From positions 1 to 42,117 of the forward strand of contig NZ_JAOART010000013.1 of assembly GCF_025210435.1 (NCBI RefSeq): a DNA stretch of 42,117 nt, in the 5' to 3' direction. Every line of letters begins with the position of its first letter. The first letter of the stretch is position 1. A program made the translations under genes and the position numbers. The notes beneath the pieces were generated by a model. That model saw nothing but the letters and a program-made list of their open reading frames with translations. It searched no databases and was not told where the DNA came from. This DNA is from Anaeromicrobium sp. (GTDB lineage Bacteria; Bacillota; Clostridia; Peptostreptococcales; Thermotaleaceae). Of the stretch, positions 1-42,117 are shown piece after piece.

Positions 1-1797
1 ATAGGTATGTTTAATTTTTATTCCCTTTTCATCTGTTATTCTTTTAAGTACATCCCATGGAGTATCCTTTTCATAAAGATCTACCTCTGTTAGAGAAAGG
101 GGGTCTCCCTTACCTATCGTTCTTTTTTCTATTGATAACTTTACCTTACCTACTGGTGCTTTTTCTTCATAGTTTATTGTAAATATCTTTTCTTCTTTAT
201 GACCTTCACTATCTGTTGCTATTACCTTTATAACATTTTTTCCTTTTTTTAATATAACCTTATATGAATCATTTGTACCTTTCTTTTCTACACTGTTTAC
301 TATTACAACAGGCTCTATTTTTTTATCAGAACTATCCTTTGCACTAACAGTAAATGTAAATTCCTCTTTATCTACTGTTTTATTTGCTAAGTTTGTTGTT
401 ATTACTGGTTGTACTGGCTTTATATTTATTGACTGAACATCGTCCATATTATAAAGACTATTTTTACCTTCTTTAAATCTATCATAAGCAACGAGAGCAT
501 ATAATCCTTGATCCGTAGCTATAGGATTTATCTTACCACCTACAATATGTTTAAAGCCACCATTTTCATCATAGAAAGTTAACAAGGCAGTAATTAAGCT
601 GTTTTCATTTTTTACAAATCTCTTATCTGTATGAGGATCTATATCCATTGCAGTTAAAGCAACAATAGCTTGTGCAATGCTTTCTAATGTTTTTGCTTTA
701 TTTTCACCAAAATTAATTAAATATTTGCCATCAGATCCTTGCTTATTAGATAAAACTGTAATTGCTTTGTCAATAGCTATTTTTACCTCAGGCTTTTTAT
801 CATAATAAGGCGCTAACGCTTGAATTGCCATACCCGTAATATCCAGGCTCATTGTAGTTTTATCATTAAGTCCAAATCCACCACTTTCAAGCTGATATTC
901 ATTAAGTATTCTATTTATGATTTCATCTCTTGTAATGGTTGCATTATCAGATTGTTTATAATTCTTTGTATCTAGGGCAAGAAGTGCAAATACTAACTCA
1001 TTAGCTCCTTGTCTATGTCCTAGCACACCATCAGGTTTGATGTTAGGGAAATTTCCACCTTTGTTCCAAATATAATCAAGTAAGTTGATTCCATCCACAT
1101 TTTCAGGATTTCTTCCTATTGCTGTAAGCCCAATAGCAACTCTTTCAACATCTGTTACTTTATTATCCCATCTGTTTCCTTGTTTAGCATGTTCTGCTTT
1201 TGCCTTATGTAAAACTTTTGAATAGTAATTTTCATAATAGTTTTCAGGCACTTGATAGTTTGCTCTTGCAAGAGAAAATACTGTCCAGTCGCCTCCAATA
1301 GTTCCTATACCTGGATCATTTGTATTTTCTATTTGATAAGCAGCCGTTTTGTTAATAGCTGTATATACTTGTTCCGCTACTGTTAATACCGGTTTTTCTT
1401 TATTGATAAGAACCATATTACTAATTGTTGTAGGCTTGTCCATCTTATCCCAAGCGAAGGCTTTGATTTTATATTCTCCTTCACTTGGAACCGGAATACA
1501 AGTACCCCAATTTTTCACTTGATTTGCACCAATTGTATCTGATACATAATTATATGTAATCATCTTATTAGAGGTACTTTCATAAAGCCCCACTATAAGC
1601 TTTGCTACTATGTCTTTATTAGTAGTATTCTCTACTCTCAATTCAACTTCAGCATCTTTATTGTTTTCAAAGTTTTTTACACTTACCTGTGACATAGTAA
1701 GTGGTTTATTGATTTCTGCTGCAAGGACAGGGGTGACATTTGAGAACAACATCATAAATATTAGAATAAATGCCAATATATTTTTGTTACTTTTCAC
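1..1797 (-). CDS. Secreted toroid + DUF4430 (transcobalamin-like) protein, 3' end cut by window
   Basis: The frame is open for 599 codons from a GTG at 1797 to the left window edge; AGGAGGAG lies just upstream of the GTG. The N-terminus is a signal peptide (basic MKSNKN, hydrophobic stretch, TPVLAAE cleavage region). A beta-rich stretch of about 120 residues follows, then an alpha/alpha-toroid of the prenyltransferase/squalene-oxidase repeat type, with repeats such as YQLESGGFGLNDKT and LTFYDENGGFKH and recurring TDxERVAIGLTAIG-like helices. After this come an Ig-like stretch and, at the edge, the start of a DUF4430 domain (VDLYEKDTPWDVLKRITDEK). DUF4430 is related to the C-terminal domain of transcobalamin, and the toroid is the fold of its N-terminal domain. 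A B12 riboswitch and terminator lie directly upstream, so expression is probably repressed by cobalamin. Corrinoid binding is inference. Confidence 0.85.
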   Translation of the reverse strand, partial: MKSNKNILAFILIFMMLFSNVTPVLAAEINKPLTMSQVSVKNFENNKDAEVELRVENTTNKDIVAKLIVGLYESTSNKMITYNYVSDTIGANQVKNWGTCIPVPSEGEYKIKAFAWDKMDKPTTISNMVLINKEKPVLTVAEQVYTAINKTAAYQIENTNDPGIGTIGGDWTVFSLARANYQVPENYYENYYSKVLHKAKAEHAKQGNRWDNKVTDVERVAIGLTAIGRNPENVDGINLLDYIWNKGGNFPNIKPDGVLGHRQGANELVFALLALDTKNYKQSDNATITRDEIINRILNEYQLESGGFGLNDKTTMSLDITGMAIQALAPYYDKKPEVKIAIDKAITVLSNKQGSDGKYLINFGENKAKTLESIAQAIVALTAMDIDPHTDKRFVKNENSLITALLTFYDENGGFKHIVGGKINPIATDQGLYALVAYDRFKEGKNSLYNMDDVQSINIKPVQPVITTNLANKTVDKEEFTFTVSAKDSSDKKIEPVVIVNSVEKKGTNDSYKVILKKGKNVIKVIATDSEGHKEEKIFTINYEEKAPVGKVKLSIEKRTIGKGDPLSLTEVDLYEKDTPWDVLKRITDEKGIKIKHTY

Positions 1798-1985
1798 TTC
1801 TTCTCCTCCTTTTTTAAGGTTAGCTAAGTATGAAATTCAATTGGACCTAAATTTCTAATCCTTTTTCAACCTACTCCTTTCTACTTTCAAGATTTACTTA
1901 CTGCTTATACCTAGATGAATTCATATAAAACAAAGTCTTTAAAAAACATTCTCTTGTAGACCTTGTTAAAATATATAAATAATAA

Positions 1986-2019
1986 AAAACCTTGACTTTT
2001 CCATGAAAGCCAAGGTTTT
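1986..2019 (-). terminator. Intrinsic terminator of the first B12 riboswitch
   Basis: AAAACCTTG pairs with CAAGGTTTT, and an inner CTTT pairs with AAAG across one mismatch. On the minus strand the stem runs into TTTTTTATTATT. It lies between the riboswitch and the gene starting at 1797, where a riboswitch expression platform would be. The flanks are AT-rich on both sides, so it could also stop plus-strand transcription. Confidence 0.85.
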
Positions 2020-2099
2020 ATTTGTAAATATTACCAATAACATACTAGTAAAATTTTCTTCTACCTTGCACAGTCCCTTTCCTCGGAAGGTTAAATGCT

Positions 2100-2240
2100 A
2101 AAACTTCTAGGCAGGTCTCCTGACTTGTGAATCATAGCTTCCTTTCGCCTTCCCAAGAATTTCTCAGTGGCATATTGAAAGGTCACTCCCCACTTACAGT
2201 GGCCGGACCGTTTGGGATTTTCACCCAATTCCCTTTTAAT
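2100..2240 (-). promoter_or_regulatory. Cobalamin (B12) riboswitch, copy 1
   Basis: Read on the minus strand, the conserved cobalamin-riboswitch blocks appear in order: GGGAATTGGGTGAAAATCCC, GGCCACTGTAAGTGG, the B12-box core GCCACTG (plus positions 2165-2171), GGGAAGGCGAAAGG, and the 3' block AAGTCAGGAGACCTGCC (about 2110-2126). A small hairpin (CTTTGAT/ATCAAAG, 2241-2258) precedes it. Directly downstream are the terminator at 1986-2019 and the gene starting at 1797. Firmicute B12 riboswitches usually terminate transcription when the ligand is bound. The match to the family consensus is strong. Confidence 0.95.
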
Positions 2241-2313
2241 CTTTGATCTGAATCAAAGAACCTAAAAATTATCTATTTAATTTTAAGTATCAATGCATGA
2301 TAAATTTTAACAT

Positions 2314-2319
2314 ATTATA
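2314..2319 (-). promoter_or_regulatory. Possible -10 box before B12 riboswitch 1
   Basis: TATAAT occurs on the minus strand about 60-70 bases upstream of the riboswitch core, within the short gap after the gene ending at 2367. The -35 position holds no clear TTGACA, so this is a weak promoter call. Readthrough from the upstream operon is an alternative, because no terminator is visible between 2367 and the riboswitch. Confidence 0.35.
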
Positions 2320-2366
2320 CATATTTATACAATATTTTATTTGATTTTCTATTATTTTACAAAATT

Positions 2367-3842
2367 CTATTTCTCTACTTTGTTTTTGATTTGTCCTAAA
2401 GTCCAAGCACATTGAGCTCTATTTACATTATTTTCAATATTAAATTCAGGATAAATCCATCCTTTTTCCTTTGCTATTTGTAAATATCCTTCTCCTTCTA
2501 ATCTTAGGGCATTCACAAGGATTACCATGAATTCCTCTCCTGTAACCGTATCCTTCTTTATATTTATATCTTCCTTCAAATCAAAGGCTTTTTTCATCCA
2601 TTTAGAAAGATCCTCTTTTCTTATAGGATCATTGGGTTTAAAAGTTCCATCTTCATATGGATATAAAACATAATCATAAACTAAGTCTGCTGTTTCCTTA
2701 AAACCAAATTGACCTGGTTTGAAATCCTTGAACAAATGCTTTTGGGCTTCTAGTCTATACTTTTCATATAAAAGGTCATATGCACCCTTTTCATTGTATG
2801 CATCTGCCATGCCATATAAAGCTTGTTCTGTTGACATACCATTGCTATATATAGGTAGATTATCTTCTTCATTCAATACATGTGTAAAGCTTCCATCTTT
2901 TACTTGGAATTTAAGGATGGCACTAACAGGATTTTCTCCTGATTTTGTAGTCCAATTATGACCCATAGGGTCTTGTCCTATAAGTCTAATGCCTTGAATA
3001 GCCCATGCACAACTCTCAGGATTTACAGTTCCCCAGGATTCAAAACCTCCATTGTCTAGTTGTTTGCTATGAAGAAAATCTAATGCTTTTTTCACATTTG
3101 GATTACTTTCATCTTCTCCTAATATGGCAAAAGCCATAAGTCCAGCAGCAGTCATATCCACATCTGATTGGACTAGTTTATAATCTTCTGGATCATCAAA
3201 GTATTTTACATCAAAGCTGAATCCTCCATCTAAATTCTGTTGATCTTCCAGCCAATATAGACACATATCTCTATTTGGAATTGGTTCTCCTGCGCAGTGA
3301 AGAGCAATAATTCCAAATATATGGGCATTAACTAAATCTTCTCCCACTGGAAGTCCCGTTTTATTGTCCATTACAGAATCTGCAAAGTGCCCACTTGGAA
3401 GCATCGTACTTTTTTCAATCTCTACTAGATTTTTTCCTCCAAAGTTTCTAGGGTCCTTTCCTGCAGCACATACACCTATAATGGTTCTTTGATAATCTGT
3501 ATTTACTCCTGATCTTAAAGCATTATCATAATATCCTGGCTCTACCTTTGCTTCTTTTACTTGTTGTTCTCTAAAATATGGTCCATTTTTTCCATCTACA
3601 GTCCACTTTGGACCACTAATATCTTCTCCAAATCCAAATAATCCTAGTGCTGGCCAATCAAGAATTCCAGCATATTTATTTTCTTTGTACGTATCATTAT
3701 AATACTTAATGGTCTTTTGTGCAGCCTTATACACATCATCTCTAGTAACCTTTGACTCTGTAGCATACACACTAAAGAAACATAAATTGAACATCATCAA
3801 AAAACATACCAACATACATAATAGAAACTTTGTTCTTTTCAT
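2367..3842 (-). CDS. Secreted alpha/alpha-toroid protein with S-layer-like C-terminus
   Basis: This is the last gene of the B12 operon, 491 residues from the ATG at 3842, which has AGGAG eight bases upstream. An ATG 36 bases further upstream lacks a good Shine-Dalgarno site. A signal peptide (MKRTKFLLCMLVCFLMMFN, ending near VYATESK) precedes an alpha/alpha-toroid region with prenyltransferase-type repeats: WLEDQQNLDGGFSFD, FLHSKQLDNGGFESWG and FQVKDGSFTHVL, roughly residues 60-370. From about residue 390 the sequence resembles an SLH domain (YPYEDGTFKPNDPIRKEDLS), suggesting attachment to cell-wall polymer. It lacks the DUF4430 domain, unlike the gene at 1-1797. It shares the toroid fold with the N-terminal domain of intrinsic factor and transcobalamin. 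The ligand is unknown, and corrinoid binding is inferred from context. Confidence 0.85.
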   Translation of the reverse strand: MKRTKFLLCMLVCFLMMFNLCFFSVYATESKVTRDDVYKAAQKTIKYYNDTYKENKYAGILDWPALGLFGFGEDISGPKWTVDGKNGPYFREQQVKEAKVEPGYYDNALRSGVNTDYQRTIIGVCAAGKDPRNFGGKNLVEIEKSTMLPSGHFADSVMDNKTGLPVGEDLVNAHIFGIIALHCAGEPIPNRDMCLYWLEDQQNLDGGFSFDVKYFDDPEDYKLVQSDVDMTAAGLMAFAILGEDESNPNVKKALDFLHSKQLDNGGFESWGTVNPESCAWAIQGIRLIGQDPMGHNWTTKSGENPVSAILKFQVKDGSFTHVLNEEDNLPIYSNGMSTEQALYGMADAYNEKGAYDLLYEKYRLEAQKHLFKDFKPGQFGFKETADLVYDYVLYPYEDGTFKPNDPIRKEDLSKWMKKAFDLKEDINIKKDTVTGEEFMVILVNALRLEGEGYLQIAKEKGWIYPEFNIENNVNRAQCAWTLGQIKNKVEK

Positions 3843-3859
3843 TTTACACACTCCTTTTT

Positions 3860-6370
3860 TTATCTTTTCCTCACCCATATATCACCTATAAAAAATAATA
3901 GGGCTATGGGAAGTAAAATAAAGTCTAAAGGTGTATTAGACCTATTTTTTCTTTTTATAGGTAAATTAAATAATTTTGTACCTTTGTGAATCATAGAAGC
4001 ATTTCGATATAGATATGTATTTTTAGAATCATCTAGTGCATACTCAGGAGAATAATCAAGATAGATTATTCTCTTTGTATTCTTTATAATTTCATTATCT
4101 TTAATAAGTCTAAAATTAAGGGCATAATCTCCTTTTTTATCTAAATTAAAATGGCCCTTGAATTTTCCTGCCATTACTTGATTCAATATAATTTCTTCTT
4201 TAGAATTTTTACCTCCTTGAATTAGAAGTTGAACCATTTGATCCGAATCCTTTACACCTGTATCTACAAATACATTTACACTTGCACCCTTTTGAGTTAT
4301 GTCTATATTCATGTCTTTCCCACTATACTGAGGTAAACAATAGTTGATGATGCTACTCCATTGGTTTTTAAGTCCACTCCACCTTATCCATTCATGACTC
4401 CATTTTCCATTTAAATCTGCAGTCCATACTACTACATTCCCTAATCCGTATTTCCAATGAGCAAGTATAGGATCATCCATATCACTCTTTAAAACAAGAT
4501 TTCCTTCACTTTTAATTCCTGTTCCCATATACCCCTTTAATTTAGGAATGGGCTTATTCTTGAAAAATTCTGCTTCATTTACTATCTGTGGTGTAAATTC
4601 TCTGTTGTTTATATACTTTTTAGTAGCTAAATAAGTTTCCCTTGCAAATATTTCTGGAATACTGTGAAAATCTACTGAATAATAATTTCTTCCCTTTGTA
4701 TTCTTGCTTATACCCTCTAGTAATTTCCTATCTGAGTCCTTTCCAAAAGCAACGGTGGATACTGTAATTTCATTATTTTTAAATCCATTTATTATTTCTT
4801 CATAACCTTTCTTTTCTCCTTGTCCGTCTGTTAGAAGAATAATATGCTTTACCTTTGTATCTGCATTTCCTAGTGTTTCTAAGCTTTTTTGTAGGGCAGG
4901 TTTTATAAGGGTTCCTCCTCTTGAGCCTAACTTTCCTATATGCTTCTTTATCTTTTCCTTATCCTTTGCCTGTCCAAAGGGTACAATCCATTCTACTCTA
5001 TCAGAAAAAGCTAAGACTCCTGCATAATCATCTGATTCTAAAATTTCTATAGATCTCATGGCTGCTTCCTTTGCCATCTCAATCTTTTTTATACCTCCAC
5101 TTTCATCATCCATACTTCCTGATGCATCTATAATTAGTACTAATCCCGTATTAGGTTGTTTTTTATTTCCTTTCATAGTGCTTTTTACTGGAAGGATTTT
5201 TTCAAGTGTTGTCCCTTTATATCCTCCAAGGGCAAATGTTTTTTCTCCACCTACTACTACTAACCCCGTTCCCTGTTCTTTTACACATATATCTAATTTC
5301 GTTTCAAAATCCTCAGTCAAATCTTCGTGGGATACATTTACTAAACATATGGTGTCAAAGCCAGATAAAAACTCTATGGTACGAGGAACCTGTTTTGGTG
5401 AATAGTTCTCATAGTTTATTTCTGAATTTCTTAATATTTCATGTAAATTTTTAGTATCATCTTCATCTCCAATTACTAAAATCTTAGGCTTATCCTTTCC
5501 AACTATTGTTTTTGTAAATATGTTGTTCTTTAAATTTGTATCTCCTTTAAATTTTATTTCCCCTCTAAAATCAATACTTCCATTTTTAATAATAGGAATT
5601 TTAAATTCGAAGTTGTTTATTCCCTTTTTGACATGAAGTTCCTTTTTTAATATTTTTTCATTACTATTAAAAAGATAAAATGTTCCATCTGTTATAAGGC
5701 TTGAATTAACTGTTAATGTAATTGGTACCCTTTCTCCCTTATGGATATTAGCTGGAATATTAAAATTAGTAAGCTGAACGTCTTTTCTGTTTTTTGATTT
5801 TAATAGATAAACTACAACATTTATATTTTCTTCTTTGAAACTATGAATAACATTTAAAGAATCACCCATATTTTCTTTTCCATCTGTAAAGATTACCAAC
5901 CTTTTGTTTTTATCTTTTGGAAAATACTCTATTGCAAATTCTAAGGCCCTTTGTATATTGGTAAATTCAGCATCTGGTTTTGTTTCTAGTCTTATGTTCT
6001 TTATTTCTTCTGAAATAGGAAATTCTATCATTGGTTCCTTTCCAAAGGTTATTATTCCTATGCTTTCTTTTGATTTTTTATCTTTTATCTCATTATTTAC
6101 ATATTCCTCTATTTCTGATTTCCTTTCATCTACACTTAGGGACCTGTCTACTAAAAATAATGTGGTTGTATTATGACTGGTCAATACTATTTCTGCCTTC
6201 ATTAACACAAGGACAATACATATAATCCCTAGGACTCTTAAAACAATCCATGTCCAAAATTTCCTTTTGGGAAACAAATTATAAAAACGAAATCCTTGAA
6301 ATATGAAATATCCTAAAATAAGAATTGAAAAAATAATTATTTTTATATCTATCTGAGTATTAAGATGCAC
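3860..6370 (-). CDS. Membrane protein with two VWA domains and a GATase-like domain
   Basis: I chose the GTG at 6370 (836 residues) because GGGAGG lies nine bases upstream; the ATG at 6391 has no ribosome site. Two N-terminal membrane helices (about residues 10-30 and 38-60) precede a VWA domain with an intact MIDAS (DRSLS, about 75-79). A glutamine-amidotransferase-like domain follows (GLVVVGGEKTFALGGY). A second VWA domain has a perfect MIDAS (IDASGSMDD, about residue 410) with a TDGQ motif further on. A last membrane helix sits at the C-terminus (LDFILLPIALLFFIGDIW). Proteins of this kind occur with MoxR and DUF58 partners in Bat-type clusters. It overlaps the upstream BatA-like gene by 11 bases, so translation is probably coupled. 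Both VWA domains probably face outside and bind metal-dependent partners; this is inferred from the helix layout. Confidence 0.88.
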   Translation of the reverse strand: MHLNTQIDIKIIIFSILILGYFIFQGFRFYNLFPKRKFWTWIVLRVLGIICIVLVLMKAEIVLTSHNTTTLFLVDRSLSVDERKSEIEEYVNNEIKDKKSKESIGIITFGKEPMIEFPISEEIKNIRLETKPDAEFTNIQRALEFAIEYFPKDKNKRLVIFTDGKENMGDSLNVIHSFKEENINVVVYLLKSKNRKDVQLTNFNIPANIHKGERVPITLTVNSSLITDGTFYLFNSNEKILKKELHVKKGINNFEFKIPIIKNGSIDFRGEIKFKGDTNLKNNIFTKTIVGKDKPKILVIGDEDDTKNLHEILRNSEINYENYSPKQVPRTIEFLSGFDTICLVNVSHEDLTEDFETKLDICVKEQGTGLVVVGGEKTFALGGYKGTTLEKILPVKSTMKGNKKQPNTGLVLIIDASGSMDDESGGIKKIEMAKEAAMRSIEILESDDYAGVLAFSDRVEWIVPFGQAKDKEKIKKHIGKLGSRGGTLIKPALQKSLETLGNADTKVKHIILLTDGQGEKKGYEEIINGFKNNEITVSTVAFGKDSDRKLLEGISKNTKGRNYYSVDFHSIPEIFARETYLATKKYINNREFTPQIVNEAEFFKNKPIPKLKGYMGTGIKSEGNLVLKSDMDDPILAHWKYGLGNVVVWTADLNGKWSHEWIRWSGLKNQWSSIINYCLPQYSGKDMNIDITQKGASVNVFVDTGVKDSDQMVQLLIQGGKNSKEEIILNQVMAGKFKGHFNLDKKGDYALNFRLIKDNEIIKNTKRIIYLDYSPEYALDDSKNTYLYRNASMIHKGTKLFNLPIKRKNRSNTPLDFILLPIALLFFIGDIWVRKR

Positions 6371-7889
6371 GCCTGTACACCTCCCATTCAATAACCATAA
6401 AAACTAGTACTAATATTCCTAGTATTTCTGCAAAATCAAATACAGCCGTTTTAGTTTTTAAGTTTTTACTTTCTATATTTTTGTAGCTTTCTCCTGTTAC
6501 AAGCTTTAAAGGTGGATTACCTTTATAAGATATTTTATTCCCATCTAAAAGCCAGTCTATCGTATTGTTTATAAATATTGGAAAGTTTGGCGTCATAACT
6601 AAATTTGTTTTTCTAAAATCCATAGTACTATAAATTCTCTTTTGTTCATTTTCCATTCCACATATCATTATGTTTTTTTTGTCACATTGTAAAATAGGTT
6701 CATATCCTTCTCGTTCTTTTAAAAATTTTATTTTTTCAGTATACATACCATTCATATTTAAATTTTTAGAAAACTCATCATTTACAACATTTAATTTTGA
6801 AATATTTTCAGTCTCTCCAGCCGTAAGCTTAGGATGCATATTCCAAACATGCCCTTCCTTTGGCAGTTTTTCAATATCCATTTCTTTATCTACAACATAT
6901 AGATCATAGGCCCTTTTACTTTCATCCCATTCATTTATAAATTCAGCTTTTATATAAGGGATACTTAAAAGTGCTTTTTCTAGAAAAAAGTTTTTTCCTA
7001 TTAATAGTACCTTCTTTTTATCTTCTAATGGCACTGTAAACTTGTTATCTTCACTGAACATATCCTTATTTTCTATATGTAAAGTCACTAATTTTGAATC
7101 CTTAAAAACTTGAAAACTTATATGTTTTTCCTTATTTGAATCTATATTAATCCTTTGTAAATCTTTTTTCCCTTGATCATTTACTATGCTTACTACTACA
7201 GTTTCTTCTCTTTTCCCATAATTTTTTATCCTACACAAAATAGTGTTACTATAATAGTCATAATTCACATCTGTGATCCCTATATTCTCAAACTCATTTC
7301 CAACTTTTATAATTCTGTCTCCTAAAGATAAATCCTTATCTGTAATAATGATCTTTTTCCCTTCAACTGTACTTAGAATTTTAGAAGCATTATCAATATT
7401 TAACTCTTCATTGCTACATGAAATTCCTTTGAGTGCTTTTTTTATGTCTTCCTTTGTTGAATCTTTTAAATAAATTCCACTTCTTTTCTTTAATAAAACA
7501 AGATTAATCCTTGTAGTATCATCTAAATTATTAATATATTCATTTATTTTTTCCTTACCTAATTGAAAGTGTGTTTTTCCCTTTTCCTCAGCTTTCATCA
7601 TTATGGAACAATCAATTCCTAATGTTATTTCATCTCCGCTAAAACCTTTGATACATATGGGCTTTGAGAGGGCAGCAACTATGAATATCCCAATTAAAAT
7701 CTGTATAATTAAAAGAAAGTATTTATTTATTTTTCTTGATTTTACCCCTTCTACTTCCTTTAATACTTCATCCCAAAGAGCTATATTTGAAATTTTTTGC
7801 TCTATAATTTGTTTCTTCTTAAAGTGCAAAAGTACAATAATAGGTAAAAGAAAGGAAAAAAGTAAGCCTAAAGGATTTAATAATTTCAT
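6360..7889 (-). CDS. BatA-like membrane protein with degenerate VWA
   Basis: This is a 509-residue protein starting one base after the DUF58 stop codon, with GGGGG as ribosome site. The N-terminus is a BatA (aerotolerance regulator N-terminal) domain, MKLLNPLGLLFSFLLPIIVL, with a second helix at about 56-78. A VWA-like domain follows, but its MIDAS reads DCSIM (residues 93-97) instead of DxSxS, so metal binding may be lost. A C-terminal helix (AEILGILVLVFMVIEW) anchors the far end. This order matches the BatA-type partner in MoxR-DUF58-VWA clusters. No substrate can be read from the sequence. Confidence 0.85.
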   Translation of the reverse strand: MKLLNPLGLLFSFLLPIIVLLHFKKKQIIEQKISNIALWDEVLKEVEGVKSRKINKYFLLIIQILIGIFIVAALSKPICIKGFSGDEITLGIDCSIMMKAEEKGKTHFQLGKEKINEYINNLDDTTRINLVLLKKRSGIYLKDSTKEDIKKALKGISCSNEELNIDNASKILSTVEGKKIIITDKDLSLGDRIIKVGNEFENIGITDVNYDYYSNTILCRIKNYGKREETVVVSIVNDQGKKDLQRINIDSNKEKHISFQVFKDSKLVTLHIENKDMFSEDNKFTVPLEDKKKVLLIGKNFFLEKALLSIPYIKAEFINEWDESKRAYDLYVVDKEMDIEKLPKEGHVWNMHPKLTAGETENISKLNVVNDEFSKNLNMNGMYTEKIKFLKEREGYEPILQCDKKNIMICGMENEQKRIYSTMDFRKTNLVMTPNFPIFINNTIDWLLDGNKISYKGNPPLKLVTGESYKNIESKNLKTKTAVFDFAEILGILVLVFMVIEWEVYRRAS

Positions 7890-8729
7890 TTAAAAACCCC
7901 CTAACGCCTTTAATAAGATTTTAGTAGGTGAAGTATCTGTTGGGGCTAATACATATTTTACGTCCCTTGTGTTACAAGCATTTTTACATTCTTCTATAAA
8001 ACTTTTCATTTTATCCCTATATAGTTTTTTTATTTTAGGATTAAATTGAATTCTTCTAACACTTCCCGTCTCCATATCTATAAGCTTTAACTCTTCTCCA
8101 TAATCTGGATCAATTTCCGAAGATGAGAGTACATGTATAGCAATTACTTCCTGTCCCTTTGAACATAGAAAGTCTAAAATTTTTTCTATTTCTTTTCCAA
8201 AAAAATCAGAGATAATAAATGTCATGCCAGACATGAAGGTATCCATATTGAAAATAGAACTAAAATCTGTAATTTCTTCAAACTTAATATTTGAAACATC
8301 TTGGGTAAGTCTATAAAAATACTCTTTTCCTCTTATGTTTCTTTGAATATTATTAAGCTTATTATTTAATGTATAAAAGCTTAGATTATCCATTTGATTT
8401 AATGTCAAATAGCTTATTCCTAAGGAAATCATTTTTCCTATCTCTAACTTGTTAGGAGTTCCAAAATTCATTGATGCACTATTGTCTACTATTACATTCA
8501 CATGCATTTGTCTTTCTTCTGTAAATTCTTTTATATAGAATTTTTCTGTTTTAGCATAGGCTTTCCAGTCAATTTTCCTAATATCATCTCCTAATGAATA
8601 TTCCCTATGACCATGAAAATCTAATGAATTTCCAAATCCTTTTCCCTTATAATTTCCCTTTCCTCCTTTTAGGAGTTTCTTTTTAGGTGAAATCTTTAGA
8701 TTTTCTATTTCTCTTAGAAATTTTTCCAA
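7890..8729 (-). CDS. DUF58 domain protein
   Basis: This is a 279-residue soluble protein one base downstream of the MoxR gene. The family signature is clear: YSLGDDIRKIDWKAYAKT, then FTEERQ, then a VWA-like MIDAS, DNSASM (residues 82-87). DUF58 proteins are the standard partner of MoxR AAA+ ATPases and belong to the VWA fold superfamily. It probably links the ATPase to the membrane VWA proteins encoded downstream. Unlike some DUF58 proteins, it has no membrane segments of its own. Confidence 0.92.
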   Translation of the reverse strand: MEKFLREIENLKISPKKKLLKGGKGNYKGKGFGNSLDFHGHREYSLGDDIRKIDWKAYAKTEKFYIKEFTEERQMHVNVIVDNSASMNFGTPNKLEIGKMISLGISYLTLNQMDNLSFYTLNNKLNNIQRNIRGKEYFYRLTQDVSNIKFEEITDFSSIFNMDTFMSGMTFIISDFFGKEIEKILDFLCSKGQEVIAIHVLSSSEIDPDYGEELKLIDMETGSVRRIQFNPKIKKLYRDKMKSFIEECKNACNTRDVKYVLAPTDTSPTKILLKALGGF

Positions 8730-8730
8730 A

Positions 8731-9702
8731 TCACTTCACCTTCTTTAATATTTCTCTTAATATAATATCTGGAGTAATATTATCAGCCATTGCCTTAAAG
8801 TTAAGGAATATCCTATGTCTTAAACATGAAGATGCCATATGGTAAATATCATCTAGTGCAACATGAAATCTTCCTTCTGATAATGCCTTTACCTTAGCTG
8901 CAGCTATTATGGACTGTATACCTCTAGGGCTTACTCCACATTTTACATAGTCTCTTACCATCTGAATATCTGTTCTATCAGGATGAGTTTGAAGCATGAT
9001 TTTTATAGCCTTTTCTTTTACACTTGCAACTATAGGAAGTTTCATAGCCATTTTTTTCATAGCTAATATTTTTTCCCTTGTCGCACATTTTCGTAATTTA
9101 GGTTCATCATTACCATCTACTGTCAAATCCATGATTTTAAATAAATCTTCCATTTTGGGAAGGCTTATATTTAATTTAAACATGAATCTATCAAGCTGAG
9201 CTTCTGGAAGAGAATAGGTTCCTTCCATTTCTAGAGGATTTTCTGTTGCCAGTACAAAAAATGGTTCTTCTAATTGGTATGTAGTTTTTCCCACTGTTAC
9301 TGTCTTTTCTTGCATTGCTTCTAGGAGAGCACTTTGTGTTTTAGGTGTGGCTCTATTTATTTCATCTGCAAGTACGATAGAACTGAATATGGGTCCCTTT
9401 TCAAATTCAAATTCTATTCCATCTTCCTTTTTATTAATCATTACAGTTCCTGTTATATCTACAGGCATTAGATCTGGTGTAAACTGAATTCTTGAAAAGG
9501 GCATGTCCAAAACCTTTGAAAAAGTCTTTACAAGAACAGTTTTTCCAAGTCCTGGTGCCCCTTCCATTAAAACATTTCCTCCTGCAACAATACCTGTTAG
9601 TACCATTTTTATTATCTCATCCTGTCCTACAATTTGTTTTTTTATTTCTCTAACAATTAAGTCAAAGTCATCTTGAAAATTTTTAATAACCATTTCCTCC
9701 AT
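8731..9702 (-). CDS. MoxR-family AAA+ ATPase
   Basis: The 323-residue product has Walker A GAPGLGKT (residues 48-55), Walker B IVLADEINRA (about 109-118), a sensor-1 region LATENP and the MoxR hallmark YSLPEAQLDRFMF. The start at 9702 has AGGGGG seven bases upstream and lies inside the end of the preceding gene (20-base overlap). MoxR ATPases act as chaperone-like remodelers for VWA-domain partners; here those partners are encoded by the next three genes. The length is normal for the family. Confidence 0.96.
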   Translation of the reverse strand: MEEMVIKNFQDDFDLIVREIKKQIVGQDEIIKMVLTGIVAGGNVLMEGAPGLGKTVLVKTFSKVLDMPFSRIQFTPDLMPVDITGTVMINKKEDGIEFEFEKGPIFSSIVLADEINRATPKTQSALLEAMQEKTVTVGKTTYQLEEPFFVLATENPLEMEGTYSLPEAQLDRFMFKLNISLPKMEDLFKIMDLTVDGNDEPKLRKCATREKILAMKKMAMKLPIVASVKEKAIKIMLQTHPDRTDIQMVRDYVKCGVSPRGIQSIIAAAKVKALSEGRFHVALDDIYHMASSCLRHRIFLNFKAMADNITPDIILREILKKVK

Positions 9703-11257
9703 TTTGCTGCCCCCTATTTAATTTGTTGAAGTATTCTATTACTAGTTGTCTGTGTTCTAATGGTATTTCCTGTTTTGATATATAATCCATTCCTTCTTTC
9801 TTGAATGTATTATACATATGATCCATAGATTTAAATTCTCCCTTTACTTCTATTACATTCTCTGAATATTTATTTGTTATATTTCCCTCATTGTGCCAAT
9901 TACCTTCTACATTAGATATATTGGTTCCATCTTCTCCTAATCGTGTAGCTTCATCCTTTTTATCTACTTCACCTTCCTTAGGTATAGTATCTTCACTATC
10001 TCCACCTATGCCACTTCCACCTACACCACTTGAACTTTTAATACTTTTATTTCCACCATTACCAATAGCCATTTCCTCTGATTTTTTATTATTTATTTCA
10101 CCATTTTCGTAATCATCATTTTGTCCCTTTGCAAAATCAGACCCCTTTTCTTCTCCTCCCAAGCCTTTAAAGCCTTCATTTCCTTTTGCCAATAATCTTT
10201 CCTTCATACTTTTAAGCTTTGTTTCCGTATCCTTTGCAAACTTGTCAATTTTTTTGTCATTATTTTCTATAATATCTTCTAGTTTATCACTTGTAAGTTT
10301 TTTATCTTCTAGAGCTGTTTTTATTTCATTTAACATTTCTTTCTCTTTGGAATTATAATTTTTATTTAATTTTTCCATTTTTTTTATGTTTTCAGAAATA
10401 GTCTCTTGCTCTTTAGTTGTAAATTTCTTATCTTTTAGAGCATTAAAACTATCTAAATCTCCTGTCTGAAACATTTCTTCTAATGGAACATATTCATTGT
10501 CTAATCCATTAAAAATTCCTGCTATACTTTTCATATTACTTCTAGTCATTTCATTATTGATTTTTTTAAGTTTTTTTTCCATATCTGATACTTGTAATGC
10601 TGCTTCATTGTAATCAAAGCTTTTATTTAGCTTTTTTTCAAGATCGTCTAAACTCAAAAGAATCTCTTTCTTATGATCTTCACCTATATCTTCATCTTCT
10701 TCAATATTTTTCTTAAGTTCAGAAACATTTTTTCCTTCTTCTTTTAGTTCCTTGTTTATATGTTCCTTTTCTATTGCCTTGTTCATTGATAATGATGGAA
10801 CAAAATAAATGCCAACAGACAAGGCACATACTAAGGAACTAATAAGTACTTTTTTCCATTGTATATTAAGCTTATACTTTTTTAGTACATTAAAATTCTC
10901 TAAGCTATCCTCAGCCTCTTCTATAAACATTTCACAAATAAAGCTATCTTTATCTTTAAATTCTAAATATGTTTCAAGCCTTTCTTTTAACCCTAGTTTA
11001 TCACCTATAAGTGCCGTTTTAACTATACTAGGACGCCTTAAAACACCTACTATAATTCCTAAAATAATAATAGAAGTGATTAAAATAAAGGCCTTATTAA
11101 AAACATAAACTATAGGTGTTATATGTGCTACTATAGTGATGAATAAAAATCCAATACTAGAAATTAAAACTCCATTTATTAAGCTTTTTAGTATATTTCC
11201 TATCCATATCTTTCTTCTTAGTTTACTTAAAATAATGTCAATTTTATTTTTCTTCAT
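9683..11257 (-). CDS. Membrane-anchored coiled-coil protein
   Basis: I do not recognise the 524-residue product with certainty. Three hydrophobic segments lie near the N-terminus (about 22-45, 53-72 and 133-152). A long, highly charged region rich in Lys, Glu and Asp follows, with heptad-like helices (about 165-370). Then comes a Gly/Ser linker (GVGGSGIGGDSED and neighbours) and a short folded tail. DUF4175-like proteins in MoxR clusters have a similar layout, but I cannot confirm membership. The gene overlaps both neighbours (14 and 20 bases), so it is an integral part of the operon. The long outer arm could be a stalk or scaffold, which is inference. Confidence 0.75.
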   Translation of the reverse strand: MKKNKIDIILSKLRRKIWIGNILKSLINGVLISSIGFLFITIVAHITPIVYVFNKAFILITSIIILGIIVGVLRRPSIVKTALIGDKLGLKERLETYLEFKDKDSFICEMFIEEAEDSLENFNVLKKYKLNIQWKKVLISSLVCALSVGIYFVPSLSMNKAIEKEHINKELKEEGKNVSELKKNIEEDEDIGEDHKKEILLSLDDLEKKLNKSFDYNEAALQVSDMEKKLKKINNEMTRSNMKSIAGIFNGLDNEYVPLEEMFQTGDLDSFNALKDKKFTTKEQETISENIKKMEKLNKNYNSKEKEMLNEIKTALEDKKLTSDKLEDIIENNDKKIDKFAKDTETKLKSMKERLLAKGNEGFKGLGGEEKGSDFAKGQNDDYENGEINNKKSEEMAIGNGGNKSIKSSSGVGGSGIGGDSEDTIPKEGEVDKKDEATRLGEDGTNISNVEGNWHNEGNITNKYSENVIEVKGEFKSMDHMYNTFKKEGMDYISKQEIPLEHRQLVIEYFNKLNRGQQNGGNGY

Positions 11258-11963
11258 AGGCTACACCCCTTGGTGTTTTTTGAAATTTGCTTCCTAAAAA
11301 AAATCCAATAGTAGCTACACATGTCCAAAATATGAAATATATGACAATAGGCACAATACCCATTTGATTTGATCCACCAACCTGTGTATGCAATGTTCCT
11401 AATATGGACACAACTGGATTTAAAAAGAATATACTTGGAATATCCTTGTCATAGATGGTAGTAATAACCAATTGTCCATATTGGCTATAAAAGAACAAAA
11501 ATATACTACTTAAAATGATTATGACAAAAATAAACATAACTAAAGAAAAAGATTTCCATGTTTTATGGATTTTCGTACTATTTATCATTTTTTTCATACT
11601 CAAAATAACCATTCCCCATAGGACTTGAATAGATATGGGCAACAAAATATTTACACCATTTATTTTTCCTACCATAAAAATTATTAAAATTAATGGGGTA
11701 GATGAAATTGTGAAAAGAACACTATCAAATACTATCTTTATATATTTTTCCTTATCTATTTCCCATAATGAAATCATGACAGAAAATAATACTAATGAAA
11801 AAGTAGTAAAGTAGATATATGCTTTTTTATAAAGCTCAGGACTATATCCATCAATTCTCAAAGTAACCATAAATAAATAACTCATTAATATAATGGCTAG
11901 AATAAATACATAGGACATAATAATACCTTTATTTCTTTTATTCATATCCATAAGTTTAAGCAT
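11244..11963 (-). CDS. Polytopic membrane protein, unknown function
   Basis: The likely start is the ATG at 11963 (239 residues), preceded by AGGTG at six bases; a GTG nine bases upstream is the alternative. The protein is almost entirely hydrophobic helices, about six: near 14-35, 48-68, 80-98, 103-122, 134-158 and 203-226. The general look resembles an ABC-2-type permease, but no ATPase of the ABC class is encoded nearby and I see no family motif. It overlaps the upstream gene by eight bases and the downstream gene by 14. Confidence 0.75.
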   Translation of the reverse strand: MLKLMDMNKRNKGIIMSYVFILAIILMSYLFMVTLRIDGYSPELYKKAYIYFTTFSLVLFSVMISLWEIDKEKYIKIVFDSVLFTISSTPLILIIFMVGKINGVNILLPISIQVLWGMVILSMKKMINSTKIHKTWKSFSLVMFIFVIIILSSIFLFFYSQYGQLVITTIYDKDIPSIFFLNPVVSILGTLHTQVGGSNQMGIVPIVIYFIFWTCVATIGFFLGSKFQKTPRGVAYEEK

Positions 11964-13992
11964 TTTTATCACCTGCCATTATTTCAATTTGTGGAATTAT
12001 TACTCTTCCATTTCCTCTTATTCTGATTATGAATATTCCTTTTTCAATATAGCTTTTCAATTTTTCTTTATTCAATTCTGATGAAATCAAAGGGTCCCAT
12101 GTACCTTTACTAAAAACTTCTAAGTAAGTATCTTTAGAATCGGCTTTACAATAAATTTTCATTTCTTCCCCTTCTATATTTTTAGGTAAAATATAGTATG
12201 CTTTTACTTCTTTTCCTTCTTCTAAAATAAACTCATTCTTTTCTTTTGACTTTTCATTGTTACCATAATCTATAATAGGTCTAATTATTCCAGATGGAAT
12301 ATAATGATTTTCTTTGTCACTGTCTATACTTACATTAAACACATTACAAGTTACCTTATTACATTTTCTCTTTTCTTCATTGATCTCTAAATTTGAATTT
12401 TCATTACTAAACCCTATTAATTTTACTCCATAGGAATAGTCCCTTATATTATAAAAATAATATTCAAACATTTGCCTTTCATATGACTCTATTTCTGTAA
12501 CTTCATAGATTTTTTCAAGGTAATTATAATCTCCTAGATTTCTTAATGTATGATCTAACCTATAATTAATATCTATTCTTTCTTTCCCGCCTAGGTCTCC
12601 TATATTTATAATGGTATCTCCTACTAATAAAAAGCAATTATACATTTTATCTGCCAATGTATTTGTAATTTCTCCACTTAATATTTCTCCATCTAAATTC
12701 ATCTTCATATTTTCTGTCTTATATTCTTCAAATCCTTCACTATAAAGTGACAAGGGACTATTTTCTGTAACACTTGTATATTTTATTTTTCCTTCAATAG
12801 GATTTATTGAATATTCTTCATCATTTACATTATCCATAAATAATGGTGCCTCTACCTGGGCTAATACTTCTGTTTCCTTATATGGATATATATTAGATAA
12901 ACCATATGAACTGATTCCATCCTTATAAATTTTTATATCTGCTCCAACTACTTTACTTTTTTGAAATCCTCCCCATAGGGCTAATCCATAAAAGAATAGA
13001 GAAAAACTTAATATTACGCAAGTAAATAACCATTTATTTTTTCCTAAATAAATAGATAGGCCCATTAATATGAAGTAAATTATTAAAAAAGCTACCAAAA
13101 AAAATACACTATTATAGCTTGGCTCTAATAAATGTTCTAATGCTTGGTATAATTTTTTTGATTCCTGAGTTTTCACTACTAAATTGCTTCCTTCTAGGAC
13201 TTTAGAAAGTGCCCTAGGAGTTATGTGCTTTTCTATGGTATTTTTAATAAATTCAATATTACTATTTTCTAAATCTTCTTTAACAGGAATTATGTAACCA
13301 TCTCCAATTTGCTTTGTCTTATCTATTCCTTCAAATATTCCTGTTAATGTCTTATATTCATATTTATTTGCACCTATTAAAGCAACATTTCCCTTATGTA
13401 TCCATTTTTTCATATTATCTTGATTTTCCCTTGATAAATTTTCTGTATTAAAATTGTCTATTAGGATTAAATTTAAATTATCCATCTCCTTTAAAGTGTA
13501 CTTCATATCCTTGTCTAGAGTTATTACTTCTAAATTTTTATTTGATGGTAGATAATTTTTAATTTCTTCTAAATAATAGATTTTTTCAGGAGTATCATTT
13601 AAAATCCCTATAAAAATAGTTTTTTCTCCTAAAATATCTGGAGATACGGTTTTACTTTCTATGACTTGTCCCTTGTTTTCAAATTCAACTAGAATATCTT
13701 CATTCTCTTTAAATATTGGAATTGAAAATAAAAGTTCTTTCTTTGTATTTGGCCCTAAAGTTGCATTATAGGTATAAATTCTTTCATCTACATTTATTTT
13801 CACATTTCCTTTAAACTCTTTATCTTTTGATTCTACTATAACCTTTACTGGATTTATTCCACCTGCCTTACATTTTAAATTAAATCCTGATTCTATATGA
13901 ACATCTAAATTAGAAGAAGCATATGCTTCTTCTAATGGTATAAGTAAAATCATAAAAATAAGTATACTAAAAAAAACACTTATTTTTTTCAT
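11956..13992 (-). CDS. Exported membrane protein with large outer domains, unknown family
   Basis: The 678-residue product has a signal peptide (MKKISVFFSILIFMILLIPL, cleavage near EAYASS). A beta-rich domain follows (to about 120), then an alpha/beta stretch resembling a GATase-like fold (LNLILIDNF, GNVALIGANKYEYK). Two close membrane helices lie at about 288-309 and 318-340. A second outer beta-rich domain fills the C-terminal half. Both soluble parts would then face outside. The gap to the upstream DUF4430 gene is 16 bases. I do not recognise the family; BatD-type proteins occupy a similar role in related clusters but the sequence match is not evident. Confidence 0.75.
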   Translation of the reverse strand: MKKISVFFSILIFMILLIPLEEAYASSNLDVHIESGFNLKCKAGGINPVKVIVESKDKEFKGNVKINVDERIYTYNATLGPNTKKELLFSIPIFKENEDILVEFENKGQVIESKTVSPDILGEKTIFIGILNDTPEKIYYLEEIKNYLPSNKNLEVITLDKDMKYTLKEMDNLNLILIDNFNTENLSRENQDNMKKWIHKGNVALIGANKYEYKTLTGIFEGIDKTKQIGDGYIIPVKEDLENSNIEFIKNTIEKHITPRALSKVLEGSNLVVKTQESKKLYQALEHLLEPSYNSVFFLVAFLIIYFILMGLSIYLGKNKWLFTCVILSFSLFFYGLALWGGFQKSKVVGADIKIYKDGISSYGLSNIYPYKETEVLAQVEAPLFMDNVNDEEYSINPIEGKIKYTSVTENSPLSLYSEGFEEYKTENMKMNLDGEILSGEITNTLADKMYNCFLLVGDTIINIGDLGGKERIDINYRLDHTLRNLGDYNYLEKIYEVTEIESYERQMFEYYFYNIRDYSYGVKLIGFSNENSNLEINEEKRKCNKVTCNVFNVSIDSDKENHYIPSGIIRPIIDYGNNEKSKEKNEFILEEGKEVKAYYILPKNIEGEEMKIYCKADSKDTYLEVFSKGTWDPLISSELNKEKLKSYIEKGIFIIRIRGNGRVIIPQIEIMAGDKNA

Positions 13993-14008
13993 ACTATTCT
14001 CACATCCC

Positions 14009-15169
14009 TTAATTTATAGAAGGTGCATTTTCTATTCCGTTTTTCGATACTACAGCACTAAAATATTTATCAATAGCCCCAGGATTATTAATAAGTACAT
14101 CTAATGCCTTCTTCACTCCTTCATCATCTGTTCCTGTAATCATCCACACTGGACATACACTTCCTAACCCTGCTGCATAAGCATATACTGCACCAGCATG
14201 GTCATAAGATGAAATAGTCTTTCCTTTAAAGTTTAGTCTTTTTAATTTTCCATCTTGAAATTTCACATAGGTTCCGATTAATTTATTCTTTCTATTAATA
14301 TCTTTAATTAGTTTACTTTTCTTAGCTAATTCATCCCATACCCCTAATACCATATAATATTTCTTCGGTTTCTCTAAAACAGTTGGATTATATCTTGCTA
14401 CATCTACTTGCTTAACGCCTTTTTTAATTAAGCTTTCCTTTAATTTTTCAGCTTCTGCTTTATATTTATCTGTATACATAATTACAGTTCCTGGGTTTTT
14501 ACCAAAAAAACCACTTTTGAAGGGCTGTGGATATGATCCTATTACAGCTGGTGCAAACATGGTATAGCTCCAATTATGATAATCCCACCAAATCACATCA
14601 CCAGGCTCAGGTCTATACTCTGCAACTCCTATTGGTGCCATAATTCCATTTACCCAATAGAACCAATCTTCCTTTTTTCTGTCCTTACCAGTAAAGAAAG
14701 TGTATTTAGACTCTATTCCGTTAATAGAGTTTACAAATCCTCCTCCATAAGCAGTTTGAATATCTAAATTTCTAAACAAAACTTCCATTCCTACTTCATC
14801 TTTTACAAGGCCTACATTTTTTCCATATAATCTTTTATTTCCATAATTTGTAGTAACCACTAAATCCACCTGATAGGGACTTTCTATATCTCCTGAAGCT
14901 CTACGACATTTAGAATTTTCATCTGCTGGTCTACCTTCTTTGTATTTAATTTCTCCTTGAACAGGTCCTTTATATCCCTCATATGTAACCCCATCAATTA
15001 CCACAACATCTGATTTTGATTGTTCCTTTGTTCCTTCTGACTTTTCTGTAGTCTTATTTGTATCTTTTATGTTACTTATAACTCTTTTTCCTGTATTGCT
15101 CCATCCTGACATGAAAGACACAATTAACATAACAACAAGTAAAAAAGATAATTTCTTCATTTTTTTCAA
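14009..15169 (-). CDS. Secreted DUF4430 (transcobalamin C-terminal-like) protein
   Basis: This is the first gene behind B12 riboswitch 2. The TTG at 15169 has GGGGG eight bases upstream; an in-frame ATG nine bases later is possible. The product is 386 residues with a signal peptide (KKLSFLLVVMLIVSFMSG) and a Ser/Lys/Thr-rich linker. The DUF4430 domain at about 85-195 shows the family signature: DWFYWVNGIMAPIGVAEY and PGDVIWWDYHNW. DUF4430 is related to the beta domain of transcobalamin and intrinsic factor. A second alpha/beta domain (about 210-375) has the motif WMITGTDDEGVKKALDVL and is not recognised. There is no lipobox cysteine after the hydrophobic stretch, so it is probably released or held by partners. 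Corrinoid binding is plausible but unproven. Confidence 0.88.
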   Translation of the reverse strand: MKKMKKLSFLLVVMLIVSFMSGWSNTGKRVISNIKDTNKTTEKSEGTKEQSKSDVVVIDGVTYEGYKGPVQGEIKYKEGRPADENSKCRRASGDIESPYQVDLVVTTNYGNKRLYGKNVGLVKDEVGMEVLFRNLDIQTAYGGGFVNSINGIESKYTFFTGKDRKKEDWFYWVNGIMAPIGVAEYRPEPGDVIWWDYHNWSYTMFAPAVIGSYPQPFKSGFFGKNPGTVIMYTDKYKAEAEKLKESLIKKGVKQVDVARYNPTVLEKPKKYYMVLGVWDELAKKSKLIKDINRKNKLIGTYVKFQDGKLKRLNFKGKTISSYDHAGAVYAYAAGLGSVCPVWMITGTDDEGVKKALDVLINNPGAIDKYFSAVVSKNGIENAPSIN

Positions 15170-15208
15170 ATTCCATACCCCCTTCTTATGAATACTGCGT
15201 AAGTAAAA

Positions 15209-15235
15209 AATCCCCTTCCGACTAGGAAGAGGATT
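15209..15235 (-). terminator. Intrinsic terminator of the second B12 riboswitch
   Basis: On the minus strand AATCCTCTTCC pairs with GGAAGGGGATT (one mismatch, loop of five) and is followed by TTTTTT. It lies between the riboswitch and the start codon at 15169, the expected place for the ligand-dependent terminator. Confidence 0.88.
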
Positions 15236-15329
15236 ATATGTCTAGAATTATACAAACATTTATTTAACGTGCTTATATACTTAATTATCATATATCTTCT
15301 TCTCCTTTAAGCCGAAGGATTTAGGAAGA

Positions 15330-15473
15330 ATGTAACATTAGGTCTCCTGACTCACGAATCACCTTTAAATCAAGCCTTCCCATCTATTTGACAGTGGCAT
15401 ATTTTGATTTTCATCCTCGCATACAGTTACGACTACAGTAAGGGCTTTTCACCCTTTTCCCTAAACGTTACAT
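15330..15473 (-). promoter_or_regulatory. Cobalamin (B12) riboswitch, copy 2
   Basis: The minus strand shows GGGAAAAGGGTGAAAAGCCC, the B12-box core GCCACTG (plus 15392-15398), GGGAAGGC and GAGTCAGGAGACC. The ends ATGTAAC and GTTACAT (15467-15473 with 15330-15336) can pair as the closing P1 stem. A terminator and the nine-gene operon follow. The consensus match is strong. Confidence 0.95.
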
Positions 15474-15520
15474 CATTTTAAATTTTATTTGTTACATATT
15501 ATTCCATTGTTACCAAATCC

Positions 15521-15548
15521 ATTATATCATTTTGCTATATAATGTCAA
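15521..15548 (-). promoter_or_regulatory. Consensus sigma-A promoter of the B12 operon
   Basis: TTGACA (15548-15543) and TATAAT (15526-15521) are both perfect hexamers with a 16-base spacer. The riboswitch begins about 48 bases after the -10 box. Eight bases upstream of the -35 box lies an 18-bp perfect palindrome. Confidence 0.88.
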
Positions 15549-15556
15549 TATAGTTC

Positions 15557-15574
15557 CAGTGTGTTAACACACTG
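15557..15574. repeat. 18-bp perfect palindrome next to the B12 operon promoter
   Basis: CAGTGTGTTAACACACTG is a perfect palindrome. It sits between the mtnN terminator and the -35 box of the B12 operon, with no U-tract of its own on the minus strand. Its position suggests a binding site for a dimeric regulator, which is inference. Confidence 0.6.
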
Positions 15575-15585
15575 AAAAAACAAAA

Positions 15586-15605
15586 AGCATGGCATTTGCC
15601 ATACT
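15586..15605 (-). terminator. Intrinsic terminator after mtnN
   Basis: On the minus strand AGTATGGCA pairs with TGCCATGCT, followed by TTTTTGTTTTTT. It starts 11 bases after the mtnN stop codon and closes the adaptor-yggS-sepF-yggT-ylmH-divIVA-mtnN run. Confidence 0.9.
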
Positions 15606-15615
15606 CTTTCTGTTT

Positions 15616-16311
15616 CTATAATGAATTTAATATTCCCTCTAACATTTTCATAGAATTTTTAGCTGCATTGTTTACAAATTCGCCAAAATTGTCTGTAGCC
15701 TCACCATTTGCCTTATCTGAGATTGATCTTATTACTAAAAATGGTACATTATTCACATGACATGTATGACCTATTGAAGCCCCTTCCATTTCTGTACAAA
15801 GACCCTCAAATTCATTCCATAAAAAGGCCTTTTTATCTTTACATGCCACAAAGACATCTCCTGATAAAACCCTTCCTACCTTTGTATTATACTCCATGTC
15901 ATCTCTAGCTTTAGTAGCTGCTTCTATGAGTCTTTCATCAGCTTCAAATATCCATTTATCCATTCTAGGAATTTGTCCTAGCTTATATCCACCAAAGTTA
16001 GTAACATCAAAATCATGTTCTAATACATCATTAGATATTACCACATCTCCAATATTTAGTTCGGAGTCTACAGCCCCTGCTACTCCTGTATTTATTATAG
16101 TATCTACTTGAAATTTGCTAATTAATATTTGAGTGCAAATGGCTGCATTAACCTTACCGATACCACATCTTACTAAAACTACATCTTTACCACAAAATGT
16201 CCCTTCATGGAAGGTCATACCTGCCATGTCAGTGGTATTTTTCACTTCCATTTTTTCCTTGATTATAATTGTTTCTTCATCCATTGCTCCTATAATTCCA
16301 AACTTCTTCAT
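15616..16311 (-). CDS. mtnN: 5'-methylthioadenosine/S-adenosylhomocysteine nucleosidase
   Basis: This cytosolic enzyme removes adenine from methylthioadenosine and S-adenosylhomocysteine in methyl-cycle salvage. The ATG at 16311 is chosen because AGGAGG lies six bases upstream and gives a normal 231 residues; an earlier in-frame ATG would run into divIVA. Seen: GIIGAMDEE at the N-terminus, the nucleoside-phosphorylase core VNTGVAGAVD, the substrate-binding loop TEMEGASIGH and the catalytic-aspartate motif RSISDKANG. It follows divIVA by 13 bases. Its place at the end of a division-gene run is unusual compared with the ileS often found after divIVA in Firmicutes. Confidence 0.95.
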   Translation of the reverse strand: MKKFGIIGAMDEETIIIKEKMEVKNTTDMAGMTFHEGTFCGKDVVLVRCGIGKVNAAICTQILISKFQVDTIINTGVAGAVDSELNIGDVVISNDVLEHDFDVTNFGGYKLGQIPRMDKWIFEADERLIEAATKARDDMEYNTKVGRVLSGDVFVACKDKKAFLWNEFEGLCTEMEGASIGHTCHVNNVPFLVIRSISDKANGEATDNFGEFVNNAAKNSMKMLEGILNSL

Positions 16312-16324
16312 CTTATGCCTCCTA

Positions 16325-16774
16325 TTATATTTCTTCACTTATTTTTTCCATAGTTTCTAATTGAGATTCAAGTAGGGTCTTAAATCTAGTTTTAAATATG
16401 TTTAGTTGTTGCTTTGCTTGCTCATATTCCTTGTTTATATTTAAAACTTCCTTATTAGCTTCACCTATTATTTCCTTAGCCCTGGCTTCTGCTTCTTGTA
16501 CTATGATTTCTGCTTGTTTTCTTGCATTAGATCCAATATCTTCTGCAGTGCTTTGAGCTACTACCAAAGTATCTCTTAAGGTATTTTCTATGGTTTCATA
16601 CTTTTTAATTTGTTCTTGTACCATTTCAATTTTATCATTTAATTCTTTGTTTTCTTTGTATAATTTTTCATAGTCATTAATGATTTCATCTAAAAATTCA
16701 TCTACTTCACTTTCTTTATATCCCCTCATAGACTTTCTAAATTCTTTATTTTGTATATCTAGTGGCGTTATCAT
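16325..16774 (-). CDS. divIVA: DivIVA-family division/polarity protein
   Basis: The product is 149 residues. The N-terminal lipid-binding motif is typical: ITPLDIQNKEFRKSMRGYKESEVDEFLDEI. The rest is a long coiled coil rich in Glu and Lys (about 30-145). DivIVA binds negatively curved membrane at septa and poles and recruits partners. The gene follows ylmH by 12 bases, in the conserved sepF-yggT-ylmH-divIVA order of Firmicutes. Ribosome site GGAGAGG precedes the ATG. Confidence 0.95.
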   Translation of the reverse strand: MITPLDIQNKEFRKSMRGYKESEVDEFLDEIINDYEKLYKENKELNDKIEMVQEQIKKYETIENTLRDTLVVAQSTAEDIGSNARKQAEIIVQEAEARAKEIIGEANKEVLNINKEYEQAKQQLNIFKTRFKTLLESQLETMEKISEEI

Positions 16775-16786
16775 TAAATCCTCTCC

Positions 16787-17575
16787 CTAAATCATTTTCT
16801 TAATTTGGACTTTATATCTACCTTTTTTAGTTTTTCCACCCACGTGAAAAACTTCGATTCTACCCTTTCCTCTTACAGAAATCACATCACCAGAACAAAC
16901 TAGTGTTGAAGGCTGAGGTTGTAGTTTCCAATTCACCTTCACCTTATCACCTTTAATTAATTTAGTAGCTATGCCTCTGGATATGGAAAATCCTGTAGCC
17001 ACCACACTATCTAATCTTAAAGAGGCCACAGTAGAAGTGACCATCTTATATTTATCTTCTATTTCTATTTTATAATCCAAATCCACAGGTTCTATGGATA
17101 TATTATTTCTTCCTATCTTTGTTAAATTCAACCTTATAAACTCATTAATTTCCTTATATCCAATTACTAAAGTCTCTTTCTCACCTATTAAAATGTCTCC
17201 AATTTTTCCTCTTTTTAATCCAAGACCTAATATGGCTCCTAAAAAATCCCTATGACTTAAGGTACTTTTGTTGAAATTCCCCTCTATCTTTATTATTCCT
17301 ATAGGGTAATCTTCCTTCGTAAGTTCAAATATGGATGGATAAAAAATCATAATTTTTCTCTCTGCATTTTCATATGCTCCATATATAAAGTAGCTTATAT
17401 CATGAATTTGATCAATTATGGGTATGGCCATGTTTATTTCATAGGGACTATAAAATTCCGTTGCACATACAATGTAATTTTTCAAACTCTTTTGTGCTTT
17501 ATTTAATATTTTAGTCATTGTTTGTCTATCTTCTGAATCTCTTATATGATTTAAAAGTCTATCTCTATCTATCAA
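16787..17575 (-). CDS. ylmH: YlmH-type RNA-binding S4 protein
   Basis: The 262-residue product starts at a TTG (17575) 13 bases after yggT, with a weak ribosome site (AAAGTG). The N-terminal half is the conserved YlmH region (FYSPYEINMA, GAILGLGLKRGKIGDI). The C-terminal S4 domain has the motif LRLDSVVATGFSISRGIATKLI and KVNWK, followed by a GDVISVRGKGR loop. YlmH homologues bind RNA and have been linked to ribosome quality control in B. subtilis. The context (sepF, divIVA) is the conserved one. Confidence 0.93.
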   Translation of the reverse strand: MIDRDRLLNHIRDSEDRQTMTKILNKAQKSLKNYIVCATEFYSPYEINMAIPIIDQIHDISYFIYGAYENAERKIMIFYPSIFELTKEDYPIGIIKIEGNFNKSTLSHRDFLGAILGLGLKRGKIGDILIGEKETLVIGYKEINEFIRLNLTKIGRNNISIEPVDLDYKIEIEDKYKMVTSTVASLRLDSVVATGFSISRGIATKLIKGDKVKVNWKLQPQPSTLVCSGDVISVRGKGRIEVFHVGGKTKKGRYKVQIKKMI

Positions 17576-17588
17576 GTTATCACACTTT

Positions 17589-17852
17589 CTATAATATGCT
17601 ATTTATTAATCCATTTACCAATTGTAGAAATAATATGACAAAAATAGGAGATAAGTCTATCATTCCCCCACCTAAACCGATTCTATAGGATAGTTCCCTA
17701 AATGGTGCCAATATAGGTTCTGTTACTTGGTGTAAAAAGCCATAAACACCTCCATAGGGATTATTGCTTATCCAAGATAATAGTATCCTTGCAATAACTA
17801 AATACTCTATTACTCTAAAAAAATAATTAACTGATACCTTTAACATGTACAT
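17589..17852 (-). CDS. YggT-family membrane protein
   Basis: The product is 87 residues with two membrane helices (about 8-26 and 64-85) and the YggT signature WISNNPYGGVYGFLHQVTEPILAPFR between them. The function is not well defined; it is a constant neighbour of sepF and ylmH in Firmicutes. The start could be the ATG two codons later; GGTGGTG precedes both. Confidence 0.92.
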   Translation of the reverse strand: MYMLKVSVNYFFRVIEYLVIARILLSWISNNPYGGVYGFLHQVTEPILAPFRELSYRIGLGGGMIDLSPIFVILFLQLVNGLINSIL

Positions 17853-17870
17853 TTCTTCACCACCAAATCA

Positions 17871-18305
17871 TTATTTTTGCCATGGGAAAATACCTTTGTT
17901 TTTAAATTCTTCACTTATGTTCCCACCTATATCCACATTGTTAGGAGCTAATATGAAAATCCCCTTAGAAATCTTTTGAATATTACCATCTACTGCGTAT
18001 ACGGCACCATTTAAAAAATCAAATATTTTTTTTGCCAAATCATTATCTAATTTTTCTAAGTTTATTATTACAGGTTTTCTATTTTTCAAATTATCTACTA
18101 TTTTAGGACATTCTTCAAATTCAACTGGCTCACATACCATAACTTTCATCTGTGAGTTAGTATGAATATTTAGCACTTTTTTATTGTTATTTATAGTCTT
18201 TACCTCTTCTTCTACCTCTATAGGCTTCTCCATCATTTCCTCATCCTCATCATAATCATCTAATCCCATGAAATATTTTACCTTATCAACAAACTTACCG
18301 CTCAT
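17871..18305 (-). CDS. sepF: Cell division protein SepF
   Basis: The product is 144 residues. An N-terminal amphipathic membrane-binding segment (MSGKFVDKVKYFMGL) is followed by an acidic linker and the DUF552 core (VCEPVEFEECPKIVDNLKNRKPVIINLEKLD, GAVYAVDGNIQKI, IFILAPNNVDI). SepF polymerises on the membrane and tethers FtsZ. The ribosome site AGGAGG is six bases before the ATG. No ftsA is seen in this window, so SepF may be the main FtsZ tether here. Confidence 0.95.
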   Translation of the reverse strand: MSGKFVDKVKYFMGLDDYDEDEEMMEKPIEVEEEVKTINNNKKVLNIHTNSQMKVMVCEPVEFEECPKIVDNLKNRKPVIINLEKLDNDLAKKIFDFLNGAVYAVDGNIQKISKGIFILAPNNVDIGGNISEEFKNKGIFPWQK

Positions 18306-18316
18306 TTTCGTCCTCC

Positions 18317-19009
18317 TTATTTATAATAATTTCGTTCTCCAAAAATTCCGGTTCCTATTCTTACAAAGTTAGTACCTTCTTCGATTGCAACTTTATAATC
18401 ATTTGTCATTCCCATAGACAAATATTTCATATGCACATTTGAATAATCTTTATTTTTCAGTTCTTCAAATATATTTTTTAACTCCTTAAAATATATTCTT
18501 ACATTTTCTGAGTCCTCTTCATATGGGGCTATGGTCATAAGTCCTAATACCCTTATATTTTCCATGTCCCTTATTTCTTCTAAAAATCTTTCAACTTCCT
18601 CCACCTTTAATCCAAATTTTGTATCCTCATTGGCCACATTAACCTGAACTAATGTATCCATAATTATGCCATGTTGTTTAGCCCTTTTATTAATTTCCTT
18701 TGCAAGGCTCAACCTATCTAAAGAATGGATTAAAGACACCTTATCAATTATATATTTAACTTTATTTGTCTGCAAGTGGCCTATCATATGTATTTTCGCA
18801 TCTTTAATTTCTTCATACTTATTCATAATTTCTTGAACTTTATTTTCACCAACATGGTCAATTTTATCATCTAATGCTTGTCTGATTCTTTCACAATCAA
18901 TAGTTTTGGTTACTCCAATCAAAGTCACTTCATCATACTCTCTATTTACCCTATTACAAACTTCTTTTATTTCTCTTCTTATATGTTCTATATTTTCTTT
19001 TATACTCAT
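18317..19009 (-). CDS. YggS/PLPBP-type pyridoxal phosphate protein
   Basis: The 230-residue single-domain fold-III PLP protein has the lysine motif LIGVTKT near residue 35 and family landmarks HVGENKVQE, HMIGHLQTNKVKYI, HSLDR and LSMGMTNDYKVAIEEGTNFVRIGTGIFG. YggS proteins maintain PLP homeostasis and have no known catalytic reaction. Located between the adaptor gene and sepF, as in many Firmicutes. Confidence 0.95.
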   Translation of the reverse strand: MSIKENIEHIRREIKEVCNRVNREYDEVTLIGVTKTIDCERIRQALDDKIDHVGENKVQEIMNKYEEIKDAKIHMIGHLQTNKVKYIIDKVSLIHSLDRLSLAKEINKRAKQHGIIMDTLVQVNVANEDTKFGLKVEEVERFLEEIRDMENIRVLGLMTIAPYEEDSENVRIYFKELKNIFEELKNKDYSNVHMKYLSMGMTNDYKVAIEEGTNFVRIGTGIFGERNYYK

Positions 19010-19029
19010 ACATATCCTCCTTCAAATAA

Positions 19030-20283
19030 CTAGTATATAATTTGCCCTTCTCTTATCCTATCTCCATTTCTTACAACTTCATCATATAATTTTACAGTTT
19101 TTACCGTCTTTATTTCTTCATTTTCTTTTTTGTAAAAGAAATTGCTCTTTATTATTACAAAATCATCATGGTCATTATAGCCTACTATACTCACCTCTTT
19201 AAACACGGCATATCTATTTATATCTAATACATATACACCTACTATGCCATCTTTTTTCAACAGGGAATCCTTTGGAATCTTTAGACCCTCATAATCAATT
19301 ACTGATATTTCAGCTTTAACCTGTCTAATTTTATAAAATTCTTCCATGTATTGATTTATTTTAGTTATTACAATAAATTCGTCCTCATTCTTTATGATTC
19401 TGTATATTTTTCCTTCCACTTGACTATCAGAAATTTTTATTTTTACCCTTCTTCCTTCTTTATAATTCTCAATTTGTTTATTATCTACCTCAACAGCCAC
19501 ATACCAGGTAGTATTATTTACAACTTTATATAAGGGTTGATTAATTATGGCATTTTTAGATTCTCTCAAATTCGTTGGATGATATTTGACATCTTTTACC
19601 TTTTCTAAGTCTATTGCCGCCATATTATTAATAGTAAATATATCCTCTAAACCATCACTATAATAACTTATGAGACCAGATACAGGACTTTTCATTATTT
19701 GAATATCATTATCTATTCTAGTCTTTAACTGTTCTTGTTCCTTTTTTAACATATCAATATTCTTATTGTAAAAACTTTTATCCCCTGCTATTATATTCTT
19801 CTTATCTAATTTTATTTTTAGTTGTTTTTTCAATTCTATTACTTTTTCCACATTATTATTTTTAGAATTCTCTTGTATTTCCTCTATTATATTATTTATC
19901 TCCTTATTTAATTTATCTATATCAGTCTTAAAAAATTTTTCGTTTTCTAAGTTATTTATTCTTTGATTAATAATTTCTAATTTCTTGCGGGTCTCATCTT
20001 CAACTTTGTCCTTTTGAATTTCTAATACTTTATATCCATTTTCAACCTTTTGTCCATCTTCTGCAAAATATTTAATTTCCCCTTCATAATTTGCTTTAAT
20101 TATCTTTTCATCCCTTATAATATATCCATCCACAGAATCAATCACCTGTAGATTTCCGTATTGAGCCACAATGGTATCATTTGAGTAAAAAACTAAGGGC
20201 CATACTTTTAAAATAGAAAAACTAATAAATATTGCAAATATAAAATATTTAAATTTATTATTTTTTTTACGTTTCCTAGAAAT
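19030..20283 (-). CDS. HlyD-like membrane adaptor protein, probable ATT start
   Basis: The reading frame has no ATG, GTG or TTG between an upstream in-frame TGA and a GTG at 20169. Starting at that GTG would delete the membrane anchor. The ATT at 20283 has GAGGGGG eight bases upstream and gives 417 residues: a basic N-terminus (SRKRKKNNKFK), one membrane helix (about 13-33), a biotinyl-lipoyl-like half (VDGYIIRDEKI, YEGEIKYFAEDGQKV), a coiled coil (about 95-200) and a beta-barrel C-terminal part. This is the layout of HlyD/RND membrane-fusion adaptors. No partner transporter is adjacent. A nearby ATG in another frame reads only four codons to a stop, so a frameshift or sequence error is the alternative. 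Confidence 0.8.
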   Translation of the reverse strand: MSRKRKKNNKFKYFIFAIFISFSILKVWPLVFYSNDTIVAQYGNLQVIDSVDGYIIRDEKIIKANYEGEIKYFAEDGQKVENGYKVLEIQKDKVEDETRKKLEIINQRINNLENEKFFKTDIDKLNKEINNIIEEIQENSKNNNVEKVIELKKQLKIKLDKKNIIAGDKSFYNKNIDMLKKEQEQLKTRIDNDIQIMKSPVSGLISYYSDGLEDIFTINNMAAIDLEKVKDVKYHPTNLRESKNAIINQPLYKVVNNTTWYVAVEVDNKQIENYKEGRRVKIKISDSQVEGKIYRIIKNEDEFIVITKINQYMEEFYKIRQVKAEISVIDYEGLKIPKDSLLKKDGIVGVYVLDINRYAVFKEVSIVGYNDHDDFVIIKSNFFYKKENEEIKTVKTVKLYDEVVRNGDRIREGQIIY

Positions 20284-20389
20284 CTTTCATTCCCCCTCTC
20301 ACACTAGTATTATTTCTTCATAGAAGCGCCATTTTCCTTCATAAAAGCCAAAAAAATCATACTTCATATAGGTAAAATAGAAAATAAAA

Positions 20390-20417
20390 AAACAGATAAG
20401 TAAAAACCCATCTGTTT
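20390..20417 (-). terminator. Intrinsic terminator after tRNA-Pro
   Basis: On the minus strand AAACAGAT pairs with ATCTGTTT, followed by a T-run (TTTTTTTATTTT). It begins ten bases after the tRNA CCA end. Confidence 0.85.
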
Positions 20418-20426
20418 AAATTCCAA

Positions 20427-20503
20427 TGGTCGGAGCGACAGGACTTGAACCTGCGACAACATGACCCCCAGTCATGTATTCTACCAAACTGAAATACGCC
20501 CCG
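20427..20503 (-). tRNA. tRNA-Pro (anticodon GGG)
   Basis: The 77-base gene encodes its CCA end. The acceptor stem is CGGGGCG with CGCTCCG (one G-T pair) and discriminator A. The anticodon stem CATGA/TCATG closes the seven-base loop CTGGGGG, giving anticodon GGG. The T arm contains GTTCAAGTC. It decodes CCC and CCU. Confidence 0.95.
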
Positions 20504-20618
20504 AATTATATTATTTTTTAAGTTTTTATTAAATGAAAGTACCTACAACTTAATACTACCTCATTTAGGTAAATTCTTCTATAACCATATTAACACTAAA
20601 TTTATTATTTTACAATCC

Positions 20619-22097
20619 TTAAAGAATTATACATATTAATCCATTATTACCATCATTAATAATCTTTTGCAATGTCTTTTGCATTTTACTTCTGGCATCA
20701 TCTGGCATGGTATATAGTTTATGTTGTAATTGCTCTTTTACCATATCATGTAATGATTTACCAAACATATTAGTTTCCCATATTTTAGTAGGATCCGATT
20801 CAAATTCATCTAATAGATATTTAACTAGTTCTTCACTTTGTTTCTCTGTTCCCACAATAGGTGATACTTCTGTTGCAATGTCAGCTCTAATAATGTGAAG
20901 GGATGGGGCATTTGCCCTTAATTTAACTCCAAATCTATTTCCATGCCTAAATATTTCAGGCTCCTGTAGTTCTAGCTCCTTCAAACTTGGAGGAACTAAT
21001 CCATAACCCGTTTCACGTACATCATTAAGGGCCGTCTCTACCCTGTCAAATTCCCTTTTAGCCCTAGAAAATTCTGTTATTAGTCCTAATAGTTCATGAT
21101 CTCCATGAATTTTATGTCCAGTTATCTCTTCTAATACAGAATAAAACATTCCTTCTTTTGCCTTCATGTTAATATTAGTAACTCCTTTACCTAATTGTAT
21201 ATCATTAAGTAAAGCTTCTGATATTATATCAATATCTTTAAATCCATCCATGCTATTTTTAATATCATTAATATTTCTAACATGGCTACTCCAGTCCCTT
21301 ACAAGGTTCATAATATCCTTTTTAAGCCAATGATCTGAATCTAATCCATCCATCCATCCTGGAAGTGATATATTTATTTCTCTAATAGGGAATTCAAATA
21401 ATACATTTTTAAGGATTTCATTAATATGTTCCATATGCATATTAGCACAATCTGCAACCACCACTGGCACTTTATACTTTTCTTCTAATTGGTCCTTTAG
21501 TTCTAGTGCCATCTCACCATGGGGATTTAACGAATTAAGTACTATGACAAAAGGCTTATTTAGTGCCCTTAACTCTTCCATAACTCTATTTTCTGCCTGT
21601 ATATATTTATTTCTATCAATATCAGTAACAGTACCATCAGTTAATATTACTAATCCTATAGTGGAATGATCTGTTATAACCTTTTTAGTTCCTATTTCTG
21701 CTGCCTCTGCAAAAGGAATCTCCTTATCATACCATGGAGTTTTTACCATTCTAGGTTTTCCCTCTTCTTCATATCCAATAGCACCATCTACTAAGTACCC
21801 TACACAATCAACCAACCTAACTTTAACATTAGCATTTTCATCTATGTTAAGTTCTACAGCTTCGTTAGGAACGAATTTGGGTTCAGTAGTCATTATAGTT
21901 CTTCCTGCACCACTTTGAGGAAGCTCATCCTTTGCACGCTCTCTCATATGGGCATTTTCAATATTAGGTATAACCATAAGGTCCATAAATCTTTTTATGA
22001 AGGTTGATTTTCCAGTTCTTACAGGACCTACTACACCTATATATATATCTCCTTGGGTTCTTTCTGCAATGTCTCTATATATATCAAAGTTCTCCAT
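20619..22097 (-). CDS. spoIVA: Spore coat/cortex morphogenetic ATPase SpoIVA
   Basis: The 492-residue product covers the full family length. Walker A is GPVRTGKSTFIKRFM, with the switch region SGAGRTIMTTEPKFVPNEAV and the VRLVDCVGYLVDGAIGY motif after it; the C-terminus GLICIIL is the family tail. SpoIVA hydrolyses ATP to polymerise on the outer forespore membrane as the base of the coat. GGAGGGGG precedes the ATG. A CATACACC element on the minus strand near 22190 resembles a sigma-E -10 box, but no matching -35 is convincing. Confidence 0.97.
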   Translation of the reverse strand: MENFDIYRDIAERTQGDIYIGVVGPVRTGKSTFIKRFMDLMVIPNIENAHMRERAKDELPQSGAGRTIMTTEPKFVPNEAVELNIDENANVKVRLVDCVGYLVDGAIGYEEEGKPRMVKTPWYDKEIPFAEAAEIGTKKVITDHSTIGLVILTDGTVTDIDRNKYIQAENRVMEELRALNKPFVIVLNSLNPHGEMALELKDQLEEKYKVPVVVADCANMHMEHINEILKNVLFEFPIREINISLPGWMDGLDSDHWLKKDIMNLVRDWSSHVRNINDIKNSMDGFKDIDIISEALLNDIQLGKGVTNINMKAKEGMFYSVLEEITGHKIHGDHELLGLITEFSRAKREFDRVETALNDVRETGYGLVPPSLKELELQEPEIFRHGNRFGVKLRANAPSLHIIRADIATEVSPIVGTEKQSEELVKYLLDEFESDPTKIWETNMFGKSLHDMVKEQLQHKLYTMPDDARSKMQKTLQKIINDGNNGLICIIL

Positions 22098-22396
22098 TAT
22101 TTTCCCCCTCCCATTGTAATTAATCCCTATATAAATTAGACATACTAACAGTATATATATATGTCTAAAAAAATTTATTATTACTTTTAGGTGTATGAAA
22201 AAAATAAACTAGTCAATTTTCTGAGGAATTTGGATTGTTTTCAAGGCATGGTCAGCGAGCATATTAGCCATATGTAAGTGATTCCATAACGAAGAAAAGA
22301 ATTCAAATAACCAGTAAAATGACTAATTTATTTTTTGAATATGCCTTAAGAGGGGTTTTACAAACTTTTTTCAAAAAAAAGACAGCTATTAAATAG
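22098..22396. other. Intergenic region upstream of spoIVA
   Basis: This 299-base gap holds the spoIVA leader with an inverted repeat (AGACATA 22138-22144 with TATGTCT 22160-22166). A weak sigma-E-like -10 (CATACACC on the minus strand) is near 22190. On the minus strand 22209-22322 is an orphan 37-codon open stretch bounded by stops. The gpsA terminator is at its right edge. No further gene is supported. Confidence 0.5.
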
Positions 22397-22402
22397 CTAT
22401 CT
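22381..22402 (-). terminator. Intrinsic terminator overlapping the gpsA stop codon
   Basis: On the minus strand GATAGCTATT can pair with AATAGCTGTC, followed by eight T residues. The gpsA TAG lies inside the stem. Confidence 0.75.
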
Positions 22403-23431
22403 TTCTTTCCATACAATATCATTTACAACCTCTTCAATTTCATGGGTCTTACTTCTCATCATTAGTTTTACTACAGCTTCTTTTGCATCTCTTTTTTCAT
22501 TTAATATTCTATATATTTCCCTTGTGATAGGCATATCAACATTATACTTTTTAGATAAATCATAAGCCACATTAGTAGTAGTTATACCTTCTACTACCAT
22601 ACCTATAGACTCTACTGCTTCATTAACTTCCATACCTTGGCCTAGTTTTATACCACATCTTCTATTTCTACTATGCATACTAGTACAAGTTACGATTAAA
22701 TCTCCAATTCCAGTAAGTCCTGAAAAGGTACTTATACTAGCTCCCATAACTTGACCTAATCTTGAAATTTCTCTGATTCCCCTAGTCATAAGGGCTGCTT
22801 TTGCATTATCCCCATATCCAAGGCCATCTGATATACCCGCTCCTAAGGCAATTACATTTTTAAGAGCTCCTCCTAATTCTACACCTACCACATCGGGGTT
22901 AGTATATACTCTTAATTTTGGAGTAATAAATACATCCTGTACAAATTCAGCACACTCTTTAGAATGTGAAGCCGCAACTAATGTGGTTGGCATATGCCTA
23001 GACACTTCCTCTGCATGGGATGGTCCTGATAAAACACAGTACTTATTCTTAGGAAGAATCTCTTTTACAACTTGGGATATCCTAAGTAAAGTTCCCTTTT
23101 CTAGACCCTTTGCCACATTCACTATTACAGCTTCTTCCTTAATATTATCTTTACATAATTCTAATACATTTCTAACGGCCTGAGATGATACTGAAACTAA
23201 TATTAAATCCATATCCTTCACAGTGTCATCTATGTGATTATATAATTTAATATTTTCTGGAAATAGGACACCTGGCAGATACTTTATATTTTCTCTACTC
23301 TTTTTAATTTTATTAAATAAGTCTTCTTGCCTTACCCATAGATTTACTCTATGTCCCTTTTTAGCTAAGGATATGGCAAGGGCACTGCCCCAGCTACCTG
23401 CTCCAATTACACCAACGTTTATCTTTTTCAT
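22397..23431 (-). CDS. gpsA: Glycerol-3-phosphate dehydrogenase [NAD(P)+]
   Basis: The cytosolic enzyme reduces dihydroxyacetone phosphate to sn-glycerol 3-phosphate for phospholipid synthesis. The 344 residues include the Rossmann motif GVIGAGSWGSALA at the N-terminus, VNVAKGLEKGT, LSGPSHAEEV and the active-site region GVELGGALKNVIALGAGISDGL with the catalytic lysine. Located 11 bases after der, as in B. subtilis (der-gpsA-spoIVA region). GGGGGAG precedes the ATG. Confidence 0.97.
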   Translation of the reverse strand: MKKINVGVIGAGSWGSALAISLAKKGHRVNLWVRQEDLFNKIKKSRENIKYLPGVLFPENIKLYNHIDDTVKDMDLILVSVSSQAVRNVLELCKDNIKEEAVIVNVAKGLEKGTLLRISQVVKEILPKNKYCVLSGPSHAEEVSRHMPTTLVAASHSKECAEFVQDVFITPKLRVYTNPDVVGVELGGALKNVIALGAGISDGLGYGDNAKAALMTRGIREISRLGQVMGASISTFSGLTGIGDLIVTCTSMHSRNRRCGIKLGQGMEVNEAVESIGMVVEGITTTNVAYDLSKKYNVDMPITREIYRILNEKRDAKEAVVKLMMRSKTHEIEEVVNDIVWKER

Positions 23432-23442
23432 AAATACTCCCC

Positions 23443-24765
23443 CTAGTATTTGCCCTCTCTTTCCCTGTATAAAATGCTAATAGGTGTTCCTTCAAATCCA
23501 AAGGCTTCCCTAATTTTGTTTTCTAAATATCGTGAATATGAAAAATGAGCAATTTCCTTGTCATTTATAAATATTACTATTTTAGGCGGTCTAACAGAGG
23601 CTTGAGTTGCATAATAAATTTTTAACCTCTTTCCCTTATCAGAAGGAGGTTGATTTAACAATATGGCCTCATTAATTACGTCATTTAATCTACCCGTTGG
23701 TACCCTCATACTGTGTTGGTTAGATACAAACTTAATTAATTCTAATAATTTATTTATCCTTTGCCCCGTAAGAGCTGATACAAATATTATTGGTGCATAA
23801 CTCATAAAGGCTAGCTCATTTCTGATCATTTTAGTAAATTGATCCATGGTATAAGTATCCTTTTCCACTAAATCCCATTTATTAACTACTATGATGCTTC
23901 CCTTACCTTCTTCATGGGCATACCCTGCAACCTTCTTATCCTGCTCTGTTATCCCTTCAGTAGCATCTATCATAGTTAAGCATACGTCGGCTCTTTCAAT
24001 GGCATTTAGTGCCCTTATAACGCTATATTTTTCTATATTCTCATCTACCCTACTCTTTCTTCTTATTCCAGCCGTATCTATTAATACATATTCGTCTTCA
24101 CCATGGGTAAATGGGGTATCTATGGCGTCCCTAGTAGTTCCTGCTATATTACTAACTATAACTCGCTCTTTTCCCAATATTTTATTTATTATAGAAGATT
24201 TTCCAGCGTTAGGTTTTCCTATAACAGCCACCTTTATTTGATCATCATCATAATCGAAATCCTTGTCCTTTGGAAAATTAGCCACTACTTCATCTAATAG
24301 ATCTCCTAACCCTAGGGCATTAGTAGATGAAATTGCAAAGGGTTCTCCCATTCCTAATTGATAAAAATCATAGAAGGAATCTGGTAAATTATTATTATCA
24401 ACTTTATTAACAACTAATATTACAGGCTTACCCGTTCTTCTTAAAATATTAGCCACTTCTTCATCTTGAGCTACTAAACCTGTTCTTCCATCTACTATAA
24501 ATACGATTACATCTGCCGTGTCTAGGGCCATGTAGACCTGATTTCTCATTTGAGATAATATTATATCCTTAGAGTCAGGTTCCATTCCACCCGTATCTAT
24601 TAAGGTGAATTTATGATTTAGCCATTCAGCATCTGCATATATTCTGTCTCTAGTTACTCCAGGAGTATCTTCTACTATGGATATTCTCTTTCCTGCTATT
24701 CTATTGAAGAAAGTAGATTTTCCTACATTTGGTCTTCCAACAATTGCCACAACTGGTTTTGCCAC
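23443..24765 (-). CDS. der: Ribosome-assembly GTPase Der (EngA)
   Basis: The protein has two tandem GTPase domains, G1 motifs GRPNVGKST (near the N-terminus) and GKPNAGKSS (about 180), each followed by DTGG/DTAG and NKxD (NKVD, NKWD), then a C-terminal KH-like domain. It acts in 50S ribosome maturation. I chose the GTG at 24765 (440 residues, [10 protein letters not shown]) because GGAGG is eight bases upstream; this matches the usual family start. The GTG at 24780 is the alternative. Confidence 0.97.
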
Positions 24766-24785
24766 CTTCTGCACCTCCACAAACT

Positions 24786-26108
24786 TTAATTTATTATATT
24801 TTCTATAAAGTCTTTTCCATTATTTTTTGTTACTTGAATTTTCACCTTTAATGATTTTTCCACATCATCTATGGTTAAATCATCTAAAAATACATTTGTA
24901 TCAGCCCTTAGCATACTCTCTGTTATTAAAAGCCTTTCTCCTAATCTTTTATCCTTTAGCTGATCTATTATATCGGTGGCAGTTATGAGGCCTGCTACCG
25001 TTATAGTCTCTCCAAAGAAATTATTCTTAATTTCATATACATTTATATTAATATTAGGATATTTTTTACTCAGGTTTCTAGCTAAATTATCTATGAATTT
25101 TTTAGCAGATCTGCCCGTAGCAACGCTGATGGTCTTATTATTCCTATTACCATCTAGGGAGTCTAGATACTTTTCAAATTCACCCTTTAATTTAACCATG
25201 AGTCCTACACCATTTTCTATTTGAGGAAAACCTTCATACTCGTCATATGACGGAAAGTCTTCATTTGCCATAATATAAAATTCATCTGATAGATGGACAA
25301 ATCTAATACCCTTTTCCTCTAAAAATTTACCTTGCCATCTTTTAATTTGTTCAATAGTTTCCCTTGCACTTTCCCTATTAAATATTTTTAATGGATAAAG
25401 ATTTTCCCTATATTTAGTAATACCTACAGGGACTATGGCAACGCTTTTTACACTGGGATAAAGTTTGTATAAATCTTTGATAGTTCTATCTAAATTTTCT
25501 TTATCATTCACATTAGGACATAAAACTATTTGTCCATTTATATTAATGTGAGCTTCTGCTAATTTTTCTAGTCTCTCATGTAGATTACAAGCCGTATTAT
25601 TATTTAACATTTCCATCCTTAAATCTGGATTTGTTGTATGTATAGATACGTTTATAGGGCTAATTCTATATTTTATTATCTTCTCCATATCTTCATCACT
25701 CATATTAGTAAGGGTTATGAAGTTTCCCTGTAAAAAAGATAATCGAGAATCATCATCCTTAAAATACAATGTCTTTCTCATATTAGGCGGTAATTGGTCT
25801 ATGAAACAAAAAATACATTTGTTCTTACAACTCTTAGCTTTGTCTATGATGGGATTTTCAAATATTATTCCCATTTCCTCATCATAATCCTTCTCTATAC
25901 TATAAACTTCAATTTCACCATTTCTCTTTTTAATTTCCATCTCTATATATTCGTCAGAAATTAAAAACATGTATTCAATTATATCTTTTATTTCTATATT
26001 ATTCACCTTTAATAATATATCCCCTGGTTCTATTCCTAATTCTTCTCCAATACTATCCTTTTGTACATCTAATATTATATTCTTAAATTTTTCTACATTT
26101 ACTTCCAT
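24786..26108 (-). CDS. DUF512 radical-SAM-like FeS protein
   Basis: The 440-residue protein has a PDZ-like N-terminus (about 1-50, [13 protein letters not shown]), then a radical-SAM-type cluster motif [14 protein letters not shown], with [14 protein letters not shown] and [13 protein letters not shown] further on, and a C-terminal DUF512 domain ([25 protein letters not shown]). The reaction is not known. The ATG at 26108 suits the AAAGGG site better than the GTG four codons upstream. It sits just before der, its usual clostridial neighbour, and is preceded by a sigma-A promoter. Confidence 0.92.
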
Positions 26109-26174
26109 TATTGAGTACACCCTTTATCAAATAAATTTACCTTAAAAATTATATCATAAAAAAAACATATATAC

Positions 26175-26203
26175 ACTATAATTGGAAATCTTGTGTTAGT
26201 CAA
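26175..26203 (-). promoter_or_regulatory. Sigma-A promoter for DUF512-der-gpsA
   Basis: TTGACT (26203-26198) and TATAGT (26180-26175) are spaced 17 bases on the minus strand, about 67 bases upstream of the DUF512 start codon. The -35 overlaps the region just before the end of the preceding gene. Confidence 0.75.
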
Positions 26204-26207
26204 GTAT

Positions 26208-26405
26208 TTAATGTCTTACTAGGACAAAACAACCATTTTCCAGATCGTGAATTGCAGACATGGTAATCTTAGATAAATTTACAGCTAACCTTTCCTTTTC
26301 TTCCTTCGTATCTGCATAAAATATGGGAACAGAGCAATAATTAGAAATAGAATTTCTGTCTGTAGTAATTATGGCAACTATGGAATCTTTTATACCTATA
26401 TCCAA
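26208..26405 (-). CDS. Capping complex subunit for YIEGIA
   Basis: The 65-residue protein (DIGIKDSIVAIITTDRNSIS at the N-terminus) starts at a TTG with a perfect AGGAGG eight bases upstream. That AGGAGG lies inside the last codons of the YIEGIA gene, and the two genes are separated by two bases, so translation is coupled. The pairing with a YIEGIA gene is the basis of the family name; the biochemical role is unknown to me. Confidence 0.85.
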   Translation of the reverse strand: MDIGIKDSIVAIITTDRNSISNYCSVPIFYADTKEEKERLAVNLSKITMSAIHDLENGCFVLVRH

Positions 26406-26407
26406 TT

Positions 26408-27331
26408 TTAATTCCTCCTAAAACTTTTTTTTAAACTATTTTTATCTAAGGTCTTTCTTTTAGCAGTTTCTAAAACAGGTGTTCCTTTTATACTCTCTAA
26501 AAGAAGATTTTCATCTTTGATTAGTGGTATGCATATGATTATCATGGTTCCCGTTTCTAAATTTCTTTTAGCAAAGGGAATGTACTCCACATCGTCCGAA
26601 TCCCTTTTAATGCCAAGCTGTACATATATATTATGAAGTATAGTTTGGCCTTGTCCCACATTTGCCAAAGTTTCAATGGCATTTTCATCCCTTGGAATTA
26701 TCTCTGCTGCTAGTCCATACTTTAAATAAAATTCCTTTGTGGCATCTAGGCCCACATTTGTTATGATCACATCATTTACTAATAATATGGGTCCATCAAA
26801 TACCATTTTAGCACTTTTTACTTCTCCTATTTGTCTTATGGATTGTCTCATTAATATAAATTTTAAAAACAACATAACTATTGTTCCTACACCTATGCCT
26901 GAAATAACCTCCACATACACATTAGTATAAATAATCCTTACACAATATATGGTTAAACTAGTTGATAAGGAAGTTAATATGACCATATAGTTCCTAGCTT
27001 CAAAGGCCTTGGCTATATCTTCTATGTATGCTGTACCCCTTTGAACTAATTCAGTAGGCTCTATATTGTCTAAACTCTCCCTCTCCATACTTCTCACATC
27101 CCTAAATTGTTGAGCTGCCACTGCCAAAAATGTTACAGCACCAAACTCTTTTTCCACCAGTGCAGGTAATGCTACAGCTCCTAAAAAAGCTGCTATAATC
27201 CCTAGAGTAAAATGGGATATTAACCCTTGAGGATAACTAGGATATTGCCTCTGGTCTATTCTTATCATATATATTCTAGCTAAAATCCCCATCATAAAGG
27301 AAGGTAACATGGATATAATAAAATCCTGCAT
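26408..27331 (-). CDS. YIEGIA-family membrane protein
   Basis: The 307-residue protein has hydrophobic helices at about 5-22, 41-60, 115-131 and 138-160, and a soluble C-terminal half. The family namesake motif here reads YIEDIA (about residues 97-102) with Asp in place of Gly. The region FLAVAAQQFRDVRSMERESL is characteristic. The family is found in spore-forming Firmicutes and is presumed sporulation-linked; the mechanism is not established to my knowledge. AAGGAG precedes the ATG. Confidence 0.88.
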   Translation of the reverse strand: MQDFIISMLPSFMMGILARIYMIRIDQRQYPSYPQGLISHFTLGIIAAFLGAVALPALVEKEFGAVTFLAVAAQQFRDVRSMERESLDNIEPTELVQRGTAYIEDIAKAFEARNYMVILTSLSTSLTIYCVRIIYTNVYVEVISGIGVGTIVMLFLKFILMRQSIRQIGEVKSAKMVFDGPILLVNDVIITNVGLDATKEFYLKYGLAAEIIPRDENAIETLANVGQGQTILHNIYVQLGIKRDSDDVEYIPFAKRNLETGTMIIICIPLIKDENLLLESIKGTPVLETAKRKTLDKNSLKKSFRRN

Positions 27332-27400
27332 ACGATCATCTCCTTACTAAATCTCCTATTTCTTCTATTTAGTATTTACATTTTAAAATTTTTAATGAAA

Positions 27401-27430
27401 AAAGATGCTTAAAGTTACTTAAGCATCTTT
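27401..27430 (-). terminator. Terminator after the sensor kinase gene
   Basis: AAAGATGCTTAA pairs with TTAAGCATCTTT with a six-base loop. The kinase stop codon lies inside the stem and T residues follow on the minus strand. It separates the two-component pair from the YIEGIA genes. Confidence 0.88.
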
Positions 27431-29202
27431 CTTGTGGGTAATTTAATAAGGAATTCTGAGCCCTCTCCTACTATACTATTAACAGAGATAACTCCTTTAA
27501 AGGATAAAACTATATGCTTTACTATGGCTAAGCCTAGACCCGTTCCACCAACTTTTCTACTTCTAGCCTTATCAACCCTATAAAATCTTTCAAAAAGTCT
27601 TGGAATATCCTCTTTAGGTATTCCTATTCCTGTATCCTTAATGGATATGATTATTTTATTATATTTTTCATAGACCTTTATATATAACTTCCCATTTTCA
27701 TTAGTATATTTTATTCCATTATCAATTAAATTTATTAACATTTGTTTAAACCAATCTCTATTTCCATATATGGAAGATATGGAAGATGATATTTCAAGGT
27801 CACACTCCACATTCTTTTGTTCACCAATTCTCTTCATTAAGAAAAATACTTCTTCCACACTGGACTTTACATTTATTTCTTCTTTTCTAGTATTTGAACT
27901 TCTATTTTCTATATCAGACAAGGTAAGTATATCGTCTATGAGCCTATTTAATCTCTCCGTTTCTACCTCTATAATATCTAAAAATCTATTTCTCACATTT
28001 TTATTGTCAATAGCTCCAGATTTTAAGGTTTCTATAAACCCACTTATGGATGTGAGGGGAGTCTTTAGTTCATGGGTAACATTGGCCACAAATTGACTTC
28101 TCATATTTTCTAATCTTGTAATTTCCGTTATATCTTCAATAAGGGCCATTACTCCTAATATCCTATTGGGATCCAGGTCTAATTTTATTGGATTTGTATA
28201 AATCTTTAAAATTCTTTTTTCTAATAACTTTACTTCTACCTTCTTTTCTATACTTTCTCCCTTGATTAATAACTCTTTTAACAGTACCTTTAATTCTTCA
28301 TTATGTATTACTTCATCCATATGCCTTTTATAAACATTTACCTCGTCTATATTTAGTAGTTCCTTCGCCCCATGATTTACAAGTATTACGTTTAATTCCT
28401 TATCAACAGCAAATATACCAGCCTTCATACTACTTAATGTGGATTTTAGTTTAATATTTTTATCCCGAGTTTCCTTTATGGTGTTATTTAATTTTTCCAC
28501 CATTATATTAAAATTTTCTGCTAAAATTCTAATCTCATCTTCTCCACTAACTTCCACTTTTCCTTTATAGTTTTCCTTGGCAATCTTCCTTGATATTTCT
28601 GTTATTTCCTTTATGGGTTTAGTAGCATTGTCCACATATCTGTATCCAATTATTAGACTTAAAAAAATTCCACATATAACAGATAAAAATATATATTTTA
28701 GTAAGGTAAGATTAATCTTTCTCATTTCTGTAAAGGGAAATGCTACTCGAGTTACACCATATATTTCATTATTAACTTTTAAAGGAATTGCCACATAAAT
28801 ATATTCCACATCCGTAGTGCTACTAGTTCTTATATCCTTTCCTATATAACCCTTTAGAGCTTTTTTTACTTCTGCCCTATACATATGATTTTCCATAAGA
28901 TCTAATAGGTCTTCACTAACCTCCGAATCACCCATAACTATTCCATTTTTATCTATAAAAGTTACTCTTAATTTTGACTTCATGGCATATTCCATGGCAT
29001 ATGAGTCAAAATCCAAATATTTTGTAGAACTATTTTCTAATTTTTCCCCTATAAAACTATTAATTAGTTCTCCATTACTTATTAATTGCTCTTCGATTTT
29101 CATAGTATAATTAGTTTTAATTAAGCTAAAGGCCAAAAAACCTGTAAGCATAATTCCTATTATCATGAGTGTACCATATACTACAAATATCTTTTTCTTC
29201 AT
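27415..29202 (-). CDS. PhoR-type sensor histidine kinase
   Basis: The 595-residue protein has a first membrane helix at about 5-27, an outer sensor region (to about 165), a second helix, HAMP (about 190-240), PAS (about 250-355), HisKA with the phospho-accepting His in FVANVTHELKTPLTSISGF, and an HATPase domain (NLIDNGIKYT, DTGIGIP, GGTGLGLAIV). It follows its response regulator by nine bases. The domain order matches PhoR/WalK-type kinases; the stimulus cannot be read from the sequence. Confidence 0.95.
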   Translation of the reverse strand: MKKKIFVVYGTLMIIGIMLTGFLAFSLIKTNYTMKIEEQLISNGELINSFIGEKLENSSTKYLDFDSYAMEYAMKSKLRVTFIDKNGIVMGDSEVSEDLLDLMENHMYRAEVKKALKGYIGKDIRTSSTTDVEYIYVAIPLKVNNEIYGVTRVAFPFTEMRKINLTLLKYIFLSVICGIFLSLIIGYRYVDNATKPIKEITEISRKIAKENYKGKVEVSGEDEIRILAENFNIMVEKLNNTIKETRDKNIKLKSTLSSMKAGIFAVDKELNVILVNHGAKELLNIDEVNVYKRHMDEVIHNEELKVLLKELLIKGESIEKKVEVKLLEKRILKIYTNPIKLDLDPNRILGVMALIEDITEITRLENMRSQFVANVTHELKTPLTSISGFIETLKSGAIDNKNVRNRFLDIIEVETERLNRLIDDILTLSDIENRSSNTRKEEINVKSSVEEVFFLMKRIGEQKNVECDLEISSSISSIYGNRDWFKQMLINLIDNGIKYTNENGKLYIKVYEKYNKIIISIKDTGIGIPKEDIPRLFERFYRVDKARSRKVGGTGLGLAIVKHIVLSFKGVISVNSIVGEGSEFLIKLPTRKMLK

Positions 29203-29211
29203 TAAATCACC

Positions 29212-29889
29212 CTATCTTAATATGTATCCTGCTCCTCTTACCGTTTCTATAAATTCATTATTAGTGTCTTCTATTTTTTTTCTTAAATATCTTATATGAA
29301 CATCTACAGTTCTAGAATCTCCAAAATAATCATATCCCCATACATGGTCTAATAAAAAATTCCTAGTAAGAACCTTTCCTCTATTTTCAATTAGCACTTT
29401 TAATAATTCAAATTCCTTATTAGTAAGATCTATTTTTTTCTCATTTCTTCTTACTTCATAACTATCTAAATTTATGATTAAATCCTTCATTACTATTTCA
29501 TTGTTCTTTTTATGATTTTTATCATATCTCCTTAAAACAGCCCTCACTCTAGCCAATAACTCCTTCACACTAAAAGGTTTTGTCACATAATCATCTGCCC
29601 CTGCGTCTAATCCTTCAATTTTATTCCCTTCATCATTTTTAGCTGTAAGCATTATTATAGGTGTAGATCCTATTTCCTCATTAACTCTAATTTCCTTACA
29701 AACTTCAAATCCGTTTAATTTAGGTAACATTAAGTCGAGTAATATTAGATCTGGTTTTTCTTCTTTGGCCACCTTTATGGCCATGTATCCATCTTCACTA
29801 GTAATTACCTCATAACCGTCATTTTTTAAATTAAATTCAATAAGCTCACGTATGTATTCCTCATCATCTACTACTAATATCTTCTTCAT
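29212..29889 (-). CDS. PhoB/OmpR-type response regulator
   Basis: The 225-residue protein has a receiver domain with the acidic pocket VVDDEE, the phosphorylated Asp in LLDLMLPKLNGFEV and the conserved Lys in VTKPFSVKELLARV. A winged-helix Trans_reg_C domain follows (DLTNKEFELLKVL, RTVDVHIRYLRKKI). It pairs with the kinase directly downstream. It may be PhoP-like, but targets are unknown. Confidence 0.95.
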   Translation of the reverse strand: MKKILVVDDEEYIRELIEFNLKNDGYEVITSEDGYMAIKVAKEEKPDLILLDLMLPKLNGFEVCKEIRVNEEIGSTPIIMLTAKNDEGNKIEGLDAGADDYVTKPFSVKELLARVRAVLRRYDKNHKKNNEIVMKDLIINLDSYEVRRNEKKIDLTNKEFELLKVLIENRGKVLTRNFLLDHVWGYDYFGDSRTVDVHIRYLRKKIEDTNNEFIETVRGAGYILR

Positions 29890-29902
29890 TTTGTATCTCC
29901 CT

Positions 29903-30715
29903 TCACAGTAACTCTATCATTGCTACCATTCTTCCCGTGTTTCCCTTATCCCTTCTATATGAAAATAGTTCTTCATTACACATGGTACACACATGGCTCA
30001 CTATAATATTTTCTTCCTTAAAACCTATATCTTTTAATATACTTTTATTTGCTTCCCACAGATCTAGATTATATTTTCCACTTTTCTTATTTTTCACAAA
30101 ATCTTCTATATTATTAAAATTCTTTTCAAACTCACCTATAACCCCTTTATCTACCTCGTAACAACAAAGACCTATGGACGGACCTATTGCCCCTAAACAA
30201 TCTATGGGATTTGTATTATACACATCTTTCATAATTTCAATGGCCCTTTTACTTATTTTTTTCACAGTTCCACGCCATCCCGAGTGGACTAATGCTATTA
30301 CTTTATTTTTCTTATCTAATATATATATGGGAACACAATCTGCATATTGGGTCACTAAACATACTCCCTTTTGTGAAGTTATTAATCCATCAATCTCCTT
30401 AATAGGATTTTCACACAAAAGGCCTTTTCCCCTATCATCCATATGTACTATTTTAATTTTATCCCCATGTACCTGATCAGATAATACTAAGTTCTCTATA
30501 CTTGTACCTAGTGCATCACATAGAATTTCATAGTTTTTAATTATATTTTCTTTTTTATCACTAGTCTTAGTTCCCATATTTAAAGTTGAAAATTCACCAT
30601 TACTAACTCCACCTATCCTTGTAGTAAAACAAGTCTTTACCATCTTCGTCTTATTAAATTCATCTATGACATAATATTTTGTACCTTTGATACTTTCCTT
30701 TAATACAAAAGACAC
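29903..30715 (-). CDS. pgeF: Peptidoglycan editing factor PgeF (laccase domain, YlmD-like)
   Basis: The 270-residue protein has the family metal-site motifs: DQVHGDKI, CVPIYILD after QYADC, VHSGWRGTVKKI and GAIGPSIGLCCYEV, and ends with CTMCNEELFSYRRDKG. Family members are purine nucleoside phosphorylase-like or laccase-like enzymes, and PgeF edits peptidoglycan precursors in E. coli. It starts at a GTG with GGGAG nine bases upstream. In many Firmicutes ylmD adjoins ylmE (yggS); here they are about 11 kb apart. Confidence 0.92.
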   Translation of the reverse strand: MSFVLKESIKGTKYYVIDEFNKTKMVKTCFTTRIGGVSNGEFSTLNMGTKTSDKKENIIKNYEILCDALGTSIENLVLSDQVHGDKIKIVHMDDRGKGLLCENPIKEIDGLITSQKGVCLVTQYADCVPIYILDKKNKVIALVHSGWRGTVKKISKRAIEIMKDVYNTNPIDCLGAIGPSIGLCCYEVDKGVIGEFEKNFNNIEDFVKNKKSGKYNLDLWEANKSILKDIGFKEENIIVSHVCTMCNEELFSYRRDKGNTGRMVAMIELL

Positions 30716-30734
30716 CTAAATCAACTCCCTACTA

Positions 30735-30788
30735 AAATATATATAAATAATAGGAAGTTATATAACTTCCTATTATTTATATATATTT
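30735..30788 (-). terminator. Long palindromic terminator after nrdR
   Basis: A 27-bp nearly perfect arm (core AATAGGAAGTTA with TAACTTCCTATT) lies seven bases after the nrdR stop. It is symmetrical and AT-rich outside the core, so it can act in both directions. Confidence 0.85.
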
Positions 30789-30794
30789 ATGATT

Positions 30795-31250
30795 TTATTT
30801 TTCATCTAACATCTTTTTTAATTCTTCCATAAAAGTATTAATATCTCTAAATTGTCTATATACAGATGCAAATCTCACATAAGCAACTTCATCTATTTCC
30901 TTTAAAGCATTCATTACAAGTTCTCCTACATATGTGCTTTTTATTTCCTTTTCCATTGAATTATGAAGATTTCTTTCTATATTGTCTACTATTTTTTCAA
31001 TATGCTTTAAAGATACGGGCCTTTTCTCACAGGCTCTTATTATACCATTTAATACTTTATTTCTATTATAAGCTTCCCTATTTCCATCTTTTTTAATTAT
31101 TATTAAAGGAATCTCTTCTATTTTTTCATATGTAGTAAATCTCTTCTTACATTTGTTGCATTCTCGTCTACGCCTTATTACTTGTCCTTCTTCAGTAGGT
31201 CGTGAATCTACAACCTTCGTATCAAAACACTCACAAAACGGGCAGTTCAC
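30795..31250 (-). CDS. nrdR: Transcriptional repressor NrdR
   Basis: The 151-residue protein has an N-terminal zinc ribbon ([21 protein letters not shown], then CNKC) and an ATP-cone domain ([20 protein letters not shown]). NrdR represses ribonucleotide reductase genes in response to (d)ATP. I chose the second GTG (31250): GGGGG lies seven bases upstream and it gives the canonical MxCPFC start; the GTG at 31256 sits on the ribosome site. Confidence 0.96.
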
Positions 31251-31310
31251 ATGCACACCCCCTATTTTATCTACTTTTACTCAAATTATAATATTTCTTT
31301 TCCCTCATGT

Positions 31311-31634
31311 CTATATATTTCCTTCTTTTTTGATAAAAATCTCCTTTTCTACAGGTATTTCTTCATATTCTTCCTCATTATTCATATTAGTTTCCACCAC
31401 ATTCTTAGAATTGACTAATACCACATCTACTCCAATTTTATTTATTTCTCTCCAAGGTATGACATATTCGTTGTATTTACCAAATATGCCTAAAAATTTA
31501 CCTTCAGTGGGAACTACAACAGATACTACCCTTCCCTTTTCTAAGTTTATTTCTATATCTGATATGAATCCCAATTTTTTCCCATCTGACATGTTTATTA
31601 TTTCCTTTTCTCTCAATTCAGCTGTACTTATCAT
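31311..31634 (-). CDS. YlmC/YmxH-family sporulation protein (PRC-barrel)
   Basis: The 107-residue protein begins STAELREKEIINMSDGKKLGFISDIEINLEKGRV, the PRC-barrel signature of the YlmC/YmxH family. A basic/acidic tail follows from about residue 80. AGGAGGG precedes the ATG. It lies between sigG and nrdR, as is common in Clostridia. The molecular role is unknown. Confidence 0.92.
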   Translation of the reverse strand: MISTAELREKEIINMSDGKKLGFISDIEINLEKGRVVSVVVPTEGKFLGIFGKYNEYVIPWREINKIGVDVVLVNSKNVVETNMNNEEEYEEIPVEKEIFIKKEGNI

Positions 31635-31741
31635 CTTTTATCCCTCCTAAACTCAAAGCCATATACCCCATGTTATATACATATTGAAATACTGATTATT
31701 AATAGTATATTATTTCTCTTTAAATTAAATTACTCCATTTA

Positions 31742-31780
31742 TAAATTAAAGGGAAAGCATAATGCTTTCCCTTTAATTTA
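31742..31780 (-). terminator. Terminator at the sigG stop codon
   Basis: A 19-bp perfect arm (core AAAGGGAAAGCAT with ATGCTTTCCCTTT) with a one-base centre, overlapping the sigG TAA. AT-rich flanks follow on both sides. Confidence 0.88.
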
Positions 31781-32551
31781 TATGTATTTCTTCATATGCT
31801 TTAAGGCAGTTTTTTCTAATCTTGAAACTTGAGCTTGAGATATGCCTATTTCATCTGCAACCTCCATCTGAGTTCTTCCTTCAAAGAATCTTAATGTTAG
31901 AATGTGCTTCTCCCTATTATTTAGTTTTCTAAGGGCTTCCCTTAGGGCTATACCTTCTAACCAAATTTCATCCTCACTTTTTTCATCACTCACTTGATCC
32001 ATAACAAATATGGCATCTCCACTGTCATGATATATAGGTTCAAATAAAGATATGGGGTCTTGGATTGCATCTAGGGCAAATACCACATCTTCCCTTTGCA
32101 TGTCTAATACCTTTGCTATTTCTCCTACTGTAGGTTCCTTAGAATTTTTATTTATCAATTGATCCCTAACTTGAAGGGCTTTATATGCAGTATCCCTAAG
32201 TGATCTACTTACTCGTATGGAATTATTATCTCTTAAATATCTTCTTATTTCTCCTATTATCATGGGAACTGCATAAGTGGAAAATCTCACATTGTGACTT
32301 AAATCAAAATTGTCAATTGCCTTTATTAACCCTATACATCCAACTTGAAATAAGTCATCCACATGCTCACCTCTGTTATTAAATCTCTGTATTACACTTA
32401 AAACTAGTCTTAAATTTCCCCTTATAAACTCTTCTCTAGCTGATAAATCTCCGGCGTGAATTCTTCCAAATAATTTTTTCATCTCATTATTTGTAAGCAC
32501 AGGAAGCTTAGACGTATTAACACCACAAATTTCTACTTTGTTTATATGCAT
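31778..32551 (-). CDS. sigG: Forespore sigma factor SigG
   Basis: The 257-residue sigma-70 family protein has region 2 (NLRLVLSVIQRFNNRGEHVDDLFQVGCIGLIKAIDNFD, FSTYAVPMIIGEIRRYLRDN) and region 4 (REKHILTLRFFEGRTQMEVADEIGISQAQVSRLEK). The N-terminal VEICGVNTSKLPVLTN is the SigG/SigF anti-sigma binding type seen in SigG. It directs late forespore transcription. A sigma-F-type promoter lies upstream, and sigE precedes it behind a terminator. Confidence 0.97.
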   Translation of the reverse strand: MHINKVEICGVNTSKLPVLTNNEMKKLFGRIHAGDLSAREEFIRGNLRLVLSVIQRFNNRGEHVDDLFQVGCIGLIKAIDNFDLSHNVRFSTYAVPMIIGEIRRYLRDNNSIRVSRSLRDTAYKALQVRDQLINKNSKEPTVGEIAKVLDMQREDVVFALDAIQDPISLFEPIYHDSGDAIFVMDQVSDEKSEDEIWLEGIALREALRKLNNREKHILTLRFFEGRTQMEVADEIGISQAQVSRLEKTALKHMKKYI

Positions 32552-32597
32552 TACTTATTCCTCCGCTTCTACCTTTTATTGCCCCCTTACTTAATAA

Positions 32598-32627
32598 AAT
32601 TATTGCCTCTTAATTTTAGGTTTATAC
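32598..32627 (-). promoter_or_regulatory. Sigma-F/sigma-G type promoter of sigG
   Basis: On the minus strand GTATA (32627-32623) is followed after exactly 15 bases by GGCAATAATT (32607-32598). The consensus is GYATA and GGNRANANTR; only the last base differs. It fits the known sigma-F control of spoIIIG, about 47 bases before the start codon. Confidence 0.75.
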
Positions 32628-32652
32628 ACTTTCCTATATCCAAAAAATAGAA

Positions 32653-32679
32653 AATAGGTAGGAATCTATCCTACCTATT
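32653..32679 (-). terminator. Terminator after sigE
   Basis: AATAGGTAGGA pairs with TCCTACCTATT around a five-base loop, 11 bases after the sigE stop codon; TTTTCTATTTTTTG follows on the minus strand. Confidence 0.85.
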
Positions 32680-32690
32680 GTTTTTTCCTA

Positions 32691-33425
32691 TTAGGTTATC
32701 TTTTTTATCTCCTTTTGTAGTCTAAATATTATTCTCTTTTCTAATCTAGATATGTAGGATTGGGAAATTCCTAATAAGTCTGCCACTTCCTTTTGAGTTT
32801 TTTCCTGTCCATTTCTAAGTCCAAATCTAAGTTCCATTATTTTTTTCTCCCTGCTAGATAACTTTGTTAAAGCCAAATCTAGTAGTTCTTTATCTACTTC
32901 TTCCTCTAAAAATTTATATATTATATCATTTTCCGTTCCTAATATATCTGATAACAATAATTCATTACCATCCCAATCGATATTTAAGGGTTCATCAAAG
33001 GATATTTCCGCCTTTGCCTTACTATTTCTTCTCAAATACATTAATATTTCATTTTCGATACACCTTGAAGCATAGGTAGCCAATTTAATTTTCTTCTGGG
33101 GATCAAAAGTATTAACAGCCTTTATAAGACCTATTGTTCCTATTGAAATTAAATCCTCTACTCCTATACCCGTATTTTCAAATTTTCTAGCTATGTATAC
33201 TACCAGCCTTAAATTTCTCTCAATCAAAACGGTCCTCACATAGTTACTATCCGTATCAAGTTTAGATAATAATTCCATTTCTTCTTGAGGTTTTAGGGGC
33301 GGAGGAAGAGCTTCACTTCCCCCAATATAAAAAACGTCTTTTATCTGAAATATTCCCAGTTTAATCTTAATATTAATCATAAACCTTTTATATGATTTTT
33401 TTATGTTAGATAATATTTCAAACAC
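32691..33425 (-). CDS. sigE: Mother-cell pro-sigma-E
   Basis: The 244-residue product is nearly collinear with B. subtilis SigE: the cleavage region [14 protein letters not shown], region 2 ([52 protein letters not shown]) and region 4 ([23 protein letters not shown]). I chose the GTG at 33425, since GGGAGG lies seven bases upstream; the ATG at 33440 coincides with that ribosome site. The pro-sequence is then about 30 residues, basic and hydrophobic, as expected for membrane tethering before cleavage by SpoIIGA. Confidence 0.97.
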
Positions 33426-33451
33426 TTTATCGCCTCCCATTTGATGTAAAT

Positions 33452-34336
33452 TTACTTAAGAATATTTGGATGTAGTAAAGCACTATAATCTCCATTTTTA
33501 GATAGTCTCTTAGTATATATTCCTACTATGATATTTTTAATATGCTTCTTATCTTCCACATTCACCATATCTGGCCTAAATCCTATTAGCATACCATTTT
33601 CCTTTCCCAATGAATTAAATGGAATAACCCTAATTCTGCTGTTCCAATTAGACTCATTGCCTATTTTTAAGAATAAATCATAGGTAATATTGTCACTAGC
33701 CAACATATCCTTAATGTCATTTGGAATTAGCTCCTTTATGGCACTATACTCTGCTACCATCACAGGATATTTAGATAATGGATCTTCTAATGAATTTCCT
33801 GTATCCACCAATGCCTTTACTGTGCTTTTATTATTTTCCACTTCTATTGAAACTGGAATGTATAGTTTTTCCCTAGAAATTTTTTCTTGCACATACTCCC
33901 AGCAAAATCTGATTAGTATATATGACACAATACCCGAGTATATTAATAATTTTGTTGTGAAATTTCCAATATAGAATATACCATTACTGACTATACCTTC
34001 AAATCCAGTAAAATAGAATAATGCAAAGGCTGCCCCTCCAAACATAAAGGATATTAAGTAAAAAATACCCACCAGCTTAAAAAAGTCAATAAACTTATAT
34101 GGCATGAAAGTAAGAACAACTATTAATATGGACATAGCTATTTTCATTATCATTGAGTACATAAAACTAAGTGACGGAAAGAAAAATACAAAGGCATATA
34201 AGGCACCAACTATTGCTCCAACCCATATTTTATATTTTTTCACTTCAAATTTGCTAAAATGTGCTGTTAAATGTAATATCATCCAATTCATAAGTAAATT
34301 TTCTAAAAAAAGATACTCAGCATATACTTCATACAT
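33452..34336 (-). CDS. spoIIGA: Pro-sigma-E processing peptidase SpoIIGA
   Basis: The 294-residue protein starts at the ATG at 34336 ([24 protein letters not shown] upstream). Five N-terminal membrane helices (to about residue 155) precede an aspartic-protease-like domain with the catalytic motif [12 protein letters not shown]. It cleaves pro-sigma-E after activation from the forespore. sigE starts 26 bases downstream, the conserved spoIIG operon. Confidence 0.95.
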
Positions 34337-34401
34337 ACTTACTCCCCCGTTTAGCATAATCTCTTCTTAAAAAATATTCCCATGTCCCTTAGGATATGTA
34401 T

Positions 34402-34449
34402 ATTATATATTATTTTTTTTTAAAACCTTGTCATTCTATGAAGTCGAAA
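34402..34449 (-). promoter_or_regulatory. Spo0A-type promoter of the spoIIG operon
   Basis: A TATAAT box (34407-34402) is preceded by an ATGACA-like -35 (34434-34429) at a long 21-base spacing. The B. subtilis spoIIG promoter also has an over-long spacer and depends on Spo0A. AAGTCGAAA on the plus strand (34441-34449) resembles the 0A box TGTCGAA, and TGACAAG overlaps the -35. Confidence 0.6.
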
Positions 34450-34484
34450 AAGGGTTATTTCCCTCTATAATCTGTTATATTACG

Positions 34485-34533
34485 ACAATAAAAAAGTAAC
34501 TAAAACTTTAAGTTTTAGTTACTTTTTTATTGT
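34485..34533 (-). terminator. Bidirectional terminator after ftsZ
   Basis: Arms of 24 bases (core AAGTAACTAAAACTT with AAGTTTTAGTTACTT) with T-rich ends on both strands, about 60 bases after the ftsZ stop codon. It isolates ftsZ from the spoIIG promoter. Confidence 0.88.
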
Positions 34534-34596
34534 GATAATATTGTCTTTTTCTTTTCATATACTCTAAATTGTATTTATGTTTTGTTGTAAATTAAA

Positions 34597-35685
34597 TTAC
34601 CTTCTTCTCCTTAAAAAAGTAGGTATGTCCAAGTTATCTTCCCCTTGACTTTCCTCAGTCTTGGTCTCAACAGGGCCTTCATCCTTACTTTCTTCCTTTG
34701 GTAAAATAGAAGCTTTAGGAATTGGAGTTTTATCATTATCAAATCCAGTAGCAATAACAGTAATTATAAGCTCATCCTTTAAACTTTCATCTATTACAGC
34801 ACCAAATATAATATTTGCATCTGGATCTGCCGCTTGCGAAACTAATTCAGCTGCTTCATTAACTTCAAATAATCCTAAGTTTCCTCCACCTGTAATATTT
34901 AAAAGTACGCCCTTAGCACCTTGAATTGAAGTTTCTAAAAGAGGACTTTGAATAGCTTGTTTAGCTGCCTCAACTGCTCTATTTTCTCCGCTAACTCTTC
35001 CAACTCCCATGTGCGCTAAACCTTGTTCAAACATGATAGTCTTAACATCTGCAAAGTCCAAGTTTACAAGACCAGGTACTGCTATTAAGTCTGATATACC
35101 TTGTACACCTTGTTTTAGCACATCATCTGCAATTTTAAATGCATCCATTATGGATGTTTTCTTTTCTGCTACCTGTAATAATCTATCATTAGGAATAGTT
35201 ACTAAAGTGTCCACCTTATCCCTTAAATCCTTTATTCCCTTTTCCGCATGTTGCATTCTTTTTTTACCTTCAAATGTAAATGGCTTAGTTACAACTCCTA
35301 CAGTTAATATACCCATTTCCTTTGCTATTTGAGCTACTACAGGAGCTGCTCCCGTTCCTGTACCTCCACCCATACCTGCAGTTACAAAAACCATGTCAGC
35401 ACCTTGTAGGGCTTGATATATATCTTCCTTACTTTCTTCAGCGGCTTTCCTTCCAATATCAGGATTGGCTCCAGCTCCTAATCCTTTAGTAAGCTTATCT
35501 CCTATTTGAATTTTATATTCTGCTCTTGAAGTAAACAGCGCTTGCTTATCTGTATTTACAGCAATAAACTGCACTCCCTTTAGTTGTGATTCAATCATTC
35601 TATTAACAGCATTATTTCCCCCGCCGCCGACTCCAACAACTTTAATCTGTGCAAATTGTTCCATATCCACATCAAATTCTAACAT
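34597..35685 (-). CDS. ftsZ: Cell division protein FtsZ
   Basis: The 362-residue protein starts at the ATG at 35685 (GAGGAGG seven bases upstream). It has [14 protein letters not shown], the tubulin signature [21 protein letters not shown]6/T7-region motifs ([18 protein letters not shown]) and the conserved C-terminal tail [10 protein letters not shown], which binds partners such as SepF. A disordered acidic linker separates core and tail. It polymerises with GTP into the Z ring. Confidence 0.98.
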
Positions 35686-35851
35686 GAAATTACCTCCTCT
35701 TTTAGCTATGAACATCTTAAATATGTTATCATGTTTGGAGCATAGTTTAATTCTATTTTAAATAAACACTATTTTTTCAAATACTATAACTAGGCTACTA
35801 TAGTAAATTCAACATTTCTTTTAAATTCCCTTTTTTTATGAGAAAAAAATA

Positions 35852-36193
35852 TTATTTTTCTCTAATTTTTTCTATCATCAATCTCCTTAAAATGGCGAAG
35901 TTCTGGAATAATCTACCACCAAAAGTAAATATGGCTGCATAGTATAGGGGCACTCCTAATTTATCTCCTATGTATGCTAATAATCCTGCCAAAATGGCAT
36001 TACCAAAAAAACCTGTTATGAATATAAATGTTTCAAATTTTTCTTGAACATATGCCCTTACTCCACCAAATACGGAATCTAGTGCTGCTAATATGGCTAC
36101 GGACATGTACAAAGAATAAGATGTTGGATAGGTAATTGGTAAATAAAATCCTAATACAATACCTATTATTAATCCTATTATGGCAATATACAT
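35852..36193 (-). CDS. Small basic protein Sbp (DUF1290)
   Basis: The 113-residue protein has three membrane helices (about 2-22, 28-46 and 58-85) and the family motif YMSVAILAALDSVFGGVRAYVQEKF. It starts one base after the upstream DUF881 stop, so translation is coupled. Sbp proteins accompany DUF881 and ftsZ in Firmicutes; the function is unknown. Confidence 0.92.
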   Translation of the reverse strand: MYIAIIGLIIGIVLGFYLPITYPTSYSLYMSVAILAALDSVFGGVRAYVQEKFETFIFITGFFGNAILAGLLAYIGDKLGVPLYYAAIFTFGGRLFQNFAILRRLMIEKIREK

Positions 36194-36916
36194 TTACTCA
36201 CCTTCTTTTATAACTTTCATGTATTTCACATTAACACCTTCATCATAAGCAGGTATATTAATGTGAGAAGAGGTATTAACCTCAATATATAGTCCAAATT
36301 CCTTAAGTAATGCTCCATATGTAGTAGGTGCTATTAAGGATGCCTCTAAGGTTTTAGGCTCTCCTATGGCTTTTATTACAAAGGGCTGAGCAAAAAATTG
36401 ATTATTTATTCTTATACTATGGCCAGCACATACTAATTCTGTAGTATTTATTATCCTTTGTCCATTTATGGATATGGCCTCTGCTCCTGCTACTTTTAAG
36501 TCATTTACCAAGTTTAGTACATCAGCATCATGAACTATTACATTATTAGGATCTTCTCCTTCAAATAATTCTCTGTCACTATCATCTACAGTTAGTATTA
36601 TTCCTGGTCCCTCTAATTCACTAAATCCAGCCATAGCCCTTTGGTTTTTTAGTTCATCAAGCATTTCGTATTTTAATTTACCATCATCCTCTTTGATTTT
36701 TTCATAGGCAAGTATCTTTTTATTCATTTCTTTTATAACTTCTTTAATTTTCTTTATTTCTTGTTTTTCACTTTCAAGGGTAATTTTATAATCATGTATT
36801 TCCTTCAAAGGTGCGTACAAATATCTATCCTTCACATTTTTAAGTTCTAAAGAAATAGTTATTCCTAGTATTAAGCAAAAAAACAATATAACCCACTTAC
36901 CTTTTTTACTATTCAT
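36194..36916 (-). CDS. DUF881 protein (second copy)
   Basis: The 240-residue protein starts at the ATG at 36916 (AGAGGTG five bases upstream). It has one N-terminal helix (WVILFFCLILGITISLEL), a coiled coil (about 35-85) and a DUF881 core (GPGIILTVDDS, DLKVAGAEAISINGQRII, PFVIKAIGEP). It is paralogous to the gene just upstream on the transcript (gap 13 bases). The role at the division site is presumed from context. Confidence 0.9.
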   Translation of the reverse strand: MNSKKGKWVILFFCLILGITISLELKNVKDRYLYAPLKEIHDYKITLESEKQEIKKIKEVIKEMNKKILAYEKIKEDDGKLKYEMLDELKNQRAMAGFSELEGPGIILTVDDSDRELFEGEDPNNVIVHDADVLNLVNDLKVAGAEAISINGQRIINTTELVCAGHSIRINNQFFAQPFVIKAIGEPKTLEASLIAPTTYGALLKEFGLYIEVNTSSHINIPAYDEGVNVKYMKVIKEGE

Positions 36917-36929
36917 GAGTTCACCTCTA

Positions 36930-37664
36930 TTATTGTTCTTCTTCCACAGGCTTTGCATATCTAAATTTAATTACTTCGTTATATCTAGGAATTAGTACTT
37001 CCTTCTTTTTCTCAACGGTTACCCTTAAATTATATCGTTCACTTCTCATTTGTTCTACTATACCAAATCTGATATTTAAAGTAGAAGCTAAAGTATCTGG
37101 ATTGCCAATTGCCTTAACTACAAAGGGAGGGGCCGTTGGTACAGAGTTAATATTAACATTACTTCCGGCTAAATTTATTTCTGTTTTGGATACAACCCTT
37201 TGTTCATTTATGGATATGGCCTCTGCTCCTGCGTCGTTTAGTTTATTTATTAAACTTAATAATAAGTCATAATTATACATTATAATACTAACATCAGTAG
37301 GAAATTGAGGATCTATTGGAGGGTCATCTATAACCACAACTACGCCTGGGCCTTTCACCCTTTTAAGTCCAGAAATCATTTTATACTTTTCTAATTCATT
37401 TCTAATATTTCTTACAAGAACGTCCTCTTTAGCCTCTGATTCCTCTATTTCTTTTATCTTACCTTCTAAAGAATTTATCTCACTCTTTAAAGCGTCCTTT
37501 TCCCTTCTAACTTTTTTAAGTTCCACAGCCAAATCTTGAGCCTTTTGAGCGGATCCAATTCCTTGAAGATAATTATTTTGTACTGACCTAAACTGCAATG
37601 CTAAAACTAACCCTAAAATCATACATATTATTCCAATAGAGATTCTAGCCTTCATTTGGTTCAT
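36930..37664 (-). CDS. DUF881 protein (first copy)
   Basis: The 244-residue protein has an N-terminal helix (ISIGIICMILGLVLALQF), a coiled coil (about 35-95) and a DUF881 core (GPGVVVVIDDPP, NDAGAEAISINEQRVV, PFVVKAIGNPDTL). It shares the layout of its neighbour. GGAGGG precedes the ATG, and the gap from ftsQ is ten bases. Confidence 0.92.
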   Translation of the reverse strand: MNQMKARISIGIICMILGLVLALQFRSVQNNYLQGIGSAQKAQDLAVELKKVRREKDALKSEINSLEGKIKEIEESEAKEDVLVRNIRNELEKYKMISGLKRVKGPGVVVVIDDPPIDPQFPTDVSIIMYNYDLLLSLINKLNDAGAEAISINEQRVVSKTEINLAGSNVNINSVPTAPPFVVKAIGNPDTLASTLNIRFGIVEQMRSERYNLRVTVEKKKEVLIPRYNEVIKFRYAKPVEEEQ

Positions 37665-37674
37665 TTTATCCCTC

Positions 37675-38427
37675 CTATTCTATAGGTCTATAGGTAGGAT
37701 AGCCATTATGGCTCATATCTACAATACCCCTTACTATATCTTTCTTCTCTAAATCCTTTAAAATCTTCCTTAAGGTATTTAGTTTTCTTTCTAACCCTTC
37801 ACCAGAACCTAACTTGCATACTAAATCTTTGTTAATATTTATTCTAATATCATTTAAATCATTAATATTTATTTCTTCTACACTTATTCCGCTCTTCTCA
37901 CTTTCATCCACCATCCTTAGTGCACATATAAACTCCTTTTGATTCTTTACTGATAATTTTTCTCCTTCAACAAAATTGTCAAATTCTATGCCTTTAATTA
38001 AAATTAAATCTTCACTATTAAAGCTAGATCTTAGAACTACTCCTTCTTCATCAATTATTAAGTATGTATCCATAAAGTTAATTAAAGCTTTTTCTTTTCT
38101 TTCTTCTATCTTTATGACTATTTTGTTAGGAAATTTTCGTTCTACTAGGGCACTTTTAACATAGGGGTCATACTCTACATTCATCCTAATATTCTCCAAA
38201 TCTTCTTTCAATATATGACCTCCAAAATTAATTCCAGCCTCTTCTACTACAATTTCCTTTGTTGCCTTTTCTATTCCTAAAACTTCCACATGCTTTACAC
38301 TAAATAGCTCTGTTTTAAATACTATAATAAATGAAACTATGGTTATCAATATCATTATGGTAAATATGAACAACTTCTTTTCTTTATTAACTTTTAATCC
38401 CACACTGCTTTTTTTCATCATAACCAT
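37675..38427 (-). CDS. ftsQ: Cell division protein FtsQ/DivIB
   Basis: The 250-residue bitopic protein has a basic N-terminus, one membrane helix (about 19-40), a POTRA domain (FSVKHVEVLGIEKATKEIVVEEAGI) and the FtsQ beta domain (ERKFPNKIVIKIEERKEKALIN, YLIIDEEGVVLR). It scaffolds the divisome with FtsL and FtsB. Several close ATGs (38427, 38421, 38418) share a weak ribosome site, so the exact start is uncertain. It follows the murA remnant. Confidence 0.93.
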   Translation of the reverse strand: MVMMKKSSVGLKVNKEKKLFIFTIMILITIVSFIIVFKTELFSVKHVEVLGIEKATKEIVVEEAGINFGGHILKEDLENIRMNVEYDPYVKSALVERKFPNKIVIKIEERKEKALINFMDTYLIIDEEGVVLRSSFNSEDLILIKGIEFDNFVEGEKLSVKNQKEFICALRMVDESEKSGISVEEININDLNDIRININKDLVCKLGSGEGLERKLNTLRKILKDLEKKDIVRGIVDMSHNGYPTYRPIE

Positions 38428-38458
38428 CCCATTACTTGTCCATTTTTTTCACTTGTTT

Positions 38459-38480
38459 AAGAGCAGCTTACGCTGCTTCT
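38459..38480 (-). other. Hairpin between murA remnant and ftsQ
   Basis: On the minus strand AGCAGC pairs with GCTGCT around GTAA with extra outer pairs. It lies right after the murA stop codon but no T-run follows, so it is at most a weak attenuator or mRNA-stability element. Confidence 0.4.
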
Positions 38481-39403
38481 TAATTCAATCTATAGACTTC
38501 TGCTCCTAGAGATTTTAGCATCTCTTCAATCCTATCATAACCTCGATCTATATGCTTAACATTATTTACTATAGTAATTCCTTCTGCACCAAGTCCTGCT
38601 AAAACTAAAGCAGCTCCTCCTCTTAAATCCTTTGCAGTAACATTAGCTCCTGTTAATTCACATACCCCTTGAATAACAGCTACTCTGCCATCTATTTTAA
38701 TATTAGCTCCCATTCTCATAAGTTCATCCACATGCTTAAAACGATTTTCAAATACAGTTTCTGTAATTATACTAGTTCCCTTAGCAATAGCCATAAGTGA
38801 CATAAATTGTGCCTGCATATCCGTTGGAAAACCAGGATAAGGTAAAGTTTTAGTCATTTCGATAGCTTTTATCCTTTTATTAGTTTTAAGTCTTAGAGAG
38901 TCAGATTTTTCTTCTATAATACAACCTGATTCCTTTAACTTAGATATGATTGGTTTTATATGGTCTATAACTATATTTTTTAAAAGAATATCTCCACCAG
39001 TCATGGCCCCTGCCACTAACATAGTTCCTGCCACAATTCTATCTGCCATTATTTTATGCTCAACTCTATTTAACTTATTTACACCTTCAATAATAATTTC
39101 ACTAGTTCCAGCTCCTGATACTTTCGCACCCATTTTGTTCAAATAAGTTTGCAACTCAACTATTTCTGGTTCCTTTGCTGCATTTCGTATCTTAGTGGTA
39201 CCATTTGCCATTACTCCTAATAACATGGTATTTTCTGTAGCTCCTACACTAGGGTAATCTAAATGTATCTCTGTACCATCTAATTTTACCACTTCACATT
39301 CTAAAAATCCATGTGCCTCTTTAATTTTTACACCCAATTGTCTTAAAGCTTTCAAATGCAGGTCTATAGGCCTAGGACCAATTTCACATCCTCCTGGGTA
39401 TAT
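38480..39403 (-). pseudogene. murA: murA 3' part, split by the recombinase element
   Basis: UDP-N-acetylglucosamine enolpyruvyl transferase makes the first committed peptidoglycan precursor. About 307 codons remain: the catalytic-cysteine loop YPGGCEIGPRPIDLHL (Cys codon at 39388-39386) and the rest to the normal C-terminus, with no internal stop. About 110 N-terminal codons, including the PEP-binding Lys-Asn region, are absent. Upstream of Tyr-Pro-Gly-Gly-Cys the frame runs into the end of the recombinase gene. An in-frame TTG at 39355 would start after the active-site cysteine, so no functional enzyme is expected from this copy alone. It needs excision of the element, or another murA elsewhere. 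Confidence 0.88.
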
Positions 39404-39405
39404 GT

Positions 39406-40959
39406 CTAAATTGTGCCAATAAACCTATTCCATTTTACATGAACTTGTATGTCAGATTTAGAGCCTCTAGTTGGTTTTATTGGTTGATATACAATGATTT
39501 TGTCTAGTAGTACTTCAATATCTCTACGTGTTAAAACTCCTTTTTCTACAATAGACTTTAACTCATCCATTGCCTTTAGTACTTCTTCTTGAGATTTTGA
39601 AGCTAACCTTTTGTATTTTTCCATTTCATCAATCTGATTTATGATTATTTTTAATTCTTGATTAGCTTCCCATACTAATTCATTGTGAATTTGTTCATCA
39701 ACTAATCCCCTAGCCATTTGCCTTGCATAGTTTTTTATTTCTTCTTTCTTATTTATAGCACTTTTATTTAAATTTCTAATAATTTTGTCATAATTGTTCT
39801 TACTTTTTTTTGCCCTTTCTATATTATCTTGTATTTTTTCAAAATTTACTTCTATACACTCCATATGCTCTTGTAAATTATTCAAAAGTATATTATTAAT
39901 ATCTTCTTCTTTAATATGGTGAGATGTACAATATTTTGAACCCATACCATGATAAGTTCCACATATATAGGAATCTGACCTATGTTTTCTCCTTCGCATT
40001 ACCATATATTTACCACAATCTCCACAAAATAAAAAGCCAGAGTACAAATTTATTCCATGAGAGCCTGCTCTAATTTTTCTTTGATCTCTTCTTTTAGCAA
40101 TAGCCTGAGCTAGCTTAAAGTCTTCCTTTGAAATTATGCCTTCATGATGATCTTCATATACAATATGTTCTTCCTTTGGAACCCTAATAGATTGACCTTT
40201 AATTTTCTTTTTCTTCGTTTTACCGCAACGTAGCGTTCCCACATATACATCGTCATTGATAATTCTAGATACATGGACTGGAGTCCAGTATTTTGCTACT
40301 GGGCGCTTATTTCCATCTTGTATTTTCTTATATTGTGATGGAGTTAGGATTCCTTCAGAATTTAGTATATCTGATATCTTTCTATATCCATTACCTTCTA
40401 CATATAGTTTGAAAATCCTTTTAATCACGCCTGAAACATTTTCATCAATAATTAATCTGGTTTTATCATTTGGGTTAATTTTATAACCAAAGTATGGTCT
40501 TATAATGACTCCCCCATTCCTTTGTTTAACCTTTAGATTGCCAGTAATTTTTTTAGAAATATCCTTGACATACCTTTCATTATACCATGTTTTTATACCA
40601 ATCACATCATCTTCATCCTTAAAACTATCATAATTATCTGATATACTTATAAATCTCACATTGTTTTCTTTTAAAAACTCCAAAAATAGTAGAGTTAGGG
40701 CATTATTCCTGCCTATTCTTGATAGGTCTTTTACTGCAAGCACTTGAACCTCACCTTTTTTTATATTTTCCTCTAACTTCTCAAATCCACTCCTATCAAA
40801 TTTATACCCAGAAACATTATCATCTTCGTATATTTTCTTCATATCACAATTGAATCTATCTTTAATATAATCTTTTATTAATCTTTTTTGAGTAATAATC
40901 GTTTCATAATTTTCACCTTTATCATCTCTAGATATTCTAACATAACCATAAACATTCAT
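39406..40959 (-). CDS. Large serine recombinase
   Basis: I chose the ATG at 40959 (517 residues) because GGAGG is eight bases upstream. The resolvase domain at the N-terminus begins MNVYGYVRISRDD with the catalytic Ser, followed by LAVKDLSRIGRN; a recombinase domain (about 150-260) has GGVIIRPYFGYKINPND. Next is a zinc-ribbon region (CGDCGKYMV, then CGTYH, then YCTSHH), and a C-terminal coiled coil (about 370-460). This is the type that integrates and excises phage, transposon or sporulation-associated elements. Its stop codon sits within a few bases of the murA junction, so one attachment site is probably next to the gene's 3' end. The gene is intact. Confidence 0.95.
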   Translation of the reverse strand: MNVYGYVRISRDDKGENYETIITQKRLIKDYIKDRFNCDMKKIYEDDNVSGYKFDRSGFEKLEENIKKGEVQVLAVKDLSRIGRNNALTLLFLEFLKENNVRFISISDNYDSFKDEDDVIGIKTWYNERYVKDISKKITGNLKVKQRNGGVIIRPYFGYKINPNDKTRLIIDENVSGVIKRIFKLYVEGNGYRKISDILNSEGILTPSQYKKIQDGNKRPVAKYWTPVHVSRIINDDVYVGTLRCGKTKKKKIKGQSIRVPKEEHIVYEDHHEGIISKEDFKLAQAIAKRRDQRKIRAGSHGINLYSGFLFCGDCGKYMVMRRRKHRSDSYICGTYHGMGSKYCTSHHIKEEDINNILLNNLQEHMECIEVNFEKIQDNIERAKKSKNNYDKIIRNLNKSAINKKEEIKNYARQMARGLVDEQIHNELVWEANQELKIIINQIDEMEKYKRLASKSQEEVLKAMDELKSIVEKGVLTRRDIEVLLDKIIVYQPIKPTRGSKSDIQVHVKWNRFIGTI

Positions 40960-41057
40960 TCCTATGACCTCCATAGTAGAACTTATTATTTTACTACTAT
41001 TTATAGTTTTCCATGTGTACACATGGATTATGATAATGAAAAAATTAATATGTACTA

Positions 41058-41089
41058 AAAACTAATTTCTTCGTTGCCATTAGTTTTTA
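41058..41089 (-). terminator. Bidirectional terminator upstream of recombinase gene
   Basis: AAAAACTAAT pairs with ATTAGTTTTT around a 12-base loop. It follows the 74-residue gene's stop codon by six bases on the minus strand. Confidence 0.75.
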
Positions 41090-41094
41090 CTTCA

Positions 41095-41319
41095 CTAAAT
41101 CCGTCCTTCCTCTTTCATTCTAGAAAGAATTAAATAGGTGATTATATTTTCAATATCTTGTAAATTTAGTTGGTTAATATTAGAAGTCACTTTTTTTACG
41201 GATTTGGATACTTTACGTCGTTTAAATTCCAATCCATTTATTGGCAATTTAGTATTTTTATATATAAGGTCATTGTTAATCATATCTATAATCTTTTCTT
41301 CTCCATTATCTTTTCCCAT
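41095..41319 (-). CDS. Small basic protein, possible recombination accessory factor
   Basis: The 74-residue protein has no family I recognise. It has a lysine-rich middle (EFKRRKVSKSVKKVTS) and a predicted C-terminal helix (NLQDIENIITYLILSRMKEEGR). The ribosome site GGGGGGAGG with eight-base spacing is excellent, so it is probably a real gene. Small basic proteins near large serine recombinases sometimes act as directionality factors; here that is only inference from position. Confidence 0.7.
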   Translation of the reverse strand: MGKDNGEEKIIDMINNDLIYKNTKLPINGLEFKRRKVSKSVKKVTSNINQLNLQDIENIITYLILSRMKEEGRI

Positions 41320-41347
41320 AACAAGAACCTCCCCCCTTTTTACAAAC

Positions 41348-41388
41348 TTACGTATATAGTAGCTTGACCTATGCTTATTTACGTATAT
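41348..41388. repeat. Direct repeat TTACGTATAT, two copies
   Basis: TTACGTATAT occurs at 41348-41357 and 41379-41388, 31 bases apart (about three helical turns), upstream of the 74-residue gene. Each contains the palindrome TACGTA. It could be an operator pair or recombination arm sites. Confidence 0.55.
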
Positions 41389-41472
41389 GGGAGTTTTTTT
41401 AACTAAGTATTTAGACGTTTAGAGAATAACAAGTTTTTAATTTATTCTAAGTAGAATATTTAGAGATGATTA

Positions 41473-41545
41473 TAGTAAGCGTCAAAGCATATCCTGAAGA
41501 ATTGACTAAATATCAATTCTTTAAAACACACTTTGACGCTTACTA
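41473..41545. repeat. 73-bp nested inverted repeat
   Basis: Outer arms TAGTAAGCGTCAAAG (41473-41487) and CTTTGACGCTTACTA (41531-41545) are a perfect 15-bp inverted repeat. Inside, AAGAATTGA (41497-41505) and TCAATTCTT (41513-41521) form a second hairpin with a seven-base loop. It lies just downstream of the truncated transposase gene. There is no T-run, so it is not an obvious terminator. A small inverted-repeat element or IS end is possible. Confidence 0.65.
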
Positions 41546-41587
41546 ATAAGTCTAAGAACTACCTACATAGTTTCATTAGAAATTCTT

Positions 41588-41881
41588 TTATGGTAATATC
41601 AGAAAAGTTTTGAGCATAAAATGAGTTACTTCTTTTTTTATTATTCTATCAATATATTTTTCGTCCCATACTCCATTAGATAAAAAATGACCAATGGTAG
41701 TACGGTGATTAACACTAAATTCAGCAATATCTGTAGTTTTGGCAGTAAATCCTTTAGAAGATGTAGCTACAACAAATTCTTTAAAATGTTTCACAGCAGT
41801 TTTTGTGTAATAAAAATCAAGATTATTTTCCTCGAAAAACTTGCTAACTAATTCATTATTTGATAGTATAGAGTTTGACAT
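41588..41881 (-). pseudogene. Truncated transposase, N-terminal part
   Basis: The 97 codons (AAGGA nine bases before the ATG) carry a stretch, SVNHRTTIGHFLSNGVWDEKY, resembling the N-terminus of IS4/IS701-like DDE transposases. The frame stops where a full protein would continue into its catalytic domain, and I find no continuation downstream. The exact IS family is uncertain. A nine-bp inverted repeat (TTTTAGTGT 41894-41902 with ACACTAAAA 41927-41935) lies immediately upstream of its start. Confidence 0.6.
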
Positions 41882-41981
41882 TCAAAACATTCCTTTTAGT
41901 GTGATTTTGTGTGAGAACTTTATCATACACTAAAATGTTTCGGATGTCTTTATTTATTTGCCAATATTTGTAATCAGATTT

Positions 41982-42117
41982 GCTCATTTAGAGCTTAATA
42001 ATAGAAAACTCATCATTCGCACTGATAGTGGTTATGGCTCTATGCATAGCATTGAAAAATTAAAAAACATTAAAAATCTTTTATTTGTCACAAAAGGTTA
42101 TTCTACCCGTCAATCTG
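41982..42117 (+). pseudogene. Transposase fragment at right edge
   Basis: The plus-strand frame reads AHLELNNRKLIIRTDSGYGS and continues HSIEKLKNIKNLLFVTKGYS to the window edge. RTDSGYGS looks like the second DDE-motif segment of IS1380-type transposases. An in-frame stop lies about 50 bases upstream and no start codon precedes the similarity, so the 5' part is missing. It is the only supported plus-strand coding sequence in the window, and it continues beyond the edge. Confidence 0.6.

What the first reader, a model, noticed from the sequence alone, without database searches (positions are those of the whole stretch)
2367..15548. B12-riboswitch-controlled MoxR/VWA operon flanked by transcobalamin-like secreted proteins
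A consensus promoter and cobalamin riboswitch lead into nine packed genes: secreted DUF4430 protein, two membrane proteins, coiled-coil membrane protein, MoxR ATPase, DUF58, BatA-like, double-VWA and secreted toroid protein. Intergaps are 17 bases or less and most genes overlap. I know of no described B12 system with a MoxR/VWA machine. The simplest reading is a cell-surface corrinoid capture or delivery device whose assembly is driven by a cytosolic AAA+ ATPase. Another possibility is B12-status-dependent remodeling of the envelope.
Basis: partly seen in the sequence, partly recalled or inferred. Interest (0 to 1): 0.9.

Follow-up and report, generated by a model that had tools for sequence, protein, structure and literature searches.

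The report
Likely vitamin B12 surface-capture machine
Some Gram-positive bacteria carry, under the control of a vitamin B12 sensor, a nine-gene set that pairs a protein shaped like part of our own B12 carriers with an ATP-driven membrane machine, probably to grab B12 at the cell surface and pass it to an importer; we found no earlier description of such a machine in this role.

The parts
15521..15548 (-). sigma-70 type promoter with extended -10
   Evidence: 12 of 12 consensus matches, spacer 16
15320..15484 (-). cobalamin riboswitch aptamer (RF00174)
   Evidence: 82.6 bits, E 5.1e-19
15209..15235 (-). intrinsic terminator of the riboswitch leader
   Evidence: 11-pair stem plus T run, -15.7 kcal/mol
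14009..15169 (-). g1: secreted DUF4430 protein; residues 97-201 fold like the beta domain of B12 carriers, residues 208-385 a second alpha/beta domain
11956..13992 (-). g2: signal peptide, two probable ectodomains, two TM helices
   Evidence: ORF; hydropathy; no Pfam match
11244..11972 (-). g3: six-TM protein
   Evidence: no Pfam match
9683..11257 (-). g4: three TM segments and a long charged (coiled-coil-like, by eye) tail
   Evidence: no Pfam match
8731..9702 (-). g5: MoxR AAA+ ATPase
   Evidence: AAA_3 E 3.6e-61; Walker A GAPGLGKT and Walker B
7890..8729 (-). g6: DUF58 protein with MIDAS-type DxSxS
   Evidence: E 4e-29; motif at residue 82
6360..7889 (-). g7: BatA-like membrane protein, MIDAS degenerate here (DCSIM)
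   Evidence: BatA E 6.5e-9; motif
3860..6391 (-). g8: membrane protein with two VWA domains, both with DxSxS
   Evidence: VWA E 2.2e-31, 2 stretches; motifs at 82 and 422
2367..3878 (-). g9: secreted alpha/alpha-toroid protein with a weak SLH-like C-terminal match
   Evidence: SQHop_cyclase_C E 1.9e-7, SLH E 7e-4 below cut-off
2093..2280 (-). second cobalamin riboswitch
   Evidence: 139.5 bits, E 2.8e-35
1986..2019 (-). terminator of the second leader
   Evidence: 14-pair stem plus T run
1..1797 (-). g10: surface protein with toroid region, runs off the contig start
   Evidence: ORF; Prenyltrans E 0.0012, below cut-off

Best explanation
A B12-controlled corrinoid capture and hand-over module of Gram-positive bacteria. 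Steps and basis: (1) when cobalamin is scarce the riboswitch lets transcription pass the terminator (parts shown in the sequence; direction from the known action of this class). (2) g1 (beta domain of a B12 carrier) and g9 (alpha/alpha toroid) are exported and together act like the two halves of a transcobalamin-type binder at the membrane/cell wall (fold of g1 predicted; split-carrier idea inferred). (3) They feed a membrane importer, usually a CbrT-type ECF transporter (genomic association shown; delivery inferred). (4) The MoxR ATPase with DUF58 in the cytosol acts through g2, g3, g4, g7 and g8, whose large domains probably lie outside, to open or reset the binder so that tightly bound corrinoid is released to the importer, a role comparable to TonB in Gram-negatives (inference; probability about 0.4 given the rest).
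Against: The window's own genome shows no EcfS, no fused EcfA of this type, no ECF-type g1; it has BtuFCD-type genes instead, or the set lies in an assembly gap. G110 has g1, g9, weakly g2- and g3-like genes and ECF on one 12.3-kb contig without MoxR/DUF58/VWA, so the ATPase may not always be needed. The third MIDAS position of g7 is S in 5, T in 6 and M in 2 of 13. By sequence, g9 matches squalene cyclases, not B12 carriers; its structure could not be predicted. Two of 24 copies show no riboswitch (L044, L049), and for 6 the riboswitch may belong to another transcript. No binding, transcription or transport data. Genomes are related, so the Fisher p is too small; within the window's family alone p = 0.05.
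Confidence: 0.55

Rival explanations
1. The MoxR/VWA module is an assembly chaperone: it folds, inserts or anchors the surface corrinoid binders (g1, g9, the giant surface proteins) and takes no part in each uptake cycle.
For: MoxR ATPases with VWA partners are described as chaperone-like maturation factors (starts of abstracts); giant surface proteins follow the second riboswitch in several relatives and could be clients.
Against: ECF cassettes with g1, g9-like toroid and large surface proteins occur without MoxR beside them, so these proteins do not need it in general; the generic clusters carry the module without such clients.
Confidence: 0.27
2. Corrinoid processing: the AAA+/VWA pair works like the cobaltochelatase/NorQD type on the corrinoid or a corrinoid protein (metal, ligand or base exchange) rather than on transport.
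For: Weak match of the g8 VWA to a cobaltochelatase subunit model (E 1.5e-8, far below its cut-off); NorQD serves metal insertion; nitrogenase-like proteins (L066) and a DUF71-type protein (L073) lie beside the operon in Marinisporobacter-type genomes.
Against: VWA domains of g7 and g8 are probably outside the membrane (simple charge rule); no chelatase large subunit among the Pfam matches of the operon.
Confidence: 0.1
3. B12-status-dependent envelope remodelling: the operon changes the wall or S-layer and does not handle corrinoid.
For: SLH, Ig-like and toroid surface proteins; the C-terminal domain of g1 resembles BcsB and glycosidase side domains.
Against: B12-carrier fold of g1 and the CbrT-type ECF linkage.
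Confidence: 0.06
4. MoxR-vWA conflict (defence) system.
For: g5 scores 59.8 bits with bpMoxR PF20030 (cut-off 27).
Against: No effector, VMAP, iSTAND or FtsH component among Pfam matches; only two weak PADLOC hits, both on the ATPase; same gene content in the 24 genomes, where effectors of such systems vary (PMC7159879, passages).
Confidence: 0.02

Closest known systems
ECF-CbrT cobalamin importer (6FNP, PMC5997447)
   Same: S-component family (E 2e-14 to 5e-14) travels with g1/g9 paralogs; cobalamin as substrate
   Different: The window operon has no EcfT/EcfA/EcfS; the passages of the paper that I saw mention no secreted binder or MoxR/VWA module with CbrT
Haptocorrin / intrinsic factor / transcobalamin
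   Different: the two domains sit on two proteins; g1 has a further C-terminal domain; toroid matches squalene cyclases by sequence
BtuG-BtuB-TonB of Bacteroides (PMC6143338)
   Same: surface lipoprotein capture of B12 next to an energised membrane step (works like)
   Different: no homology sought or seen; Gram-positive envelope; AAA+ ATPase in place of TonB (inferred)
Generic MoxR-DUF58-BatA-VWA clusters with ABC ATPase and permease (L031-L037)
   Same: g2-like, g4-like, MoxR, DUF58, BatA, VWA in the same order where the contig reaches (no g7 match in L037, L035 cut)
   Different: ABC pair in place of g3 (read in L031 and L033); no g1, g9 or cobalamin riboswitch; MoxR tree splits the two sets (99*)
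NorQ/NorD (PMC13036017) and other MoxR/VWA pairs
   Same: MoxR AAA+ with MIDAS VWA partner
   Different: membrane-bound, probably extracytoplasmic VWA domains plus DUF58; client unknown

Membership tests
Cobalamin riboswitch RF00174 | covariance-model score above gathering cut-off | tested here: met
   82.6 and 139.5 bits, cut-off 31.5
Cobalamin riboswitch RF00174 | expression platform (terminator) between aptamer and gene | tested here: met
   15235-15209; 15 of 17 leaders
Cobalamin riboswitch RF00174 | transcript falls when B12 is present | not testable with these tools
   needs RNA data
Transcobalamin-type B12 carrier | DUF4430 / beta domain | tested here: met
Transcobalamin-type B12 carrier | alpha6/alpha6 toroid of the carrier type | tested here: inconclusive
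   g9 toroid by Pfam; PDB sequence hits are squalene cyclases and other toroid enzymes; structure job never accepted
Transcobalamin-type B12 carrier | both domains in one chain | tested here: not met
   g1 and g9 are separate genes; chains with both exist in L057:5827-9981 and L046:2521-5247
Transcobalamin-type B12 carrier | corrinoid binding | not testable with these tools
   needs protein
ECF-CbrT transporter | CbrT-like S-component with EcfT and EcfA in the genome of the window | tested here: not met
   not found in the window's own genome (two other CbiQ-type genes), though the S-component is in 23 of 24 operon genomes; the window operon itself is not an ECF transporter
MoxR/VWA machine | MoxR AAA+ with intact Walker motifs beside a VWA protein with MIDAS | tested here: met
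MoxR/VWA machine | physical MoxR-VWA complex and ATP-driven remodelling | not testable with these tools
   needs biochemistry
Generic MoxR-DUF58-BatA-VWA cluster with ABC pair | ABC ATPase plus permease between the g2-like and g4-like genes | tested here: not met
   only g3 lies there in the window; ABC pair in L031 and L033
MoxR-vWA ternary conflict system | third component (VMAP, iSTAND, FtsH or beta-propeller) and variable effectors | tested here: inconclusive
   no such domain by Pfam or PADLOC, but g2, g3 and g4 have no match at all; g5 scores above the bpMoxR cut-off

The most novel reading that the evidence does not exclude
Bacillota have their own counterpart of the TonB-driven step: a MoxR/DUF58 ATPase in the cytosol sends force through a membrane array with external VWA domains to a split transcobalamin (g1 plus g9), prying loose very tightly bound corrinoid and passing it to an ECF or BtuCD importer. 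It would be, as far as I know, the first nutrient uptake system powered by an AAA+ machine.
Probability: 0.33. Interest if true: 0.93.

Novelty: new variant of a known kind. Interest (0 to 1): 0.8.

Why it matters
MoxR/VWA clusters are common and, to my knowledge, mostly without a known client. Here regulation, carrier-fold protein and importer linkage all point to one ligand, a corrinoid, so the function of one such machine becomes directly testable. It would also give Gram-positive bacteria a transcobalamin-like surface capture step, known to me (recall, plus PMC6143338 and the PMC8941943 abstract) only from animals and, with other proteins (BtuG, BtuH), from Bacteroidota.

Tried and rejected
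Auxotrophy link: not supported for the 13 operon genomes tested, all have CbiD (one marker gene only). Defence system: judged unlikely. Viral origin: one scan of viral contigs with g2 gave 7 pattern matches and no relative. Riboswitch in L024, L025, L026, L030: not directly upstream (motif check of 900 nt), but found further upstream in L091-L094; L044 and L049 have none in the 9.7 and 8.9 kb available. In the collection scan 25 loci were returned from 86 pattern matches; patterns came from two peptides of g1, so more distant copies are missed. PDB sequence search of g1 gave only chance hits; the carrier relation rests on Pfam and the predicted fold. The g9 structure (A4) was never accepted. 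Foldseek 'pdb' was busy, so the fold comparison is the VIA second look alone. Pairing of leader and terminator was explored but no antiterminator was established. Literature: ten searches in an open-access library, judged from listings, gave no paper that joins MoxR with cobalamin riboswitches in an operon; not every hit was listed (25 of 45, 15 of 24). The single hit (PMC545781) has MoxR in a table of Fur-type sites only (passages). Subscription papers and preprints were not searched.
Full report
What is there. On the - strand of the window a perfect sigma-70 type promoter (15548-15521), a cobalamin riboswitch (15484-15320, 82.6 bits) and a terminator hairpin (15235-15209) precede nine tightly packed genes (15169-2367): g1 DUF4430, g2 and g3 membrane proteins, g4 membrane protein with a long tail, g5 MoxR, g6 DUF58, g7 BatA-like, g8 double VWA, g9 toroid. 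A second cobalamin riboswitch (2280-2093, 139.5 bits) and terminator follow and lead into g10, a toroid surface protein cut by the contig start. The genome has 11 such riboswitches.

Conservation. g2 found 13 full-length matches, own included, in 149 genomes of the order; the 12 fetched loci hold the same nine genes, in two of them with g1 and g9 after g8 (L029, L030). A scan of named genomes with a g1 alignment returned 25 loci, of which 11 are further MoxR operons: 24 genomes in all, among them Marinisporobacter, Anaerophilus, Maledivibacter, Anaerovirgula, Clostridium tetanomorphum and C. rectalis, Desulfotruncus, Tepidanaerobacteraceae, Aneurinibacillus and one contig labelled Armatimonadetes. 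In these 11 the fetched DNA ends within g8 or just after; g7 has no separate match in L053, and g2 is in two ORFs in L056. A later genome search found the g9 relative in 11 of 11 (E<=6.4e-189), on the same contig and strand as g1 and 9.7 to 17.2 kb downstream in 9, on another contig in 2 (G150, G159).

Riboswitch. Within 92-365 nt of the first operon gene in 16 of 24 (window, L019-L023, L027-L029, L043, L045, L047, L050, L053, L054, L056; gaps). Upstream on the same strand with other genes between in 6: L052 one gene, G057 two, G043 and G032 four, G068 and L046 five; whether these are one transcript is not shown, least of all for G032 and G043. None in L044 and L049 (gene lists). In 17 leaders tested (the 16 plus L052 before its next gene) 15 have a terminator of -12 kcal/mol or better, against 18 of 340 dinucleotide shuffles; L050 and L056 do not.

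Control clusters. Seven loci brought in by weak g2 matches (L031-L037) are MoxR-DUF58-BatA-VWA type clusters without g1 or g9 (L035 is cut before MoxR, L037 gives no g7 match). None of the seven has a cobalamin riboswitch in the 13.6-20 kb held. An eighth weak match, L038, is the G110 locus below. L031 and L033 carry an ABC ATPase and a permease where the B12 operon has g3 (by blast and reading; the others leave a gap of like size). A MoxR tree of 24 operon and 6 control sequences splits them with 99% SH-aLRT (quick method, two long rows).

The partner importer. In loci without MoxR, the g1 relative lies in riboswitch-headed clusters with EcfT, a double EcfA, an ECF S-component and, in most, a g9-like toroid: L057-L061 (5 of 5 with riboswitch; Pfam run on L057 and on the S-component of L058, others read by position and first residues) and G013, G016, G024, G007 (4 of 5 tested with riboswitch, not G128). 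The S-component matches 6fnp chain A (E 4.9e-14 and 1.7e-14) and no other S-component in the PDB at E up to 1. 6FNP is ECF-CbrT, which takes up cobalamin and cobinamide (PMC5997447, passages seen). That chain A is the S-component I infer from its length (182 aa) and the match. The S-component family is in 12 of 12 non-own operon genomes of the panel (one of them, G032, supplied the query) and in 11 of 11 further operon genomes (E<=1.0e-42), and in 12 of 136 panel genomes without the operon at E<=1e-50 (Fisher p 2e-10; 40 of 136 at E<=1e-10, p 1e-5). Within the window's family the contrast is 7 of 8 against 3 of 9 (p 0.05). In G068 the ECF genes run straight into g1 and the MoxR operon; in L046 the S-component match and the g1 match lie about 600 nt apart on one contig (G152; other ECF genes read by position). 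G110 has g1, weakly g2-like and g3-like genes, g9, EcfT, EcfA and EcfS on a 12.3-kb contig without the MoxR part.

Against this, the window's own genome, 93% complete, shows no such S-component, no fused EcfA (best match 43% over about 150 residues) and no ECF-type g1; the one other genome of its genus has neither operon nor S-component (G001). The contig ends inside g10, and in G010, the nearest relative, the ECF set lies about 18-21 kb beyond the second riboswitch, so loss and assembly gap are both possible. The own genome does have riboswitch-headed Peripla_BP_2 genes (two) and, behind one, a FecCD gene, the BtuFCD type; substrate not tested.

A mark of the MoxR-type g1. The segment GPVQGE (mostly YKGPVQGE) occurs in 24 of 24 operon g1, in the G110 g1, and in 0 of 13 ECF-type g1; it lies in a stretch with low confidence on its own (residues 69-89 under pLDDT 50). 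Because G110 has g2- and g3-like genes but no MoxR nearby, it may dock on g2/g3 (inference). The operon g1 form one clade, 100/99 support, that also holds the G110 sequence (several long branches among the ECF-type rows).

How it may work. Walker motifs of g5, MIDAS of g6 and both MIDAS of g8 are kept in 13 of 13 loci; in g7 the last MIDAS position is S in 5, T in 6 and M in 2 (window, L019). Positive-inside reading puts the large parts of g2, g4, g7 and g8 outside and MoxR/DUF58 inside (simple hydropathy and charge counts, not a trained predictor). B12 carriers hold corrinoid very tightly (recalled), so a wall-side carrier would need a release step; in Gram-negatives uptake through BtuB is TonB-dependent (PMC6143338, passages). 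NorQD is proposed to use a MoxR ATPase that twists its VWA partner to open a client (PMC13036017, abstract and Discussion). I therefore favour ATP-driven opening of the g1/g9 carrier, with assembly chaperone as the main rival. This last step rests on inference alone.

Physiology. CbiD is present in 13 of 13 operon genomes of the panel, so these bacteria may well make corrinoids themselves; the system would then be for salvage when supply is low.

Novelty. Ten searches of the open-access library found no description of a B12-controlled MoxR/VWA operon (call numbers and limits under Tried and rejected). The parts are known families; their union, its regulation and its spread are new to me.

Noticed in passing
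window 38480-41022 (-): The murA ORF begins at profile position 128 of the family model, and a large serine recombinase gene lies directly upstream of it; a recombinase-bearing element may split murA, as in developmentally excised elements. The other half was not found in the short ORFs up to the contig end.
   Followed up: partly
L066:8791-12265 and L073:13825-17971: In Marinisporobacter-type genomes a NifH/NifD-like fusion and a second nitrogenase-like protein and, in L073, a DUF71 (Diphthami_syn_2) protein lie near g9 among B12-linked surface genes (Pfam run on the L066 pair and the L073 DUF71).
   Followed up: partly
L091:9485-12770, L092:3340-6439, L093:6639-9792, L008:1842-3074: Cobalamin riboswitch followed by an AspT/YidE-type permease, and in three loci a CoA-transferase (succinyl-CoA:acetate type by NCBIfam in L091, others by likeness).
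   Followed up: no
L068:3038-12916 and L066:1520-8710: Very large surface proteins (3292 and 2396 aa) downstream of the second cobalamin riboswitch, matching the SLH-bearing end of an L057 protein.
   Followed up: no
L044: Contig labelled Armatimonadetes whose MoxR and g1 are sisters of a Peptococcaceae MAG with the same isolate prefix: probably mis-binned or a transfer.
   Followed up: no
   Followed up: no
window g1, residues 208-385: Second domain of g1 resembles the BcsB cellulose-synthase subunit and glucuronidase side domains; role unknown.
   Followed up: no
L023:339-411: RAGATH-18 RNA upstream of the operon riboswitch.
   Followed up: no
L031:7474-7563, L032:6963-7052, L036:14677-14766: Glycine riboswitch near three of the generic MoxR clusters, pointing away from them.
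   Followed up: no
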